A DNA stretch of 64,000 bases from Gordonia bronchialis DSM 43247. Lineage in GTDB: Bacteria > Actinomycetota > Actinomycetes > Mycobacteriales > Mycobacteriaceae. The notes under the pieces were generated by a model, which was given only the letters and a program-made list of their open reading frames with translations, did not search any database and was not told the DNA's origin. Of the stretch, positions 1 to 64,000 are shown piece after piece. The stretch spans positions 4,588,001-4,652,000 of the forward strand of contig NC_013441.1 in the NCBI RefSeq assembly GCF_000024785.1, written 5' to 3'. The translations under genes were made by a program, and so were the position numbers. How positions within the stretch are numbered: position 1 is the first letter of the stretch; each line of letters begins with the position of its first letter.

Positions 1-44
1 CCGACGAGCGGGGGGACCTGGTTGGTCACCTGATGAATGGGCAT
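1..44 (-). CDS. AidB-like acyl-CoA dehydrogenase, N-terminal fragment
   Basis: Only the first 14 codons lie inside the window; the gene runs off the left edge. The reading frame starts at an ATG whose complement is at 42-44, preceded by a good Shine-Dalgarno (GAGGGAG, about 7 nt upstream). The visible residues include TNQVPPLV, which resembles the conserved N-terminus of actinobacterial AidB-type acyl-CoA dehydrogenases (DNA alkylation response flavoproteins). A PaaX regulator is divergently placed on the far side of the IS element. The family call rests on a very short stretch and is tentative. Confidence 0.5.
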   Translation of the reverse strand, partial: MPIHQVTNQVPPLV

Positions 45-104
45 TCGCGAACTCCCTCGGTCAGTGGCTCATCGTCGGCGCGGCCGGCACGCCGCCTCGT
101 CGCA

Positions 105-133
105 GCATTACACATTTCGTTCGAGTGACACAA
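105..133 (-). promoter_or_regulatory. Probable housekeeping promoter of the AidB-like gene
   Basis: On the minus strand a -35 TTGTGT (128-133) and a -10 TAATGC (105-110) are separated by 17 nt and point at the start codon at 44, leaving a leader of roughly 55 nt. A 7-bp inverted repeat (CATTACA at 106-112, TGTAATG at 137-143) brackets the promoter and could be an operator. No experimental support is visible. Confidence 0.4.
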
Positions 134-169
134 GGATGTAATGGGAATTGATGCACCGACGGGGTGCTA

Positions 170-202
170 GTGGTCCGGGGGATAAAATAGTTTACGTTTG
201 AT
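170..202 (+). repeat. Left terminal inverted repeat of the IS630 element
   Basis: It begins GTGGTCCG directly after the TA at 168-169. The inner 13 bp (190-202, GTTTACGTTTGAT) are identical to the right end; mismatches concentrate in the outer-middle part. Confidence 0.85.
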
Positions 203-207
203 AGTAT

Positions 208-1287
208 GTGGGAATGGTGAATCGTGCTGCGGCTCCGCTGTTGTTGGTTGATGGGGATCGGGCACGGTTGGAGGGGTTGGTGCGGGCTTCGACGACGCCG
301 GCCGGTCTGACGCGGCGGGCTCGGATGTGTTTGATGTCAGCCGATGGAACAGCGAAGGCCGACATTGCCGCGGTGGTGGGGGTGTCACGGCCGACGGTCG
401 ACAAGTGGCTGCAGCGCTACCGGGTTGGTGGGGTGGAGGCGTTGGTCGATGAGCAGCGCTCGGGGCGCCCGACCGAGATTGACGAGTCCAAGATCATCGC
501 CGCCACCTTGCAGCGGCCACCGAAATCTCTGGGAGTCACCCACTGGTCGGCCCGCTTGTTGGCGCCGCGGGTCGGGGTCGATCACACCACGGTCTCGCGG
601 GTGTGGCGCAAGTACAAGGTCACCCCCTGGCGCAGCGAGACGTTCAAGTTCTCCAACGACCCCGACCTCGACGCCAAGGTGGTCGATGTTGTTGGCCTGT
701 ATATGAATCCGCCGGAGAATGCGATCGTGCTCAGCATCGATGAGAAAAGCCAGATCCAGGCTCTCGACCGCACTCAACCGACGTTGCCGATGGCGCCGGG
801 GCACTGCGAGCAACGCACGCATGATTACATTCGTCACGGCACCACGACCTTGTTCGCCGCACTAAACATCGCCACCGGCGAGGTCACCACCCAATGCAAA
901 CCGCGTCACCGCCATCAAGAGTTCCTCGCGTTCCTCAAACACGTCGCGAAAACCTATCCCGACCACCACCTGCACCTGGTCATGGACAACTACGGCACCC
1001 ACAAGAAAGCCGAGGTAAAGGACTGGCTCGCCCAGAACCCCCGGATCACAGTGCATTTCACACCGACTTCCGGATCCTGGATGAACATGATCGAGGCCTG
1101 GTTCGCCATCATCGAACGCCAAGCGATCCACCGCGGCACCTTCACCAGCGTTCCCGACCTCGTCGCCGCCATCCGCCGATTCGTCACCAGCTGGAACACC
1201 CGCTGCGAACCATTTGTGTGGACCAAACCCGCGAATGAAATACTCGACAAAATCAAACGTAAACGAATTTCAAACACGGGCCACTAG
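208..1287 (+). CDS. IS630-family DDE transposase
   Basis: This 359-residue protein catalyses cut-and-paste transposition. The N-terminal third holds a helix-turn-helix (around DIAAVVGVSRPTVDKWLQRY, residues 52-71) and a second winged-helix-like segment. The DDE catalytic core follows: first Asp in LSIDEKSQ, second Asp in LVMDNYGTHK, Glu in WMNMIEAWF. Length fits the family. The start is GTG at 208, with ATG at 214 as alternative; no clear ribosome site is seen. The stop codon TAG (1285-1287) lies outside the element proper: it is made by the duplicated TA plus the next genomic G, so translation ends correctly only because of the target sequence. Confidence 0.9.
   Translation: MGMVNRAAAPLLLVDGDRARLEGLVRASTTPAGLTRRARMCLMSADGTAKADIAAVVGVSRPTVDKWLQRYRVGGVEALVDEQRSGRPTEIDESKIIAATLQRPPKSLGVTHWSARLLAPRVGVDHTTVSRVWRKYKVTPWRSETFKFSNDPDLDAKVVDVVGLYMNPPENAIVLSIDEKSQIQALDRTQPTLPMAPGHCEQRTHDYIRHGTTTLFAALNIATGEVTTQCKPRHRHQEFLAFLKHVAKTYPDHHLHLVMDNYGTHKKAEVKDWLAQNPRITVHFTPTSGSWMNMIEAWFAIIERQAIHRGTFTSVPDLVAAIRRFVTSWNTRCEPFVWTKPANEILDKIKRKRISNTGH
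1252..1284 (-). repeat. Right terminal inverted repeat of the IS630 element
   Basis: Read on the minus strand from 1284 it starts GTGGCCCG and matches the left end at 25 of 33 positions. It encodes the last residues of the transposase and abuts the TA at 1285-1286. Confidence 0.85.
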
Positions 1288-1299
1288 CCTCCGAACACG

Positions 1300-2034
1300 A
1301 TGGACAGCCCTCTCGTTCCCCCGGTCTCGGCGCGGTCAGCCGTGCTGAGCCTGCTGCTCGGCGCACAACCCCCGACGCTGAACGTGCGCGAAATAGTCGG
1401 CGCCATGGGCCTTTTCGGGATCTCCGAGTCGGCCACCCGAGTGGCCCTGACGCGGATGGTCGCCGGCGGCGACCTCTTGCGGCACGAGTCCGCGTACACG
1501 TTGTCCGAGCGGCTTCTGCGCCGACAGGAACAGGTGGAGCCACCGGCCCGGCGCCGATGGTCGGGGTCCTGGGAGATGGCGGTGGTCACCACCACCGGCC
1601 GCGCGGCGGCCGACCGCGTCGCCCTACGCACCGAGATGACCCGGCATCGGATCGCCGAGTTGCGCGAGGGTGTGTGGACCCGGCCCGCGAATCTCGTTCA
1701 CCACTGGCCCGATCGGCTGCGCGAGGTGTCGACGTTCTTCGAGGCGCGCCCTGACGGCGAGCCGGCCGAACTGGCTGCGCGGCTGTGGAATCTGGACGCC
1801 TGGGCTACCCGGGGTCAGGCCTACCTCGACGCGCTGGCGGCGGTGCACGACGAGCCGACTCGATTCGTCACCATGGTCGCTGCGGTCCACCATCTGCAGA
1901 CCGACCCGCTGCTGCCGACCGAACTGCTACCGGCGCACTGGCCGGGTGAGCGGCTCGCCACGATCTACGCGGACTACCGCGCCTGGCTTGCTGCGATGCG
2001 CGAGGATCTGCGCGCCGGTGGTTTCGCGAGATGA
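1300..2034 (+). CDS. PaaX-family transcriptional regulator
   Basis: The 244-residue product looks like a PaaX-type repressor: an N-terminal winged helix (residues about 1-70, with a GLFGISESATRVALTRMVAGG-like recognition segment) followed by the PaaX C-terminal domain with the EMAVVTT and WNLDAW segments. PaaX proteins repress phenylacetate or related acyl-CoA catabolic genes by sensing acyl-CoA ligands. The length is slightly below that of E. coli PaaX. The original arrangement was probably divergent from the AidB-like acyl-CoA dehydrogenase gene, a plausible target. The IS630 right end lies 15 bp upstream of the ATG, so the native promoter and any ribosome site have been displaced; expression may now depend on read-through from the transposase. 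Confidence 0.75.
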   Translation: MDSPLVPPVSARSAVLSLLLGAQPPTLNVREIVGAMGLFGISESATRVALTRMVAGGDLLRHESAYTLSERLLRRQEQVEPPARRRWSGSWEMAVVTTTGRAAADRVALRTEMTRHRIAELREGVWTRPANLVHHWPDRLREVSTFFEARPDGEPAELAARLWNLDAWATRGQAYLDALAAVHDEPTRFVTMVAAVHHLQTDPLLPTELLPAHWPGERLATIYADYRAWLAAMREDLRAGGFAR

Positions 2035-2146
2035 GCGTTGCCGTCGTCCGCGCTGCGGCAAGGTCACCGATCCCTGCGCTACGACGTGCGCCGATGACCA
2101 CCACCGAACAGGTTTGGGCGGGCGCGTCCACGGTTACTCGGGAGGG

Positions 2147-3652
2147 ATGACTCCACTCTGGTTCCGGACATCTGATCGGCCCGCGGTACGCACCGGAGAT
2201 CTGCCGGTCGATCACTACGATCACGTGGTGATCGGCGGCGGGATCACCGGCCTGTCCGCGGCGCTCATGCTCGCCCGTTCCGGGCGGACCGTCGCCGTGG
2301 TCGAGGCCCGATACCTCGGTGCCGCCGCCACCGGTCATACCACGGGCAAGGTGTCGTTGCTGCAGGGCACGCGTTTGTCGTCGATCGGCGAGCATCACGG
2401 CCCGGAGGTGCTGACCGACTACCTCGAAGCCAATCGCGCAGCTCAGGAGTGGCTCCTGGACTACTGCCGCACTCGTGACCTCGGCGTGGAGATGCGGACT
2501 GCCGTCACGTTCGCGTCGACCCCCGACGGGGTGCGGCAGGTGGTGAAGGAAGAATCCGCGTGCCGACGTGCCGGGCTGAGTACCGAGCGAACGACGTGTC
2601 CCGAGCTGCCGTTCCGCACGAGCATCGGAATTGCTGTCGACGATCAGGCGCAGATCGACCCGATGGTGGTACTCGGGTCCCTCGCCGCCGACATCCGCGG
2701 GCTCGGCGGCGACGTGATCGAAGGTGTGCGGGTGCGTGGTGTCAAGCACCGCAAGGGCTATGTGCTCGACACCGAAGCCGGTGAGCTGTCTGCCGATTCG
2801 GTGATCGTCGCCACCGGCACGCCGTTCCTCGACCGCGGTGGGTTCTTCGCCCGGGTCCACGCCCGGCGTTCCTACGCGGCGGCGTTCGCCGTCGACGAGC
2901 CCATCCCCGAAGACATGTATCTGTCCGCCGACAGCCCGTCGGTGTCGCTGCGCACCGCTCCCGATCCGGACAATCCCGATGAAAGGCTGTTGCTGGTAGG
3001 CGGTTTCGGCCATGACGTCGGGCGGGTGCGGTCCGAACAATCCCACGTCGACGAGATGTTGGCCTGGACGCGTGACCGGTTCCCCACCGCCCGGCTGGTG
3101 GCGCGCTGGTCGGCCCAGGATTACGAGTCCATCGACGAATTACCTTATGTGGGACCGCTTCTCCCGGGCACCGATGGCCTGCAGATCGCCACGGGGTTCG
3201 CCAAGTGGGGTCTGACCAACGGGGTGGCCGGGGCGCTGGCCATCACCGGGCACCTGTTGGGGTCGCCGCTGCCGTGGGCCAGCACCTTTCGCCCGTGGCG
3301 CAACTCGGAGCTCGCATCGGTGACGTCGCTGGCGTCGAACAACGCGTCGGTGGCCGTGCAGATGGTGTCGGGCTATCTCGCGCTGCTCCGTCCCGTCGAC
3401 AAGGAGCCCCGCGAAGGTGCCGGGGCCGTGGGACATTCGGGTGTCTTACCGCGTGGGGTGTGCACCGTCGGCGGGTCCACCACCACCGTGGCACCGATCT
3501 GCACTCACCTCTACGGCGTGCTGCGCTGGAACGACGCCGAACGCAGTTGGGACTGCCCGCTGCACGGGTCGCGGTTCGATCATGCCGGACGGGTCCTCGA
3601 GGGTCCGGCCACCCGGCCGCTGCCCGGCGCCGGCACCGCGACGCCCGACTGA
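2147..3652 (+). CDS. FAD-dependent oxidoreductase with C-terminal Rieske domain
   Basis: The 501-residue protein begins with a Rossmann FAD-binding motif (VVIGGGITGLSAA, about residues 28-40) of the DAO/glycine-oxidase type. The C-terminal 65 residues form a Rieske [2Fe-2S] domain, with CTHLYG and CPLHGSRF providing the two Cys-His ligand pairs. Proteins of this layout (YhfW-like) oxidise unknown amines or amino acids. The ATG at 2147 was chosen because GGGAGGG precedes it and because the Rossmann fold follows at the usual distance; the frame is open much further upstream, inside paaX. It converges on the SDR gene at 3653 with no gap between the stop codons. Confidence 0.8.
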   Translation: MTPLWFRTSDRPAVRTGDLPVDHYDHVVIGGGITGLSAALMLARSGRTVAVVEARYLGAAATGHTTGKVSLLQGTRLSSIGEHHGPEVLTDYLEANRAAQEWLLDYCRTRDLGVEMRTAVTFASTPDGVRQVVKEESACRRAGLSTERTTCPELPFRTSIGIAVDDQAQIDPMVVLGSLAADIRGLGGDVIEGVRVRGVKHRKGYVLDTEAGELSADSVIVATGTPFLDRGGFFARVHARRSYAAAFAVDEPIPEDMYLSADSPSVSLRTAPDPDNPDERLLLVGGFGHDVGRVRSEQSHVDEMLAWTRDRFPTARLVARWSAQDYESIDELPYVGPLLPGTDGLQIATGFAKWGLTNGVAGALAITGHLLGSPLPWASTFRPWRNSELASVTSLASNNASVAVQMVSGYLALLRPVDKEPREGAGAVGHSGVLPRGVCTVGGSTTTVAPICTHLYGVLRWNDAERSWDCPLHGSRFDHAGRVLEGPATRPLPGAGTATPD

Positions 3653-4552
3653 TCATCGAGCCCTTCGGTGTCGGCGGGTCAGCACCGGCCGCACCACCGG
3701 GCCGATCACCGTCGCGATCGGCCGCTGGATCGCACCCGCACCCGCCCGGGTCGCCAGATCTATTGCGCGCGCGTCCAATCCGACCATGATGCGGTCACGT
3801 CCGGCGAGCACCCCGGCGAGGATGGCGGTGGCGGCCGCGGCCGGTCGGGTTCCTGGGAGTCGATGGTCGAATCCGTTGACGACTTCGTCGCGGATGTCGC
3901 CGACGGGGTATCGGGCGTCGCGGGCGATCGCGGTGTGCACCGCCCCGGGGTACACGATGTGTAGGCGGACCGGCGAGTCCGCGACCCGTAGTTCCGCCTG
4001 GACTCCCTCGCTGAAACCGCGGACAGCGAACTTCGACGCGCAGTAACTCGGCTGCATGGGGGAACCGAATAGGCCGAAGGCGCTCGAAGTGTTGACGATA
4101 CGTCCTCCGCCGCCGTTCTCCAGGTGGTCTCGAAAGGCGTTGGTGCCGTACATAACTCCCGACCAGTTCACGTCCATGATCCGGCGCGCATAGTCGGTAT
4201 CCTCGTCGAGAACGCCGGCGACCATCGTCGTGACCGCATTGTTGAATACCATCGACGGTGCCCCGTGCCGCTCGACCATGGCGTCGGCGTAGGCACGGAC
4301 AGCGGCCTCGTCGGCGACGTCGAGGCGATGGACCACGATCGCGGCGCCACGGCTCACACAGTGGTGCGCGGTGTCCTCGACAGACCGCGTGTCGAGGTCG
4401 GTCAGCGCGAGCGTGACACCGCACCTGCTCAGGCGCAGTGCGAGCGCACGACCCATGCCCGACCCGGCCCCGGTGATCACCACCGGTCGTCCGGCGCAGA
4501 GGCGTCGGAGACGGGTGTCGGTGGTGCGTGGATGCCAGATCGAGGAGGACAC
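3653..4552 (-). CDS. Short-chain dehydrogenase/reductase
   Basis: This 299-residue SDR uses NAD(P)(H) on an unknown alcohol or ketone. Visible motifs are the cofactor glycine loop TGAGSGMGR (about residues 27-35), the Ser before the catalytic site (NTSSAFG) and the catalytic YCASK. The usual NNAG motif reads NNAV, a small deviation. The C-terminal 60 residues are basic and alanine-rich, as in SDRs that associate with membranes. The start is a GTG without a clear ribosome site; a start a few codons further in cannot be excluded. The 3' end abuts the FAD/Rieske gene. Confidence 0.75.
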   Translation of the reverse strand: MSSSIWHPRTTDTRLRRLCAGRPVVITGAGSGMGRALALRLSRCGVTLALTDLDTRSVEDTAHHCVSRGAAIVVHRLDVADEAAVRAYADAMVERHGAPSMVFNNAVTTMVAGVLDEDTDYARRIMDVNWSGVMYGTNAFRDHLENGGGGRIVNTSSAFGLFGSPMQPSYCASKFAVRGFSEGVQAELRVADSPVRLHIVYPGAVHTAIARDARYPVGDIRDEVVNGFDHRLPGTRPAAAATAILAGVLAGRDRIMVGLDARAIDLATRAGAGAIQRPIATVIGPVVRPVLTRRHRRAR

Positions 4553-4783
4553 CGCACAGGACTACCCAGCTTCGAGTCACCCCACACACGCGATTGCCGA
4601 TGCGCCGGCAGAACCAGCAACTCCGGACCTCATCGGCTGGACTCAGTGTTGCCACCGCCAAAGGCAACGCCTGGTACCCATATTGACGTCTCATCTCCAG
4701 CAGCCGAGTTCCCGAGGCGGTCGGTCGGTGTCGTCCGATCGAAAACATCTGCAGGGCAGTAGATTCCGTGCGAGGAGACCTAC

Positions 4784-4801
4784 CCGAAGATTCTACTTCG
4801 G
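4784..4801. repeat. Inverted repeat upstream of the DUF222 gene
   Basis: CCGAAG (4784-4789) and CTTCGG (4796-4801) flank 6 nt, just upstream of the likely -35 box. It could be a short hairpin or a regulator site. The rest of 4553-4783 shows no gene or other recognisable feature. Confidence 0.35.
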
Positions 4802-4835
4802 ATCTTGTTGCGCACTCGACCGAAGCTGTGTAGCA

Positions 4836-4851
4836 TCGAACATGTATTCGA
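4836..4851 (+). promoter_or_regulatory. LexA/SOS box of the DUF222-HNH gene
   Basis: The sequence TCGAACATGTATTCGA matches the actinobacterial LexA operator TCGAAC-N4-GTTCGA with one mismatch. A candidate promoter (TTGCGC at 4808-4813, 17 nt, TAGCAT at 4831-4836) overlaps it, the expected geometry for repression. The box contains the ATG at 4842, which argues that translation starts further downstream at 4881. Some REP13E12 genes of M. tuberculosis are known to carry SOS boxes. Confidence 0.75.
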
Positions 4852-4880
4852 GAGACGGGCGGAGGGGGCCGGGGGTGAGC

Positions 4881-6449
4881 ATGAACGAGCAGTCATCGGG
4901 CGAGCAGTCGTTGTCGGTGGTTCCGGCGTTGCTCGCCGAGCTCGGTGGGGTGCTCGATCGCCTCGCCGCCGCTGACGTGTCGCAGTGCACCGATGCTGAG
5001 TTGGTGGACGTTGCGCGTACCCATGAGCAGTTGATCAACCGGATGTTGTTCGAGGGGGATCGGCAGATCGTGGCTCTCTCGGATCGGGGTGTGCCCCGCG
5101 CAATGGGTTACCGCAGTCTGACGAACTTCATGAATGTGGCGTTGCGGGTGTCGGATCCGGGCCGCCGCACAGATCAGATGGAGGCGACGGCCTGTTTCCG
5201 CCAGCTGTCCGGGGAGGTGTCCGACCCCAAGTATCCGACGCTGGCTGCCGGGTTTGCCGAAGGGGCGGTCGGCCCGGCGCATGTGCGTAAGGTCGCCGAG
5301 ATCTTGGACAAGATCCCGCACCGGTTGCCGCACGACCGTAAGGTCGCCGCCGAGAAGACGCTGGCGGAGTTGGCGCGTGAACACACCCCGGCCGAGTTGA
5401 CCACGCTGGGGATGCGGCTACTGGCCCACCTTGATCCCGATGGTGAGCTGACCGATGCGAAGGATCGGGCACGGCGACGTAATCTGTGGCTCAATCGGCA
5501 GGACGCGCAGAAGATGTCGAAGCTGACCGCCAACCTGGACCCGCAGACGCGTGCGTTGCTGGAGATGATGTTGGCGGTGTGGGCCAAACCGGGGATGAAC
5601 AACCCCGACGACCCGGACTCACCCTCGGGTGGTGAGGACGACGCCGACATCGAGCAGGTCAAGGCCGCCGCCGCCCGCGACTCGCGTTCACAGGCCCAAC
5701 GCAACCACGATGCGCTCAACGCGCTGTTGACGGCGGTGTTCGCCGACGGGCTGCTCGGCAAGACTCATCGTGGGTTGCCGGTGTCGTTGATCATCAAGGC
5801 CAACCTGGCGGATCTGATCCGGGAGTCGGGGTTGGCGACCACCGCGACCGGGTCGGTGATCCCCATCCCCGAGTTGATCGGGCTGGCCGGGCAGATTCAG
5901 CCGTACCTGGCGATCTTCGCCGATGCCACCGAGATTCCGCTGTACTTCGGTCGCGGCAAACGACTGGCCACCCTGGCGCAGCGGTTGGCGTCGCTGGCCC
6001 GCACCGATGGGGAGGTGTGCTCGGCGCCTGGTTGTGATCAGCCGGCGACCAATGTGGAGATCCATCACGCCGCGCTTGACTACGCCGAGGGCGGCACCAC
6101 CGACATCGTCGACCTCGCCCCGGCGTGTCCGTTCCACAACCGCCGAGTGGGTCACACGGTCGGGGAGTTCACCACCGGGGTCTACCGCGACGGCCCGCAT
6201 GCCGGACGGACCTGGTGGCGACGCAACCACCGGCCGGGAGCGCCGCCGAACCCGAAACGACTCAACACACGTCCCGACATCGCGACGCTGTATGAACACA
6301 ACCTCGGCCGTGTGCGCGAAACGATCCACGGCCCACCCGCCGACGACGGGCCACCGGCGCGCCTACACCTCACCGAGACGATCCACCCCCCGTCCTCGGT
6401 CGTCGAAACACGCCTGGCCGCCGAACTCTACCGACTCACCAGCCAATGA
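4881..6449 (+). CDS. DUF222 / HNH endonuclease, REP13E12 family
   Basis: The 522-residue protein has an N-terminal DUF222 region (about residues 20-330) and a C-terminal HNH nuclease fold with a zinc-type cysteine pair from C380 (CSAPGC), the IHH motif at H395-H396 and a final CPFHNR. These proteins are abundant in actinobacteria; their cellular role is unsettled, though HNH chemistry implies DNA cleavage. The start at ATG 4881 is preferred over ATG 4842 because the latter lies in the LexA box; a GGAGG lies about 13 nt before 4881, and GTG 4875 is also possible. SOS control suggests a DNA-damage role or a selfish-element history. Confidence 0.85.
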   Translation: MNEQSSGEQSLSVVPALLAELGGVLDRLAAADVSQCTDAELVDVARTHEQLINRMLFEGDRQIVALSDRGVPRAMGYRSLTNFMNVALRVSDPGRRTDQMEATACFRQLSGEVSDPKYPTLAAGFAEGAVGPAHVRKVAEILDKIPHRLPHDRKVAAEKTLAELAREHTPAELTTLGMRLLAHLDPDGELTDAKDRARRRNLWLNRQDAQKMSKLTANLDPQTRALLEMMLAVWAKPGMNNPDDPDSPSGGEDDADIEQVKAAAARDSRSQAQRNHDALNALLTAVFADGLLGKTHRGLPVSLIIKANLADLIRESGLATTATGSVIPIPELIGLAGQIQPYLAIFADATEIPLYFGRGKRLATLAQRLASLARTDGEVCSAPGCDQPATNVEIHHAALDYAEGGTTDIVDLAPACPFHNRRVGHTVGEFTTGVYRDGPHAGRTWWRRNHRPGAPPNPKRLNTRPDIATLYEHNLGRVRETIHGPPADDGPPARLHLTETIHPPSSVVETRLAAELYRLTSQ

Positions 6450-6505
6450 CGTGGCCGCACCGACGATGGCACCTGAGGCCGCGTCCGTCGACGCAGGGAC
6501 CGCCT

Positions 6506-6532
6506 GACGCTCCCCTGAGATCAGGGGGCGTC
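6506..6532 (+). terminator. GC-rich hairpin after the DUF222 gene
   Basis: GACGC-T-CCCCTGA and TCAGGGG-GCGTC pair around a 2-nt loop with a single bulge, 57 nt after the stop codon. There is no U tract, as is common in high-GC actinobacteria. The rest of 6450-6697 shows no gene. Confidence 0.5.
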
Positions 6533-6697
6533 TGGGCGCGTCCCGAGTTCGCACCCTGGCCTCTGTCCGGAATCCGGTCCTCAGACCACACCACCGGACC
6601 AACTCAGATGGTGTCCCCGCACGAAACATCGTGATTGGCGCCCGCGGGTTTCGGGTACCCCCACCCTGGCCCGTATCTGCCACACCGAGGAGACGCC

Positions 6698-8284
6698 ATG
6701 CACGAGTCCGATGCCGTGGTGATCGGCGCAGGCCACAACGGCCTCATCGCCGCCATCGCGCTCGCGGACGCCGGATGGGATGTCACTGTCCTCGAAGCGC
6801 AGGACCAACCCGGCGGGGCGGTGCGCAGCGCCCAACTCACCCCCGGCTACGTGACCGACCTGTTCAGCGCGTTCTATCCGCTGACGCAGGCGTCCCCGGC
6901 ATTCACTGATCTGGACCTGGACGCACACGGATTGCGCTGGAGCCGTGCGCCCTTGGCGTTCGGACAGCCGGCGGGTCCCGGCGACACGCAGGCTGCGGTG
7001 GTCCATCCCGACCCGGCCGATACCGCCGCGCATCTCGCCGGCTTCGACGCGCACGATGGGCGCACCTGGCTGTCTTTGACCGAACAGTGGGCAACGATCC
7101 GCGACGGCATCATCGGAACCCTGTTCGGGCCGTTTCCACCGATGCGGGCGGTGACCTCGCTGTTGCGCACAAGCGGAACAGCGGACGCGGTGCGGCTCGC
7201 CCGATTCCTGCTGCTACCCGCCAATCGGATGGTGCGCGAACTGTTTCGCAGTGAGCAGGCGCGGCTGCTCATCCTGGGCAACGCCCTGCACGCCGACATT
7301 CCCCTCGACGCACCGGGCAGCGGCCTGATGGGCTATCTACTCACGATGCTCGGCCAGGACGTCGGCTTCCCGGTGCCGGTCGGCGGAGCGGGTGAGTTGT
7401 CGGCGGCACTCGTCCGGCGATGTGAGGCCGCCGGCGGCGAGGTGATCTGCTCGACGCCCGTCGAGGAAATCGAGGTGCGCAATGGTCGCGCCGTCGGCGT
7501 CGTCGACGCCGGCGGGCGGCATTGGCCGGCACGGCGAGCCGTCCTCGCCGACGTCGCGGCACCGACGCTCTACACCCGTCTCCTACCCCCGTCGGTGGTG
7601 CCGTCCCGCGTCCTCGATGACCTCGCGCACTTCGCCTGGGACACACCGGTGGTCAAGATCGACTACGCACTCAGCGGCAAGATCCCCTGGCGAAGCGAGA
7701 ATCTCGGCGGCGCCGGCACCGTCCATCTGGGCGGCGACATGAACGCCCTGGCCCGCGCCGGCGCCGACCTCGAGACCGGACGCATCCCCCGCGATCCGTT
7801 CCTACTCTTCGGTCAAATGACCACCGCGGACCCGACCCGTTCACCCGCCGGCACCGAAAGCGCCTGGTCCTACAGTCATCTGCCGCGCGGGGTCACCGAC
7901 GACGAGGCCGCCCACGAGTTGGCCGAGCGGATGGACGCCGTCCTGTCAGCGCATGCACCCGGTGTGTCATCGCTGATCGTGGACCGGCACCTCCAGACGC
8001 CGCGATCCCTGCAGGACTCCGACGCCAATCTGGTGGGCGGCGCGGTGAATGGCGGTACAGCCCAACTATTTCAGCAGCTCATCTTCCGTCCCACCCCGGG
8101 ACTCGGCGGCGCAAGCACGCCCGTGCGCGATCTGTACCTGTCCAGTGCCGCCGCGCATCCCGGGGGTGGCGTTCACGGGGCCTGCGGAGCCAACGCGGCG
8201 CGCGCCGCGCTGGCGGCCCACCGGACACTGCGCCGCCCGACCACCTATCTCACCCGAAAAGCGGTGCAGCGCTTGATGCGCTGA
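6698..8284 (+). CDS. Phytoene-dehydrogenase-like FAD oxidoreductase
   Basis: The 528-residue protein belongs to the CrtI/NAD(P)-binding Rossmann group. The FAD motif VVIGAGHNGLIAA (residues 6-18) is followed by LEAQDQPGGAVRS, the signature of carotenoid-dehydrogenase-like and all-trans-retinol-saturase-like enzymes. A C-terminal segment with LYLSSAAAHPGGGVHGACG closes the FAD site. The substrate is unknown; no other carotenoid gene is nearby. The ATG at 6698 has a GAGGAG ribosome site 5 nt upstream. A small SRPBCC gene follows after 30 nt, so the two are probably cotranscribed. Confidence 0.8.
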   Translation: MHESDAVVIGAGHNGLIAAIALADAGWDVTVLEAQDQPGGAVRSAQLTPGYVTDLFSAFYPLTQASPAFTDLDLDAHGLRWSRAPLAFGQPAGPGDTQAAVVHPDPADTAAHLAGFDAHDGRTWLSLTEQWATIRDGIIGTLFGPFPPMRAVTSLLRTSGTADAVRLARFLLLPANRMVRELFRSEQARLLILGNALHADIPLDAPGSGLMGYLLTMLGQDVGFPVPVGGAGELSAALVRRCEAAGGEVICSTPVEEIEVRNGRAVGVVDAGGRHWPARRAVLADVAAPTLYTRLLPPSVVPSRVLDDLAHFAWDTPVVKIDYALSGKIPWRSENLGGAGTVHLGGDMNALARAGADLETGRIPRDPFLLFGQMTTADPTRSPAGTESAWSYSHLPRGVTDDEAAHELAERMDAVLSAHAPGVSSLIVDRHLQTPRSLQDSDANLVGGAVNGGTAQLFQQLIFRPTPGLGGASTPVRDLYLSSAAAHPGGGVHGACGANAARAALAAHRTLRRPTTYLTRKAVQRLMR

Positions 8285-8314
8285 CCGTCGAATCCGTGTC
8301 ATGAGGAGATCAGT

Positions 8315-8749
8315 ATGACTTCAGTACAGCAGCACACCAGCGCGACGCCGGCCCAGGTCTGGTCGGTCCTGTCCAACGGATGGTTGTACGCGACATGGGT
8401 GGTGGGTACGTCGCGCATCCGTGACGTCGACCCCGACTGGCCGCAGGCCGGCACCAAGATCCACCATTCCGTCGGCCTGTGGCCGGCACTGCTCAACGAC
8501 GAGACCGAATCTCTCGAGTCGAAGGCCGGATACCTCGAATTATCCGCGGCGGCATCGCCCTTCGGTCGGGCACGCATTCGACTGACCATCGAGAAGGACG
8601 GCGACGGCTCACTCATCACGATGGACGAGTTCGTGGAAACGGCGCCCCTGCGCTGGATTCCGCCGGTCGTGCAGCGCACCGCCATGCGCCCGCGGCTGAA
8701 CGAATGCCTGCAACGACTGGCGATGCTGGCCGAGCGGAATGCGCGATGA
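8315..8749 (+). CDS. SRPBCC-family protein (polyketide cyclase/dehydrase-like)
   Basis: The 144-residue protein has the pattern of a START/SRPBCC lipid-binding fold: an N-terminal strand with SATPAQVWSVLSNGWLYATWV, a central SVGLWP segment and a C-terminal amphipathic helix ending in ERNAR. Such proteins bind hydrophobic ligands or act as cyclases or coenzyme-free enzymes. It has a strong ribosome site (GAGGAG, 8-9 nt before ATG) and follows the CrtI-like flavoprotein by 30 nt, suggesting that both act on the same hydrophobic substrate. The ligand cannot be told from sequence. Confidence 0.7.
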   Translation: MTSVQQHTSATPAQVWSVLSNGWLYATWVVGTSRIRDVDPDWPQAGTKIHHSVGLWPALLNDETESLESKAGYLELSAAASPFGRARIRLTIEKDGDGSLITMDEFVETAPLRWIPPVVQRTAMRPRLNECLQRLAMLAERNAR

Positions 8750-8774
8750 ATGGTTGCCGGCCGGGTCGCCACCT

Positions 8775-8870
8775 CACCTGCTGACCGAGCCGCCACCCCA
8801 CCTGCCGGTCGAGCCACCACCCCACCTGCCGGCCGAGCCACCATCCCACCTGCTGGTTGAGCCGCGACGG
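8775..8870. repeat. Four tandem copies of a 24-bp repeat
   Basis: Units start with CACCTG at 8775, 8799, 8823 and 8847 and diverge by a few bases each. The last unit runs into an inverted copy of the larger repeat described next. The stretch is open in one frame but only as a consequence of the repeat. Confidence 0.75.
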
Positions 8871-8904
8871 CGAGCGCCAGCGAGCCGACGCGCGTCGAAA
8901 CCAC
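8847..8904 (-). repeat. Inverted member of the GGTTTCGA...CTCAACCAG repeat family
   Basis: Read on the minus strand it begins with GTGGTTTCGA and ends with GCTCAACCAGCAGG, the same borders as the arrays at 8971 and 10109, with a different GC-rich palindromic centre. This border pattern marks dispersed intergenic repeats. Confidence 0.6.
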
Positions 8905-8970
8905 AAGCACCACAACAATGTCCGCAATCAGAAACAGTCAGTTGGTCACCGACATCGTCGCCTCGCCAGT

Positions 8971-9110
8971 GGTTTCGATACGGCACGGGCTCGTCCCTCG
9001 CTCGTGCCTACTCAACCAGCAAAAGAAGACCCGGACTGCCCCTCGCACGTGTCTACTCAACCAGCAAAAGAAGACCCGGACTGCCCCTCGCGCACGCCTA
9101 CTCAACCAGG
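8971..9110 (+). repeat. Tandem repeat array, 45-bp period
   Basis: One full unit (8971-9020, GGTTTCGATACGG to CTCAACCAGC) is followed by two partial units, with CTACTCAACC recurring at 9008, 9053 and 9098. Each unit contains a palindromic core around CTCG. The first 50 bp are nearly identical to the array at 10109, and both point the same way. The remaining 8905-8970 and 9111-9160 hold no gene. Confidence 0.8.
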
Positions 9111-9160
9111 AGAAGGAGCGGGCCATTCAACGCGAGTGCACGAGGTGGCGCCGAAGAGGT

Positions 9161-10093
9161 TCAGCCCGGGAGGGTTTCACCACCGATGGGGGCCAGCACC
9201 TCTCCGGTGTAGTACGACGACAGCTGGTCACTGGCGAAGAAGACGTAGGACGGGGCGATCTGGTCGGGTTGGGCCGCACGCTTCATGGGCACCTGTGCGC
9301 CGAAGTCGGCCACTTTGTCCGCCGGCATGGTCGCCGGAATGAGTGGGGTCCAAACCGGTCCCGGTGCAACGCAATTGACCCGGATCTTGCGCTCGAGGAG
9401 CGCCTGCGCCAGTGAATAGGTGAGCGCGATGACCGCGCCCTTGGTCGCCGAATAGTCGATCAGTTGTTTGTTCCCGCGAAGACCGTTGATCGATCCGGTG
9501 TTGATGATGGCGCCGCCACCGGTGAGGTGCGGCACGGCGGCGCGGGTGACATGAAAGAAGCTGTCGATGTTGACGTCGAAAGTCCGTCGCCACTGGTCGG
9601 GTTCGAGGTCGAGGAAGTCGTCCACCGGACTCTGAAAGGCCACGTTGTTGACCAGCAGATCGAGGCCACCAAGATCGTCGACGGTGCGTCGCACCACGTC
9701 GGCGCAATGGGACTGATCGGCAAGATCTCCCGGATACGCCCGACCGGACCGACCCTGCTCCTCGATCAGTTCGACGGTGCGCCGGGCGTCGTCATCCTCC
9801 TCGAGGTAAGCGATCGCCACGTCGGCGCCCTCCTTCGCGAACGCGACGGCAACCGCACGTCCGATCCCCGAATCACCGCCGGTGACAAGCGCTTTCCGTC
9901 CGGCCAGCAGATCGCGGCCGCGATAGTCACGCATCTCGTCGCGGGGCTGATCGGGCATGTCGGCGGTCCGGCCGGGGTAGTCGATTGTCTTTGCTTCGTG
10001 TTGCTCGTCGTCAGACATGTGCGTGGTGTACCCGAGGGCGGGTTCGCCAAACTCGCCGGTCTGTGGGTGGGTTGCTCGTCGGGTTGCGGACAT
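9161..10093 (-). CDS. Stress-type short-chain dehydrogenase (YhxC/YdaD-like)
   Basis: The 310-residue SDR has the long hydrophilic N-terminus of the general-stress SDR group, then RKALVTGGDSGIGRA (about residues 57-71), NNVAFQ in place of NNAG (usual in this subgroup), and the catalytic YSATK. Members accumulate under osmotic, salt or stationary-phase stress in other bacteria. The ATG at 10093 gives the expected length; the frame continues upstream into the repeat array, which was rejected as coding. The gene sits between two near-identical repeat arrays and next to sigF, in keeping with a stress function, but no SigF-type promoter is visible upstream. Confidence 0.8.
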   Translation of the reverse strand: MSATRRATHPQTGEFGEPALGYTTHMSDDEQHEAKTIDYPGRTADMPDQPRDEMRDYRGRDLLAGRKALVTGGDSGIGRAVAVAFAKEGADVAIAYLEEDDDARRTVELIEEQGRSGRAYPGDLADQSHCADVVRRTVDDLGGLDLLVNNVAFQSPVDDFLDLEPDQWRRTFDVNIDSFFHVTRAAVPHLTGGGAIINTGSINGLRGNKQLIDYSATKGAVIALTYSLAQALLERKIRVNCVAPGPVWTPLIPATMPADKVADFGAQVPMKRAAQPDQIAPSYVFFASDQLSSYYTGEVLAPIGGETLPG

Positions 10094-10108
10094 GGTCGGG
10101 TCGCCGGT

Positions 10109-10320
10109 GGTTTCGATACGGCACGGGCTCGTTCCTCGCTCGTACCTACTCAACCAGCAACAGAAGAACCCGGCTCGTTACTCGCTCGTGCCTACTCAAC
10201 CAGCACCAGAAGAACCCCGCTCGTACCTCGCCCGTGCCTACTCAACCAGCAACAGAAGAACCCGACTCGTTCCTCGCTCGCGCCTACTCAACCAGCAAGT
10301 GGAAGACGCCGGCTCGTACC
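10109..10320 (+). repeat. Tandem repeat array, 46-bp period
   Basis: A full unit at 10109-10158 is followed by units with CTACTCAACC at 10146, 10192, 10238 and 10284. The array ends at the stop codon of sigF (10323). Its first 55 bp match the array at 8971 with only a few differences. Confidence 0.8.
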
Positions 10321-10322
10321 TC

Positions 10323-11153
10323 TCAGGTAGTTGGCGCGTCGTCGTCGACGGTCAGTTGCTCCCGCAAGGTCTCCAGGGTGCGCGAGAGGAGCCGGGACAC
10401 GTGCATCTGTGAGATACCGACCCGTGCCGCGATCTCGCTCTGCGACATCGCATGGAAGAAGCGCAGGGTCACGATCTCACGTTCACGGTCGGGCAGCTGG
10501 TCGAGCACCGGGCGCAGGGTCACGAACTCGTCGATCTGGGCCAGTCGAGCGTCATCGTCGCCGAGGGTGTCACGGATCGAACGACCGTCGTCGTCCTCTG
10601 GCGTGGCGTCGATGGAACGCGCCTGGTAGGCCGATCGCGCCAGCAGACCGTCGATAACCTCGTCGACGGGCAGACCGAGATGGGCGGCGAGCTCACTCGG
10701 CCGCGGGGAGCGGCCGAGTCGCTGCACCAGTTCGTCGGTGGCCTTGCCGATGCTCAGGGAGGTTTCCTTGGCACGCCGCGGCACCCGGATAGCCCACATG
10801 CTGTCCCGAAAATGCCGGCGCACCTCGCCCATCACGGTCGGCACCGCGAACGACAGGAAGCTGTCGCCGCGCTCGCCGTCGAACCGGTCCACCGCGTTGA
10901 CCACCCCGATGCGCGCGACCTGCAGCAGATCGTCGAAGGGCTCACCGCGATCGCTGAATCGCCAGGCGACGTGTTCGGCCAGCGGCAGACATCGTTCGAT
11001 GATGTTGTCGCGCTTCTTTGCGTGGGCCGCCGCGTCGGTCTCCGCCGACAGTTCGCGCAGAGCGGCCACCACGTCGGCGTAATCGTCGCCGTGCCGCGCA
11101 CCGGTTCCACGTGACGCGTCGGTGCGCGATGGTGGGCGGGTCGTCGGGGGCAA
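10323..11153 (-). CDS. sigF: RNA polymerase sigma factor SigF
   Basis: The 276-residue protein is a group 3 sigma factor of the SigB/SigF type. Region 2 includes CLPLAEHVAWRFSDRGEP and DDLLQVARIGVVNAVDRF, then the strongly conserved VPTVMGEVRRHFRD; region 4 ends with SQSEIAARVGISQMHVSRLL. These segments closely parallel M. tuberculosis SigF. It directs RNA polymerase to stress and stationary-phase promoters and is held inactive by the anti-sigma factor RsbW/UsfX. The start is a TTG at 11153 with GGAG about 9 nt upstream; no in-frame ATG exists near the N-terminus. A SigF-like promoter upstream (11213-11238) suggests autoregulation. The 3' end touches the repeat array. Confidence 0.9.
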   Translation of the reverse strand: MPPTTRPPSRTDASRGTGARHGDDYADVVAALRELSAETDAAAHAKKRDNIIERCLPLAEHVAWRFSDRGEPFDDLLQVARIGVVNAVDRFDGERGDSFLSFAVPTVMGEVRRHFRDSMWAIRVPRRAKETSLSIGKATDELVQRLGRSPRPSELAAHLGLPVDEVIDGLLARSAYQARSIDATPEDDDGRSIRDTLGDDDARLAQIDEFVTLRPVLDQLPDREREIVTLRFFHAMSQSEIAARVGISQMHVSRLLSRTLETLREQLTVDDDAPTT

Positions 11154-11212
11154 ACGGCGCTCCGTTCGGGTGCGGGGGTGGGCGAAACGGTCGGTGGAAC
11201 CGACGCTACCGA

Positions 11213-11238
11213 CTACCCGGGCCTGCGTGTTTCCAAAC
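11213..11238 (-). promoter_or_regulatory. SigF-type promoter of sigF
   Basis: On the minus strand GTTT (complement of 11235-11238), 16 nt, then GGGTAG (complement of 11213-11218), matching the SigF pattern GTTT-N15/16-GGGTAT with one change. It lies about 60 nt before the TTG start. Confidence 0.6.
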
Positions 11239-11360
11239 TCCCCTTGTAGACCCGGCCACAGGTCCGTACGTTTGAGTCAGGCGGTTCAGTCAATAGCTGC
11301 ATGCGGACGGGCCGGTTCACACGGCCCCGTCGCACTCGTCCATCCTCGAGCGAGACGGAC

Positions 11361-11783
11361 ATGCACATGAGTCTTGACACCCATATTTCTCAGTTCCTCG
11401 ACGCACTTTCTGACGCACCGAGGTCGGCACAACCACCGAGCAGAGCGTCGGCGCCTACCATGACCGCGAGCAAACCCTATTGCCTGCAACGGTTTTCCGG
11501 CGAGATCGACATGCGCAACACCATCGACTTCGCTGCGGTGCTCGATCGGATTCTCGTCGAGCCACACGATCGCATCGTCATCGACATGACGTGTGTGGAC
11601 TTCGCCGGAACCTCGGCGCTCACCGTTCTGACCCAGTTCTGTGCGGCTGCCACCGAGAGTTCGACGCGGGTCGTCGTGGCCTGCGGACGGGCCGTCGCCC
11701 GCCCGATCGAGGCGTGCGGACTCGGCCCGATCGAAACCTACGACTCCGTCGACGCCGCCATCCGGGCCATCAGCACACCCTGA
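11361..11783 (+). CDS. STAS-domain protein, anti-sigma factor antagonist-like
   Basis: The C-terminal 105 residues form a STAS domain (FSGEIDMRNTIDF to the end), the fold of SpoIIAA/RsbV antagonists that release a sigma factor by binding its anti-sigma partner. It lies between sigF and rsbW, so it is a likely regulator of that pair. The phosphorylation loop reads DFAGTSALT rather than the canonical D-S-S-G, so the usual serine is missing and control may not depend on classic phosphorylation. The start is uncertain: ATG at 11361, 11367 and 11460 are all possible, the last giving a bare STAS domain of 107 residues. The stop is 10 nt from the converging rsbW gene. Confidence 0.7.
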   Translation: MHMSLDTHISQFLDALSDAPRSAQPPSRASAPTMTASKPYCLQRFSGEIDMRNTIDFAAVLDRILVEPHDRIVIDMTCVDFAGTSALTVLTQFCAAATESSTRVVVACGRAVARPIEACGLGPIETYDSVDAAIRAISTP

Positions 11784-11793
11784 TCCGCGCCGC

Positions 11794-12234
11794 TCACAAG
11801 GCGGTACGACGCTTGGCGAACCGGACGGTGACACGCCGGTCTCCACCTGAATCCACGTAGGTGAGGGTCTGCGTATCGGTGACGGTCTCCACGACACGCC
11901 AGCCGAACCCGGCGGTGTCCAGGTCGAGTCCGGTGCTGGTGCTGCCCTCGATCTGGCCCACCATGCCCAGCCGTCCGGGTCGGATCGTGACGGTCAGCCG
12001 CCGACCGGCTTCGGAGACGGCGATGAGCTGCGAGCAGATCTCGTCGACCCCGAGCTTGACGTCGGCGACGTCGTCGACGGTCCAATCGTCGAAGTAGAGG
12101 GTGCTCTCGACCACGGCGCGAATGATGGGCAGACGATCGGACTGCGCAGCCACCGACAGTTCCACCGGCGACTCCGCCGACTCCAGGAACTCGTCGATGA
12201 GCTGCTGCTCAACGGCGATGTCGTGCTCGACCAT
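11794..12234 (-). CDS. rsbW: Anti-sigma-F factor, RsbW/UsfX-type HATPase
   Basis: The 146-residue protein resembles M. tuberculosis UsfX (RsbW), the anti-SigF kinase-like protein. The segment DVADVKLGVDEICSQLI aligns with the UsfX N-box region, where the usual Asn of the HATPase N-box is also not conserved; GFGWRVVETVTDT is the G-box side. It binds SigF and blocks core polymerase access. The ATG at 12234 has a strong GAGGAGG ribosome site 5 nt upstream. A SigF-like promoter precedes it (12275-12300), giving a negative feedback loop. The gene is separated from sigF by the convergent STAS gene instead of forming the usual usfX-sigF operon. Confidence 0.8.
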   Translation of the reverse strand: MVEHDIAVEQQLIDEFLESAESPVELSVAAQSDRLPIIRAVVESTLYFDDWTVDDVADVKLGVDEICSQLIAVSEAGRRLTVTIRPGRLGMVGQIEGSTSTGLDLDTAGFGWRVVETVTDTQTLTYVDSGGDRRVTVRFAKRRTAL

Positions 12235-12274
12235 GGGTACCTCCTCGCGATCTGCTCGTCGCATCGTTGAACTG

Positions 12275-12300
12275 ATACCCGCATTGCGTCGAAGTGAAAC
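12275..12300 (-). promoter_or_regulatory. SigF-type promoter of rsbW
   Basis: On the minus strand GTTT (complement of 12297-12300), 16 nt, then GGGTAT (complement of 12275-12280), a perfect -10 of the SigF type. The start codon lies about 40 nt downstream. Confidence 0.65.
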
Positions 12301-12344
12301 ACACCTGTTGTTTGCGGTGCGTGTTGTCTCGCTCCGGTCACGCG

Positions 12345-12371
12345 GGTTTGAAACCGGGACGGTCCGGGAAC
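12345..12371 (+). promoter_or_regulatory. SigF/SigB-type promoter of the MTQ2-like gene
   Basis: GGTTT (12345-12349), 16 nt, GGGAAC (12366-12371). The -10 fits the broader SigB/SigF pattern GGGWA better than the strict GGGTAT. It is divergent from the rsbW promoter, 45 bp away. Confidence 0.45.
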
Positions 12372-12408
12372 CCGCCACCGGACGTCACCTTCTAGATGGG
12401 AGGCCCGC

Positions 12409-13158
12409 ATGGGTCACTTCACCGGAACCGCACCGACCGGCGCCGACGAGGCTCCGACGCCCGGCACCCCTGCCGTGGGCGTCCTGACGCGCCGACCGGG
12501 GACCGATGTGTATCAGCCGCAGGAGGATTCACACCTCTTGCGCGACGAGCTGCGGGACCACGACGTCAGCGGGGTCCGGGTGGCCGACCTGTGTACCGGA
12601 AGCGGCATCCTGGCTCTGGAGGCCGCGCTGCTGGGTGCGCGGTCTGTGCTGGCGGTCGATTCGTGTCCCGCGGCGGTGACCGCCGCCGCGACGCTCTGTC
12701 TCGACGCGCCCTGCCCGGTTCAGGTGGAACTCGACGACGTCACCGCGCTCACGGGCTACGGCCTGTTCGACTTCCTGACCTGCAATCCGCCCTACGTCCC
12801 CACCCCTGCGGACCCCGCCGAGGTGCGCGCCGCCGGGCCATCGCACGCCTGGGATGCGGGCACCGACGGCCGAGACGTCATCGACCGTCTGTGCGCGACC
12901 GCACCAGCGCTGCTCTCCCCCGGCGGCACCATGCTGCTGGTGCAATCGGAGTTCACCGGCGTGACCGCGACCCTCGACGCGCTGCGTCGGGCCGGTCTGT
13001 CCGCCGAGGTCGCGCGCACCCGGTACATCCCCTTCGGGCCGGTCCTCACCAGCCGCGCCACCTGGTTGGAGACCACCGGGCTTCTCGAATCGGGGCGACG
13101 CGTCGAAGAACTGGTGGTCATCCGCGCGGACAAGCCAGGGACAGGAATCCGACGATGA
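12409..13158 (+). CDS. HemK2/MTQ2-like class I methyltransferase
   Basis: The 249-residue protein carries the SAM-binding motif VADLCTGSGILALEAA (about residues 57-72) and the NPPYVP motif of N5-glutamine and amino-methyltransferases, which places it near HemK/PrmC and eukaryotic MTQ2. The short size and lack of a PrmC-type N-terminal helical domain fit the HemK2 group; the substrate may be a protein Gln, a nucleic acid base or a small molecule. It has a GGAGG ribosome site. It overlaps the CDGSH gene by 4 nt (ATGA), so the two are translationally coupled, and a SigF-like promoter precedes it. Confidence 0.75.
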   Translation: MGHFTGTAPTGADEAPTPGTPAVGVLTRRPGTDVYQPQEDSHLLRDELRDHDVSGVRVADLCTGSGILALEAALLGARSVLAVDSCPAAVTAAATLCLDAPCPVQVELDDVTALTGYGLFDFLTCNPPYVPTPADPAEVRAAGPSHAWDAGTDGRDVIDRLCATAPALLSPGGTMLLVQSEFTGVTATLDALRRAGLSAEVARTRYIPFGPVLTSRATWLETTGLLESGRRVEELVVIRADKPGTGIRR

Positions 13159-13361
13159 CCCGCTCCGACGAACCTCTCCGGGTACGGATGGTCCGTGGCG
13201 GCCCCACGCTCGTCCCTGGTCCCGTCGACATCGAACTGCCCGACGGCTCCCACGTGGCATCCGACCGGTTCATGGTGGCGCTGTGCTCGTGCGGGCGCAG
13301 TAAGCGATATCCGTTGTGCGACACCAGCCATCGGCGACGGAGGCGGGACAGCGCTAATTGA
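13155..13361 (+). CDS. CDGSH-type iron-sulfur protein
   Basis: The 68-residue protein ends with CSCGRSKRYPLCDTSH, matching the CDGSH pattern C-x-C-x2-S-x3-P-x-C-D-x2-H that binds a [2Fe-2S] cluster through three Cys and one His. CDGSH (mitoNEET-like) proteins move electrons or clusters and sense redox state. Coupled to the MTQ2-like methyltransferase by a 4-nt overlap and facing the HDO enzyme gene 48 bp away. It could be an electron donor or cluster source for either enzyme; that role is inferred from position only. Confidence 0.85.
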   Translation: MTRSDEPLRVRMVRGGPTLVPGPVDIELPDGSHVASDRFMVALCSCGRSKRYPLCDTSHRRRRRDSAN

Positions 13362-13400
13362 GTTCGGGCCAATTGAGTTCGGGCCGATTGAGTTCGGCCG
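13357..13400. repeat. Three tandem copies of a 15-bp repeat
   Basis: Units beginning ATTGAGTTCGG start at 13357, 13372 and 13387, the last one altered. The first contains the stop codon of the CDGSH gene; the array fills the gap to the convergent HDO gene. Confidence 0.75.
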
Positions 13401-13409
13401 GCGGGGCGG

Positions 13410-14405
13410 TCAGGGAGCGGAGACGGTACCCCAGCCTGACTGCAGGCCGCGGTCAAAGGCGTCTTCGACGACCAGGAAGCCGCGGATGCCGAAGACTATG
13501 TCGCTTTCCAGCTCGGGTTCGGTGGCCACCAGTTCGCCGACGACGTCGGTGCGCAGGACCTGCTCGTGTACGGCGTCGGCCTCGATGTGCTCGCGGTAGA
13601 AGTGCCTGCACGGCTCGGGGGCGTCGAGACGTTCGAGCCCGACGAGCAGTCGCGCCGACCCCGGCGACGACGTGATCTCGGTGGCCGCCAGATGCCCGAC
13701 GGTGGCGCCGCGCAGGGCCCGGTGCAGGCCGAAGCAGGACATCAGGTTGACCGGCGCCAGCGCCCACCCCGGAGCGGCGTCGAGGTAGCCGAGGTTGGTC
13801 GAATCGAGTCCGGCCGCGTCGAGGAGATCGGCGTAGAGCTCTTGGTGCACCGCGTCGCCGCGCCCGCCGCCGAACTCGTCGAACTCCACCGCCACGAAGG
13901 CTGCCTTGGACGTGCGGCGCAGTCGCGGGATGGCCCACGCATGCGGGTCGGCCTCTTTGAGGTGATACAGCGAGCGCATCCGGAAGTAGTCGCCGAACTG
14001 TTCCCAGGTTCCGTTGTCGCGCAGGTGAAATGAGGCACCATCACCGTCAACGGGTTCGGTGCTGAGTTCGGCCATCTCATGGGCTGCGCTGCCGGGTTCG
14101 CCGAGTGCGTCGACGTCGTCGCGCACCGCGGCCACAAAGGCCCGCTCGAGTTCGCGCCGGAAGGCGAGGATGTCCGGGTCCCATTCGCGGTCGTCGTCGA
14201 CGCCGACGAACCCCGCGTAGTGCAGTTCGTAGGCGGTGTAGAGGGCGAGTTGCAGATCGTCGCCGTACGGGTCGGCGTCGGCCACCTCGCGTACCGTCCC
14301 GATCGGTGTGCCGTGGGTGAGCGCGTCGATCAGCCGTTCCGACAGCGGACCACGTGCCGTGGGCATGGTGGCCTGCGTGGTGGGCGGGCGGGTGGTGGCG
14401 TGCAT
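13410..14405 (-). CDS. Iron-containing redox enzyme, heme-oxygenase-like (HDO) superfamily
   Basis: The 331-residue protein belongs to the heme-oxygenase-like diiron oxidase/oxygenase group (PF14518-like). Candidate metal ligands are E60 and H62 (YELHY), E174 (VEFDEFGGG), H187, H273, D277 and H280 (HIEADAVH), the E-H-E-H-D-H order known from UndA and SznF relatives. Such enzymes use two irons and O2 for decarboxylation, N-oxygenation or desaturation; the substrate is unknown here. ATG 14405 is preferred because AAGGA lies 7 nt upstream; ATG 14438 would add 11 residues. A near-perfect SigF promoter precedes it. It converges on the CDGSH gene, a possible partner. Confidence 0.8.
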   Translation of the reverse strand: MHATTRPPTTQATMPTARGPLSERLIDALTHGTPIGTVREVADADPYGDDLQLALYTAYELHYAGFVGVDDDREWDPDILAFRRELERAFVAAVRDDVDALGEPGSAAHEMAELSTEPVDGDGASFHLRDNGTWEQFGDYFRMRSLYHLKEADPHAWAIPRLRRTSKAAFVAVEFDEFGGGRGDAVHQELYADLLDAAGLDSTNLGYLDAAPGWALAPVNLMSCFGLHRALRGATVGHLAATEITSSPGSARLLVGLERLDAPEPCRHFYREHIEADAVHEQVLRTDVVGELVATEPELESDIVFGIRGFLVVEDAFDRGLQSGWGTVSAP

Positions 14406-14449
14406 GACGGTCCTTCGCTGTTCGGCGACGTGCTTCATCGGCTATCGGT

Positions 14450-14475
14450 ATACCCACGGACACTGCGACCAAACC
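14450..14475 (-). promoter_or_regulatory. SigF-type promoter of the HDO enzyme gene
   Basis: On the minus strand GGTTT (complement of 14471-14475), 15 nt, GGGTAT (complement of 14450-14455), a complete match to the mycobacterial SigF consensus, about 45 nt upstream of the chosen start codon. The promoter also implies that a start at 14438 would leave almost no leader, supporting 14405. Confidence 0.75.
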
Positions 14476-14501
14476 TCGTCACTGCACAGACGCCACCCCG
14501 C

Positions 14502-15257
14502 TCACTCCAGGTGATCGGCCTCCACGATCCGCCGGGCGACGTCGACGATGGGAACATTCGATTCCTGCGACAGCTGACGCAGAATCCCGAAGGCCCGCCC
14601 GGCGTCGGTATCGTAGCGCTCCATGATCATGCCCTTGGCCTGTCCGATGATGTCGCGGGAGGCGAGGGCGACACGGAACTGCTGTCCGCGGCGCGCGCCG
14701 GACAGTGCGATCGCGGCGTGCGCGGCCAGCCCCATGGCGACCTCGGTGACGGCCTCGTCAAAGGCCTCCGGTTTCTCAGAGTGCAGGTTGAGTGCGCCGA
14801 GTTCTACGTCGTTGACGACGAGCTGTATCGCCAGCGAGGAGCGGACCGGGGTCTGCTCTCCGACGGCGCGTACGAAGGCCGGCCAGCGGGTTTCGGTCAG
14901 TACGTCGGGGACGTACACCGTCTCTTCGGTCCAGATCGCCTCGAAACACGGCCCGTCACCGAAGTGGTGCTGCAGGTCGTCGATCTGTCGCGGAATCGGG
15001 CCGGTCTCGGCGGTTGATTCGAGTTCAGGGGGCGTCGAGCGGTGCCGCCTGCGGACCAGGGTGACGCCCGCATGATCGACACCCGGGATCAGTTCGACGG
15101 CCGCCTGGGTCACCTGACTCAACACGTCGTCGGGTGCAACCGAGACCTCTGAGGAGCCGTGCATGTCGCGGGCCAGACGCGCGATGGCGGCATGCAGCGT
15201 CGCGACCGACGGGGACACTTCGTCGGGTTCCTTGGCACTGGGTTCCTTGGCGCTCAC
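14502..15257 (-). CDS. GAF and ANTAR domain protein, RNA-binding antiterminator
   Basis: The 251-residue protein has a GAF sensor domain (about residues 40-180) and a C-terminal ANTAR domain (from ASRDIIGQAKGMIMERY to the end) that binds two-hairpin RNA structures and prevents transcription termination. GAF-ANTAR proteins are common in actinobacteria; the signal is unknown. The start is a GTG with AGGAG upstream. A 15-bp tandem duplication in the DNA gives SAKEPSAKEP at the N-terminus. It sits among SigF regulators, so a stress-response role is likely. No SigF-like promoter was seen for it. Confidence 0.85.
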   Translation of the reverse strand: MSAKEPSAKEPDEVSPSVATLHAAIARLARDMHGSSEVSVAPDDVLSQVTQAAVELIPGVDHAGVTLVRRRHRSTPPELESTAETGPIPRQIDDLQHHFGDGPCFEAIWTEETVYVPDVLTETRWPAFVRAVGEQTPVRSSLAIQLVVNDVELGALNLHSEKPEAFDEAVTEVAMGLAAHAAIALSGARRGQQFRVALASRDIIGQAKGMIMERYDTDAGRAFGILRQLSQESNVPIVDVARRIVEADHLE

Positions 15258-15370
15258 TCGTCAACCACTCCTCGAGATCGGCTTAGGCGACTACGCCTTC
15301 CATCGTTCCAGACTCATGGCGGACCGGCAGGCACACCGACGTCGGGCTCGGGTCCCATGCCGCGGCCGGT

Positions 15371-15395
15371 GTTTGGCGCCGACACAGACGGGTAT
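15371..15395 (+). promoter_or_regulatory. SigF-type promoter of the STAS-HATPase gene
   Basis: GTTT (15371-15374), 15 nt, GGGTAT (15390-15395), a full match to the SigF pattern, about 50 nt before the start codon. Confidence 0.7.
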
Positions 15396-15446
15396 GCGTG
15401 GTCGAGGACGAAACCGAGAACACGATTGCCGCAGAGAGAGGTGCCT

Positions 15447-16217
15447 GTGGGTGTCGACGGACTCTCGGTCAGGAGCACCCGGCACCACGGTGTGACGGTG
15501 CTGCACATTGTCGGTCAGCTGAACTCCGCGACGTACCTGACCATCCGTAATGCGATCGCGGCAACCGCGACCGAGACGACCGGAGCAGTGGTCGTGGACG
15601 CGCGATCGATGCGCGCCGCGTCGGATTCGGCGTGGACCGCGCTGAGCAGCGCGGCCTGGCTGGTCCGTGATTGGCCCGATGTGCCGGTCACCGTGGTCGC
15701 CGACGACGCTGCGCGACATCAGCTCGACACCGTCGGGGTGACCCGCCACATCGCCGTCTACGACGACCTCGCGACCGCGCTGGACTCGGTGCGCGCCGAG
15801 AACATGCCCGTGCGCGTCACTCACCGGGCCCGGCACGTGGTTCCACGTGGCATCGCGATGCCCATCGGCGCGGCCCGGCATTTCGTGGCCTCGACACTGC
15901 GCGACTGGCGTCGGCCACGGTACGTGGAACTGGCCCGGATGGTGACGACGGTGCTGGTCAGCAACGTCATCGAGCACACGCGTGACGACCCGGTGGTCCG
16001 AGTCGAATTGCACACGCCGGCACGGCTGGTGGTAGCGGTCGGCGACCACGATCCGCATCTCCCCGCGGTGACCGAGGACCGGCACGGTCACGTCCCGATC
16101 GCGTCGGGCCTGGCACTGCTGACGTCGTTGTCGCATCACTGGGGATGTACCCCCACCGGGTCGGGTAAGACGGTATGGGCGGTGGCCGGTGACCGTGAGG
16201 TCGAGCGGTTCCGCTGA
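15447..16217 (+). CDS. STAS and HATPase two-domain regulator of partner switching
   Basis: The 256-residue protein begins with a STAS-like domain (residues about 1-105) and ends with an anti-sigma-type HATPase (about 125-256; ELARMVTTVLVSNVIEHT resembles the N-box with a proper Asn). Fusions of this type act in SigF/SigB partner-switching networks, combining antagonist and kinase roles. The GTG at 15447 was chosen because AGAGAGG lies 6 nt upstream; GTG 15441 is close. The STAS phosphorylation loop lacks the canonical DS-x-G. A SigF promoter upstream makes it part of a feedback loop. Its direct partner cannot be told from sequence. Confidence 0.7.
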   Translation: MGVDGLSVRSTRHHGVTVLHIVGQLNSATYLTIRNAIAATATETTGAVVVDARSMRAASDSAWTALSSAAWLVRDWPDVPVTVVADDAARHQLDTVGVTRHIAVYDDLATALDSVRAENMPVRVTHRARHVVPRGIAMPIGAARHFVASTLRDWRRPRYVELARMVTTVLVSNVIEHTRDDPVVRVELHTPARLVVAVGDHDPHLPAVTEDRHGHVPIASGLALLTSLSHHWGCTPTGSGKTVWAVAGDREVERFR

Positions 16218-16329
16218 ACCTCCGACAACAGCGGGCCGAGGCGGCCGCATACTCGAGGCCGACTGCGTCGGCTGAGAAGAAACTGAGTCGAGCACCCATC
16301 CGTTCGGGCATCGCGCCCGAACAACCGGC

Positions 16330-17064
16330 ATGAATCACACAACCCGTCCTCCTGTCCGACGCTGGATTGCCGCGCTGGTCTGCGTCTTCGGCGCACTCGG
16401 TACGAGCGTCGCGCTCAACGCGGCACCCGCATCAGCCGCCCCCGGATGCCCCGACGTGCAGGTGATCTTCGCGCGTGGCACCGTCGAACCGGCACCGCCG
16501 GTCGGCCTGACCGGGCTCGCGTACGCGGAGGCGCTGCGTTCCCAGCTGCCCGGCCGGTCGGTCGCGGTGAAGGGTGTCGACTATGCGGCGAGCGACCAGT
16601 TCAACAACCGCGTGAAGTTCGTCCGCAGCGTCGCCGACGGTGTCCGCGCGGCCCAGCGTGAGGTGACCACGACCGCCCGGAACTGCCCGAACACCCGGAT
16701 CGCACTCGGCGGGTACTCGCAGGGTGCGGTGGTTGCCGGATATGCGACGAGCGGCAAGATCGCCATCCCCGATCGCTACCGCCAGTACGAGTCGGAGGTG
16801 CCACCGCCGCTGCCCGCGAGCGTCACCCGGCACATCGCCGCGATCGTCCTGTTCGGCGCACCGTCGGACCGCTTCATCACCGACATCGGCGCGCCGCCGG
16901 TGCGGGTCGGAGCGCCCTACGCCGGCCGCACGGTGAAGTACTGCATCCCCACCGACACCATCTGCAACGGCGCTCCGGTCGGCGGACCGAACGCCTCGCA
17001 CGTCCTCTACACGGTCAACGGCATGGCGTTCGACGCCGCGCGGTTCACCGTTCGCCGACTCTGA
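16330..17064 (+). CDS. Secreted cutinase-family serine esterase
   Basis: The 244-residue protein has a signal peptide (basic start, hydrophobic core, cleavage near ASAAPG at about residue 36). The mature part is a cutinase-fold hydrolase: nucleophile in GGYSQGA, catalytic Asp in PTDTICNG and His in NASHVLYTVNGM, with paired Cys near both ends. Mycobacterial relatives are phospholipases or thioesterases acting on cell-wall or membrane lipids. A second, closely similar copy lies at 28621. No ribosome site is strong; the ATG at 16330 gives a good signal peptide. Confidence 0.88.
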   Translation: MNHTTRPPVRRWIAALVCVFGALGTSVALNAAPASAAPGCPDVQVIFARGTVEPAPPVGLTGLAYAEALRSQLPGRSVAVKGVDYAASDQFNNRVKFVRSVADGVRAAQREVTTTARNCPNTRIALGGYSQGAVVAGYATSGKIAIPDRYRQYESEVPPPLPASVTRHIAAIVLFGAPSDRFITDIGAPPVRVGAPYAGRTVKYCIPTDTICNGAPVGGPNASHVLYTVNGMAFDAARFTVRRL

Positions 17065-17125
17065 GCGCAGGCGCGAGGAGCGTCGTGGGGCGGCGTTGTC
17101 GACCCTCGTCCGCAAATCGAGTGGC

Positions 17126-18498
17126 TCAGGGGGCCGGCAGCGGTGGCCACCCGGCCGGGCCATCCGACCCGGCCGGATAGTCGTCGAGCGGAACCTTCTC
17201 GTCTGCCCAGGCATCGATGATCGGTGCGACGATGCGCCAGCATTGTTCGGCCGCGTCGCCGCGCACTGCGAGGGTGGCGTCGCCGTCGAGGATCCCGGAG
17301 AGCACCTCCGCGTAGGCGTGCACCGATCCGGACCCGAGGTCGGCGCTGAGCTCGGCGGGCTTCAGTTCGAACGGATGGGTGCCGTTGTGCACGTCGATGT
17401 GCAGCGACATCACGTCCGGGCCGAACCGGAACCGCAACACGTCGGGCGTCGTCTGCCCGCTGAACTGCTCGGGAAGGTGACGGACGGGGCGGAAGGTGAG
17501 AGCGATCTCGCGTACGGCCGGCTCCAGCGCCTTGCCCGAGCGCAGCGTGAAAGGCACCCCCTGCCAGCGGTCGGTGCGGACCTCGAAGGTGGCCTCGGCC
17601 AGTGTCTCGGTGTTGCGGGCGGGGTCGACGCCGTCCTCGTCGACGTAGGCGGGCAATCGCTTGCCGTCGATCTCGCCGGCGGTGTAGCGCGCTCGCCGCG
17701 ACGAGGTGAGTGGGTCGTCGTCCCAGACGTGGGTAGCGCGAAGCGCCGCCGCGGTTGCATCACGCAGATCGCTTTACCCAACGACGCCGGCGGATCCATT
17801 GCGACCACGGCGAGCAACTCGAGCAGATGGCTCTGCAGCATGTCCCTGAGCGCGCCGGACTTGTCGTAGTAGCCGGCTCGGCCCTCGAGGCCCAGCGTCT
17901 CGTCGTAGCGGATCACCACCGACTCGACGTGCTCGGCCGACCACACCGGCTCGAAGACGCGATTGGCGAATCGCACGCCGAACAGGTCGAGCAGAATCGA
18001 CTGTCCCAGAAAGTGATCCACCCGGAACACCTGATTCTCCGGGACCAGGGCTGTGAGCAACTCGTTGAACTCGCGTGCGCTGGCCTCATCGGTGCCGAAC
18101 GGCTTCTCCGGCGCGAGGATGGTTCCGTCGGGGATCTCGACGTCGCGCATCGCCTGGCACGACGTCTGGGCCACCGCGGGTGGCACGGCGAAGTAGAGCA
18201 CCGCGCGGCCCTGCGTGGCGTCGAAGACCGTGCGCAGCCCGTCGGCCGCGGTGATGTCGGCCCGCAGGTAGGAGGTCGCATCGGCGAGTGACCGCGCGGT
18301 GGGCCCCGCGTCGTCGCCGAAGGCGTCACGCACGGTGGTGCGCCAATCGTCGCCGGACATCTCGCGCCGCCCCACGCCGACGAGACGCACCTCGCGGTCG
18401 GGTTCGAGGGTGAGCAACTGTCCGAGTGCCGGCAACAGCAGCCGAGCGGTCAGGTCGCCGGTGGCACCACAGATGAACAGCGTCGTCGTCTCGGCCAT
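17126..18498 (-). pseudogene. zwf: Glucose-6-phosphate 1-dehydrogenase, one frameshift
   Basis: The two frames together give a near full-length enzyme of about 457 residues. The N-terminal part has the NADP-binding LFICGATGDLTARLLLPAL, EKPFGTDEASA and the active-site RVDHFLGQ; the C-terminal part continues from RLPAYVDEDGVDP to the stop at 17126. The frame breaks near 17771: the coding strand reads AAAGCGAT where AAAGGCGAT would restore the frame, a one-base loss in a GG. The enzyme starts the oxidative pentose phosphate pathway. Given the intact remainder and similar breaks elsewhere, a sequencing error is as likely as a real defect. The start is the ATG at 18498. Confidence 0.8.
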
Positions 18499-18578
18499 AT
18501 CCGACGGTAGCCCCGATTCACTGCACCGAGCCACCACCGAATCACAGCCTCATATCGCGTTGGGCCACAATCGGACAG

Positions 18579-20360
18579 ATGAGCACTCCCATCGCGGACT
18601 ACGCCATCGTCGGCGATTGCCGCACCGCCGCGCTGATCTCACGTTCGGGCGACGTGGACTGGCTGTGCCTGCCGCGATTCGACTCGGCGTCGATCTTCGG
18701 TGCGCTGCTCGGCACGCACGAGCACGGCAGCTGGCGGCTGGCGCCGCTCGACCCGGATGCCCGCGCCACCCGCCGATATGACGGCGACACCCTCATCCTG
18801 GTGACCCGCTGGGAGACCTCGACCGGGGTGGCCGAGGTACGCGAGTTCATGCCCATCGACGGGGGCAGCGTCGATCTCATCCGACGGGTCGTCGGCATCT
18901 CGGGGCACGTCGAGTTCGGCACCGCACTGCGCATGCGCTTCGACTACGCCCGCGCGGTGCCGTGGGTGCGGCAGGTCGGAGATGACCGCGGGCCGGCGCT
19001 GCGTGCGATCGCCGGCCCCGACGCCGTCATCGTGCGTGGCGTCGAACTGCACGCCGACGGCACCGTGCATCGCGGCCAGTTCACCGTGGAGCCCAGCATC
19101 ACCGTCGACCTGACGCTCAGCTGGTATCACTCGTATCGAACCGAGCCGAAACCGATCGACGTCGGCGCCGTCCTCGAGCACACCGGGCGATGGTGGACGA
19201 CGTGGGCGAGCCGCATCGATCACAGCGGGCCGCATCACGACGAGGTGGTGCGGTCGTTGGTGGTGCTACGCGCCCTGAGCAACCTCGACACCGGCGGCAT
19301 CGTCGCCGCCGCCACCACCCCACTGCCCGAACAGTTCGGCGGATCGCGCAATTGGGACTACCGCTACGTCTGGCTGCGGGACGCCTCACTGACGCTCGAA
19401 GTCCTTGTCCGACACGGCTTTCTGCACGTCGCCGAACACTGGCGGATGTGGTTGCTACGCGGGATCGCCGGGAAGTCCGACGAACTGCAGATCATGTACG
19501 GCATCGCCGGTGAACGCGACCTGCCCGAACGCGAACTGACCAGTCTCCCCGGCTACGACGGCGCGGCACCGGTCCGGGTGGGCAACGGCGCCGTCGACCA
19601 GTACCAGGGCGACGTGGTCGGCGAGGTGATGGTGGGCCTCGAAGCCGCGCGCGACGCCGGGCTCGCCGAGACCTCGTTGTCGTGGTCACTGCAGAAGTCG
19701 TTGCTGGAGTTGGTGGAGTCGCGGATGGAGCGGCCCGACAACGGGATCTGGGAGATCCGCGGGGAACCCCGGATGTTCACCCAGTCGCGGGCGATGATCT
19801 GGGCGGCCTTCGATCGTGGGGTGCGCGCGGTGGAGACCTGGGGGCTGGAGGGTTCGGTCGACCACTGGCGTGAGCTGCGCGACCGGATACGCGACGAGAT
19901 CGACTCCGACGGCGTCGACCCGCATACCGGGCGGTTCGTCCAGTACGCGGGTACCGACGAGGTGGATGCGTCGTTGTTGCTGCTGCCCCAGGTGGGGTTC
20001 TGCGCGGCCGACGACCCGCGCATGCTGGCCACCGTCGCCGAGATCGAACGCACCCTGATGCGCGGCGGACTGGTTCACCGCTACCGCACGTCATCGGGCG
20101 TCGACGGCCTCGCCGGCGACGAACACCCCTTCCTCGCATGTACGTTCTGGCTGGTCACCCAGTACGCGATGAGCGGACGTCACGACGACGCGCACATGCT
20201 CATGGCGCGGGCCTGCACCACCGCCAATGATGTGGGTCTGTTCGCCGAGGAGTACGACGTCGACGGGCACCGGCAGGTGGGCAACACCCCACAGGCGCTT
20301 TCGCATCTCGCCGCGGTTCGGGCGGCCGACGCGCTCGGGGCGCATCATGTGAACACCTGA
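18579..20360 (+). CDS. Glycoside hydrolase family 15 protein (glucoamylase/trehalase-like)
   Basis: The 593-residue protein has the DUF5911-type N-terminal domain (IADYAIVGDCRTAALISRSG) and an (alpha/alpha)6 barrel with NWDYRYVWLRDAS, the acidic segment IWEIRG and the C-terminal EEYDVDG-RQVGNTPQALSH. Actinobacterial proteins of this type include mycobacterial GH15 trehalases. It would release glucose from trehalose or other alpha-glucosides in the cytoplasm; no signal peptide is seen. It is divergent from zwf with 80 bp between start codons, a link from glucose release to the pentose phosphate pathway. Confidence 0.85.
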   Translation: MSTPIADYAIVGDCRTAALISRSGDVDWLCLPRFDSASIFGALLGTHEHGSWRLAPLDPDARATRRYDGDTLILVTRWETSTGVAEVREFMPIDGGSVDLIRRVVGISGHVEFGTALRMRFDYARAVPWVRQVGDDRGPALRAIAGPDAVIVRGVELHADGTVHRGQFTVEPSITVDLTLSWYHSYRTEPKPIDVGAVLEHTGRWWTTWASRIDHSGPHHDEVVRSLVVLRALSNLDTGGIVAAATTPLPEQFGGSRNWDYRYVWLRDASLTLEVLVRHGFLHVAEHWRMWLLRGIAGKSDELQIMYGIAGERDLPERELTSLPGYDGAAPVRVGNGAVDQYQGDVVGEVMVGLEAARDAGLAETSLSWSLQKSLLELVESRMERPDNGIWEIRGEPRMFTQSRAMIWAAFDRGVRAVETWGLEGSVDHWRELRDRIRDEIDSDGVDPHTGRFVQYAGTDEVDASLLLLPQVGFCAADDPRMLATVAEIERTLMRGGLVHRYRTSSGVDGLAGDEHPFLACTFWLVTQYAMSGRHDDAHMLMARACTTANDVGLFAEEYDVDGHRQVGNTPQALSHLAAVRAADALGAHHVNT

Positions 20361-20397
20361 CACACCGATCCGGGCGCATCGGCGATGATGGGACCTG

Positions 20398-21612
20398 ATG
20401 TCCACGCCGAAGATCGCGCCGACGACCGGGTTCGACCGGCTGTTCCCGGCATCGTGGCGTCGGCTCGACGACACCGATCCGGTGGGACCGCTGTGGCGGG
20501 CCGCGCAGATCTTCCGGCTTGCGTCGTTCGCCTACGCCCTGGGGTTCCAGATCGTCATCAACGGCGACCTCGACCGGCCCGGTCTCACCTGGGTGCTGTT
20601 CGGCCTGATGACCGCGGCCAACGTGTGGTGGGCGGCCGGGTATCTGATCGGCTTCGGGCGTCGATGGTGGTTCGTCGCCATCGAGGTGGCCGTCTCGGCG
20701 GTGCTGATGCTGTCCACGTCCTATGTGGCCGACACGGCCTGGGTGGCGTCGAATCAGACGTGGCCAACCACCTTGTGGATGACCAACGCGGTGTTGTCGT
20801 CGGCGCTGGTCGGCGGAGCGATGTGGGGCGTGATTGCGGCTGCCGTGATCGGCGCGGCCAACCTGTACGTCAAGGGCGACATCGTCTGGAACTTCGGACG
20901 CAACGCCACTCTGCTACTGCTGCTGATGACCGGACTGGCGGTGGGGCTCGCGGCCTCACGCGCGCGCCTGACCCACCAGCGGATGACAGCCGCGATCCGC
21001 GCCGCAGCGCAGGCCACCGAACGCGAACGACTCGCCCGCGAGGTCCACGACGGGGTCCTGCAGGTGCTCGCGCTCGTCGCCCGGCGGGGCACCGAGATCG
21101 GTGGCGACGCCGCAGCGCTCGCGCATCTGGCCGCCGAGCAGGAGACGCGCCTTCGCAAACTGATCGCCGCCCAACCCGATTCTGTCCCAACGGAATTCGA
21201 CGGCGACCGGAAGACCGTCGACCTGGGTGCGCGTCTGCGGGATCTGGGTGACGACGCGACCTCGGTGAGCACGCCGTCGGACCCGGTTCCGGTGCCCGAA
21301 CCTACGGCCACCGAACTGCTCGCCGTCGTCGCCAACATCCTGGACAACACCCGACACCACGCCGGTGCGGGCGCACGCAGCTTCCTGCTCCTCGAGGACC
21401 TCGGTGACGAGGTGGTGATCAGCGTCCGCGACAACGGTGTCGGTATCGCACCCGGCCGGCTCGACGAGGCGCGGGCAGAGGGCAGGATGGGTATCGCGCG
21501 GTCGATCGTCGGGCGGGTCGAGGACCTCGGCGGGCGGGCCGCGCTCCAGACCGCCCCGGGGTCGGGGACGGAATGGGAGTTGACGATTCCGGTGCAGGAG
21601 GGTCGCCGCTGA
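20398..21612 (+). CDS. MacS-family sensor histidine kinase
   Basis: The 404-residue protein has an N-terminal membrane domain with about five or six helices (residues 40-190) and a NarL-type kinase core. The phospho-acceptor is in ERLAREVHDGVLQVL, and the ATPase domain has VVANILDNTRHHA (N-box) and VRDNGVGI (G-box). It should phosphorylate the response regulator encoded immediately downstream (stop and start overlap by one base, TGATG). Related actinobacterial MacS/DevS-type pairs control cell envelope and stress genes; the stimulus is not known. Confidence 0.88.
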   Translation: MSTPKIAPTTGFDRLFPASWRRLDDTDPVGPLWRAAQIFRLASFAYALGFQIVINGDLDRPGLTWVLFGLMTAANVWWAAGYLIGFGRRWWFVAIEVAVSAVLMLSTSYVADTAWVASNQTWPTTLWMTNAVLSSALVGGAMWGVIAAAVIGAANLYVKGDIVWNFGRNATLLLLLMTGLAVGLAASRARLTHQRMTAAIRAAAQATERERLAREVHDGVLQVLALVARRGTEIGGDAAALAHLAAEQETRLRKLIAAQPDSVPTEFDGDRKTVDLGARLRDLGDDATSVSTPSDPVPVPEPTATELLAVVANILDNTRHHAGAGARSFLLLEDLGDEVVISVRDNGVGIAPGRLDEARAEGRMGIARSIVGRVEDLGGRAALQTAPGSGTEWELTIPVQEGRR

Positions 21613-22262
21613 TGAGTACGCAACCGGTGCGGGTGATGGTGGTCGACGACCACCCGATGTGGCGCGACGGCGTCGCCCGTGACCTCGCCGACGAGGGTTT
21701 CGACGTGGTGGCCACCGCCGACGGTGTTCGCGCCGCCACCAGCCGGGCCGCGGCGGTGCGGCCCGACGTGGTGCTCATGGACATGCAGATGCCCGACGGC
21801 ACCGGCGCCACGGCCACCGCCGAACTGCTCAAGGTGTGCCCCGAGGCGCACGTCCTGGTGCTCTCGGCCTCCGACGAACGCGACGACGTGCTCGACGCGA
21901 TCAAAGCCGGAGCCACCGGCTATCTGGTGAAGAGCGCCCAGCGCTCCGAGCTGGTCGCGGCGGTCCACGCCACCGCCGACGGGCAGGCGGTGTTCACGCC
22001 GGGCCTGGCCGGGCTGGTGCTCGGCGAGTACCGCCGGATCGCCCGCTCCCCGGGCCCCGAGACACCCGTGCTCACCGAGCGCGAAACCCAGGTGTTGCGC
22101 GAGGTGGCGAAGGGACTGTCGTCGCGGCAGATCGCCAACCGGCTCGCCATCAGCCCGCGGACCGTCGAGAACCACGTGGGCGCCACGCTGCGCAAACTGC
22201 AGCTGGCCAACCGGGTGGAGTTGACGCGGTACGCCATCGAACACGGGCTCGACACAGACTGA
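21612..22262 (+). CDS. NarL/FixJ-type response regulator
   Basis: The 216-residue protein has a receiver domain (VMVVDDHPMWRDG, phospho-acceptor Asp in DVVLMDMQMP, Lys in YLVKSAQ) and a LuxR-type DNA-binding domain (LTEREVQ-like LTERETQVLREVAKGLSSRQIANRL). It overlaps the histidine kinase stop by one base and is clearly its partner. Target genes are unknown; the neighbouring DUF2339 gene is possible. Confidence 0.9.
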   Translation: MSTQPVRVMVVDDHPMWRDGVARDLADEGFDVVATADGVRAATSRAAAVRPDVVLMDMQMPDGTGATATAELLKVCPEAHVLVLSASDERDDVLDAIKAGATGYLVKSAQRSELVAAVHATADGQAVFTPGLAGLVLGEYRRIARSPGPETPVLTERETQVLREVAKGLSSRQIANRLAISPRTVENHVGATLRKLQLANRVELTRYAIEHGLDTD

Positions 22263-22300
22263 CCTCGCTGAGAGTCCACCGGGTGTGACACACGGACTCC

Positions 22301-22360
22301 CGCTTATTGATTTCCTTCCCGCTTATTGGATCCAATCGGCGGGAAGGAAACCAATAAGCG
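22301..22360. repeat. Long intergenic hairpin repeat, copy 1
   Basis: Left arm 22301-22322 and right arm 22339-22360 pair with 21 of 22 bases; the 16-nt loop holds the palindrome TTGGATCCAA. It follows the response regulator stop by 38 nt. The right arm and flank (GGAAACCA, then GAACTCGGGGA) recur in the hairpin at 43281-43384, so this seems to be a dispersed element and may also end transcription. Confidence 0.7.
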
Positions 22361-22485
22361 CGAACTCGGGGAGACCCGTCAGACCTGAGCCCGACACCGT
22401 GGACGCGACCGCACGGCCCACTACCCAAGCGATCTGGGTAGATCTACACATGTTCGGCGACGACGCAGAACCGACGCTGGAGTAC

Positions 22486-24489
22486 ATGACTGCCACCAAC
22501 CCACTCGACGCCACACCGGCCGGCGCGCTGGACCGGATTCGCGGGGAGTTCGCCGACATCAGCCGCCGCATGACGACGGTGTCCACCGAGCTCACCGAGC
22601 TGCAGAGACTCATCACCGCCCCCGCACCCGCCGTACCCGGTCCGCCACCACCGCCCTCAACCCCATACCCCTCGACCCCATATCCCTCGACCACTGCGGG
22701 CTTCGTCCCGCCGAACGTCGTGTCAACACCTCGCCACGTGCCACCGGTGCCGCCGCAACCCCGCCTGTTCCCGGCGACCGCCGCGCACCCGTACCCCGGC
22801 CCGCCCGCACACCTCCCCCCACGTCCATATGCACCGCCGTTCACTCCGGTTCCGGCGCCGCGCAAGCCGTCCACCCCGCTGTCCGAGCGGATCGCGGCCG
22901 CCACCGAACGCGGACTGATCGGCAAGATCCTCGCCGGTGTGGGCGTGGCCATCACGCTCATCGGCGTGGTGCTGCTCCTGGTCCTGGCCGCCCAGGCCGG
23001 CGTGCTGCGCCCAGAGATCCGGGTCGCCGGTGGCGCCGTGCTCGCGGCCGTGTTGTTCGGACTCGGCGTGTGGCTCGGCGGTAAACCCGAGAAGCGCTCC
23101 GGCGCATCGGCTCTCGTCGCCACCGGAGTGGCCGCCGCCCTGTTCGACGTCCTCGCCGCAACGGCGATCTACCACTGGCTGCCCGCCTACGCTGCGATAG
23201 TCGTGGCCGCGGTGATCGCCGCGGGTGGGCTGAGGGTCGCGCACGTGTGGAGCAGTCAGGCCCTCGGTCTGATGGTCAGCATCCCGCTGATGGCCCTCGC
23301 ACCGTTCCTCACCGGCGGAGCCGACGAACTGCTGATCGGATTCCTGCTGGTGTACGTGGCTGCGACATTGTGGATTCAATTGGGCCGCAATTGGATTGCC
23401 ATGCACGCGGTCAACACCGCGGCGTCCACGCTCCCGCTGCTCTTCGTGGTGGTGTTCACTCCCGAGGTCGACCGCTGGTTCTTCACGGTCGCCGTGGTCA
23501 CGAATGTCGTTCTGGCCGTGGGTTCGTCGATCGCACTCATGCCGTCATCGAGGGAACCCATCGTCGCGGCGCTGATCGCCGCGGTCTCGATCATCCCGAT
23601 GATCGGGGCCGCCAACGTCACCGGCGAGATCGTCGCAGCGTCGATCCTCGGCGGCATCACCGTCGTACTCGTGCTCATCGCTCTCGCCGGCGCCGGGCTG
23701 CCCGGGGTCAACCGGGAGGTCCGCGTGGTCTGGCTCTCGAGCGCCGCCGTCACCGCACTCACCGCGGCCGGCACCGTCCTGGACGGCTTCGGCATGAGCG
23801 TCGCCGTCGCCGGAATCGCCGTCGTCACTGGAATCGCCGCCGTCACCGCGGTGACGTCGGTGTCCGCCAAGGACCTCGGGGTGCCGCTGCGGATCATCGC
23901 GACGGTGTTCACCGGCCTTGCACTGCTGTCCACCGCCGCCTCCGGATCGCTGGCCCAGTTGTTCGTCGTCGACGCCCTACCGACCTCCGAGCAAGTGCTG
24001 CTGCTGGTGGTCGTGGCGCTCACCCTGGCCGCCGTCGCCGTGCTCACCTACACGTGGGGACAGGCCGCGGGTCACCAGCAGCAGACCATCGCGATCGTCG
24101 GCAGTCTGTTCGCGCTGTGGCTGGTCACGCTGGGCTGCGTGGGGCTCGGCACGCTCATCGGTGCGGGCACCGACGCCGGTATCCGGGGCGGTCACGCGGC
24201 CGCCACCATCGTCTGGGTGCTGGCTGCCGCCGTCGGTCTGCTGTGGGCCCGCCGGCAGCGAGGTGGTTCACGCGCCGTCACCCTGACCGCGAGCTTGGCG
24301 GTCATCGCCGCCGCCGTGGCCAAACTGTTCCTCTTCGACCTGGCTGCACTCGACGGCGTGTTCCGGGTGATCGCGTTCATCGTCGTCGGATTGCTGCTGC
24401 TCTCGCTGGGTGTGGCCTATGCGCAGTCGCTGAGCTCCGACGAGCGGGACGGCCACCCGGTCGCCGCCCCCCTGACCCGACACAACTGA
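22486..24489 (+). CDS. DUF2339 multi-span membrane protein
   Basis: The 667-residue protein starts with a short coiled-coil-like segment (FADISRRMTTVSTELTELQ), then a proline-rich linker with PYPSTPYPST repeats (residues about 45-125), then many hydrophobic helices typical of DUF2339. The function of the family is unknown. The ATG at 22486 has GGAG 4 nt upstream; ATG 22450 is also possible. The frame is open to 22285 but that part is the hairpin repeat. It follows the two-component pair, though separated by the repeat. Confidence 0.75.
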   Translation: MTATNPLDATPAGALDRIRGEFADISRRMTTVSTELTELQRLITAPAPAVPGPPPPPSTPYPSTPYPSTTAGFVPPNVVSTPRHVPPVPPQPRLFPATAAHPYPGPPAHLPPRPYAPPFTPVPAPRKPSTPLSERIAAATERGLIGKILAGVGVAITLIGVVLLLVLAAQAGVLRPEIRVAGGAVLAAVLFGLGVWLGGKPEKRSGASALVATGVAAALFDVLAATAIYHWLPAYAAIVVAAVIAAGGLRVAHVWSSQALGLMVSIPLMALAPFLTGGADELLIGFLLVYVAATLWIQLGRNWIAMHAVNTAASTLPLLFVVVFTPEVDRWFFTVAVVTNVVLAVGSSIALMPSSREPIVAALIAAVSIIPMIGAANVTGEIVAASILGGITVVLVLIALAGAGLPGVNREVRVVWLSSAAVTALTAAGTVLDGFGMSVAVAGIAVVTGIAAVTAVTSVSAKDLGVPLRIIATVFTGLALLSTAASGSLAQLFVVDALPTSEQVLLLVVVALTLAAVAVLTYTWGQAAGHQQQTIAIVGSLFALWLVTLGCVGLGTLIGAGTDAGIRGGHAAATIVWVLAAAVGLLWARRQRGGSRAVTLTASLAVIAAAVAKLFLFDLAALDGVFRVIAFIVVGLLLLSLGVAYAQSLSSDERDGHPVAAPLTRHN

Positions 24490-24503
24490 CACCCCCACGC
24501 GAC

Positions 24504-24537
24504 CGGGGCGCCGCACCGATCATCGTGCGGCGCCCCG
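24504..24537. terminator. Bidirectional hairpin terminator
   Basis: A perfect 13-bp stem (CGGGGCGCCGCAC and its complement) closes an 8-nt loop between the convergent DUF2339 and hydrolase genes. Confidence 0.7.
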
Positions 24538-24543
24538 ACCGCG

Positions 24544-25044
24544 TCACATCTGGGCGATGACCCTGCCCACCTGTCCGTCGAACTGATGCCCGCCCGTGTC
24601 ATGGGTGACCACCCGCGCCGACGGCAACCGCGCCGCATTGAGTGCGAGGTGCTCGAACGGGACCTCCGCGTCGTCGCGGCAATGATGCAGTGTCAGCGTC
24701 GCGGAAGGCTCGGGACCGTCGAAGGCGTAGTCGGCGACATCCCAGCCGTCGGGTCCCCAGTCGGGCATGGCGAGTGCCACCACCGGCGGCCACACGCGAG
24801 ATTCGGCGGCGAGCACATGCAACAGGACCGACGCCCCGAACGAGTGCGCGATCACCAGATCCGACGCGCCGAGACCGGTCAGGCGGTCACGGATCGCCGC
24901 AGCCCATGTGGGAAGCGACATGTCGTCGGCGGGGATCACCGGGTAGTCGAGCGTCGCGTCGAGCCGGTCACCGAAGGCGTGTGCCAGCGGCCGGTCCTCA
25001 TCCTCACCGCCGGCGCCGTGAACGAACAGCAGACGTCTGGGCAT
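24544..25044 (-). CDS. Small alpha/beta hydrolase
   Basis: The 166-residue protein looks like a compact RBBP9/YdeN-type hydrolase. The strand and oxyanion loop LLFVHGAGG open the protein; the nucleophile is in IAHSFGAS, the acid probably in HHCRDDAEVP and the His in THDTGGHQF. The substrate is unknown. The ATG at 25044 has AGGAG 5 nt upstream. It is divergent from the YciI gene. Confidence 0.75.
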   Translation of the reverse strand: MPRRLLFVHGAGGEDEDRPLAHAFGDRLDATLDYPVIPADDMSLPTWAAAIRDRLTGLGASDLVIAHSFGASVLLHVLAAESRVWPPVVALAMPDWGPDGWDVADYAFDGPEPSATLTLHHCRDDAEVPFEHLALNAARLPSARVVTHDTGGHQFDGQVGRVIAQM

Positions 25045-25195
25045 CGCATCTCCTCTCGTATTCCGATGGGTAGACCGAACCGACGCCAGAAAATCATCGA
25101 CGACTTTCTGCCGACGCGATGTCGAGAACGTCGATCCGGTTCCGTCTCCCTGATGAACGCGGCCACAATGGTCGCGTCGGACCAAGGAGACAACG

Positions 25196-25603
25196 ATGGC
25201 GAAGTATCTGCTTCTCAAGCACTATCGCGGCGGCAAGGCACCCACCAACGACGTGCCGGTCGATCAATGGGGCCCCGGCGAGTGGGATGCGCACTCGCAG
25301 TTCATGGAGGACTTCGCGCAGAAACTCGTCGGGACCGGCGAGTTCGTGGCCTCCCACGCACTCGCCGAGGACGGTGTGTGGGTTCGCTTCGACGGCGAGG
25401 GGCGCCCCCCGGTGACCGACGGCCCGTTCGCCGAGACCAAGGATCTGATCGCGGGCTTCATGATGATCGACGTCGATTCCTACGACCGTGCACTGGAACT
25501 CGCCGCTGAACTGTCGGCGGCACCCGGTGCCGGTGGGCGGCCGTTGGGCGAATGGCTGGAGTTGCGTCCGGTGATGTGGACCGCGCCGACCATCACCGAA
25601 TGA
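25196..25603 (+). CDS. YciI-like protein (DGPF domain)
   Basis: The 135-residue protein has the YCII-related pattern KYLLLKHYRGG, then VTDGPFAETKDLIAGF with the DGPF motif, and a closing AAELSAAPGAGG-like segment. Proteins of this type are almost always encoded next to ECF42-type sigma factors and are thought to be regulatory or enzymatic partners. Here the stop overlaps the sigma gene start (ATGA), so the two are coupled. A good ribosome site (AAGGAG) precedes the ATG. Confidence 0.85.
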   Translation: MAKYLLLKHYRGGKAPTNDVPVDQWGPGEWDAHSQFMEDFAQKLVGTGEFVASHALAEDGVWVRFDGEGRPPVTDGPFAETKDLIAGFMMIDVDSYDRALELAAELSAAPGAGGRPLGEWLELRPVMWTAPTITE

Positions 25604-26776
25604 TCACACCGGACCGCAGCACCGCAGGGGCCGCACTGAGCGAGCAGGTCCCTGCGGTGATCGGTGTCCTCGTCCGCCGGGGAGCGGATTTCGCATCGGC
25701 CGAGGATGCCGTGCAGTCGGCGCTGGTCCGCGCGCTGGAGACCTGGGCCGGACCGGACCCGAGCGCCGAAGCGCCACAGAGCATCCGCGGATGGCTGATC
25801 ACCGTCGCCTGGCGTGCATTCCTGGATCAATTGCGCAGCAACAACTCTCGCATCACACGCGAAGAGGCCGTCGCACGTGAACCCGGCCCCGACGACCTAC
25901 CGGCCGGCGACGACACACCTATGGCTGTACTTCCTGTGCGCACACCCGTCGTTGACGTCGTCGTCGGCCATCGCCCTGACGTTGCGTGCCGTTGCGGGCC
26001 TCACCACCCGACAGATCGCCGACACCTATCTGGTGCCGGAAGCCACCATGGCACAACGGATCAGCCGCGCCAAGCAACGCATCGCCGGGGTGCGACTGGA
26101 CCAGCCCGGTGACGCGTCCACCGTCCTGCACGTGCTGTACCTCCTCTTCAACGAGGGCTACAGCGGCGACGTCGACCTGGCGGCCGAAGCGATCCGGGTG
26201 ACCCGTCAGCTCGCCGGCATCCTCGACGAGCCGGAGGTCCACGGTCTGCTTGCCCTCATGCTGCTGCACCATGCCCGACGCGCCGCGCGAACAGGTCCGG
26301 GGCACAACCTGATTCCGCTGGCCGAACAGGATCGCTCACGCTGGGACACGACGATGATCGCCGAAGGCGTGGTGATCCTGCAGGCCGCGCTGGCTCGCGA
26401 TCGGCTCGGTGAGTATCAGGCGCAGGCCGCGATCGCCGCGCTCCACGCCGACGCCCCGACCGCCGGCGAGACCGACTGGGTGCAGATCGTCGAGTGGTAC
26501 GACGAACTCGCCGCCCTCACCGACTCCCCTGTCGTGCTGCTCAACCGTGCGGTCGCCGTGGGCGAGGCCGATGGCGCGCCCGCCGGGCTGGCCGCACTCG
26601 AACACGTCGCTGAAACGGTGCCCCGCTACCACGCCGTGGTCGCCCATCTGCACGAGAAGATCGGCGATATGACCACTGCCGCAATCGAATACGCCGAGGC
26701 CGCACGCCTGGCCACCAACCTGGCCGAGCGTGATCACCTCACCCGATGCGCTGCACGGTGTGCGATGGACCGCTGA
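25600..26776 (+). pseudogene. ECF42-type sigma factor, one frameshift
   Basis: Both frames together give an ECF sigma factor with the long C-terminal TPR-like extension of the ECF42 group. Region 2 (ASAEDAVQSALVRALETW) lies in the first frame; LWLYFLCAHPSLT, region 4 (LTTRQIADTYLVPEATMAQRISRAKQRI) and the helical extension lie in the second. The break is at 25918-25919, where one C too many follows GACGACACA; removing it gives a continuous DDTLWLYF. Total length would be about 391 residues. The ATG overlaps the YciI stop codon. With every domain intact otherwise, an indel error in the sequence is plausible. Confidence 0.75.
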
Positions 26777-26792
26777 ACCGGTAGATCCTGGA

Positions 26793-27277
26793 TCAGCCGG
26801 CGGCCCCGCGCGCCTCGTCGATCAGCAGGCGCAGGGCGTGCAGCGTTGTCGCCTCGACGATCTCCGGCGGGTCCCCGTCGAACACCTTGCGCCGGCTGAA
26901 GACTCGCCCCCGGAGACCACGCCGAACCACACGGTGCCCGGATCCTCTTCCTGCGGTTCGGGTCCGGCCTCACCGGTGACCGCGACGACGAGGTCGGCGC
27001 CGAGTAGGCGGGCGGTGTTCGACGCCATCGTCTCCGCCGCCTGCGCCGATACGATCGGCCCGGGCGGCACCTCGAGAAGGTCGTGTTTGACGTGGGGTTG
27101 ATAGGCGACGATCCCGCCGGCGAACCAGTCACCCGACGTCGATGCACGGCTGAGCGCCGACGCGATCCCGCCGCCGGTCAGCGATTCGGCGACGGCCACC
27201 GTCGGCCGCTCCTCGATCAGATCGGCCAGTTCGGAACACAGGGCGTCGATGGAGTCGGATTCGTCGGGCTCGGACAT
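26793..27277 (-). pseudogene. CinA C-terminal domain amidohydrolase, one frameshift
   Basis: The product resembles stand-alone CinA C-terminal proteins (nicotinamide mononucleotide deamidase, PncC). The first frame has VAVAESLTGGGIASALSRASTSGDWF, the conserved Ser loop, and VAVTGEAGPEP; the second continues RVFSRRKVFDGDP to the stop at 26793. The break is in the run at 26907-26911 (five C on the plus strand where six would keep the frame). Reconstructed length is about 161 residues, normal for the family. ATG 27277 was chosen; its ribosome site is weak. A homopolymer error is the simplest explanation. Confidence 0.75.
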
Positions 27278-27403
27278 GCCTACAGGCTTATCGCGTACGG
27301 TGGGGAACAGTCCAACCATCCAAGGTGCCACCTCGAAACCGCGGGCGCGCCGTGAACCGACAACGGGTCACGACTTCGCGGTCGACCCGTGGTGAGGAGC
27401 ACC

Positions 27404-28582
27404 ATGCGAGCAGTCACCTGGCAGGGCAAGCGGCACGTGAGCGTCGACAACGTTCCCGATCCGAAGATCGTCGACCCCACCGACGCCATCATCAAGGTCA
27501 CCTCGACCAACATCTGCGGCTCGGACCTGCACCTCTACGAGGTACTCGGCGCCTTCATGTCCGCCGGCGACATTCTCGGCCACGAACCGATGGGCATCGT
27601 GGAGGAAGTCGGTTCCGGCGTCGGCGATCTGTCCGTGGGCGATCGGGTGGTCATCCCGTTCCAGATCTCCTGCGGGTCGTGTTACATGTGCGACCACACG
27701 CTCTACACCCAGTGCGAGACCACCCAGGTTCGCGACCAGGGCATGGGTGCGGCGCTGTTCGGCTACTCCAAGCTGTACGGGTCCGTGCCGGGCGGGCAGG
27801 CCGAGTACCTGCGTGTTCCGCAGGCACAGTTCACCCACATCAAGGTTCCCGGCGACGCACCCGACGCGCGGTATGTCTACCTGTCCGACGTGCTGCCCAC
27901 CGCCTGGCAGGCCGTCGAGTACGCCGACGTCCCACCGGGCGGCTCGGTGACGGTCCTGGGGTTGGGGCCGATCGGCGACATGGCTGCCCGCATCGCCCAT
28001 CACCGCGGGTTGCAGGTGATCGCGGTCGACCGGGTGCCCGAACGGATCGCACGTCTCGACGCCCGCGGCATCAAGACCATCAACCTCGACAGCGTCGACG
28101 ACCTCGGAGGCGAGATCCGCGAACTCACCGATGGCCGCGGCACCGACTCGGTCATCGACGCGGTCGGCATGGAGGCACACGGCTCGACCACCGCGAAGGT
28201 GTTGCAGCAGGTCGTCGGCCTGCTGCCGGACGCGGTGGCCGCCCCGATGATGCAGAAGGCCGGAGTGGACCGCCTCGCCGCGCTCTACTCGGCCATCGAC
28301 ATCGTGCGACGCGGTGGCACGATCTCGTTGATCGGCGTGTACGGCGGCATGGCCGATCCGCTGCCCATGCTCACCCTTTTCGACAAGCAGATCACCGTGC
28401 GCCAGGGTCAGGCGAATGTGAAGAAGTGGGTGCCCGACATCCTGCCACTCCTCGGCGACGACGACCCGCTGGGCGTGGACAGCTTTGCCTCCCATGAACT
28501 TTCGCTCGACGACGCCCCGCACGCCTACGACATCTTCCAGCGCAAAGCCGAGGGCGCCGTCAAGATCGTGCTGAAGCCGTGA
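27404..28582 (+). CDS. Zinc-dependent alcohol/formaldehyde dehydrogenase-like protein
   Basis: The 392-residue MDR protein has catalytic zinc ligands in NICGSDLH and GHEPMG, the structural zinc Cys cluster in CGSCYMCDHTLYTQC and the NAD-binding VLGLGPIGDMAA. The long form with an insertion after the nucleotide-binding domain is typical of glutathione-independent formaldehyde dehydrogenase-like and threonine dehydrogenase-like enzymes. The substrate is not clear. ATG 27404 has GAGGAG 6 nt upstream; the GTG at 27389 was rejected. The second cutinase gene follows closely and may be cotranscribed. Confidence 0.85.
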   Translation: MRAVTWQGKRHVSVDNVPDPKIVDPTDAIIKVTSTNICGSDLHLYEVLGAFMSAGDILGHEPMGIVEEVGSGVGDLSVGDRVVIPFQISCGSCYMCDHTLYTQCETTQVRDQGMGAALFGYSKLYGSVPGGQAEYLRVPQAQFTHIKVPGDAPDARYVYLSDVLPTAWQAVEYADVPPGGSVTVLGLGPIGDMAARIAHHRGLQVIAVDRVPERIARLDARGIKTINLDSVDDLGGEIRELTDGRGTDSVIDAVGMEAHGSTTAKVLQQVVGLLPDAVAAPMMQKAGVDRLAALYSAIDIVRRGGTISLIGVYGGMADPLPMLTLFDKQITVRQGQANVKKWVPDILPLLGDDDPLGVDSFASHELSLDDAPHAYDIFQRKAEGAVKIVLKP

Positions 28583-28620
28583 GGCCGAATGCGCTCCTGG
28601 CACAGTCGCGGAGGCCTAGC

Positions 28621-29340
28621 ATGATGCGGGTGATCACACGCCTGTTCGTCCTGGCTCTGTGCCTCGTATCGGCTCTCGGGGCGGCCGCAATCATCGCCAC
28701 CCCGAAGGCGGCGGCCGCCCCGTGCGCCGACGTCGAGGTGGTCTTCGCCCGCGGGACCATCGAACCCGCTCCGCCGGTCGGTCTGACCGGCCTCTCCTTT
28801 GCCGCGGCGCTGCGCTCGCGACTGCCCGGCAAGTCGGTGAACGTCTACGGCGTGAACTACCCGGCCAGCGACCAGTTCAACAACCGTCTGCTGTTCGCGC
28901 AGACCGTCGCCAACGGTGTCCGGGACGCGCAGAACCGCGTCCGATACGTCGCGGCGAGGTGTCCGCGCACCAAGATCGTGCTCGGCGGCTACTCGCAGGG
29001 TGCGGTGGTCAGCGGATATGCCGTGCAGGCCAACATCGACGTGCCGGCGCGCTACCGCCAGTACGAGGACCGGGTGCCACCGCCGCTGCCGGCCGCCCTG
29101 TCCCGCAACATCGCCGCGGTCGTGTTCTTCGGCGCGCCGTCGGATCGCTTCATCCGCGATGTGGGCGCACCGCCGATCCGGGTCGCCCCGGCCTACCGCT
29201 ACAAGACCGTCCGTTACTGCATACCCGGTGACACCATCTGCAACGGTTCGCCGGTGGGCGGGCCCAACGCCCTGCACGTGCTGTACACGGTCAACGGCAT
29301 GACGATCGACGCGGCGAATTACGTGGCCCGACGACTCTGA
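28621..29340 (+). CDS. Secreted cutinase-family serine esterase, second copy
   Basis: The 239-residue protein is a close paralogue of the one at 16330, with the same GGYSQGA nucleophile motif, GDTICNG and NALHVLYTVNGM; in the last motif Leu replaces the Ser before His. The signal peptide has a hydrophobic core (FVLALCLVSALGAAAII) and an alanine-rich cleavage region near residue 33. ATG 28621 has GGAGG 7 nt upstream; a GTG at 28579 overlapping the dehydrogenase stop would give a long, less likely leader. The two copies probably arose by duplication and diverged moderately. Confidence 0.88.
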   Translation: MMRVITRLFVLALCLVSALGAAAIIATPKAAAAPCADVEVVFARGTIEPAPPVGLTGLSFAAALRSRLPGKSVNVYGVNYPASDQFNNRLLFAQTVANGVRDAQNRVRYVAARCPRTKIVLGGYSQGAVVSGYAVQANIDVPARYRQYEDRVPPPLPAALSRNIAAVVFFGAPSDRFIRDVGAPPIRVAPAYRYKTVRYCIPGDTICNGSPVGGPNALHVLYTVNGMTIDAANYVARRL

Positions 29341-29380
29341 CCGACGGGAGTGAGACCCCGGCACCGGCGAGCAATCGAGC

Positions 29381-30499
29381 TCACCGCACGACGTCGGGAT
29401 GGATGTGATCGTCGAGGCGGGTCAGGTTGGTCCCGCTGCCGCCGCGTCGGGCCGCGATGATCTCCGCGACGATCGACACCGCGGTTTCGGCGGGCGTCTG
29501 GGCACCCAGGTCGAGGCCGATCGGCGAATGCAGTCGCGCGAGGTCGGCGTCGGTGGCGCCTTCGTCGCGCAAGCGGCGCAGGCGGTCGTCGTGGGTTCGG
29601 CGGGAACCCATCGCACCGATGTAGACACCGTCGGGTGTCTCGAAGGCGGCCAGCAGCGCCGGGACGTCGAACTTGGGATCGTGGGTCAGCACGCAGATCG
29701 CGGTCCGCCCGTCGATGCGTCCGGCGGCGGTCTCGGCACGCAGATAACGGTGCGGCCAGTCCACCACGATCTCGTGGGCGGCCGGGAAGCGGTCCCGGGT
29801 GGCGAACACGGCGCGGGCATCGCACACCGTCACGTGATAGCCGAGCGCCGCGCCGGCCGCGGCGACGGCGGCCGCGAAATCGATGGCGCCGAACACGATC
29901 AGCCGCGGTGGCGGGGCAAACGAGTTGACGAAGACGGCGACGTCGTCGTCCATGCGCTGTCCCGTGGCGCCATAGCGCAGGATCGACGACTCGCCGAGAT
30001 CGAGCAGCCCGCGGGCATCCTGTTCGACGGCGCGGTCGAGTCCGGGCTCGCCCAGAGTGCCGGACGCGTCTGCGGGCGTCACGGTGAGGTGGCCGGCCGC
30101 GCGTGCGCCGGCGATGACGGTGGCGACCGCCATGGGTCGTCGGGCCTCGACGGCGTCGGCGATGTCGCCCAGATCGGGCCAGGTCTGCTGATTGACCGGT
30201 TCGCAGAACACGTCGAGGATGCCACCACAGGTGAGGCCGACGGCAAACGCGTCGTCGTCGGCAATCCCGTACTGCTCGCTGCTCGGCGTTCCGGACTCCA
30301 TGACCTCACCGAGCAACTCGTAGACGGCGCTTTCGACGCATCCGCCCGACACCGACCCGAGAACCCGGCCATCGGCCAGGCGCACCATCGCCGCCCCTGG
30401 TCGGCGTGGCGCCGAACCCGAGGTCGCGACCACGGTCGCCAACCCGACGGTCTCCCCGGCGCGCCAGTGTTCGGCAAGAACGGGCAGGACATCTCTCAT
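29381..30499 (-). CDS. xdhC: XdhC-family molybdenum hydroxylase maturation protein
   Basis: The 372-residue protein has the XdhC/CoxI N-terminal domain (LATVVATSGSAPRRPGAAM, VSGGCVESAVYE) and the C-terminal Rossmann domain (YIGAMGSRRTH, IGLDLGAQTPAETAVSI). XdhC binds molybdenum cofactor, helps sulfuration and inserts it into xanthine dehydrogenase-type enzymes. It is encoded divergently from the moxR-cox gene group at 30660-37274, whose CoxL needs this cofactor. Confidence 0.88.
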   Translation of the reverse strand: MRDVLPVLAEHWRAGETVGLATVVATSGSAPRRPGAAMVRLADGRVLGSVSGGCVESAVYELLGEVMESGTPSSEQYGIADDDAFAVGLTCGGILDVFCEPVNQQTWPDLGDIADAVEARRPMAVATVIAGARAAGHLTVTPADASGTLGEPGLDRAVEQDARGLLDLGESSILRYGATGQRMDDDVAVFVNSFAPPPRLIVFGAIDFAAAVAAAGAALGYHVTVCDARAVFATRDRFPAAHEIVVDWPHRYLRAETAAGRIDGRTAICVLTHDPKFDVPALLAAFETPDGVYIGAMGSRRTHDDRLRRLRDEGATDADLARLHSPIGLDLGAQTPAETAVSIVAEIIAARRGGSGTNLTRLDDHIHPDVVR

Positions 30500-30659
30500 G
30501 CTTCACCTCATGTCCACAATCGTCGGATGCGTGACACCCGAGCGACATCACCAGTCTGCGCGTGTTCTGCCGCGCGTCAACCCGATCCGCGATCTGCGCG
30601 GGAAATACGGGCAGCCGTTTCGGATCGATGCTCGGCGAGGGAGGGCATAGGCTCGCGTC

Positions 30660-31550
30660 ATGACCCTTCCACCAGCTCTGCCCCGGTCACCGGCCGAACT
30701 AACGGCCGCGCTGGAGCACACCGGCTACCTCGCCGACGACGGCCTGGCGATGGCCGCGTTCCTCGCCCTGCGGATGGGTCGGCCGCTGTTCTGCGAAGGC
30801 GAGCCGGGTACCGGCAAGACATCACTCGCCGTCGGGCTGGCGCAGGCCCTGGATCTGCCGTTGATCCGCCTGCAATGCCATGAGGGCATCGACGCCGCGC
30901 AAGCGCTCTACGACTGGGACTTCCCGCGCCAGCTGTTGCACCTGCGCACCCTGGAGGCGGCCAGCGTCGGACCGCTGGATGCCGACGCGGCCGAAACATC
31001 GCTCTACACGGACAGATTCCTGCTCGCGCGTCCGCTGTTGCGGGCACTCACCGAGGCTCCGTGTGTGTTGCTCATCGACGAGATCGACCGGGCCGACGAC
31101 GAATTCGAGGCATTCCTCCTCCAGCTCCTGGACGAGAACGCGGTCACCATCCCCGAGCTCGGGCACATCGCGGCATCGACCCCGCCGCTGGCGATCCTCA
31201 CCTCCAACCGCACCCGCGAGGTGCACGACGCCCTCAAACGCCGCTGCCTCTACCACTGGCTCGAACACCCGTCGCTGGATCGCGAGATCGCCATCCTGGG
31301 CCGCCGCGTGCCCGCCATCGGCGACGACCTGGCCGCCCAGGTTGCCGGGGCGGTCCAGAAGCTGCGCACGCTGGAACTGCTCAAACCGCCGGGCGTCGCC
31401 GAGACGCTGGATTGGGCGCGCGCGTTGCGCGAACTCGACCGTGACGTGCTCGACGCCGAGATCGCCGCCGCCACCCTGGGTGCGGTGCTGAAGTACCGCG
31501 AGGACGTCGACCGCGTGGTGCGCGCCGGACTGGACCGGCTGTTGGCATGA
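30660..31550 (+). CDS. MoxR-type AAA+ ATPase (CoxD-like)
   Basis: The 296-residue ATPase has Walker A CEGEPGTGKTSLA (residues about 44-56), Walker B VLLIDEIDRAD and sensor motifs (ILTSNRTREV). CoxD/MoxR ATPases mature the CoxL active site (Cu-S-Mo in true CO dehydrogenase) or related cofactors with a VWA partner. The downstream VWA gene overlaps its stop codon (ATGA), so the two form a chaperone pair. Confidence 0.88.
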   Translation: MTLPPALPRSPAELTAALEHTGYLADDGLAMAAFLALRMGRPLFCEGEPGTGKTSLAVGLAQALDLPLIRLQCHEGIDAAQALYDWDFPRQLLHLRTLEAASVGPLDADAAETSLYTDRFLLARPLLRALTEAPCVLLIDEIDRADDEFEAFLLQLLDENAVTIPELGHIAASTPPLAILTSNRTREVHDALKRRCLYHWLEHPSLDREIAILGRRVPAIGDDLAAQVAGAVQKLRTLELLKPPGVAETLDWARALRELDRDVLDAEIAAATLGAVLKYREDVDRVVRAGLDRLLA

Positions 31551-32641
31551 GCGCCGAGCTGGTCGGGATCGCGGGTTTCGCGCGGAGCCTGACCCATGCC
31601 GGTCTGCCGGTCGCGACCGATTCGGTGGAGCTGTTCACCCGTGCCCTGCGCGAGATCGACCTCGCCGACATGACGCAGGTGTACTGGACCGCCCAGGCCA
31701 CGCTGTGCCGCGATCCCGACGACCTCCCCCGCTTCGACCTGGCCTTCGAGGCCTGGTTCGGTGATCGGATGCCGCGCGCGACCCGGCGCCCGGCCCAACC
31801 CCGCCAATCGCGCGTGGCCGCGCTGCGCAGCGCCGATGCGCAGGAGACGAGCGGAGCGGGTCCGGCCCTTGCGGTGGCCGCCGACGACACCGAGGTGCTG
31901 CGGCACCGGGACATCGCAACGCTGTCGGCGGCCGAACGCGCACATCTCGCCGAGCTCATCGGCCAGCTGGCCCCGGTGCCGCCGCGTCGTCCGGCACTCC
32001 GCCGCGCCCCCGCACGACGTGGCGAGGTGGACCGGCGGCAGACCGTCCGCGACATGCTCGCCGCGGGCGGCGAACCGGTGCGCCCGCGCCGGCACCGACG
32101 CGCGACGCGCCCGCGCCGGGTGGTGCTGCTGCTCGATGTGTCCGGATCGATGAGCCCGTACGCCGATGCCCTGCTGCGGTTCGCGCATGTCGTGACCCGG
32201 GTCGCGCCCGGCGACACGGAGGTGTTCTCGCTCGGCACCCGCCTCACCCGACTGTCGCGGGCACTGCGCTCGGCCGATCCCGACCAGGCGCTCGTCGCGG
32301 CCGGGCGCGCGGTACCGGACTGGGCCGGCGGAACGCGTCTGGGCGAAACCCTGCAGGCGTTCCTGGATCGGTGGGGTCGCCGCGGCGCCGCCCGCGGTGC
32401 CGTCGTGGTGATCTTCTCCGACGGCTGGGAACGCGGCGATCCGACGCTGCTGGCAGTGCAGATGGCACAGCTGCGACGCCTCGCCCGCGCGGTGTTCTGG
32501 GTCAACCCGCATGCCGGCGCCGACGGCTATCAGCCGATCCAGGGCGGGATCGCCGCGGCACTACCGCACCTCGACCGCTTGCTCGCCGGCCACTCGCTGG
32601 CCACTCTGCAGGAACTGCTGGCCGCCATCCGAGACGCCTGA
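31547..32641 (+). CDS. VWA domain protein (CoxE-like)
   Basis: The 364-residue protein has a helical N-terminal half and a C-terminal von Willebrand A domain with the MIDAS motif LLLDVSGSMSPYA. CoxE-type proteins act with MoxR/CoxD ATPases in maturation of molybdenum hydroxylases. The start overlaps the moxR stop by 4 nt. The middle part (residues 80-200) is rich in arginine. A hairpin lies between this gene and coxS. Confidence 0.85.
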   Translation: MSAELVGIAGFARSLTHAGLPVATDSVELFTRALREIDLADMTQVYWTAQATLCRDPDDLPRFDLAFEAWFGDRMPRATRRPAQPRQSRVAALRSADAQETSGAGPALAVAADDTEVLRHRDIATLSAAERAHLAELIGQLAPVPPRRPALRRAPARRGEVDRRQTVRDMLAAGGEPVRPRRHRRATRPRRVVLLLDVSGSMSPYADALLRFAHVVTRVAPGDTEVFSLGTRLTRLSRALRSADPDQALVAAGRAVPDWAGGTRLGETLQAFLDRWGRRGAARGAVVVIFSDGWERGDPTLLAVQMAQLRRLARAVFWVNPHAGADGYQPIQGGIAAALPHLDRLLAGHSLATLQELLAAIRDA

Positions 32642-32722
32642 GAGGGCACTGTGAAACCCGGTTCGCTGCCACGGGATCCGCGATTTCGGACATCTGACGA
32701 GCACCGGAGGCGCACAGTTGTT

Positions 32723-32747
32723 CTGAGGGGCTTCGCCACGCCCTCAG
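32723..32747 (+). terminator. Hairpin between the VWA gene and coxS
   Basis: CTGAGGG (32723-32729) and CCCTCAG (32741-32747) pair around an 11-nt loop. It may end or attenuate the moxR-VWA transcript before coxS. Confidence 0.4.
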
Positions 32748-32778
32748 CCCACCTGTGGCGAACGCATCGGAGGTCAAC

Positions 32779-33333
32779 ATGCGGATAGCAGTCACCGTCG
32801 ACGGCACAACCTACGAGGACGAGGTGGAACCACGCACCTTGCTCGTACACCATCTACGAAATCAGCTGGGCAAGGTCGGCACCGTGATCGGTTGCGACAC
32901 AAGCAATTGCGGCGCCTGCACGGTGCTGCTGAACGGCCACAGCGTGAAATCGTGCTCGGTGCTCGCCGTGCAGGCCGACGGCGCCGACATCACCACCGTC
33001 GAAGGTCTGCGTGGCCCCGACGGTTCACTGCATCCTGTGCAGGAGGCGTTTCGGGACAATCACGGACTGCAGTGCGGCTACTGCACTCCCGGCATGATCA
33101 TGTCGACGATCGACCTCCTCGCCGAGAATCCGAAGCCCGACGAGCACGACGTCCGTGAGGGCCTCGAAGGCAACCTGTGCCGTTGCACCGGTTATCAGAA
33201 CATCGTCGCCGCGGCCCTGGATGCGGCGCAGCGCTTGCGGGCCGACGCCTCGCCCCGGGTGGAACGCACCGGGACATCAGCCGGGCAGGACGCGGCGGCA
33301 CCGGCGATGCAGGAGACGGGAGGCCAGCAATGA
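32779..33333 (+). CDS. coxS: Molybdenum hydroxylase small [2Fe-2S] subunit
   Basis: The 184-residue subunit carries a plant-type [2Fe-2S] cluster ([12 protein letters not shown], then Cys in VKSCSV) and a second cluster ([10 protein letters not shown] and LCRCTGYQN). It passes electrons from the molybdenum site of CoxL to the FAD of CoxM. ATG 32779 has a GGAGG ribosome site 5 nt upstream. The C-terminal 30 residues are longer than in most relatives. The stop overlaps the coxL start. Confidence 0.93.
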
Positions 33334-35738
33334 CCACCACCATCGAACCGGGTGCCGCCGGACCGGATTCCGCCGAAGTCGGCAAGGCCCGGGTCCGCAA
33401 GGAGGACGAGCACCTCATCACCGGCCGCACCCGCTGGACCGACAATCTGGTGTTGCCCGGCATGCTGCACATCGCGATCCTGCGCAGCCCCTTCGCACAT
33501 GCGCGGATCACCAACATCGACGTCGAAGCCGCCAAGACGATGCCCGGCGTCGTCGCGGTCTACACCGGTGCCGACTTCGCCGACGAGCAGGCCAGCCTGC
33601 CGAATGCCATGCAGATCACCCCCGACATGCTGGTCCCGCCCGCACCGTCGATCGCGGTGGACACCGTGCGGTTCGCGGGTGAGGCGGTCGCCATCGTCGT
33701 CGCCCGAGACCCGTACGCCGCCCACGACGCACTCGAGAACATCGATATCGACTACGACGATCTGCCCGTCGTCCTCGATCTCGCGGTCGCCGCGAGTGAT
33801 GGCGCCGACCTCGTGTATCCCGACCTGGGAACCAATGTGCAGGCCGTGTGGGTATTCGACTCCGCCGAGGCGGGCACCGGCAGCAGCATGGACGACGCGA
33901 TCCGCGACGCCGAGGTCGTCGTCGAGCGCACTCTGCGCCAGCAGCGTCTGATCCCGGCGTTCATGGAACCGCGGTCGGTGGTCGTCGACCCGACCGGCGC
34001 ACAGATCACCATGTGGTCGGCCACCCAGGTGCCGCACATCCTGCGTCTCATGCTGGCGATGACACTCGGCATCCCGGAGCACAAACTGCGGGTGATCGCA
34101 CCCGACGTCGGCGGCGGTTTCGGCGGCAAGCTGCAGGTCTGTCCGGAAGAGGTGCTCGCGCTGCTGGTCGCGCGTCGGCTCGGCAAGCCGGTCAAGTACA
34201 CCGAGTCGCGCAGCGAGTCGATGCAGGCTGCCCACCATGGTCGCGACCAGATCCAGAAGCTGACGCTCACCGCGCGCCGCGACGGCACCGTCACCGGCAT
34301 GAAGGCCGAACTGCTCGCCGACATGGGCGCATGTCTGCGGGTGTTCACCGCCGCGGTCCCGATCCTCGGCGCCTTCATGTTCAACAGCATCTACAAGTTC
34401 GACGCCTATCACTTCGCCTGCACCAACGTGTTCACCAACAAGGTGCCCACCGACGCGTATCGGGGTGCCGGGCGTCCCGAGGCGACCTTCGCGATCGAGC
34501 GGATGATGGACGAACTCGCCACCGAGCTCGGGATGGATCCGCTCGAACTGCGGGAGAAGAACTGGATCAAGCACGAGGAGTTCCCGTTCACCACGGTCGC
34601 CGGGATGACCTACGACTCGGGTAACTACGAGGCCGCGACAGCCAAGGCCAAGGAACTGTTCGACTACGACGGATTGCGCGCCGAGCAGGCGGAGCGGCGA
34701 GAACGCGGTGACACCGTGCAACTCGGGATCGGCGTGTCCACCTTCACCGAAATGTGCGGCCTCGCGCCGTCACGCATCATGGGTGAGCTCGGCGGCGGCG
34801 CGGGCGGTTGGGAGCACGCGGCGATCCGGATGCTGCCGACCGGCAAGGTCGAGGTCGTCACCGGCAGTTCGGCGCACGGCCAGGGTCACGAGACGGCGTG
34901 GAGCCAGATCGTGGCCGATCGGCTCGGAGTTCCCTTCGAGGACGTCGAGGTGCTCCACGGCGACACCCAGTCATCGCCCCGCGGGCTGGACACCTACGGG
35001 TCGCGTTCGCTGGCGGTCGGCGGTATGGCGGTCGTCAAGGCCGCCGAGAAGGTGGTGGACAAGGCCCGCCCGATCGCCGCTCATCTGATGGAGGCGGCCG
35101 AGGACGACCTCGAGTTCGCCGAGGGCAAGTTCACGGTCAAGGGCACCGAGAAGGCCATCGGCATCGCCGACGTCGCCCTGGCGGTTTTCGCCGCCCACGA
35201 CATGCCCGAAGGCGTTGAGCCGAACCTCGATTCGGAAGCGACCTACGATCCGGAGAACTTCTCGTTCCCGCACGGCACCCACCTGTGCGCCGTCGAGGTG
35301 GACACCGAGACCGGATTCGTGAAGATCCGCAAGTACGTATGCGTCGACGACATCGGCAAGGTCGTCAACCCGCTGATCGTGGAGGGGCAGGTGCACGGCG
35401 GTCTCGCGCAGGGTATCGCGCAGGCTCTCTACGAGGACGCGATCTACGACGAGTCGGGCACCTTGCTCTCGGGGTCGTTCGCCGAGTACCTGGTACCTGG
35501 CTCGCCCGACCTGCCGCACTTCATCACCGACCGCACCGAGACACCCGCGACCGGAAATGCGCTGGGCGTCAAAGGAGTTGGTGAGGCAGGCACCATCGCC
35601 TCGACGCCGGCGGTGGTCAACGCGGTGCTCGACGCGGTGCGCCACCTCGGTGTGCGCGACATCGAGATGCCCTGCAGTCCCATGCGGGTGTGGAAGGCCA
35701 TCGCATCCGCCCAGACCGCATCGGGAGGTGCGCAATGA
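33330..35738 (+). CDS. coxL: Molybdenum hydroxylase large subunit, form II CoxL
   Basis: The 802-residue catalytic subunit binds the molybdenum-cytosine-dinucleotide cofactor. The active-site loop reads AYRGAGR (residues 376-382), the form II signature, not AYXCSFR of form I CO dehydrogenase, so CO is unlikely to be the main substrate. Other conserved parts are GGGFGGK and the C-terminal [10 protein letters not shown] with the catalytic Glu. It acts with CoxS and CoxM in electron transfer to the respiratory chain. Start and stop overlap those of its neighbours by 4 nt each (ATGA), so translation is tightly coupled. Confidence 0.93.
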
Positions 35739-36595
35739 TTCCGTCGAAGTTCGACTATCTCGCCCCCACCACCCTCGCCGAGGCAGTCTCCGCGCTGGCC
35801 GACGCCGGCGAGGACGCCAAGGTGATCGCCGGCGGGCAGAGCCTCATGCCGGTGCTGCGGCTGCGGCTGAACTCACCGAGCGCCCTCGTGGACCTCGGGA
35901 AGATCGCGGAGTTGCGTGGGGTACGCGAGGACGGCGACGCGATCGTCGTCGGGGCGATGACCACCCACCACGACGTGATGACCGATCCCCTCGTCGTCCA
36001 GCACGCCGCGCTGCTGTCCGACGCCGAGCAGACCGTCGCGGACCCGCAGATCCGCCACCGCGGCACATTCGGTGGATCGCTCGCCCATGCCGACCCGGCC
36101 GGTGATCTGAGTTCGGTCGCCGTCGCCCTCGACGCGACGATGACCGTCGTGGGACCGGGTGGGCAGCGCGAGGTGCCCGCGGCGGAGTTCTTCACCGACA
36201 TCTTCACCACCGCATTGGAACCCGACGAGATCCTGGCCTCGATCCGCATTCCGAAGCACACCGGATGGGCGGCGCACTACGAGAAGTTCCATCGGATCGC
36301 GCAGAGCTGGTCGATCATCGCCGTCGCGGTGACCCTCGAGGTCGACGACGCCGGCGGCACGATCCGTGATGCGGCGGTCGGGCTGACCAACATGGGTGCG
36401 GTGCCGATCCGGGCGAGGGCGGTGGAACAGGCTCTCGTCGGGCAGCGTGCCGATGCCGACGTGATCCGGGCCGCGGCCGAGCATGCCGCCGAGGGCACCG
36501 ACCCGATGAGCGATCCGAACGCCGACTCCGAGTACCGGACCCATCTGGCGAAGGTCCTCACCCGGCGTGCGGTCGTGGCGGCAGTGGGCGCCTGA
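35735..36595 (+). CDS. coxM: Molybdenum hydroxylase FAD subunit
   Basis: The 286-residue protein is the FAD-binding medium subunit. The FAD motifs VIAGGQSLMPVLRLRL and the double-glycine TFGGSLAHADPAGDL are present. It takes electrons from CoxS and hands them to an acceptor, possibly menaquinone or CoxG-anchored partners. It overlaps coxL by 4 nt and coxG follows at 1 nt. Confidence 0.93.
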   Translation: MIPSKFDYLAPTTLAEAVSALADAGEDAKVIAGGQSLMPVLRLRLNSPSALVDLGKIAELRGVREDGDAIVVGAMTTHHDVMTDPLVVQHAALLSDAEQTVADPQIRHRGTFGGSLAHADPAGDLSSVAVALDATMTVVGPGGQREVPAAEFFTDIFTTALEPDEILASIRIPKHTGWAAHYEKFHRIAQSWSIIAVAVTLEVDDAGGTIRDAAVGLTNMGAVPIRARAVEQALVGQRADADVIRAAAEHAAEGTDPMSDPNADSEYRTHLAKVLTRRAVVAAVGA

Positions 36596-36596
36596 C

Positions 36597-37274
36597 ATGC
36601 AACTGGAACACAGCTTTTCGGTCGACGCGCCGATCGCCACCGTCTGGGCGGCGCTGATCGATCCGGAACGCGTCGCGGGATGTATGCCCGGCGCCACGCT
36701 CACCGAGGTCGACGGCGACAAATTCACCGGGCAGATCAAGGTGAAGATCGGTCCGGTCGCCCTGGTGTACAAGGGCGTCGGCACCTTCATCGAGAAGGAC
36801 GAGGGTGCCCATCGCGCTGTGATCGAGGGCAGCGCAAAGGAATCGAAGGGTCAGGGCACAGCGAAGGCCACCGTGTCGATGACGCTCACCGACGAGGGTG
36901 GCACCACCACCGGCACCGTCCTCACCGATCTGGCGATCACCGGCAAACCGGCGCAGTTCGGCCGCGGCATGCTGTCCGACGTCGGCGGCAAGATCATCGA
37001 CCAGTTCGCGAACTGCCTGTCGAAGAAGCTCGGTGAACCGGAGCCGGCCGCCGCCGAGACTGCCCCGGCGGCCTCGCCTTCCGAGGTGCCGGCGACTCCG
37101 TCGCAGCCCGAACCGTCGAAACCTCGTGCGGTGCCCCAGCCGGCCGAGGAGACCGAGCCGCTCGACCTGATGGCCTACGCCGGCGGCTCGGTGCTCAAAC
37201 GTGTCGCGCCGATCGTCGGTGCGGTGGTGCTCGGCGCACTGGTGTTCGTGCTGGTGCGTCGATCACGTCGCTGA
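36597..37274 (+). CDS. coxG: CoxG-like SRPBCC protein with C-terminal membrane anchor
   Basis: The 225-residue protein starts with a CoxG-type SRPBCC domain (residues 1-145; VWAALIDPERVAGCMPG, ending FGRGMLSDVGGKII). An alanine-proline-rich linker follows, then a single membrane helix near the C-terminus (RVAPIVGAVVLGALVFVLV) with a basic end. CoxG is known in mycobacteria to help anchor CO dehydrogenase and deliver menaquinone. Here it would tether the form II enzyme to the membrane. Its position directly after coxM supports this. Confidence 0.85.
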   Translation: MQLEHSFSVDAPIATVWAALIDPERVAGCMPGATLTEVDGDKFTGQIKVKIGPVALVYKGVGTFIEKDEGAHRAVIEGSAKESKGQGTAKATVSMTLTDEGGTTTGTVLTDLAITGKPAQFGRGMLSDVGGKIIDQFANCLSKKLGEPEPAAAETAPAASPSEVPATPSQPEPSKPRAVPQPAEETEPLDLMAYAGGSVLKRVAPIVGAVVLGALVFVLVRRSRR

Positions 37275-37359
37275 CGTTCTCCAGATCGCCAACCGGTTGT
37301 CTCACCGCCCCTTCGACACTGCCGAAGGTGGCGGACGAGAACTCGTCCTCCTGCATTCA

Positions 37360-37391
37360 GTTCTTCCGCCGTCTGCAGTCGGCGGAAGAAC
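37360..37391. terminator. Hairpin terminator after the cox genes
   Basis: A perfect 12-bp stem (GTTCTTCCGCCG and its complement) closes an 8-nt loop between coxG and the converging small secreted-protein gene. Confidence 0.65.
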
Positions 37392-37450
37392 CAACAGGTG
37401 GAGGAGGAACATCGCGCTCCCGCTGTCGGCTCGCGTCTGCGGGTTCTGGC

Positions 37451-37720
37451 TCAGCCGCGCGGGAACACGCGCGCGCCGAGGATGGCGTCGCAGGCGGCGG
37501 CACCGCGGGTGTAGCCGGCGTCGAATGCGGCGGCACGCTCGGCACGACTCGCCAGGTCGTGCCCGCCGCAGGCGCTCGTCGACGGCTGCACCCGCACGGT
37601 TCCCCAGGGCTGGGCCTGTGCGCCGGCAGGCGTCGGCAACGCGAGGGCCAGGGCCGCGAGCACGACAGCACCACCCGCCCAAGTCGTTCTCCGACGGGAT
37701 CGGTTCACGTCAGGAATCAC
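37451..37720 (-). CDS. Small secreted protein
   Basis: The 89-residue product has a basic N-terminus (RSRRR), a hydrophobic core (GGAVVLAALALALP) and a cleavage-like site AGAQA near residue 36, then a short mature chain with two Cys (ACGGHD and AACDAI) that could form a disulfide. No family was recognised. The GTG at 37720 overlaps the end of the nitroreductase gene by 11 nt, so it is probably read from the same transcript; GTG 37708 is an alternative. It is small and could be missed by automatic calling. Confidence 0.6.
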   Translation of the reverse strand: MIPDVNRSRRRTTWAGGAVVLAALALALPTPAGAQAQPWGTVRVQPSTSACGGHDLASRAERAAAFDAGYTRGAAACDAILGARVFPRG

Positions 37721-38384
37721 CGCCGCGAAGCGGTGTGCCGTCGAAGCGCTCCAGGGTCACGAATTCCTCGACCGGCTGTCGCCGTAGTCTGGTCAGCTGT
37801 TTCACCGGCTTTCCCAGCGGGACGACGGCGGCGATGGCGTGAGTGTCGGGGATTCCCAACAACTCTCGCACCTTCGACTCCTCGGTGACCGCCATGGTGG
37901 TGAAGGTGCCACCGTAGCCCAGCGATCGGGCGGCGAGCAGGACGTTCCAGATCAGCGGGTACACCGATCCGCCACTGACCACTCCCACCCGGTCCAGATC
38001 CTGGTCCACCGCGGCCACCACCGACAGGTCGATCGAGAAGACCAGCACCACAGGCGCTTTGGCGATCGGGGCGACGAAGTCGTCGACGCCGGGCACCTCG
38101 TCGATCTGCTGCTGGGTCACCCCGGGGGGCGAGACCGGATTCCACGGACTCTCTCCCGCGCCGCGCTGGGCGAGGTAGCGGCGCGCAGCCGTCTTGCTCA
38201 GCTCGGCGATCCGGGCCTTGGTGTCGGCGTCGCGGATGATCACCGCGTGAGCGCCCTGCCGGTTCCCGCCGCTCGGCGCGAATCGGGCGAGGTCGAAGAT
38301 CGCGAACAGAACGTCGTCGGGGACCGGGTCGTCGGTGAACTTGCGGGCCGCGAAGGTCGTGGTCATCACATCGGCTAGCTCCAT
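37710..38384 (-). CDS. Nitroreductase family protein
   Basis: The 224-residue flavoprotein has the nitroreductase fold: RKFTDDPVPDDVL near the start, FAPSGGNRQGAHAVII as the FMN-contacting loop and SLGYGGTFTTM toward the C-terminus, with VVPLGKPVKQLTRLRRQPVEE-type ending. It would reduce nitro or quinone compounds with NAD(P)H. The substrate is unknown. Start ATG at 38384. Confidence 0.85.
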   Translation of the reverse strand: MELADVMTTTFAARKFTDDPVPDDVLFAIFDLARFAPSGGNRQGAHAVIIRDADTKARIAELSKTAARRYLAQRGAGESPWNPVSPPGVTQQQIDEVPGVDDFVAPIAKAPVVLVFSIDLSVVAAVDQDLDRVGVVSGGSVYPLIWNVLLAARSLGYGGTFTTMAVTEESKVRELLGIPDTHAIAAVVPLGKPVKQLTRLRRQPVEEFVTLERFDGTPLRGGDS

Positions 38385-38510
38385 GCACTCAGCCTAAGTG
38401 GTTGCCACCGACACAACTCGTGAACCGTTCCCGTCGCTAACGAACTCCGGCCGGTCGACGATGGAATCCACACGCACCTCACGACACGGGACAGCCACGG
38501 AGGACATCGC

Positions 38511-38948
38511 ATGACACCGTCACGTAAGACCTGGATGATCGCGGGCGCCGCAGCAACGGCCGTGGCAGCGGCAACGCTGGGTGCGGGCCCGTCGTCCGCC
38601 GCCGACGGCAAGACCCAGACCACGCTGTACACGCTGGCCAACGGCCCGTGTGCCGGAACGGTCGACGTGGGTGTCGGCCACTACCCGAGCCAGGCGGTGT
38701 TGTTCCTGCAGAGCAACCTCCTGGGCGTTGGACCGTGTTCGGTGGATCTCACCTACACGTTCACGCCGCGCGCAGGTGGGCCGTCAAAGAAGTTCACCCG
38801 GCACATCGTGGGCCCGGGCGTCTGGGGAACGTCGCGCGACATCGTCTCGCCCGGCAAGCCGGGGATCTATGACGTCACGGTAAGCACCAACGCGCCGAGC
38901 GTGGGCGCGACGAAGATGACCATCGACATCCAGCCCTACCGCGGCTGA
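38511..38948 (+). CDS. Secreted protein of unknown function
   Basis: The 145-residue product has a signal peptide (SRKTWMIAGAAATAVAAAT, cleavage near SSAADG at about residue 31). The mature part is predicted to be mostly beta strands with two Cys (GPCAGT, GPCSVD) likely to be disulfide-linked, and ends in IDIQPYRG. No family was recognised. The gene at 38971 follows by 22 nt and also encodes a secreted beta-rich protein; the two probably form an operon. Confidence 0.7.
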   Translation: MTPSRKTWMIAGAAATAVAAATLGAGPSSAADGKTQTTLYTLANGPCAGTVDVGVGHYPSQAVLFLQSNLLGVGPCSVDLTYTFTPRAGGPSKKFTRHIVGPGVWGTSRDIVSPGKPGIYDVTVSTNAPSVGATKMTIDIQPYRG

Positions 38949-38970
38949 TCCTCGGACAGGGGCAGACACC

Positions 38971-39513
38971 ATGTCACGTCTTCGACGCGGGCTCACCGCA
39001 GTTCTGGCCGTCGGCGTCCTCGCGGTGGGCGTCACCGCGGCCACCGCCATGGCATCGGCGGCGCCCGTTGCCCCGGACAACGTCGCGACCTTCACGTTGC
39101 CCGCCACCGGCGGTATCGAGGTCGGGCCGGGTGGCGTGCCGGGCGGTTCCTTCCGACCGGTCACGGTCCTCGCGCGGCCCGGAATTCGAACGCTGCAGTA
39201 TCCGCCGCCGCCGGCCGCGGTGACGTTCACCGTGACCAACCCGGCGCCGTACCACTATCAGTACTCCTATCGGTACGTCGCGGTATCGTGGCGCAACCTC
39301 ACCAACGGCAAGTCGGGAACCGTGGCGTTACGTCATTGGCAGAAGCCGAGATTCAGCGTCGACGGCTATCCGGCGTCACTTTCCACCGCGGCCAACGTGA
39401 CGACCGGTGCGGGCACGGTGGTCGCGACGGTGTCGGTGTTGCGCGAGCAGTATCAGGCGCCACCGTCGGTGATCAGCGTCATCCCGGGGCTCACGGCGAT
39501 CAACGTCGCGTGA
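38971..39513 (+). CDS. Secreted protein of unknown function
   Basis: The 180-residue product has a signal peptide (RLRRGLTAVLAVGVLAVGV, cleavage near ASAAPV at about residue 32). The mature region is beta-rich, lacks Cys, and is rich in Tyr and Pro (PYHYQYSYRYVAVSW). No family was recognised. It follows the secreted protein at 38511 by 22 nt and ends 3 nt before a converging membrane protein gene. Confidence 0.68.
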   Translation: MSRLRRGLTAVLAVGVLAVGVTAATAMASAAPVAPDNVATFTLPATGGIEVGPGGVPGGSFRPVTVLARPGIRTLQYPPPPAAVTFTVTNPAPYHYQYSYRYVAVSWRNLTNGKSGTVALRHWQKPRFSVDGYPASLSTAANVTTGAGTVVATVSVLREQYQAPPSVISVIPGLTAINVA

Positions 39514-39516
39514 CGT

Positions 39517-40212
39517 TCAGGCGCCGGTATCGCGGTTGGGATCGGCCACCGGTTTGGATTCGGCAGACCCTCTCTGCCGGAAGTAGATCGACAACACCAC
39601 GATCGCAGCCACCGCGATGAACTCGCTCTGCCAGTTCTGCATCGACTCGAACCAGAACTGGGAGGTGCCCAGATACTGCCACACCGTCACCGGTGCCTCG
39701 CCGTGCTGGATCTGCTCGTCGCTGTAGGCAGCCGCACCGCCCACAGCGTGCAGTGCAAAGGATGCGAAGAACAGAACGAAGAAGATGATCGAGAGCGAGT
39801 TCTCGTAGAGCCACAGCACCCAGCCGCCACGACGCACCGGCCACGGCGTGTGCTTCTCGATGCGCGCCTGTCGCGGGTCGGCATCCTGTGGCGCCGCAGA
39901 CCCGATGGGCTTCGACTCCGAGGACCCCTTCTGATACAGAAACGCGGTCAGCACCACGTACATCCCCATCTGCAGGAACTCCGATTCCCAGTTCTCGAAG
40001 GTGGCCTCGATGAAGTCGCCACTGCCCAGGTAGCCGAACAGTGAGACGGGCGGAGATCCGTGACTGCTCTGCTCCTGGTTGTAGACGTCCCAGCCAGACG
40101 CGACCATGCCGATGAAGAAGATCAGGAACAGACCACCACACGCCAGTGCCAGTCCGTTGTCCCGGAGGAAGGCGCGGACACCGGTGAGACGGGGAGGCGC
40201 GTCGGCGTCCAT
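39517..40212 (-). CDS. DUF6766 membrane protein with two similar halves
   Basis: The 231-residue protein has four hydrophobic helices in two pairs. Each half has a similar segment: ENWESEFLQMGMYVVL with SSESKP in the first, QNWQSEFIAVAAIVVL with SAESKP in the second, showing an internal duplication. Function is unknown. The ATG at 40212 has TAGGA 3 nt upstream. It converges on the secreted protein gene at 38971 and follows the TetR gene on the same strand. Confidence 0.75.
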   Translation of the reverse strand: MDADAPPRLTGVRAFLRDNGLALACGGLFLIFFIGMVASGWDVYNQEQSSHGSPPVSLFGYLGSGDFIEATFENWESEFLQMGMYVVLTAFLYQKGSSESKPIGSAAPQDADPRQARIEKHTPWPVRRGGWVLWLYENSLSIIFFVLFFASFALHAVGGAAAYSDEQIQHGEAPVTVWQYLGTSQFWFESMQNWQSEFIAVAAIVVLSIYFRQRGSAESKPVADPNRDTGA

Positions 40213-40238
40213 GGTCCTACGGTAGGTGGCAGCGGCGA

Positions 40239-40961
40239 TCACGGTGACAGGTACGCGATGATCGCGTTGGCCAGTCCTCGTCGGGCGAGTTCCTGATCCT
40301 GATAACTGCCGAGCTGCTTCTCCGACACCAGACCGCGCATGGCGCCCGGCAGGAACGCCGCGACCTCACGAACGCGCGCGGCCGGGACGTCGAGGTCGGC
40401 GAAGGCGCGTTCGCAGGCATCCACCCACAGCGGCCCCCACGAGGCGAGTTCGGCGGCGGTCTTGGGAAAGAGACGTTCCAGCTCGGCCGGATCACGGGGC
40501 AGCGCGGCTCGCAGGGTTTCGATGGCTCGCGAATCCGGTTCCATCAGGCCCGCATACATGAGTTCGACGATGCCGCTCACCCGTTCGGTCAGCGAGCCGT
40601 CGCCGTCGGCGACCACGGGCAGATCTCCGCGACGCCTACGCGACGTCCCCGCGGCACCCGAGGTGATCGGCAGATCTCCGCGACGCCTCCGCGACGTGCC
40701 CGCGGCACCCGAGGTGATCGGCAGATCTCCGCGGCGAACAGCCGTGTGGTGCAGAACGGCTGCCCAGAGTCCGTCGATGTCGCCGAACTGATACTTGATG
40801 ACACCCCAGGTGGCCCCGATGTCCTTGGCGATCCGATTGCCCGACACGGAGTTCGGGTCACCACCGGCAAGGGAGGTGACCGCCGCGTCGAGCATCGCCT
40901 CCCGGGTGGCGATGCCGCGTTTGTTGGCGCTGCGCCGCGGAGTAGAGGCATCGGTGGTCAC
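40239..40961 (-). CDS. TetR-family regulator with a 51-bp in-frame tandem duplication
   Basis: The 240-residue regulator has an N-terminal HTH (GNRIAKDIGATWGVIKYQFGD, residues about 42-62) and a helical ligand domain. Between them is a 17-residue unit, RRRGDLPITSGAAGTSR, present in two copies with the start of a third. At DNA level units begin at 40620, 40671 and 40722. The insert lies after helix 4 and could change DNA or ligand response. It is divergent from the KshA-like oxygenase gene (76 bp apart), its likely target. Start is GTG. Confidence 0.8.
   Translation of the reverse strand: MTTDASTPRRSANKRGIATREAMLDAAVTSLAGGDPNSVSGNRIAKDIGATWGVIKYQFGDIDGLWAAVLHHTAVRRGDLPITSGAAGTSRRRRGDLPITSGAAGTSRRRRGDLPVVADGDGSLTERVSGIVELMYAGLMEPDSRAIETLRAALPRDPAELERLFPKTAAELASWGPLWVDACERAFADLDVPAARVREVAAFLPGAMRGLVSEKQLGSYQDQELARRGLANAIIAYLSP
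40620..40736 (-). repeat. Intragenic 51-bp tandem repeat in the TetR gene
   Basis: Units starting CAGATCTCCGC recur at 40620, 40671 and 40722 (the last partial) with four or fewer differences. The period is a multiple of three, so the reading frame is kept. Confidence 0.85.
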
Positions 40962-41037
40962 AGGCGCATCGTAGCCGCTCGACGGTCTTTCACAGAACCT
41001 TCTTGCATACTTTCACAGAGGGTTCTATCGTCCACTC

Positions 41038-42147
41038 ATGGCGCAGACACCGCTGTCCATGAAGCCCACCGGCTGGTTCCAGGTCGCCTGGTCGGCCGAG
41101 ATCGGCGTGGGCGACGTGCACACGATGAAGTACTTCGGGCAGGAGATGGTGGCCTGGCGTACGACGTCGGGGCGAATCGTCGTCTTCGACGCTTACTGCG
41201 AACACCTCGGGGCACACCTCGGCCACGGTGGGCATGTGGAGGGCGAGAGTCTGGTGTGCCCGTTCCACGGCTGGGAGTGGAACACCGAGGGCCGCAACGT
41301 GTGTGTGCCCTACGAGAACCACCCGAACAAGGGTCGTCGCATCCGCAGCTATCCAGCCTTGGAACGTAACGCGGCGGTGTGGATCTGGTACGACGTGGGC
41401 GGTAGTGCACCGTACTTCGACGTGCCGGACATCTTCGGCGACTTCGGCGACGACAAGACGGCCGACGACTACTACCCACCGGTGCCGGGCGCCACCCTGT
41501 TCCGGCCCGGGCTGGAGATCCATCCGCAGTACATCATGGAGAACGGCGTCGACTTCGCCCACTTCAAGTTCGTGCACAAGACGCCGTTCATGCCCGAGTT
41601 CACCCGGCACGACTTCTCCGGACCGGTGTCCTACGTCGACTTCACGATCGCCTTCGACGAGGGTGGGACTCTCGAAAAGGCCACCAGTGGTGTGGAATCC
41701 ATCAACGCCGGTCTCGGCTGCTCGGTCACCAAGAGCTGGGGCATGATCGACAACCGGACCATGCCGGCGGTGACCCCTGTCGACGAGCACACCTCCGACG
41801 TTCGGTTCACGGTGTGGATCGGGCGTAAACCGGGTGAGGACGGTCCCGAGATCACCGAGTACGGAAAGACGATGGCCGGCTTCGTGATCGAACAGTTCGA
41901 GGCCGACATCGAGATCTGGGCCCATCAGCGCTACTCCGACCCTCCGGCGTTGTCCCGCAAGGAGTTCGCGGGTTTCAAGGCGTTGCGGGAGTGGGCCGTC
42001 CAGTTCTATCCCGACGGCGGGCCGTCAGGCGTCGACCCCGCCCGGCAACCCGCCAGCGGCGCCGTTCTGCCCGCCGACGCCGACGGCGAGTACGTCCGCA
42101 TCCGCCGCACCGAACTCGATCGTCTGCGCAGTCTCGCCGGGCAGTAG
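41038..42147 (+). CDS. Rieske non-heme iron oxygenase, KshA-like
   Basis: The 369-residue terminal oxygenase has a Rieske [2Fe-2S] site (CEHLGAH and CPFHGWEW) and the mononuclear iron motif GVDFAHFKFVH. It resembles KshA, the oxygenase of 3-ketosteroid 9-alpha-hydroxylase, but other steroid-like or aromatic substrates are possible. A reductase partner (KshB-type) is not adjacent; the ferredoxin reductase at 60808 is a candidate in this window. It is divergent from a TetR gene and followed by a dihydrodipicolinate-reductase-like gene after 25 nt, suggesting one catabolic operon. Confidence 0.85.
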   Translation: MAQTPLSMKPTGWFQVAWSAEIGVGDVHTMKYFGQEMVAWRTTSGRIVVFDAYCEHLGAHLGHGGHVEGESLVCPFHGWEWNTEGRNVCVPYENHPNKGRRIRSYPALERNAAVWIWYDVGGSAPYFDVPDIFGDFGDDKTADDYYPPVPGATLFRPGLEIHPQYIMENGVDFAHFKFVHKTPFMPEFTRHDFSGPVSYVDFTIAFDEGGTLEKATSGVESINAGLGCSVTKSWGMIDNRTMPAVTPVDEHTSDVRFTVWIGRKPGEDGPEITEYGKTMAGFVIEQFEADIEIWAHQRYSDPPALSRKEFAGFKALREWAVQFYPDGGPSGVDPARQPASGAVLPADADGEYVRIRRTELDRLRSLAGQ

Positions 42148-42172
42148 CTCGGCTCCAGGAAAGGACCACACC

Positions 42173-43258
42173 ATGACCACCGCCGAGAAGATCCGCGTAT
42201 TCCAGGTCGCCACCGGCAATCTGGGCACCGAGATGATCGGTCGCATCCAGGAGCACCCCGACCTCGAACTCGTTGGGCTGCACTGCTATACGTCGGAGAA
42301 GGTCGGCTGCGACGCCGGAGAGATCGTCGGCGGCGAGCCGATCGGGGTGATCGCGACCGGGTCTGTCGAGGAGATCATCGCCGCCAAACCCGACGTGCTC
42401 ACCTTCCACGGCGTGTTCCCCGACGAGGATCTCTACGTCGCGGTCCTCGAGGCCGGCATCAACATCGTCACCACCGCCGACTGGATCACCGGCCACCACC
42501 GCGACACCAACCATCCTCATCCGTCGGGGCGCAAGGTCAGCGAGGTGATCGCCGACGCCTGTGCCCGGGGCGGGGCCACCTTCTACGGCACCGGCATGAA
42601 TCCCGGTCTCGCCCAGATCCTCGGAATCGTGCACACCGCAGACGTTTCCGGAATCAAGAACATCACCGTCACCGAATCGGTGGATGTATCCTGCCATCAC
42701 TCCGTCGACACCTGGAAGGCCGTCGGCTACGGCCGCCCCGTCGACGACCCGACCATCCCGGATTCACTGCACAAGTACACCGCCGTGTTCGCGGACTCCG
42801 TGTACCTGATGGCCGACGCCTTCGACCTCGAACTCGACGAGGTGACGTTCTCCTATGAACTCGGCGCCTGCACCAAGGACGTCGACCTCGGCTGGTACTT
42901 CATGCCCAAGGGCTCCCTGGGCGCCAACTACATCAAGTACCAGGGCATGGTCGACGGCGTGCCGCGGGTGGAAACGCACCTCGAATGGCAGATGACCCCG
43001 CACACCGATCCGGCGTGGAACATTCAGGGCTGCTACATCACTCACGTCACCGGCGATCCCAGCATCTACTCCAAGCACATGATCTTCCCGAAGAAGGGCG
43101 TCGACCTGTCCGACCCGGCAAGCTTCGCGTCGATCGGCATGACCGTGACCGGACTGCCCGCGCTGAACTCCATCCGCTCCGTCGTCGATGCCTGGCCGGG
43201 CATCATCACGAGTGCCGATCTGCCGTTGCGCACGTTCGCGGGGCGGTTCGCGATCTGA
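42173..43258 (+). CDS. Dihydrodipicolinate-reductase-like NAD(P)-binding enzyme
   Basis: The 361-residue protein has an N-terminal Rossmann fold of the DapB type (FQVATGNLGTEMIGRI) and a C-terminal domain related to 2,4-diaminopentanoate dehydrogenases. In actinobacteria many such proteins are linked to lipid or steroid catabolism with unknown chemistry. The ribosome site (AGGA-like) lies before the ATG, and the gene follows the KshA-like oxygenase by 25 nt, so both probably act on the same substrate. Transcription likely ends in the hairpin at 43281-43384. Confidence 0.75.
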   Translation: MTTAEKIRVFQVATGNLGTEMIGRIQEHPDLELVGLHCYTSEKVGCDAGEIVGGEPIGVIATGSVEEIIAAKPDVLTFHGVFPDEDLYVAVLEAGINIVTTADWITGHHRDTNHPHPSGRKVSEVIADACARGGATFYGTGMNPGLAQILGIVHTADVSGIKNITVTESVDVSCHHSVDTWKAVGYGRPVDDPTIPDSLHKYTAVFADSVYLMADAFDLELDEVTFSYELGACTKDVDLGWYFMPKGSLGANYIKYQGMVDGVPRVETHLEWQMTPHTDPAWNIQGCYITHVTGDPSIYSKHMIFPKKGVDLSDPASFASIGMTVTGLPALNSIRSVVDAWPGIITSADLPLRTFAGRFAI

Positions 43259-43280
43259 GCGCCGCACTGGGGCCCCGACC

Positions 43281-43384
43281 AAAAGCAGGGGAAGGATTTC
43301 TTTCCCCTACTTTTGGTTTCGTCCGTGAAGAGTTTCTCGGGGAGGAAACCAGAACTCGGGGAAAGAAATCCTTCCCCTACTTTT
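43281..43384. repeat. Long intergenic hairpin repeat, copy 2, likely bidirectional terminator
   Basis: Left arm 43281-43307 and right arm 43358-43384 pair with 26 of 27 bases; the loop is 50 nt and holds a smaller GGTTTC...GAAACC dyad. The right arm contains part of the stop codon of the SDR gene on the minus strand. Elements GGAAACCA and GAACTCGGGGA are shared with the hairpin at 22301-22360. Confidence 0.75.
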
Positions 43385-44321
43385 AGTGACCGCCGGCGAG
43401 GCCGTAGTGCACACCGGTCAGTTCCTCGGCCACCGTCCACAGACGCGCCGCGACGTCGCGGTCGAGTGCCCGGGCCGATGGCGTCACGAGGACCGGTGGG
43501 CCGGCGAGGCCGAGCCGGCCGGTCGGGCCATAGTATTGGCCGCCAGCAGCTTTCGGGTCGGTGGCGGCGCGCAGGATGGACAGCATCCCTTCGGGCGGGT
43601 CCATGATGAAGCGGTCGGTGAGCCACCGCAGCGACGGCGCGAAGTACGCCCACTGCAGAAAACGGTTCTGTTCCCGCATCACACCGGTGCGGGTCCCGCC
43701 GGGATGGGCGGCGAGCGAGACGACCGGCACCGACGCCGCCGACAGCCGACGATCGAGTTCGAAGGCAAACAGCATCTGCGCGAGTTTGGAACGCGCGTAG
43801 GCCGCGGGCGAGGTGAACCGTTGCCCCATGGTGAGGTCGTCGAAGTCGATGACGCCGGTGCGATGGGCATGCGATCCGACGGTGATCACCCGACCCCCGA
43901 CCGAAATCCGTTGCAGCAGATCGTGAGTCCAGACGAAATGCCCCAGGAAGTTGGTGCCGAAGTCCACCTCGAAGCCGTCGGCGGTGAGCTCACGCCTGCC
44001 ACTCATCACGCCGGCGTTGTTCACGAGCAGATCCAAGCTCGGGTATTGCGCACAGATCTCGGCGGCCGCACGGCGTACCGACGAGAGGTCGGACAGGTCG
44101 AGTTGCACCACGTCGAGGTCGGCGCCGGGCACTGCCACAGCGATCTCATCGGCAGCCTCCGCCGCGGTCTTCTCGTTGCGGCACGCCAGGATCACCCGGG
44201 CACCCAGGGTCGCCAGCCCGAACGCGGTCGCGCGGCCGATCCCCGAGTTGGCACCGGTCACCACGACAACCCGGCCCGTCTGCGGGGGCGCATCGGACAG
44301 GGCCCACCCAGACCTCGACAT
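43383..44321 (-). CDS. Short-chain dehydrogenase, retinol-dehydrogenase/protochlorophyllide-reductase-like
   Basis: The 312-residue SDR has VVVVTGANSGIGRATA (about residues 18-33), NNAGVM, the catalytic YARSK and AAHPGGTRTG, typical of the RDH/LPOR-like group common in mycobacteria. Substrate unknown. ATG 44321 was preferred, with a G-rich ribosome site (GGAGG further upstream); the frame is open to 44507 but that region overlaps the decayed hydrolase. It converges on the 42173 gene across the hairpin. Confidence 0.82.
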   Translation of the reverse strand: MSRSGWALSDAPPQTGRVVVVTGANSGIGRATAFGLATLGARVILACRNEKTAAEAADEIAVAVPGADLDVVQLDLSDLSSVRRAAAEICAQYPSLDLLVNNAGVMSGRRELTADGFEVDFGTNFLGHFVWTHDLLQRISVGGRVITVGSHAHRTGVIDFDDLTMGQRFTSPAAYARSKLAQMLFAFELDRRLSAASVPVVSLAAHPGGTRTGVMREQNRFLQWAYFAPSLRWLTDRFIMDPPEGMLSILRAATDPKAAGGQYYGPTGRLGLAGPPVLVTPSARALDRDVAARLWTVAEELTGVHYGLAGGH

Positions 44322-44385
44322 CTGATCCCCCCATCCTCCGACGCAAACGGCACCTGACTTCGTATCACATGGATAACCACCGCCG

Positions 44386-44745
44386 TGATGGCCGGTCACC
44401 TTCACCGACGTTGTCGCCGCCTTCGATGCGGTGCCGTCCATCGCATCGCGATATCCGCAGATCGACCTCGACGACGTGGTCGCCGTCGGGCATTCGGCGG
44501 CGCACAACTCGCGGTGTGTGCGTCGACGCGCCCCATCTCGAACGCGGCGAGATGGGGGCGTCGCCGCGCTTCCGCCAGGAGTATGCCGCCGCGGTGTGCC
44601 GCGCCGGCGGACAGGCGATGGCCGTCATCCTGCCCGGCAGACCCACGTCTCCATCGTCGACCCGCGCGATGCCGCCTTCGCCCATGTCGTGGACCTGATC
44701 GTGCGGTTCGTCGAAGGCGCGCACCATGTTCCGGGGCTGGCTGAG
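44386..44745 (+). pseudogene. Remnant of an alpha/beta-hydrolase gene
   Basis: Pieces of one protein appear in three frames in order: VVAAFDAVPSIASRYPQIDLDDVVAVGHSA (a nucleophile elbow) in one, GAQLAVCASTRP in the second, DAPHLERGEMGASPRFRQEY and AGGQAMAVILPG in the third, then THVSIVDPRDAAFAHVVDLI in the first again. Together they resemble the second half of a kynurenine-formamidase-like alpha/beta hydrolase, lacking the first half. With at least three frame changes and a missing N-terminus this is true decay, unlike the single-indel genes elsewhere. Confidence 0.6.
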
Positions 44746-44800
44746 AGCCGTTGTCTCACTGTCCCCTCAAGGCTCGTCGACTTCGGGACGAGCGGTGTAC

Positions 44801-46192
44801 TCAGCCCGAGGCCGCCAACCCCGCACCGCTGAACTGGCCGGCCGGCTCGAAACGGCCGATCACGTCGTCGGCGGGTTCGCCGGCGACCGCGGAGATGAAG
44901 CCGAGGACATCCTCGCGGGTTTCCAGGGTGAGCAGCGGATTCGGTTCGGAGAGCAGACCGAACAACGCGGCGGCGATCTTCTCGTCGACGGCCGCGGCCG
45001 GGAACGACAGTTCCAGGTGGGTCGCGTAGTCGGGGTCGCCCAGATACAGCCGGGTCACCTCGACGGCCGCCTTTCCGCGCCGCTCCCAATGCTTTTCGAA
45101 CTCCTGCGACAGCCACGCCGCGTCGAAGTCGCCCTCGTGCGCGGTGGCCGCCTTCACCAGTTCGGCCACCTGGATCAGTGTGTTCTGGGCGCCCTGACCG
45201 GCAACCGGGTCGACGGCGATCGCCGTGTCGCCGATGGCCGCCACCGCATGCCCGCCGCGGGTGAGCGCGACAGCCTTGCGCACCGTCGGGGTGACCGCAC
45301 CCTTCAGCCACGACACCGGGTCGGACTCGATCACCTGCAGCTTCTCGATGGCCGGGGCGTCGTGCGGGAAGAACTCGCCGAAGATGTCGACGATGGCCTG
45401 CCGGGCGGACACCGCGTCGTGCACGTCGTCGATTCTGGGTGCCCACGCGCCGTCGGGCTTGGCGAACACGATGAACGACCAGGTGGCCCCGGCATCCTTG
45501 TGCAGGAACGGCCCGACGAAGATCTCGCCGTTCTCGCTGTCGAGGTTGAACAGCGAATGATCACCGCCGCCGCGGCTGCGGTAGGCGAAGGTGTCGGGTC
45601 CGTGGTCCAGGCCGGTGAGGGTCACCTGCAGCAGACGACGCTGCGGCTCGCGGTAGTGGGTACGCGATTCGTCCACCGGGAACAGGGCCGAGAGCCCGCC
45701 CTTGCCGGTGGCCACGAGGGTGATGTCGGCGTCGGCGGCGATCGCGTCGAGACGGTCGAGGTCGACGGCCTCCACCTCGAACCTCCCGCCGCGATCGAGA
45801 AACCGGCCGAGCCGGTCGTCGGCCCGTAGCCGCAGGTCGACGGCTTGGGCCACGTAGCCGTACTCGGGGTTGAACTCGAGCACGTCGGCGCGCTCATCGC
45901 CGCTGCAGGAGTGCAGCCGGACGCTGATGCCGGTGGTGTTGCCGACCTCGTAGAGGTCGTCGATGATCTCCGCATCCCACTCGCGGGACTTGCCGAACAG
46001 CACCCCGACGCCGGTCGGGGGCACCTTGTCGCGCAACGATTCCCGGTCGCGGTCGCTGTAGAGCGTCACGTCGAAGCCGGCGTCGGCGAAGCCGAGGGCC
46101 GCGCTGGTGCCGGCCAGTCCGGCGCCGACAACGGCGACCTTCCGTCGTGAATCTGCGGGCCGTGAATCCGCGGGCCGTGCGTCTGCTGCCAT
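44801..46192 (-). CDS. StyA-like FAD-dependent monooxygenase
   Basis: The 463-residue flavoprotein has VAVVGAGLAGTSAALGFADAG (about residues 18-38) and the overall pattern of styrene/indole monooxygenase StyA, including GDTAIAVDPVAGQGAQNT near the FAD ribityl site. StyA enzymes epoxidise styrene or indole with FADH2 supplied by a flavin reductase StyB; no StyB gene is beside it. ATG 46192 has GAGGAG 8 nt upstream. A 15-bp tandem repeat in the DNA gives RPADSRPADSR at the N-terminus. Confidence 0.78.
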   Translation of the reverse strand: MAADARPADSRPADSRRKVAVVGAGLAGTSAALGFADAGFDVTLYSDRDRESLRDKVPPTGVGVLFGKSREWDAEIIDDLYEVGNTTGISVRLHSCSGDERADVLEFNPEYGYVAQAVDLRLRADDRLGRFLDRGGRFEVEAVDLDRLDAIAADADITLVATGKGGLSALFPVDESRTHYREPQRRLLQVTLTGLDHGPDTFAYRSRGGGDHSLFNLDSENGEIFVGPFLHKDAGATWSFIVFAKPDGAWAPRIDDVHDAVSARQAIVDIFGEFFPHDAPAIEKLQVIESDPVSWLKGAVTPTVRKAVALTRGGHAVAAIGDTAIAVDPVAGQGAQNTLIQVAELVKAATAHEGDFDAAWLSQEFEKHWERRGKAAVEVTRLYLGDPDYATHLELSFPAAAVDEKIAAALFGLLSEPNPLLTLETREDVLGFISAVAGEPADDVIGRFEPAGQFSGAGLAASG

Positions 46193-46331
46193 GGTCGATC
46201 TCCTCGTGAGTAATCGGGTCGGTGAGTCCGGGCAAGCGTGCCGGTGGCAGGGTCGCGGAAGAAGGTTTAGACGCACGACGGGTTAGAGGCCTGACGGGTC
46301 AGCCCGGGCCGGCCAAGTAGCATCGCAGGCT

Positions 46332-48467
46332 GTGCGCACGACCCTGGCCGACGGAGAATCGGTCGCGACGCCCAACGAGGACGCCGCGACCGGCAACACG
46401 TCGGGCTACCGTCTCGACCTCGACGGATTGCGCGGGATTGCCATCGCCCTGGTCGCCGTCTTTCACATCTGGTTCGGCCGGGTCTCCGGCGGCGTCGACG
46501 TCTTCCTGACGCTGTCCGGCTACTTCTTCGTCGCCTCACTGCTCAAACACGTCATCGCCACGCAACCCGCGTCGGTGTCCTGGGGCCAGGCGATCAATCC
46601 GTGGCCGCGCCTGTGGCGACTGCTGCGTCGGCTGATCCCGGCGATGTTCCTGGTGCTGGCGGTGATCACCGTGTTGATCGCGTGGACGATGCCGAAGACG
46701 CGGTGGGGTCCGCTGGGCGCCGAGGTGCAGGCCAGCGCCTTGTACTACCAGAACTGGCATCTGGCGTTCCAGTCGCAGGACTACTCGGCCGCAGATTCGG
46801 CGATCAGTCCGATGCAGCACCTGTGGTCGATGTCGATGCAGGGGCAGTTCTTTGTCGTCACGCTGGTGGCGGCCCTGCTGTTCGCCGGGGTGCTGCGGGC
46901 ACTGTCGCGGCGCTACGACGCCCTCGCGAAGCCGACGGTCATCCGCGGGATCGTCGGCGTCGCGATCCTCGGCGTGGCACTGGTGTCCTTCGCGTGGGCG
47001 ACCTACCGGCACGGGATCAATCAGCCGTTCAACTACTACGACACCGTCGCCCGGTTGTGGGAACCGCTGGCCGGCGGCCTGCTTGCGGTGTGGATGCCGC
47101 GTCTGGCTCTGCCGCAACGGATTCGGACGCTGCTCGGGATCGTCGCGCTGGCCCTGATCGGCACCTGCGGCTGGTGGATCGCCGGTGTCGCCGAGTATCC
47201 CGCCGCCTGGGCACTCGTTCCCGTCGGGGCGACGCTCCTGCTGATCTGGGTCGGCGCACCCCAGACCGCGATGCCGGCCACCGGGCCCACCCCGACGAGC
47301 CGGGTGCTGGCCCATCCGCGTCTGGTGTGGCTGGGGTCCATCGCTTATGCGCTGTACCTGTGGCACTGGCCGCTGCTCATCTTCTATCTGAACTGGCGCT
47401 ATCAGGACGACGTGTCCTGGCTGGAAGGCACCGCGATCCTCGCCGTATCGGTGGTGTTGGCCTGGGCGACAACACGTTTCGTCGAGGCGCCACTGCGGTC
47501 CGGTCGCGGGTCGTCGAAGTTGCATCAGCGTGTGCTGATCGTTGGGCTGATCGCGGCGACGGTGGCGAGCGCGGTCACCATCACCGTCTGGCAGCGCGAC
47601 GCGGCCAACGCCACCGTCAACACCGCGAATCTCGATCCGCGCCTGTATCCGGGAGCCCGCGCCTACCTCTACGACGCGCCCGTCCCCAACCTGCCGCCGC
47701 AGCCGAGCCCCGACCTCGCACCCAAGGACTGGCCGATCACCTGGGAGGACTCGGTCACCGGCCAGTTCACCGACGCCCCGGATCGCATCCGGTCGGGTAC
47801 GTACGGCGATCTGACCGCCACCCGCACCATCGCCCTTGTCGGCGGTTCCCATGCCGATCAGTGGATCGACGCCCTCAACGTCATCGGGCAGCGTCACCAC
47901 TTCAAGATCAAGACCTATCTACGCGTGGGCTGCGCGCTGACCACCACGCACGTGTACACGTGGTTCGGCCGCAAGTACCCGGAGTGCAATGAGTGGTCGC
48001 GTCGGGTGATGGCGCAACTCGCCGTCGACAAACCCGACGTCGTGTTCACCAACAGCACCCGCCCATCCGACGACGGCACCGGCGATTACGTGCCCAGCGA
48101 CTATCAGGAGATCTTCGCGCAGTTCCGCGACCGCGGACAGCGGGTCATCGCGCTGCGCGACAACCCGTGGGTGAGCGCCAAACTCAAGCCACCGGAGTGT
48201 CTGGCGACCGGCCGCAAACCATCGGTGTGCGGCGTCGACCGTGACCGGGCGATGGCGCAAGTCGACCCCACGCTCGCGATCGCCGGCCAGTACCCCAACA
48301 TGACGTTCCTCGATTACACCGACGGCATCTGCAATGACACCTACTGTCCGGCGGTGGTGGGCAACATCGTGGTCTACCGCGACTTCCACCACCTGACCGC
48401 GACCTACATCCGCAGCCTCATCCCGGCACTGGAAGGCGATCTGCAGCGCTCGCTGCGCTGGTGGTGA
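46332..48467 (+). CDS. Acyltransferase-3 / SGNH membrane protein (OafA-like)
   Basis: The 711-residue protein has an N-terminal acyltransferase-3 membrane domain with about ten helices (residues 30-405; RLDLDGLRGIAIALVAVFH at its start) and a C-terminal periplasmic SGNH domain (ALVGGSHADQW as the GDS-like Ser block; DFHHLTATY as the Asp-His block). Such proteins O-acetylate or otherwise acylate cell-surface glycans. The start is GTG at 46332 with a weak ribosome site; the rest of the gene is typical in length. Confidence 0.88.
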   Translation: MRTTLADGESVATPNEDAATGNTSGYRLDLDGLRGIAIALVAVFHIWFGRVSGGVDVFLTLSGYFFVASLLKHVIATQPASVSWGQAINPWPRLWRLLRRLIPAMFLVLAVITVLIAWTMPKTRWGPLGAEVQASALYYQNWHLAFQSQDYSAADSAISPMQHLWSMSMQGQFFVVTLVAALLFAGVLRALSRRYDALAKPTVIRGIVGVAILGVALVSFAWATYRHGINQPFNYYDTVARLWEPLAGGLLAVWMPRLALPQRIRTLLGIVALALIGTCGWWIAGVAEYPAAWALVPVGATLLLIWVGAPQTAMPATGPTPTSRVLAHPRLVWLGSIAYALYLWHWPLLIFYLNWRYQDDVSWLEGTAILAVSVVLAWATTRFVEAPLRSGRGSSKLHQRVLIVGLIAATVASAVTITVWQRDAANATVNTANLDPRLYPGARAYLYDAPVPNLPPQPSPDLAPKDWPITWEDSVTGQFTDAPDRIRSGTYGDLTATRTIALVGGSHADQWIDALNVIGQRHHFKIKTYLRVGCALTTTHVYTWFGRKYPECNEWSRRVMAQLAVDKPDVVFTNSTRPSDDGTGDYVPSDYQEIFAQFRDRGQRVIALRDNPWVSAKLKPPECLATGRKPSVCGVDRDRAMAQVDPTLAIAGQYPNMTFLDYTDGICNDTYCPAVVGNIVVYRDFHHLTATYIRSLIPALEGDLQRSLRWW

Positions 48468-48510
48468 GGGGTGCGGGTTTCGGCCTGCCCGGGCCGGGTA
48501 CCCGGCGGGC

Positions 48511-49116
48511 ATGACTTCCGCACTCGCGATCAACTGCACCCTCAAACCGTCGCCGGCCCCGTCGAGCAGCGAGGTGATCGCACGGCAGGTTCTCGATGCC
48601 CTGTCGGTACAGGGCGTCGACGGCACCATGGTCCGCGCTGTCGATCACGACATCCGGCCCGGTGTCGAGCGCGACATGGGCGACGGGGACCAATGGCCGC
48701 AGATCTTCGACCGGGTGCGCAACGCCGACATCCTGTTGCTGGCCACCCCCACCTGGCTCGGCCACATGTCGAGTGTGGCGCAGCGCGTGCTGGAACGGCT
48801 CGACGCGGAGATCTCCGCGACCGATGACCAGGGACGTCCCGGCATGCTCGGCAAGGTCGCGATGTGCGCCGTGGTCGGCAACGAGGACGGCGCGCACAAG
48901 ATCATCGCCGACGTCTTCGGCGCGCTCAACGACATCGGTTTCACCGTTCCCGGCCAGGGCAGCACCTACTGGAACGACGAGGCCATGGGCGGACGCGACT
49001 ACAAGGATCTCGACACCATCCCCAGCGCGGTCGCCGACGCCACCAACGCCGCCGCCCGCAACGCGGCACATCTGGCCGAACTGTTGACCCGCAGCGAGTT
49101 TCCCGCCTACTCCTGA
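48511..49116 (+). CDS. NADPH-dependent FMN reductase / flavodoxin-like protein
   Basis: The 201-residue protein has a flavodoxin-like fold with the loop NCTLKPSP for FMN phosphate and the LLATPTWLGHMSSVAQRVLER segment of the NADPH-FMN-reductase group. It probably reduces quinones or flavins. The 3' end overlaps the converging membrane protein gene by 10 nt. A weak ribosome site precedes the ATG. Confidence 0.8.
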   Translation: MTSALAINCTLKPSPAPSSSEVIARQVLDALSVQGVDGTMVRAVDHDIRPGVERDMGDGDQWPQIFDRVRNADILLLATPTWLGHMSSVAQRVLERLDAEISATDDQGRPGMLGKVAMCAVVGNEDGAHKIIADVFGALNDIGFTVPGQGSTYWNDEAMGGRDYKDLDTIPSAVADATNAAARNAAHLAELLTRSEFPAYS

Positions 49117-50159
49117 TCGGCCGCGTCCGGGGATGACGCCCGCCTGCGCAGGCGTTCGCGGTGGCCATAGGTCGCGCGCAGCACGTCGTCGTAGCTGTCG
49201 GCACTCGAACCCACCGCCCCGGCGAACATCCCCAGCGACGACGCCAGCCACGCCAGGTGCACGTAAGCGGCGAATCCGGCGTCGGTACCGGTCTGCTCGG
49301 CCAGGAAACCGCGGTCGATGACGATCAGTGCGGCCGCCAGGATGGCGACGAACAGTCCCGCGTACAGGGTGAGTGCGCTGAACACCACGGTGCATGCGGT
49401 GACCGTGTTGTAGAGGCGGCGTTTCCAGCGGTCCAGGCCCGCGCGTTCCCACAGCCGGTTGTTCACGATCAGCCACAGCGAGGCCAGCACCACCGACAGC
49501 GTTGTGATGATGGCCAGCCGCCACCACGGAAGCGCTTGGGACATCGCCCAGATGGACGAGAAGAAGATCCCGAACGACGCGGCTGCAGCGGCGGCCGCGG
49601 TCATACCGGTCAGCGTCGGGATGAGCCGCCACGGCCGGTTGCTGCGGACCAGCCCGAGTACCAGCCGCGCGCGTCCCGCCTTGCCGGCGACGAGATAGGT
49701 GGTGGTGCCCGCGGTCTGCGGTGCCCAGCCGGCGCCGCCGGGATTGCGCGTCGTCTAGCCAGCCGGCGATGCAGTCGATCAGTGCACGGGCCGGCCGCGG
49801 GCCGAGTGCAGTCGTGGACACCACGATGGCGTGCTGCTCGGTGTCGGATTCAGCGACGACCACCGAACGTCCGCGCAGCCCGGCATCTCGGTGAGGAAGA
49901 TCCGTAGGTCACCGTCGTCGCGGCCATCGGAGCCGGTGGTGTCCATGTTGGCGTAAGGCGTCGCGCCCAGCGTGGTGTCCGGCGCGGTCTCGAATCCCCG
50001 GTAGGTCATCCCGGCGCGCTCGACGAGCCGCTCGAGGCGGTCCTCCACCCGCTCGGCGAGCCGCGCGGGGAACCCTCGTTCGGTCACGACCCGAACTCCG
50101 GCGGGACTCCTCTGCATCGGTCGGTCACGGTCGGTTCTCACCTCGATCGGGTTCCCCAC
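49107..50159 (-). pseudogene. Membrane protein of unknown function, two frameshifts
   Basis: Three consecutive frames make one protein of about 340 residues. The first gives a soluble N-terminal part (GFPARLAERVEDRLERLVERAG), the second RSVVVAESDTEQHAIVVST, the third AGTTTYLVAGKAGRARLVLG and four membrane helices ending at 49107. Breaks are at 49879-49881 (one base lost in a short C run) and about 49746-49752 (one base gained or two lost). The start is uncertain: GTG 50159, GTG 50141 or ATG 50117. A SigF-like promoter lies at 50151-50175, which favours one of the later starts. No known family was recognised. Confidence 0.65.
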
Positions 50160-50175
50160 CGGACCCGGCTCAAAC
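50151..50175 (-). promoter_or_regulatory. SigF-type promoter of the frameshifted membrane protein gene
   Basis: On the minus strand GTTT (complement of 50172-50175), 15 nt, GGGAAC (complement of 50151-50156). This resembles the promoter of the MTQ2-like gene. Confidence 0.4.
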
Positions 50176-50300
50176 GTCGGTGGTTACGTCGGCCGGAATG
50201 TCTCGGCCCGGGGTTCGTCGACCGGGCGTGTGTCGGGCGAGCCGGCTTCGGGTACCCATGCGTCCAGAGCGACGTCGGCCGACGCGCAGAGAGGATGACG

Positions 50301-50564
50301 ATGACCGACCATTCCCGTCGGGTAAAGGACCGAGACGCCATCGACCCCGCACCCGACACGACGCCCACACTGGAACCGGGCGGGGGCGTGAACCCCGGCG
50401 ACACCCCACCCGACACGGCCCAGACCTCCGGGCTCTCCCACCCGCAGCGGCTGCTCAGCAAACGCTTCCCGGGCGCCGGCGTGGCCACGCTCGTAGCCAT
50501 CGGATGCCTGATCGTCGCGATGCTCGTCGTCGCCGTGGGGCTGGTGGTGATGGTGATCGTCTGA
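50301..50564 (+). CDS. DUF6480 small membrane protein
   Basis: The 87-residue protein has the DUF6480 signature PTLEPGGGVNPGDTPPDTAQTSG and one C-terminal membrane helix (VATLVAIGCLIVAMLVVAVGL). Function unknown. ATG 50301 was preferred over ATG 50295 because AGAGAGG lies 6 nt upstream of it. It is divergent from the frameshifted membrane gene. Confidence 0.8.
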   Translation: MTDHSRRVKDRDAIDPAPDTTPTLEPGGGVNPGDTPPDTAQTSGLSHPQRLLSKRFPGAGVATLVAIGCLIVAMLVVAVGLVVMVIV

Positions 50565-50586
50565 CGGCGCGATTCACCTCAGCCCA

Positions 50587-51180
50587 TCACCACAGCACCG
50601 TCAGCAGCGCACGCGGCTGGGCGAGCAACAACTCCCGAAAGTGGTTGCGCACCACTGTGATGACCGGACACGCGCACTGCGCGGGCACCCCGGTGGCGTC
50701 CACACCCAGGTTGCGGCACAACGTGATCGCGCGCCGAAGATGGAAATCCTGGGTGATGATCACCGCGCGCCGGACCCCGAAGACGTCGTGGGCGCGTCGG
50801 CAACTGGCGTCGGTGTCGAGGCCCGCCGGGTCGTCGACGATGTCGCCGGCGGGTACCCCGCGCTGCTGCAGGTAGGCGCGCATCACCGCGGGCTCATCAC
50901 CCGCTTCGGCAGACCCGTTGCCGGAGTTGATTATTCGTGTGATCTTCTTGGCGTGGTAGAGGACGAGTACGGTGTCGAGGCGACCACGGACATAATCGCC
51001 GGGGACACCGTCGGAGACCAGCGATCCGAGTACCAGCGCGGTGTCCGCGGCGGTGGGGTCCTGCCCGTCGGAGATCCGCCCGGCCGATGCCACGTACATC
51101 CACGTGGCCGACACGGTGATCACGAACTCCACGGCCACCAGCGCGACGAGCACCACCGCACGCCCGATCCGTCTGGCCAC
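50587..51180 (-). CDS. YdcF/ElyC-family membrane-anchored DUF218 protein
   Basis: The 197-residue protein has an N-terminal membrane helix (VVLVALVAVEFVITVSATWMYV) followed by the DUF218 domain: ADTALVLGSLVSDG, INSGNGSAEAGDEPAVMRAYL, DTDASCRRAHDVFGV and ITQDFHLRRAI. Members of this family (SanA, ElyC) affect cell-envelope integrity; the chemical role is not established. The start is GTG. It converges on the DUF6480 gene. Confidence 0.85.
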   Translation of the reverse strand: MARRIGRAVVLVALVAVEFVITVSATWMYVASAGRISDGQDPTAADTALVLGSLVSDGVPGDYVRGRLDTVLVLYHAKKITRIINSGNGSAEAGDEPAVMRAYLQQRGVPAGDIVDDPAGLDTDASCRRAHDVFGVRRAVIITQDFHLRRAITLCRNLGVDATGVPAQCACPVITVVRNHFRELLLAQPRALLTVLW

Positions 51181-51334
51181 CCCATCACCGTAGTGGGCCC
51201 CACCGGCGACGCCTCATGGTGAGCGGCGTATCAACTTGCCGATTCGTTGATGTCAGCGCAGCCCGCGGTCGATACTGGATGAACCCGCGGGTCAGGGCGC
51301 GTCAGATGGCACGCAGCGTGGTGAGAGTGAGGGG

Positions 51335-52732
51335 ATGGCTATGCCATACATGCCGGTCACGGAATCAATGTTCCTGCTTGCGGAAACGCGGGAACAGCCC
51401 ATGCACGTCGGGGGTCTGCAGCTGTTCATCCCGCCGGAGGGACAGTCGGCCACCGAACTCGCCGAGGAGATGTACACCTGCTTCCAGCAGTGCACCGAGG
51501 TCCACCCGACGTTCCGCAAACGTCCCGCATCCCCGGTGACCCTGCTGGGCAACGTCGCGTGGTCCTTCGACGACGAGATCGACTTCGAATATCACGTGCG
51601 GCGCACCGTGTTGCCCGCGCCCGGACGCATCCGCGAACTGCTGCGCTACGTCTCGCTCAATCACGGCGCCCTGCTGGATCGCTTTCGCCCGATGTGGGAG
51701 TTCCACATCATCGAAGGCCTCGACGACGGTCGGGTTGCGTTGTACAGCAAGCTCCATCACTCGCTGGTCGACGGGGTGTCGGCGCTGCGCCTGCTCGAGC
51801 GCGCACTCTGCGAGGACCCCGACGACCGCAACGGAACCGCACCGTGGGACCCCGAGTTGTCCAAGCGCCGCAAGCGGCGGCCGGCTCCGCCGAGCCGCAG
51901 CATCGTGTCCCGGGTCGGCGGGGTTCTCGACGTGGCCGGCCAGATCGCCGGCATCGCCCCGGCGGCCGCCAAGGTGGCCGTGGCCGGACTGACCGACCCG
52001 GACTTCGTCTCGCCGGGACCAGTCGCGCCGCGCACCATCCTCGACGTCGCGATCGGCAGCGCACGCCGCTTTGCCGCCCAGCAGTGGGCGCTGAGCCGGC
52101 TGCGCGCGGTGGCGAGCGAGATGGAGATCACTCTCAACGACGTCGTCGTCGCCATGTGCGCGGGGGCGCTGCGCTCGTATCTGATCGACCACGACGCGCT
52201 GCCGGACAAACCGCTCGTGGCCGCCGTCCCGGTGTCGATGCACACCGACGACGACCATCACAAGGACGGCAACGCGGTCACCGCGATCCTGGTGAGTCTC
52301 GCGACCGATCAGCCGGATCCCGAGCGCCGGTTGCGCGCCATCGTCGCGTCGACCCGCAAGAGCAAGCAGGTGGTCCGCGGGCTGCGTCCCCTGCAGGCAC
52401 TCGCGCTGGGGGCGGCGAACTTCGCGCCGCTGGCCTTTGCCACCATTCCCGGGATCGTGCAGTACACGCCGCCGCAGTTCAACATCATCATCAGCAACGT
52501 GCCCGGACCGAAGAAGCATCTGTACTGGAACGGCGCGCAGCTCGACGGTGTTTATCCGGTGTCGATCCCGATGGAGGGCCTCGCACTGAACATCACCGTC
52601 ACCAGCACGGCCGAGCACATCAACTTCGGGCTGATCGGTGCGCGAGCGCAGCTCCCGAGCCTGCAGCGTCTCCTCACCCACCTCGACACCGCGCTCGAGG
52701 AACTGGAGAAGGTGGCCCACGTCGGCCCGTGA
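51335..52732 (+). CDS. WS/DGAT wax ester synthase / diacylglycerol acyltransferase
   Basis: The 465-residue protein has the HHxxxDG active-site motif (HHSLVDG, residues 141-147) and the conserved NVPGP and PLAFATIPG segments of actinobacterial WS/DGAT enzymes. It makes triacylglycerol or wax esters from acyl-CoA and diacylglycerol or alcohols. The initial PVTESMFLLAETREQPMHVG matches the typical N-terminus. Start ATG 51335 has GTGAGGGG immediately upstream. Storage lipid formation fits the EtfD and EphD genes nearby. Confidence 0.92.
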   Translation: MAMPYMPVTESMFLLAETREQPMHVGGLQLFIPPEGQSATELAEEMYTCFQQCTEVHPTFRKRPASPVTLLGNVAWSFDDEIDFEYHVRRTVLPAPGRIRELLRYVSLNHGALLDRFRPMWEFHIIEGLDDGRVALYSKLHHSLVDGVSALRLLERALCEDPDDRNGTAPWDPELSKRRKRRPAPPSRSIVSRVGGVLDVAGQIAGIAPAAAKVAVAGLTDPDFVSPGPVAPRTILDVAIGSARRFAAQQWALSRLRAVASEMEITLNDVVVAMCAGALRSYLIDHDALPDKPLVAAVPVSMHTDDDHHKDGNAVTAILVSLATDQPDPERRLRAIVASTRKSKQVVRGLRPLQALALGAANFAPLAFATIPGIVQYTPPQFNIIISNVPGPKKHLYWNGAQLDGVYPVSIPMEGLALNITVTSTAEHINFGLIGARAQLPSLQRLLTHLDTALEELEKVAHVGP

Positions 52733-52786
52733 GCGACGGCGGCGTGGTGACCGCCACATCGCCGCCGCCACAACCTGACTAGACAG

Positions 52787-52806
52787 TAAGTTACTCGTGA
52801 GTATCA
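52787..52806. promoter_or_regulatory. Overlapping dyads upstream of etfD
   Basis: AGTAA-G-TTACT (52787-52797) overlaps TACTC-GT-GAGTA (52794-52805), giving three AGTA-type half-sites in 20 bp. This layout suggests a dimeric (TetR-like) regulator site. It lies about 190 bp before the etfD start and 55 bp after the WS/DGAT stop. The rest of 52733-52995 has no gene. Confidence 0.35.
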
Positions 52807-52995
52807 TCGGAGGGACCTGTCGGGCCCGACGGAACGTTAGTTAGGTCATCCTTGGCAGCGCGCCGGGGGCGCGACGATTTACGGTTACCTGTAGTACACC
52901 GTCGACTCGTGGTGCATCAGCCCTGCGCATACGCGTAGCCGCGACGACAGAAGACTCTGGCGACGGACGACCTAAAGAAAGGCCGGTACGCTCCC

Positions 52996-55900
52996 GTGAA
53001 TGCGACCACGATAACGATCGGCACGTTGGCCGCCATCATCAGCTTGTTCTGCTGGGCGTTGTTCCTCAGCGGCGTCTGGCAGATGATCCGGGCAATCGCG
53101 CAGGGTCAGCGAATCGACAGTACGAGATTCTGGCCGGTCCTCCCCCGCTTGTGGACCATGCTGAAGGAATTCGTCGGCCACACCCGCATGGTGAAGTTCC
53201 GGACCGTCGGCTGGGCGCACTGGCTGGTCATGTTCGGCTTCATGATCGGTGCGATCTTCTGGTTCGAGGCCTACGGGCAGATCTTCGACCCGCACTTCCA
53301 CTGGCCGATCATCGGCAGCTGGAACATCTACATCCTCGCCGACGAGGTGCTGGGTCTGGGCACCGTCATCGGCATCACCACGCTGATCATCATCCGCCAG
53401 CTGAACCATCCGCGGGTCCCCGAGCGCATGTCGCGCTTCTCCGGATCCCGCTTCGGCGCGGCGTACTTCGTGGAACTGATTGTCCTCATCGAGGGTCTCG
53501 GGATGATCTTCGTGAAGACCTTCAAGATCGCCAATGGCCTTGAGGATCCGCCCATCTGGACGTCGTTCTTCACCCACTACTTCGCCCAGCTCTTCGAAGG
53601 CTGGTCCGTGTACTGGGTCACCGGCGCGGCGGTCATCAAGCTGATGAGCGGCATGATCTGGCTGGCCGTCGTCGGCCGCAACATCGACTGGGGTGTCGCC
53701 TGGCACCGGTTTACCGCCTTCCCCAACATCTACTTCAAGCGTGAGGCCGACGGTGGGGTCGCCCTCGGCGCGGCCAAGCCGATGATGAGTCAGGGCAAGG
53801 TCCTCGACATGGAGACCGCCGACCCCGACGTCGACGCCTTCGGCGCGGGCAAGGTCGAGGACTTCTCGTGGAAGGGCTGGCTGGACTTCACCACCTGCAC
53901 CGAATGTGGTCGCTGTCAGTCGCAGTGCCCGGCCTGGAACACCGGTAAACCGCTGAGCCCCAAGCTGCTCATCATGTCGCTGCGCGATCACGCACAGGCC
54001 AAGGCGCCCTATCTGATCGCCGGTGGGCGCAAGGACATGGGTGGCGACGAGGTCGGTCTCGTCGACGCCGACGGCAACGTCGACGAGGACAAGCTCAACG
54101 CGATTCCGGAGGCCGCTCGCGCCGAGGCCGCCCGCAAGCTGGTGGGCGAGTCCAAGGGCGTCATGGGCGGCGGCGAGGGCGTCGTCGAAGATGACGGCGC
54201 GTTCGATCCCGAGGCACTCGGTGCCGTCATCGACACCGAGACGCTATGGAGCTGCACCACCTGTGGCGCCTGCGTCGAGCAGTGTCCCGTCGACATCGAG
54301 CACGTCGACCACATCCTTGACATGCGCCGCTACCAGGTGCTCATCGAGTCGGACTTCCCCACCGAACTCGCGGGGATGTTCAAGAACCTGGAGAACAAGG
54401 GCAACCCGTGGGGCCAGAACTCCTCGGCGCGCACCAACTGGATCGACGAGATCGACATCGAGATCCCGGTGTTCGGCAAGGACGTCGAATCCTTCGAGGG
54501 CTTCGAGTACCTCTTCTGGGTCGGCTGTGCCGGCGCGTATGAGGACCGCGCGAAGAAGACCACCAAGGCTGTCGCCGAATTGCTCGACGTCGCCGCCGTG
54601 AACTTCCTCGTCCTCGGCGAGGGTGAGACCTGTACCGGTGACTCGGCGCGCCGCGCGGGCAACGAGTTCCTGTTCCAGATGCTGGCGCAGCAGAACATCG
54701 AGATGTTCAACGAGGTGTTCTCCACTGCACCGAGTCAGCGCAAGAAGATCGTCGTCACCTGTGCGCACTGCTTCAACGCGCTGGGCAACGAGTACCCGCA
54801 ATTGGGCGCGAAATACGAAGTGGTGCACCACACTCAGCTGCTCAACCGGCTGGTGCGCGAGAAGCGCCTGGTGCCGGTCGCCCCGCTCGGTGAGGGCGTC
54901 ACCTACCACGACCCGTGCTACCTGGGCCGCCACAACAAGGTCTACGACGCGCCGCGTGAACTGATGGCCGCCGCGGGCGGGCAGCTGACCGAGATGCCGC
55001 GCCACGGCGAGCGTTCCATGTGCTGCGGCGCCGGCGGCGCCCGTATGTGGATGGAAGAGCAGATCGGCAAGCGCATCAACATCGATCGCGTCGACGAAGC
55101 GCTCGACACACTGGGCGCCGGGAGCGGAGCGAGCGGGCCCGGTCAGCGCGGCGCCGGGAGCGGTGGCGACGCACCGCAGAAGATCGCGACCGGTTGCCCG
55201 TTCTGCCGCGTGATGCTCACCGACGGAGTCACCGCCCGCACGTCGGGCACCGACAACGAGGGCAAGGTCGAGGTCGTCGACGTCGCGCAGATGCTGCTCG
55301 AGTCGGTCAAACGTGGTGCGCCCGAGGTCAAGCTCGGTGGTCGCTTCCTCGGGCCCCGTCCGGCGGCTGCCGAACCGGAACCCGAGCCCGAGCCCGAGCC
55401 GGAGAAGGTCGCGGCCGCCGCACCGGCTGCGGCCGGTGAGGCCAAGCCCAAGGCCAAGGTCGGCCTGGGCATGAAGGGCGGCAAGAAGCCGGGAGCGGCC
55501 GCCAAGGCTGCGGCACCCGCCGAGGCTCCCGCGGAATCGGCTCCGGCCGAGAAGAAGCCGGCCGCCAAGGGTTTCGGCATGAAGGGTGGCAAGAAGCCAG
55601 GCGCCGCGGCCAAGACCGCAGCACCGGCACCCGCCGAGGCGGAGTCGTCGGCGGCAGTGGAATCGGCGGCCAGCGAGTCGACAGCGACCGAGGCAAAGCC
55701 CGCCAAGGCCAAGGGCTTCGGCATGGCTGCCGGCAAGAAGCGGCCCGGCGCCAAGACGCCGGGTGCCGCGGCGGCCGATGCCGGTGTCACTGCTCCCGCC
55801 GAAAGCCAGGTCGACGAAGCCGGGTCGGCCCCGGATGCCGCCGCTACCGCCGACACCGAGGATGCGACCGCGACTGCGACCACCACCGAGGCAAAGCCCG

Positions 55901-56643
55901 CGAAGGCCAAGGGCTTCGGCATGGCCGCCGGCAAGAAGCGTCCGGGTGGCGTCGGCAAGGCAGCTCCCAAGCCTGCCGCGTCGGCGCCGGAAACCACCTC
56001 GACCGCAACAGAATCCGAGTCGACACCACCCGAGCCGGCGCCGGCAGCACCCGAGGCCGGCGGCGCGGCCGCGCTGAGTGAGGAGAAGCCCGGTAAGGCC
56101 AAGGGCTTCGGCATGGCCGCCGGCAAGAAGCGTCCGGGCGGTATCGGCAAGGCGGCCCCCAAGCCTGCCGCCGCAGCGCCGGAATCCGCGCCGGCATCCT
56201 CGGATTCGACGGCGACAGAATCGGAATCGACTGCGACAGAGTCCGCACCGGCAGAACCGGATTCGACGCCGGCGGCACCGGAAACCGGTGGCTCGGTCGC
56301 GGCGCTGACCGAAGACAAGCCGGGCAAGGCCAAGGGCTTCGGCATGGCCGCCGGCAAGAAGCGTCCCGGCGGCGCATCGAAGGTTGCGTCGAGTCCGCCG
56401 AGAACCGAGACGGCACCCGAGCCCGAGCCGGCGCCCGAGCCCGATCCTGAACCGGTAGTCGACGAGTCACCGTCGGAGCCGGACGCCACTGCCGGAACGG
56501 AGACGACCGAGACGGAAACTGCTCCCGAGCCGTCGACCAACGGGTCCGGACCCGACGACGGCCGCACGATCGCCGAAGCCGGTGCTTCCAAGGCCAAGGG
56601 ATTCGGGATCGCGGCAGGTAAGAAGCGACCGGGCCACAGGTAA
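52996..56643 (+). CDS. etfD: EtfD-like membrane iron-sulfur oxidoreductase with long repeat tail
   Basis: The 1215-residue protein resembles M. tuberculosis EtfD (Rv0338c), which takes electrons from ETF during fatty acid oxidation and passes them to menaquinone. Residues 1-250 hold about six membrane helices; two [4Fe-4S] motifs are at C301-C311 (CTECGRCQSQCP) and C420-C430 (CTTCGACVEQCP region), and CCG-type domains follow (HDPCYLGRHN, SMCCGAGG). The tail from about residue 786 is low-complexity Ala/Pro/Glu with seven GFGM-AAGKKRPG-type basic motifs starting at 823, 859, 907, 973, 1037, 1114 and 1202. Rv0338c is 882 residues, so this tail is far longer. Start is GTG 52996. aspC follows, as in M. 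tuberculosis. Confidence 0.88.
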   Translation: MNATTITIGTLAAIISLFCWALFLSGVWQMIRAIAQGQRIDSTRFWPVLPRLWTMLKEFVGHTRMVKFRTVGWAHWLVMFGFMIGAIFWFEAYGQIFDPHFHWPIIGSWNIYILADEVLGLGTVIGITTLIIIRQLNHPRVPERMSRFSGSRFGAAYFVELIVLIEGLGMIFVKTFKIANGLEDPPIWTSFFTHYFAQLFEGWSVYWVTGAAVIKLMSGMIWLAVVGRNIDWGVAWHRFTAFPNIYFKREADGGVALGAAKPMMSQGKVLDMETADPDVDAFGAGKVEDFSWKGWLDFTTCTECGRCQSQCPAWNTGKPLSPKLLIMSLRDHAQAKAPYLIAGGRKDMGGDEVGLVDADGNVDEDKLNAIPEAARAEAARKLVGESKGVMGGGEGVVEDDGAFDPEALGAVIDTETLWSCTTCGACVEQCPVDIEHVDHILDMRRYQVLIESDFPTELAGMFKNLENKGNPWGQNSSARTNWIDEIDIEIPVFGKDVESFEGFEYLFWVGCAGAYEDRAKKTTKAVAELLDVAAVNFLVLGEGETCTGDSARRAGNEFLFQMLAQQNIEMFNEVFSTAPSQRKKIVVTCAHCFNALGNEYPQLGAKYEVVHHTQLLNRLVREKRLVPVAPLGEGVTYHDPCYLGRHNKVYDAPRELMAAAGGQLTEMPRHGERSMCCGAGGARMWMEEQIGKRINIDRVDEALDTLGAGSGASGPGQRGAGSGGDAPQKIATGCPFCRVMLTDGVTARTSGTDNEGKVEVVDVAQMLLESVKRGAPEVKLGGRFLGPRPAAAEPEPEPEPEPEKVAAAAPAAAGEAKPKAKVGLGMKGGKKPGAAAKAAAPAEAPAESAPAEKKPAAKGFGMKGGKKPGAAAKTAAPAPAEAESSAAVESAASESTATEAKPAKAKGFGMAAGKKRPGAKTPGAAAADAGVTAPAESQVDEAGSAPDAAATADTEDATATATTTEAKPAKAKGFGMAAGKKRPGGVGKAAPKPAASAPETTSTATESESTPPEPAPAAPEAGGAAALSEEKPGKAKGFGMAAGKKRPGGIGKAAPKPAAAAPESAPASSDSTATESESTATESAPAEPDSTPAAPETGGSVAALTEDKPGKAKGFGMAAGKKRPGGASKVASSPPRTETAPEPEPAPEPDPEPVVDESPSEPDATAGTETTETETAPEPSTNGSGPDDGRTIAEAGASKAKGFGIAAGKKRPGHR
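55459..56643 (+). repeat. Seven-copy basic motif repeat in the EtfD tail
   Basis: DNA repeats encoding K-A-K-G-F-G-M-(A/K)-(A/G)-G-K-K-(R)-P-G occur seven times with spacing that grows toward the C-terminus (36, 48, 66, 64, 77 and 88 residues). The linkers are acidic and rich in Ala, Pro, Ser and Thr. Copies 3-6 are nearly identical at DNA level, pointing to recent expansion. Confidence 0.85.
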
Positions 56644-56652
56644 GCCCGTCCA

Positions 56653-56717
56653 CAACGGTCGTCCTCAAGGGCCGCCGAGGGCAATATTCCCTCGGTGACC
56701 GCTGAGGACGACCGTTG
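56653..56717 (+). terminator. Strong two-part hairpin terminator after etfD
   Basis: An outer 15-bp perfect stem (56653-56667 with 56703-56717) encloses an inner stem CCGAGGG (56675-56681) with CCCTCGG (56689-56695) and an AATATT loop. It begins 9 nt after the stop codon and separates etfD from aspC. Confidence 0.75.
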
Positions 56718-56763
56718 CGTATGCAGAGAAAACCCGTTTGCGCCCGGCTGCGACAATGTACCG

Positions 56764-58017
56764 GTGAGTAGGCCACATGTATCCCACCTGAATCAGAACC
56801 TGAAGCCGCTGGAGCAGTCCCTGAAGCTGCAGAACGTGTGCTACGAGATCAGGGGACCCGTGCACGCGCACGCGGCGCGGCTGGAGGCCGAGGGCCACCG
56901 GATCATGAAGCTGAACATCGGCAACCCGGCCCTGTTCGGCTTCGAGGCCCCCGACGTCATCATGCGCGACATGATCCACGCCCTCCCCTACTCGCAGGGC
57001 TACTCGGAGTCGGCCGGTGTGCTCTCGGCACGGCGTGCGGTGGTGACCCGCTACGAGCTCATCCCCGACTTCCCCTACTTCGACGTCGACGACGTCATCC
57101 TCGGCAACGGTGTCTCCGAGCTCATCACGATGACGATGCAGGCGTTGCTCAACGACGGCGACGAGGTGCTCATCCCGGCGCCCGACTACCCGCTGTGGAC
57201 CGCCATGACCACGCTGTCCGGCGGACGTCCGGTCTACTACCGCTGCGACGAGGACAACGGCTGGAACCCCGACATCGACGACATCGCGTCGAAGATCACC
57301 GAACGCACCAAGGCGATCGTCATCATCAACCCCAACAACCCCACGGGTGCCGTGTACTCCCGTGAGGTGCTGGAGCAGCTGGTGGATCTGGCCCGTGAGC
57401 ATTCGTTGCTGATCCTGGCCGACGAGATCTACGACAAGATCCTCTACGACGACGCCGTGCATACCAATGTCGCCTCACTGGCCCCGGACCTGCTCTGCCT
57501 CACCTTCAACGGCCTGTCCAAGGCCTACCGGGTGTGCGGTTATCGTGCGGGCTGGGTGGTCATCACCGGCCCCAAAGATCACGCCACCGGTTTCATCGAG
57601 GGCCTGGGCATCCTCGCGTCGACGCGCCTGTGTTCCAACGTGCCCGGTCAGCACGCCATCCAGGTGGCGCTGGGCGGCTATCAGTCCATCGATGCCCTGG
57701 TGGAACCGGGCGGCCGCCTCTACGAGCAGCGCAATGTGACCTGGGAGAAGCTCAACGAGATCCCCGGCGTCAGCTGTGTGAAACCGATGGGCGCGCTCTA
57801 CGCCTTCCCCCGACTCGACCCCGAGGTCCACGAGATCCACGACGACGAGTTGTTCGTGCAGGACCTGCTGCTGCAGGAGAAGATCCTCGTCGTGCAGGGC
57901 ACGGGCTTCAACCTCGAGGACCACAACCACTTCCGCATCGTCACACTGCCCTGGGCGCGGGATCTGAACGACGCCATCGAGCGGATCGGGAACTTCCTGT
58001 CGTCGTATCGGCAGTAG
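56764..58017 (+). CDS. aspC: Pyridoxal-phosphate aminotransferase (AspC/AlaA-like)
   Basis: The 417-residue class I aminotransferase has INPNNPTGAVYS, the PLP Lys in FNGLSKAYRVCGYRAGW, and the C-terminal FRIVTLP with the carboxylate-binding Arg. It corresponds to Rv0337c (aspC) beside etfD in M. tuberculosis; alanine or aspartate specificity cannot be told. The start is GTG 56764; no ribosome site is seen, but GACAAT lies 7 nt upstream and could be the -10 of a leaderless transcript. The frame is open to 56695 within the terminator. Confidence 0.88.
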   Translation: MSRPHVSHLNQNLKPLEQSLKLQNVCYEIRGPVHAHAARLEAEGHRIMKLNIGNPALFGFEAPDVIMRDMIHALPYSQGYSESAGVLSARRAVVTRYELIPDFPYFDVDDVILGNGVSELITMTMQALLNDGDEVLIPAPDYPLWTAMTTLSGGRPVYYRCDEDNGWNPDIDDIASKITERTKAIVIINPNNPTGAVYSREVLEQLVDLAREHSLLILADEIYDKILYDDAVHTNVASLAPDLLCLTFNGLSKAYRVCGYRAGWVVITGPKDHATGFIEGLGILASTRLCSNVPGQHAIQVALGGYQSIDALVEPGGRLYEQRNVTWEKLNEIPGVSCVKPMGALYAFPRLDPEVHEIHDDELFVQDLLLQEKILVVQGTGFNLEDHNHFRIVTLPWARDLNDAIERIGNFLSSYRQ

Positions 58018-58085
58018 CAGGCCTGGAGTATTCATGTAACCGTTGGTAACGTCTATCCCCGACGATCACTCGAAGGGGAGAGTTC

Positions 58086-59852
58086 ATGGTCGACTGGCGT
58101 AGACGAAGTGTCACCAACGGCGGGGTCAACCTGGCTGTTTTCGAGCTCGGTGAGTCCGGCGCCGAGCGCCCGATCGTCCTGCTCGTCCACGGCTGGCCCG
58201 ACACTCATCACCTGTGGACGCATGTGGCGCCGACGCTGTCCGAGCAGTTCCACGTCGTCGCCTACGACTGCCGCGGGTTCGGCGAGAGCGATCATCCCAC
58301 CGGCGACGCCGCCTACCGGCTCAGCGAGATGGCCGACGACCTGTTCGCCGTCGCGGAGGCCGTCAGCCCCGACCGGCCGGTGCATGTGCTGGCCCATGAC
58401 TGGGGTTCGGTCTCGGCGTGGGAGGCGGTCACCCGGCCGGGTGCCGAACGACGGATCGCCTCCTTCGTGTCGGTCTCCGGCCCCAACCTCGACTACCTCG
58501 GCGTCTGGGCACGCAAGAACTTCAGCCGCCCGACGCCCCGCAACCTGGCGCGGGCGATGGCGCAGACCGGATCGTCGGCCTACACCGCCTTCTTCCAGCT
58601 GCCGATACTGCCCAAACTCTTCTTCACACTGACCGGTTCGCCTCGGTTGTGGCGCGAATTCCTGCATCGCATCGAGGGGACGCCACGCGAGAACGCGACG
58701 TTCCAGGCGAATCTGCGTGAGGACATGATCTCCGGACTTCGCCTGTACCGGGCCAACATTCGTGGCAAGCTGCGCCGGCCCGATCCGCGACCCACCTCGG
58801 TGCCGGTGCTCGAGATCGTCAACGAGCGCGACATCGCCTTACGGGCAGCTATTTTCGACGACACCTACCTCTACACCGACCGCATCTGGCGTCGGCGCAC
58901 CCCGACGGGACACTGGTTGCCGCTCACCAAACCGGACTATCTCGCCGACGCCGCAACAGAGTTCATCGCGGCCCACTCCGGTGACGCCGCGGCGGCATCG
59001 GCCATCGAGCGGTTGCGCGTCTTCGGCGCGCCGAAGACGTTGTCCGGCAAGCTCGCCGTGATCACCGGGGCCGGCAGCGGGATCGGCCGGGAGACGGCGT
59101 ATGCACTCGCCGAGCAGGGTTGTGAACTGGTGCTGGCCGATCTCGACCTGGCCGCCGCCGAGGAAACCGCCCGCGAGAGCAAACGTTTCGGCGCGCACGC
59201 CACCCCTTACCCGCTCGACGTCTCCGACACCGCGGCCTTCGCCGCCTTCGCGAACACCGTGCGCGCCGACCACGGGGTCGCCGACATCGTGGTCAACAAC
59301 GCCGGAATCGGGCTCGCCGGACCGGCTCTCGACGCCACCGACGAGCAGATCGACCGACTGCTCGCGGTGGACCTGCGCGGTGTGATCACCGGCAGCCGCG
59401 AGTTCGGACGTCAGATGGTGCAGCGCGGCGTCGGCGGTCAGATCATCAACGTGGCTTCCGCTGCGGCGTTCACCCCGTCGCGCGACCTGGGTATTTACTC
59501 GGCGGCCAAGGCCGGCGTGCTGCTCTTCTCCGAGTCGCTGCGCGGTGAGCTCGCCGAACATCGGATCGGGGTGAGCGCCATCTGCCCCGGCATCGTCGAC
59601 ACCAACATCGTGTCGCACACCCCCATCGCGGGTCTCGACGCGGAAACCGAAGCACAGCAGCGTGATCGACTCGACCGCGCCTACCAGCGTCGCGGCTTCA
59701 CCCCCGATCGCGTGGCCGCCGACATCGTCAAGGCGATCATCGGGAACAAGGCGGTGGTCCCGGTGACTCCCGAGGCCAAGGTGGGCTACCGCGTCTACCG
59801 ATTCGCGCCCTGGCTGTCGCGGATCGGCGCCCGCCAAAAAGTTGCCCGCTGA
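58086..59852 (+). CDS. ephD: EphD-like epoxide hydrolase - SDR fusion
   Basis: The 588-residue protein fuses an alpha/beta hydrolase (residues 1-300; HGWPDT oxyanion loop, nucleophile Asp in LAHDWGS) to an SDR (residues 318-588; VITGAGSGIGRETA, NNAGIG, catalytic YSAAK). This is the layout of M. tuberculosis EphD (Rv2214c), linked to mycolic acid metabolism. The hydrolase would open epoxides; the SDR would oxidise or reduce the product. The ATG at 58086 has GGGGAG 8 nt upstream. The diiron protein gene follows after 26 nt and a ferredoxin reductase after that, so the operon may make, open and further oxidise a lipid. Confidence 0.9.
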   Translation: MVDWRRRSVTNGGVNLAVFELGESGAERPIVLLVHGWPDTHHLWTHVAPTLSEQFHVVAYDCRGFGESDHPTGDAAYRLSEMADDLFAVAEAVSPDRPVHVLAHDWGSVSAWEAVTRPGAERRIASFVSVSGPNLDYLGVWARKNFSRPTPRNLARAMAQTGSSAYTAFFQLPILPKLFFTLTGSPRLWREFLHRIEGTPRENATFQANLREDMISGLRLYRANIRGKLRRPDPRPTSVPVLEIVNERDIALRAAIFDDTYLYTDRIWRRRTPTGHWLPLTKPDYLADAATEFIAAHSGDAAAASAIERLRVFGAPKTLSGKLAVITGAGSGIGRETAYALAEQGCELVLADLDLAAAEETARESKRFGAHATPYPLDVSDTAAFAAFANTVRADHGVADIVVNNAGIGLAGPALDATDEQIDRLLAVDLRGVITGSREFGRQMVQRGVGGQIINVASAAAFTPSRDLGIYSAAKAGVLLFSESLRGELAEHRIGVSAICPGIVDTNIVSHTPIAGLDAETEAQQRDRLDRAYQRRGFTPDRVAADIVKAIIGNKAVVPVTPEAKVGYRVYRFAPWLSRIGARQKVAR

Positions 59853-59878
59853 CTCTGATTCGTGACGAGGAGAACTCG

Positions 59879-60799
59879 ATGAGCGCACACGCACATCAGC
59901 TCGACGACCCCCGCGAACCCGTCGACCCGGACGGCTCCGACCCCGGACCCGTGGAACTGCACGCCCGTAATGTGACCTTTGACTGGTCGGGTACCCCGCT
60001 GCACTGGATTCCCAGGCACCCGGTGTCGTCGAACTTCGTCAGCGTCCTGAACCTTCTTCTGCCCGAGGGTGAACGGTGGTTCGTGCAGACCTACAACGAG
60101 GCGCTGCCACTGGTCGCCGACGACGAGCTCGCGGCGACGATGCGCGGGTTCATCGGGCAGGAGGCCATGCACGCCGAGGCCCACGACCATGTGCTGTGGG
60201 AGTTCCTCGACCATCACGGCATCGACCCGCGGCCCTACCTGGCGCAGGCCGAGTGGATCTTCCGGAAGATCCTCGCCCCCATGGAGAAGGGCAGCGCGGC
60301 GGCGCGCCAGAAGCACTTGATCGAACGCCTGTGGCTGATCGCCGCCCTGGAGCATTACACCGCGATCCTGGGCAATTTCGCGCTCAACAACACCTGGGTG
60401 GAGCACGGCGCAGATCCGACGATGACCGATCTGTTCACCTGGCACGGCGCCGAGGAGGTGGAGCATCGCGCGGTCGCGCACGAGGTGGCCGTCTACTTCG
60501 GCGACAGCTACCTGCGCCGCGGACGCGCCATGCTGGTGGCGCTACCGGTGCTCATCGTGCTCATCCAGCGCGGCTTCCGCTTCATCATGAAGCAGGACAC
60601 CTCGTTGCACTACAACATCTTTCAACGCCAGTACCACTACCACCGCGGGGTGCGAGCCGGAGTGCTGCCGAAGATGTGGAAGGTCATCGTGTCCACCTTC
60701 AGCTACTTCCGGCCGGGTTTCCACCCCAACGAGATCGGTTCCACCGCACAGGCTGTCGCCTACCTCGCCGCCTCGCCGGCGGCCCGCAACGCAAGCTGA
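59879..60799 (+). CDS. PF10118 metal-dependent protein, probable diiron oxygenase
   Basis: The 306-residue protein belongs to the family named metal-dependent hydrolase (PF10118). The conserved acidic and His residues sit in helical pairs: EAMHAEAHDHVLWEF and EEVEHRAVAHEV, two E-x2-H motifs as in ferritin-like diiron carboxylate enzymes. A central membrane-active helix (AMLVALPVLIVLIQRGF) suggests membrane association. A ferredoxin reductase gene follows at 8 nt, and ephD precedes it, which supports an oxygenase or desaturase function rather than hydrolysis. GAGGAG lies 7 nt before the ATG. Confidence 0.75.
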   Translation: MSAHAHQLDDPREPVDPDGSDPGPVELHARNVTFDWSGTPLHWIPRHPVSSNFVSVLNLLLPEGERWFVQTYNEALPLVADDELAATMRGFIGQEAMHAEAHDHVLWEFLDHHGIDPRPYLAQAEWIFRKILAPMEKGSAAARQKHLIERLWLIAALEHYTAILGNFALNNTWVEHGADPTMTDLFTWHGAEEVEHRAVAHEVAVYFGDSYLRRGRAMLVALPVLIVLIQRGFRFIMKQDTSLHYNIFQRQYHYHRGVRAGVLPKMWKVIVSTFSYFRPGFHPNEIGSTAQAVAYLAASPAARNAS

Positions 60800-60807
60800 G
60801 CTCGATC

Positions 60808-61947
60808 ATGAACCAACGCGCACACCCTCATACGACGACGTTGACGTCGCCGCCACCCCACCTGTACGGCCGGTGGCGACACGACCCGCTACTCACCGTC
60901 GGAACCGTGGTGGCCAAGGCGTGGTGGCCGTTCTGGCGGCCGCTGTCCCCGCTGCGCGACACCGTGCGCACCGACGGCATGAGCACCGTCGCGATCGTGA
61001 AGCGCGAGGTCGTCGCCGAAGACGAGAATGTCGTCGCACTCACCTTCGCCGACCCCGACGGGGCCATGCTGCACCGCTGGCACGCCGGCGCCCATCTCGA
61101 CCTCCTGCTACCGTCCGGCCGGATGCGCGAGTACTCCCTGTGTGGTGATCCGGCCGACCGTTACACCTACCGGATCGCGGTACGCCGCATCCCCGATGGC
61201 GGCGGCGGATCGGTGGAGGTGCACGACGACCTCAAGGTCGGCGACCTGGTCTCGATCAAGGGTCCGCGCAACGCCTTTCCGCTCGCCATCCCCGGCCACG
61301 GCTCGCCGGCCCGGTCGGTCCGCTTCATCGCGGCCGGCATCGGCATCACCCCGATCCTGCCGATGCTGGCGGCGGCTGAACGGTTCGGCCTGGACTGGTC
61401 GATGATCTACACCGGCCGCACCCCGGACTCCATCCCGTTCATCTCGGAGGTGGGACGCTACGGCACCAAGGTGACCGTGCGCACCGACGACCAGGACGGC
61501 CTGCCGTCGATGGCGGAGCTCCTCGGTCCCGTCGATCCGGAAACAGGCCGGGCGCCTTCAGGTTTGGCGGTGTACTGCTGCGGACCGGTCCCGATGCTCG
61601 AGAGCCTACGCCGCCATCTCGGTGATCGCCCCGACATCGAACTGCACTACGAGCGATTCTCCCCGCCGCCGGTGGAGAACGGCGAGGAGTTCACCGTCAC
61701 CCTGGCTTCCACCGGACAGGAGATCCCGGTTGCCGCGGATGAATCCGCGCTGGCTGCCATCCGCCGCGTGCTGCCGTCCGTGCCGTATTCCTGTCAGCAG
61801 GGCTTCTGCGGTACGTGCAAGGTCAGGACGCTGGCCGGCGACATCGATCACCGGGACAACATCCTGACCGAGCCCGAACGCGCGTCCGGGACGATGCTCA
61901 CCTGCGTATCACGCAGTCACGGAGGCAATCTCACCCTCGATCTCTGA
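60808..61947 (+). CDS. Ferredoxin reductase with C-terminal [2Fe-2S] domain (KshB/VanB-type)
   Basis: The 379-residue protein has an FAD domain (MREYSLCGDP), an NAD-binding domain (RFIAAGIGITPILPML, YCCGPVPMLESL) and a plant-type ferredoxin domain (CQQGFCGTCK with a final Cys in LTCVSRS). It can feed electrons from NAD(P)H to an oxygenase; the diiron protein directly upstream is the obvious partner. The first 45 residues form an extra segment before the FAD domain. The start ATG 60808 lies 8 nt after the previous stop. Its 3' end overlaps the converging MFS gene by 39 bp. Confidence 0.88.
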   Translation: MNQRAHPHTTTLTSPPPHLYGRWRHDPLLTVGTVVAKAWWPFWRPLSPLRDTVRTDGMSTVAIVKREVVAEDENVVALTFADPDGAMLHRWHAGAHLDLLLPSGRMREYSLCGDPADRYTYRIAVRRIPDGGGGSVEVHDDLKVGDLVSIKGPRNAFPLAIPGHGSPARSVRFIAAGIGITPILPMLAAAERFGLDWSMIYTGRTPDSIPFISEVGRYGTKVTVRTDDQDGLPSMAELLGPVDPETGRAPSGLAVYCCGPVPMLESLRRHLGDRPDIELHYERFSPPPVENGEEFTVTLASTGQEIPVAADESALAAIRRVLPSVPYSCQQGFCGTCKVRTLAGDIDHRDNILTEPERASGTMLTCVSRSHGGNLTLDL

Positions 61948-63471
61948 GGTGTCAGCCGGCCGGTCACCCTGCTCGCGCAGCAGGACGAAGGCCGCCACCC
62001 CGGCCGCGGCGGTGATCGCGACGGCCACCCACACGGCGTTGTGCAAGCCGTCCATGAAGACCTCCTGGACGGCGGCCTCGATCGCGGGTCGCAGCCCCGA
62101 CGGTGCCCCCTCGGCTACCGCACCGCCCGCCATCACCGACTGCTGTGCCGCGTCGACGGCCTCGCGAGGCAGGCCCAGTCCGGAAAGACGGTCTCCCACA
62201 CCGGCCAGATAGGCCGACGTCAGAACCGAACCGAGGACCGCGACCCCGAGCGTGCCGCCGACCTCACGCGTCGTGTCGTTCACCGCGCTCCCGGCGCCCG
62301 CTTGTTCCGGCCGCGACGAGTCCATGATCATCTGCGTGCACGGTCCGGAGATGAACGCGAGTCCCACCGCCATCAGCGACATCGACCAGATGATCAGCTC
62401 CCAGTATCCCGAGAACCGGGAGGCGATCTCGACCAGACCGAACCCCGCGGACATCACGAAGGCGCCGAACACCGCGACCAGCCGCGGGCCGAACCGGTGC
62501 GAGAGCGCCATCGCCACCGGCGAGAGGACCGCCATCACGATCGCGAACGGCAGGGTACGAAGGCCCGCCTCCAGCGGCCCATATCCCTTGACGCCCTGGA
62601 AGAACTGGGTGATCAGGAAGATGAAGCCGAACAGCGCGAAGAAGGCGACGCTGATCATGCCGGCGGCCGTGGCGAATCGGCGGTTGGCGAACAGCCGGAC
62701 GTCGAGGATCGGATGGTCGATGGAGAGCTGGCGCCGGGCGAACACGCCCAGGATCGCCACGGCCGCAACGATTCCACCGATGGTGCGGAAGGTGAGCCAG
62801 CCGACGTGGGGCCCCTCGATCACCGAGTAGGTGAGCAGACCGAGGCCGGCGACGGACAGCGCCAGGCCGGGCAGATCGAATCGGGAGACCGTCTCGGGGC
62901 GTGTGCCGGGAACGACGAGAAGGATTGCGGCAAGGGCGATCACGCCGAGTGGAACGTTGACCCAGAACACCGAGGTCCAGGAGAAGTGCTCCAGCAGCCA
63001 GCCGCCCAGAACGGGTCCCACCGCCACGGCGACCCCTGACGTCGCAGCCCAGACCCCGACTGCCGCAGCACGTTCGCGCGGCTGCGTGAACACCGTGGTG
63101 ACGATGGCGAGAGTTGCCGGGAAGACCAGTGCGGCAAACATTCCGAGTGCGCCGCGAGCGGCGATGAGTTGGCCGAGGCCCTGTGACCCGGCTGCCAGCA
63201 CCGAGACCGCGGTGAAACCGACGATGCCGGTGATGAGCATGCGGCGGTGGCCGAACCGGTCACCGAGGTAACCGCCGGTGAGCAGCAGTCCGGCGAAGAC
63301 CAGCGTGTAGGCGTCGACGATCCATTGCAGTCCGGAGATGCCGGCGTCGAGGTCTCGCGCCATGGTCGGGAGTGCGACGTTGACGATCGTGTTGTCGACC
63401 ATCACGAGCAGCTCGGCGAAGCAGAGGGCGGCCAGCGCCCACCAGCGATTGTTCAGAACGGTTCCGTTCAT
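61909..63471 (-). CDS. MFS drug exporter, DHA2 (EmrB/QacA) family
   Basis: The 520-residue transporter has fourteen predicted membrane helices, motif A-like GYLGDRFGHRRML and the long hydrophobic C-terminal half of DHA2 exporters. It would expel toxic compounds using the proton gradient. It starts with ATG 63471 and is divergent from a TetR gene whose product probably represses it. The 3' end overlaps the ferredoxin reductase gene on the other strand. Confidence 0.88.
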   Translation of the reverse strand: MNGTVLNNRWWALAALCFAELLVMVDNTIVNVALPTMARDLDAGISGLQWIVDAYTLVFAGLLLTGGYLGDRFGHRRMLITGIVGFTAVSVLAAGSQGLGQLIAARGALGMFAALVFPATLAIVTTVFTQPRERAAAVGVWAATSGVAVAVGPVLGGWLLEHFSWTSVFWVNVPLGVIALAAILLVVPGTRPETVSRFDLPGLALSVAGLGLLTYSVIEGPHVGWLTFRTIGGIVAAVAILGVFARRQLSIDHPILDVRLFANRRFATAAGMISVAFFALFGFIFLITQFFQGVKGYGPLEAGLRTLPFAIVMAVLSPVAMALSHRFGPRLVAVFGAFVMSAGFGLVEIASRFSGYWELIIWSMSLMAVGLAFISGPCTQMIMDSSRPEQAGAGSAVNDTTREVGGTLGVAVLGSVLTSAYLAGVGDRLSGLGLPREAVDAAQQSVMAGGAVAEGAPSGLRPAIEAAVQEVFMDGLHNAVWVAVAITAAAGVAAFVLLREQGDRPADTSEIEGEIASVTA

Positions 63472-63558
63472 GGGTTTGCCCTTCGGCGATCGAAGCGGTC
63501 GACGTCCAGCGATAGTGGAACATCGATCTACTGTTATAGGACGTTGTTCTATTCAAGA

Positions 63559-63571
63559 AGAACACTGTTCT
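63559..63571. promoter_or_regulatory. Probable TetR operator between the exporter and its regulator
   Basis: The 13-bp perfect palindrome AGAACA-C-TGTTCT sits 14 nt before the TetR start. A second GTTCT...AGAAC pair lies at 63546-63563 and overlaps it, as expected for an operator serving both genes. Confidence 0.5.
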
Positions 63572-63585
63572 AGTACGATGTCAAT

Positions 63586-64000
63586 ATGTCTGGCGCCAAA
63601 TCCCCTCCGAAGGCCCGTACGCGCACGTCGGGCGCCGATATCCGGCCGGGACTGATCGCGGCGGGGCGTCGGATCCTGGAACGCTCGGGGCCGTCGGGGC
63701 TGACCGTCCGCGCGGTCGCCACGGAGGCGGGGGTGGCGCCGATGGGCGTCTACAACCACTTCGACGGCAAGGAGGGACTACTCGCCGCCCTGGTGACCGA
63801 CGGATTCGCCGACTTCGCACGCCGGGTCGCGACCACCGACGCCGACCCGGCGCTCCGACTACGCAACAGTGGTCGCGCCTACCGCGAGTTCGCGCTCGCG
63901 AACCCTGAGCTGTATGCGCTGATGTTCTCCAGCGAATGCGAGGCCGACACCGAGACCGCCGCCGACGCCTTCCACGTGTTCGCCGAGGTCATCCGATACG
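63586..64000 (+). CDS. TetR-family regulator, cut by the window edge
   Basis: The first 138 codons are visible and open to the end. The N-terminal HTH (TVRAVATEAGVAPMGVYNHFDGKEGLL) is typical of TetR. The ligand domain begins with AYREFALANPELYALMF, which matches the TetR C-terminal WHG-type domain. It is divergent from the DHA2 exporter and probably represses it until a drug-like ligand binds. The start ATG 63586 has no strong ribosome site. Confidence 0.85.
   Translation, partial: MSGAKSPPKARTRTSGADIRPGLIAAGRRILERSGPSGLTVRAVATEAGVAPMGVYNHFDGKEGLLAALVTDGFADFARRVATTDADPALRLRNSGRAYREFALANPELYALMFSSECEADTETAADAFHVFAEVIRY

Follow-up and report, generated by a model that had tools for sequence, protein, structure and literature searches.

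The window (the whole stretch of DNA analysed here, 64 kb in length) carries side by side the genes of a HemK2-like methyltransferase, a small CDGSH-type protein and an enzyme of the HDO superfamily (Table 1). The methyltransferase and CDGSH genes are coupled by ATGA: the TGA of the former (13156-13158) overlaps the ATG of the latter (13155-13157). The HDO gene is convergent with this unit and 48 bp (13362-13409) separate the 3' ends. This layout agrees with the preliminary description of the locus, and so do the three family assignments, all of which score above the Pfam cut-offs: PF05175 (MTS, 40.3 bits; cut-off, 23) for the methyltransferase, PF09360 (zf-CDGSH, 60.3 bits; gathering cut-off, 29.5) for the CDGSH protein and PF14518 (175.3 bits; gathering cut-off, 28.9) for the HDO.

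Table 1. Features of the module and of the neighbouring sigma factor gene (positions in the window).
Feature	Position	Strand	Remarks
MTQ2/HemK2-like N-methyltransferase gene (putative)	12409..13158	+	249 aa; NPPY at residues 126-129
CDGSH [2Fe-2S]-type protein gene	13155..13361	+	68 aa; CDTSH as motif variant; C-terminal tail basic
HDO-superfamily diiron-type oxidase/oxygenase gene (putative)	13410..14438	-	342 aa
SigF-type motif GGTTT-N16-GGGAAC, before methyltransferase-CDGSH unit	12345..12371, core 12346-12370	+	sequence, pattern scan
SigF-type motif GGTTT-N15-GGGTAT, before HDO	14450..14475, core 14451-14474	-	sequence, pattern scan
SigF-type sigma factor gene, near module	10323..11153	-	TIGR02980 above cut-off
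SigF-type motif before sigma factor gene	11214-11238	-	pattern scan

The NPPY motif is invariant in 33 aligned methyltransferases. The module's enzyme has NPPY and VYxPQxDS in common with HemK2/MTQ2/N6AMT1 (KMT9), and KMT9/N6AMT1, the nearest solved fold, gave the top fold matches. However, the identity to these enzymes is about 29% and the partner gene encodes a CDGSH protein. Because the score with TIGR00537 (HemK2/MTQ2) was 84.7 bits against a cut-off of 87, the protein is named from its sequence as MTQ2-like, not MTQ2. In the CDGSH protein, the 3Cys-1His ligands (C44, C46, C55 and H59) are invariant in 36 aligned sequences. The same motif occurs in all 37 matches from wider loci, which were picked by the CDGSH profile and one of which (L175) is also in the alignment. 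The CDGSH signature includes a Gly residue; the window protein has CDTSH at this site and distant neighbours have CDG[STA]H. Membership of PF09360 stands despite CDTSH, and we use the label CDGSH-type. PF09360 and the 3Cys-1His ligands are shared with CISD3 and mitoNEET, from which the module's protein differs in its 68-residue length, CDTSH, basic tail and adjoining oxygenase gene.

The HDO is predicted to adopt a heme-oxygenase-like helical fold, and its best sequence and fold matches are the N-oxygenases HrmI, SznF and RohS. Alignment to SznF, the N-methylarginine N-oxygenase of the streptozotocin pathway, predicts seven metal ligands. Six of these (E188, H198, E254, H284, D288 and H291) correspond to the 3 His/3 carboxylate core. 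The seventh, E162, aligns with E189 of SznF and with a Glu of RohS, and would be the extra Glu in auxiliary helix 2 of the 3H/4C subset. E162 is present in 92 of 92 alignment rows (85 distinct genes), and all seven positions are kept across these rows, save two gaps at D288. SznF thus shares the seven-residue 3H/4C set with the window HDO; however, the identity is 19%, and SznF has a cupin domain (PMC13108848), and neither a CDGSH partner nor a HemK2-like enzyme is mentioned for it in the texts consulted. The identities to HrmI and RohS are 15-19%. From these matches, the HDO is most likely an N-oxygenase; this reading rests on distant homology, because the overall identity is 15-20% and HrmI is a 3H/3C enzyme (PMC13108848). 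A self-sacrificing HDO of the CADD/NePabS type, which forms p-aminobenzoate from its own tyrosine, is extremely improbable, given that HrmI, RohS and SznF give better matches, which also span a larger part of the protein.

Both SigF-type motifs were located at the places claimed in the preliminary description. Their spacers are 15 and 16 bases: the SigF consensus is given as GGWWT-N16-17-GGGTAY in the available text of PMC7693655, and N15 is common in the SigF promoters in Table 1 of PMC4694148. The nearby sigma factor scored 353.6 with the SigF model NF005514, slightly under its cut-off of 372. In the 64-kb window, GTTT-N14-17-GGGWA matched nine times against an expectation of 0.60 (100 shuffles). 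Over the whole genome, GTTT-N15/16-GGGTA matched 27 times, with 5 of these matches in the 5.4 kb around sigF and the module; since the 27 matches do not exceed the 30 of the reversed-pattern control, the genome-wide count was dropped as promoter evidence.

We then surveyed the 91 loci that hold all three genes (90 distinct, since L011 and L032 are one contig). The motif was found before the HDO gene in 58 loci, before the methyltransferase gene in 70 (GGGCA being also allowed), before both in 50 and before either in 78. In 60 shuffles, the means were 0.33 (maximum, 2) on the HDO side and 0.73 (maximum, 4) on the methyltransferase side. Antisense matches in the same stretches numbered 6 and 38, respectively, and the methyltransferase-side figure is weakened by these 38, which may be divergent promoters, for example 12276-12300 (minus strand) in the window. 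In the window, the HDO-side core stops 12 nt ahead of the ATG, so that the transcript may have a very short leader or none. Of the 58 HDO-side motifs in the survey, 44 have their end 9-14 nt from the start codon that was chosen. In the stretches scanned for the survey, 13 of the 91 loci have no motif before either unit: three are Gordonia-type, three Dietzia, five Saccharomonospora/Amycolatopsis/Lentzea/Prauserella, one Williamsia and one Rhodococcoides.

Published data bear on this point. MSMEG_1771-1773 were reported in 2015 as strongly SigF-dependent in M. smegmatis; in the available text of PMC4694148 they appear as one 'methylase' and two hypotheticals, and their families are not named. 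As in our module, the 'methylase' gene is first. The distance from promoter to start is 696 bp for MSMEG_1772, compared with 687-702 bp for the CDGSH gene in the M. porcinum and M. peregrinum loci, and 11 bp for MSMEG_1773, compared with 13 bp for the HDO gene. From annotation, these distances and likeness, MSMEG_1771-1773 are the apparent orthologues of the trio. A search for the published 32-base MSMEG_1771 promoter in a sample of 396 genomes of genus g23 gave no exact match. SigF control of these genes is already known for the apparent M. smegmatis orthologues, and is not new. The SigF control proposed earlier is thus supported by the conserved motifs and the published dependence, with a qualification for the 13 loci in which no motif was seen.

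In the genome survey that had been set beforehand as a refutation test, the three genes were found to be conserved neighbours. In Gordonia, the genus of the window, all three occur in the same 26 of 37 genomes, and the other 11 have none of them. All five second HDO copies in the genus adjoin a second CDGSH gene, and two are also accompanied by a second methyltransferase gene, rearranged. Gene order differs between loci and adjacency is kept. In 19 HDO loci the locus DNA compared did not contain both partners; 16 of these 19 loci (12, and those of G004, G007, G029 and G049) belong to genomes that carry both. Among relatives, 32 of 32 CDGSH-positive genomes are HDO-positive. These co-occurrence figures are raw counts, which ignore kinship. 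We conclude with high confidence that the three genes form one functional unit. If they were stress genes with nothing in common but SigF control and location, the many SigF-type motifs around sigF would fit; however, joint presence and absence, joint duplication, retention of genes that lie far apart and persistence of the trio in the 13 loci where no SigF motif was seen would be left unexplained, and we judge this highly improbable.

In 23 of the 34 HDO genomes of the phylum sample, the CDGSH gene lies no more than about 1.2 kb from the HDO gene. The methyltransferase was found in 14 of the 34, all with both partners. Misses are possible in these whole-genome searches, in which at most 10, 30 and 14 loose-match candidates per genome were scored. 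The claim that the three genes constitute one pathway is supported as regards the conserved unit, but the methyltransferase is limited to these 14 of the 34 genomes: HDO and CDGSH form the core, over part of whose range the methyltransferase occurs. CDGSH was absent at E 1e-6 from 7 of the 34 phylum HDO genomes and from 2 of 34 HDO-positive relatives, and of the two HDO copies in G138, one (L150) has no CDGSH within 6 kb. Thus, some HDOs manage without CDGSH or with a more distant one. Conversely, this HDO is missing from 41 of the 68 phylum genomes that have CDGSH, and CDGSH proteins as a class therefore have other jobs.

The 4-base overlap of the methyltransferase and CDGSH genes is exact in 54 of the 91 loci, and KMT9/N6AMT1 was solved with TRMT112. 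Both facts would fit a CDGSH protein that serves the methyltransferase as Trm112 does Mtq2, modifying a translation factor or other protein, with the HDO as a co-regulated neighbour. However, the constant partner of CDGSH is the HDO: without the methyltransferase, CDGSH stays with HDO in 5 of 7 relatives outside the genus and 13 of 20 phylum HDO genomes, and it adjoins HDO in 3 of 3 second copies that lack a second methyltransferase. A Trm112-like role is accordingly very unlikely.

We compared the ORFs of 24 loci with 9,116 ORFs of 118 loci. HDO recurred in 118 loci, the methyltransferase in 77 and CDGSH-frame ORFs in up to 64, many CDGSH genes being among the ORFs below 90 aa that were excluded. 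The next-commonest neighbour is a luciferase-like monooxygenase gene (35 of 118 loci; 67-89% identical). It is Mycobacterium-type in all named records, these being the best 80 of 580 confirmed loci and mostly mycobacterial; it may be a fourth member of the module in mycobacteria, or its recurrence may simply reflect synteny. One further, unassigned protein family recurs in 21-26 of the 118 loci. Twenty neighbours were scanned with Pfam, with genes called by a rough GC3 rule, and apart from the luciferase-like gene they vary by locus (thioesterase, RsbU/SpoIIE, DJ-1, GCS2, fumarase and others). A larger biosynthetic cluster was considered and rejected, as no biosynthetic gene recurs over the whole range in this 24-versus-118 comparison. 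In contrast to HrmI and RohS, window-type loci thus have no recurring natural-product genes around them.

We propose the following scheme. The core would pair a diiron oxygenase of the heme-oxygenase-like type with a small [2Fe-2S] protein of the CDGSH type. The CDGSH protein would dock on the HDO and pass electrons to it, so that the iron centre, once oxidised, goes back to the diferrous state that reacts with O2. The HDO would then most likely N-oxygenate, or else otherwise oxidise, a common amino acid, a small metabolite or the side chain of a protein. The HemK2-like enzyme would N-methylate the same substrate, before or after oxidation; this step would occur in genomes of the Mycobacterium, Gordonia, Dietzia and Amycolatopsis types and in a few more, often with translational coupling to CDGSH. 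SigF would turn on both units in Gordonia- and Mycobacterium-type genomes. We put this mechanism forward tentatively, its chance of being right as a whole being a little below even. The median pI is 5.1 for the HDO (n = 110, acidic) and 9.6 for the CDGSH protein (n = 95, basic), and this charge complementarity is weak evidence of partnership. No HDO-CDGSH fusion was found among the 120 HDO homologues listed with Pfam domains, of 7,810 scored.

A dedicated redox partner of an HDO has precedent. According to the available part of PMC13185094, the mangotoxin HDO MboA works, as proposed here, with its own iron-sulphur-containing redox protein, MboB; however, MboB does not belong to the CDGSH proteins but is an NAD(P)H flavin-2Fe-2S reductase, and the product is an alkyne. 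Other HDOs are reported there to work with chemical reductants. Adjacency and co-occurrence would fit equally well if CDGSH were a metal or cluster donor that brings iron to a labile HDO site during assembly, and HDO diiron sites are described as labile in PMC13108848. However, every two irons delivered would cost a 2Fe-2S protein its cluster, and the texts consulted mention no need of a dedicated donor for other HDOs; we regard donation as unlikely. HDO and CDGSH might also be a substrate-free O2 or peroxide reductase that clears oxidant under stress. Rubrerythrin with rubredoxin is a parallel for such a pair. The 3H/4C enzyme SznF forms a peroxo state without substrate (PMC13108848), and oxidative and respiratory stress are linked with the SigF regulon (PMC4694148 and PMC7693655). 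However, the HDOs named in the sections of PMC13108848 consulted act on an organic substrate or on a side chain of their own, and the co-occurring methyltransferase would be left unexplained; oxidant clearance is quite unlikely.

If CDGSH is instead the reductant, as we propose, the pair might be the first self-contained HDO-CDGSH couple, in which, under a SigF switch, N-methylation by the HemK2-like enzyme and N-oxygenation by the SznF-like diiron enzyme of one and the same common substrate, an amino acid or a protein side chain, yield an N-oxidised stress metabolite or protein mark in mycobacteria, Gordonia and other actinobacteria. SznE-SznF is the parallel for such a three-protein pathway, here without a natural-product cluster. 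This full form of the proposal is doubtful. In searches of the open-licence PMC literature, nothing was found that names the trio or links CDGSH with HDO; because open-licence papers alone were searched, this absence is not proof. About a dozen HDOs have been functionally validated against more than 10,000 sequences, according to a 2026 review (PMC13108848), and MboA-MboB has been presented as what may be the first case of an HDO with a dedicated redox partner (PMC13185094). If our proposal is true, the CDGSH protein, which adjoins HDO both inside the window's class and outside it, would represent a second kind of partner, far commoner than the first, and the HDO would be a possible client of a CDGSH protein in bacteria. 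Moreover, three strongly SigF-dependent M. smegmatis genes would gain a function, and the synthetic output of the SigF stress regulon would be open to test through three genes.

In the genome, the module's CDGSH protein is the sole PF09360 match at E 0.001. Elsewhere, a figure legend in PMC11854999 mentions genes of the CDGSH and GAF/ANTAR kinds in the vicinity of some alkB genes.

The preliminary description had reported an MTQ2-like methyltransferase gene, a CDGSH gene (small [2Fe-2S]-type protein, PF09360) and a gene for a heme-oxygenase-like diiron oxidase/oxygenase (HDO, PF14518), and the arrangement given there matches our sequence, gene and family checks. In the profile search of the whole genome, the HDO and the CDGSH protein were the sole matches to their families. 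Among the matches listed, the nearest named relatives of the window proteins were from Gordonia. Six SigF-type motifs lie within 5.4 kb around sigF; five of them fit a tighter pattern that occurs 27 times in the whole genome. At approximately 8740-9415 and 9985-10410 of the window, a CLLNQQ / PTQPA-like unit recurs in several frames of overlapping ORF translations, which suggests repeated short DNA around the SDR-like gene.

Genes and SigF-type motifs of the module and its surroundings (window positions)
Feature	Position	Strand	Basis or remark
SigF-type motif	10029-10052	-	before SDR-like gene (named by eye)
SigF-type sigma factor gene	10323-11153	-	adjoins module
SigF-type motif	11214-11238	-	before sigF
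STAS gene	11301-11783	+	adjoins module
Gene with weak, sub-cut-off ATPase-domain match	11794-12237	-	adjoins module
SigF-type motif	12276-12300	-	before weak-ATPase gene
SigF-type motif	12346-12370	+	before methyltransferase-CDGSH unit
MTQ2-like methyltransferase gene	12409-13158	+	sequence, family profile
CDGSH gene	13155-13361	+	sequence, PF09360
HDO gene	13410-14438	-	sequence, PF14518
SigF-type motif	14451-14474	-	before HDO
SigF-type motif	15371-15394	+	inside 15159-16217 frame

The trio is a real, widely conserved functional unit built of known families. We searched 61 relatives (37 genomes of the window's genus and 24 others) for all three genes, and the claim that they are conserved as neighbours was borne out: 26 of the 37 genus genomes possess all three and 11 possess none. 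HDO was found in eight of the 24 non-genus relatives at E 1e-20 or better (weaker matches in genomes G044 and G057 and a second one in G043 were excluded); six of these eight possess CDGSH within approximately 3 kb, and in one the methyltransferase is present, on a different contig. A second HDO occurs in five genomes of the genus. A second CDGSH, divergent, lies approximately 0.1-0.2 kb away in all five, and a second methyltransferase follows the second HDO in two. Because the members of the trio were duplicated jointly and in a new order, neighbourhood alone is hard to accept as the explanation.

The phylum sample comprised 198 genomes (cut-offs: HDO, E 1e-20; CDGSH, E 1e-6; methyltransferase, E 1e-30). 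As raw counts ignoring kinship, like all our genome and locus counts of co-occurrence, HDO was found in 34 genomes, CDGSH in 68 (27 of them HDO-positive) and the methyltransferase in 14, all of which possess HDO and CDGSH. In the 34 HDO-positive genomes, CDGSH lies within approximately 1.2 kb of HDO in 23 (10 outside the window's class) and on a different contig in 4; the remaining 7 gave no CDGSH match at E 1e-6. CDGSH is close to both HDO copies in G167 and within 6 kb of only one of two in G138. The orders observed were HDO-methyltransferase-CDGSH, methyltransferase-CDGSH-HDO on one strand, and HDO and CDGSH alone. Because CDGSH is beside HDO more widely than the methyltransferase is, HDO and CDGSH form the core of the unit; the methyltransferase is a third member, in part of their range.

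The arrangement was compared in 110 HDO loci, 30 with short flanks (L001 is the window's own) and 80 on named contigs, the best 80 of 580. Since L011 and L032 are one contig, the distinct counts are 109 loci, 90 with the trio and 88 convergent. In this set, the trio is complete within the locus DNA in 91 of 110 loci; HDO converges on methyltransferase-CDGSH in 89 of these 91, and in 54 the latter two genes share exactly 4 bases. The remaining 19 loci contain CDGSH alone (4), the methyltransferase alone (2) or neither (13). When 12 genomes of these incomplete loci and two with the intact arrangement were searched whole, both partners were present in all 14. For the other seven incomplete-locus genomes, both were found in G004, G007, G029 and G049 and CDGSH only in G051; in G040 and G055, order-level relatives with full-length HDO, the genome search gave no CDGSH match at E 1e-6 and no methyltransferase. 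Over 10 kb separates HDO from its two partner genes in two Mycolicibacter chromosomes. HDO apart from CDGSH-methyltransferase, with all three still in the genome, was seen in Mycolicibacter (L068, L092, L095, L098, L110) and Rhodococcoides/Rhodococcus (L084, L094, L096, L097).

A SigF link had been proposed from the motifs before both units, and the HDO-side motif is conserved in place. In the 91 trio loci (best 80 of 580 included), 58 such motifs were found, and 44 of them stop 9-14 nt short of the chosen HDO start, a distance that suggests a leaderless or nearly leaderless HDO mRNA. The tight pattern GGG[TA]A occurs on the HDO side in 15 of 30 loci (antisense, 3; mean of 200 shuffles, 0.0) and in 45 of 79 of the second set, from the best 80 of 580 (12; 0.2). 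On the methyltransferase side, it occurs in 16 of 25 (3; 0.1) and 13 of 68 (14; 0.3), respectively; thus, in the second, mostly mycobacterial set, the tight-pattern count on this side was no higher than antisense. When GGGCA was also allowed, a widening chosen after the sites and published GGGCA promoters were seen, the methyltransferase-side motif was found in 70 of the 91 trio loci (antisense, 38). In 13 of the 91, no motif was found before either unit.

We found no description of the trio as a unit in the open-licence papers searched, as had been stated for the function of this combination; its regulation by SigF, though, is partly known already. MSMEG_1771-1773 of M. smegmatis are almost certainly the module orthologues, judged from annotation, promoter distances and likeness. 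Table 1 of PMC4694148 gives fold-changes in a sigF mutant of -6.17/-5.69 for MSMEG_1771 ("methylase"), -5.91/-6.43 for MSMEG_1772 and -5.98/-4.09 for MSMEG_1773, with GTTT-N15-GGGTA 29 bp before MSMEG_1771 and 696 bp before MSMEG_1772, and GTTT-N15-GGGAA 11 bp before MSMEG_1773. Promoter sequences are also given in PMC5445863. In the M. porcinum / M. peregrinum loci (L053, L056, L067), the motif lies 687-702 bp from CDGSH and 13 bp from HDO. MSMEG_1773 is among the changed proteins of a pafBC mutant (PMC5656591), and the SigF regulon rises when respiration is inhibited (PMC7693655).

The CDGSH protein retains all four cluster ligands but has the motif CDTSH. Across loci including the best 80 of 580, it is basic (median pI 9.6, n = 95, range 5.2-11.4) and HDO is acidic (median pI 5.1, n = 110). 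The gene found most constantly beside HDO encodes a small 2Fe-2S-type protein whose charge is opposite to that of HDO; the simplest role for it is therefore to donate electrons. A diiron oxygenase left oxidised after turnover needs re-reduction before the next O2 binding; the CDGSH protein would give electrons to oxidised HDO, so that O2 could bind again. Taken by itself, this donor role is one towards which we lean slightly. MboA-MboB shows in principle an HDO with a redox partner, although the reductase there is of a different kind (PMC13185094). Beside distant and duplicated HDOs (L148-L164, L196-L204), the CDGSH motif is CDG[STA]H, mostly with CRCG; beside mycobacterial-type HDO it is CD[TA]SH. 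This switch tracks methyltransferase presence roughly, not strictly.

Human KMT9/N6AMT1 is nearest to the methyltransferase by sequence and fold, followed by the peptide N-methyltransferase AerE; NPPY is retained, and the score is slightly below the HemK2/MTQ2 model cut-off. From these relatives and NPPY, the methyl acceptor is likely to be a nitrogen. The closest HDO relatives whose chemistry has been assigned are N-oxygenases, and the third gene encodes a putative N-methyltransferase; the best guess is therefore that both enzymes act in nitrogen chemistry on a common substrate: HDO may oxygenate a nitrogen of this substrate, and the methyltransferase would act in nitrogen chemistry too. N-oxygenation by HDO, proposed from sequence relatives, is a tentative assignment. 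In L033, L044 and L075, a stop codon lies inside the methyltransferase frame extended from the match (broken genes or match artefacts).

In 118 loci, which include the best 80 of 580, no biosynthetic gene accompanies the module throughout its range. A PF00296 luciferase-like monooxygenase gene, Mycobacterium-type in named records, is near the module in 35 of these 118: 32 among L033-L110, and L171-L173 (for example, L036 9226-10209, L068 4925-6010 and L090 7185-8207). In Mycolicibacter loci from which CDGSH and the methyltransferase have moved away, it is still beside HDO. In the Mycobacterium locus L061, an RsbU/SpoIIE-PAS-ATPase regulator (3165-5972) and a DJ-1/PfpI protein (8026-8646) flank the module. 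In Rhodococcus, CDGSH and GAF/ANTAR genes are near some genes for alkB, another diiron enzyme, according to the Figure 2 legend of PMC11854999.
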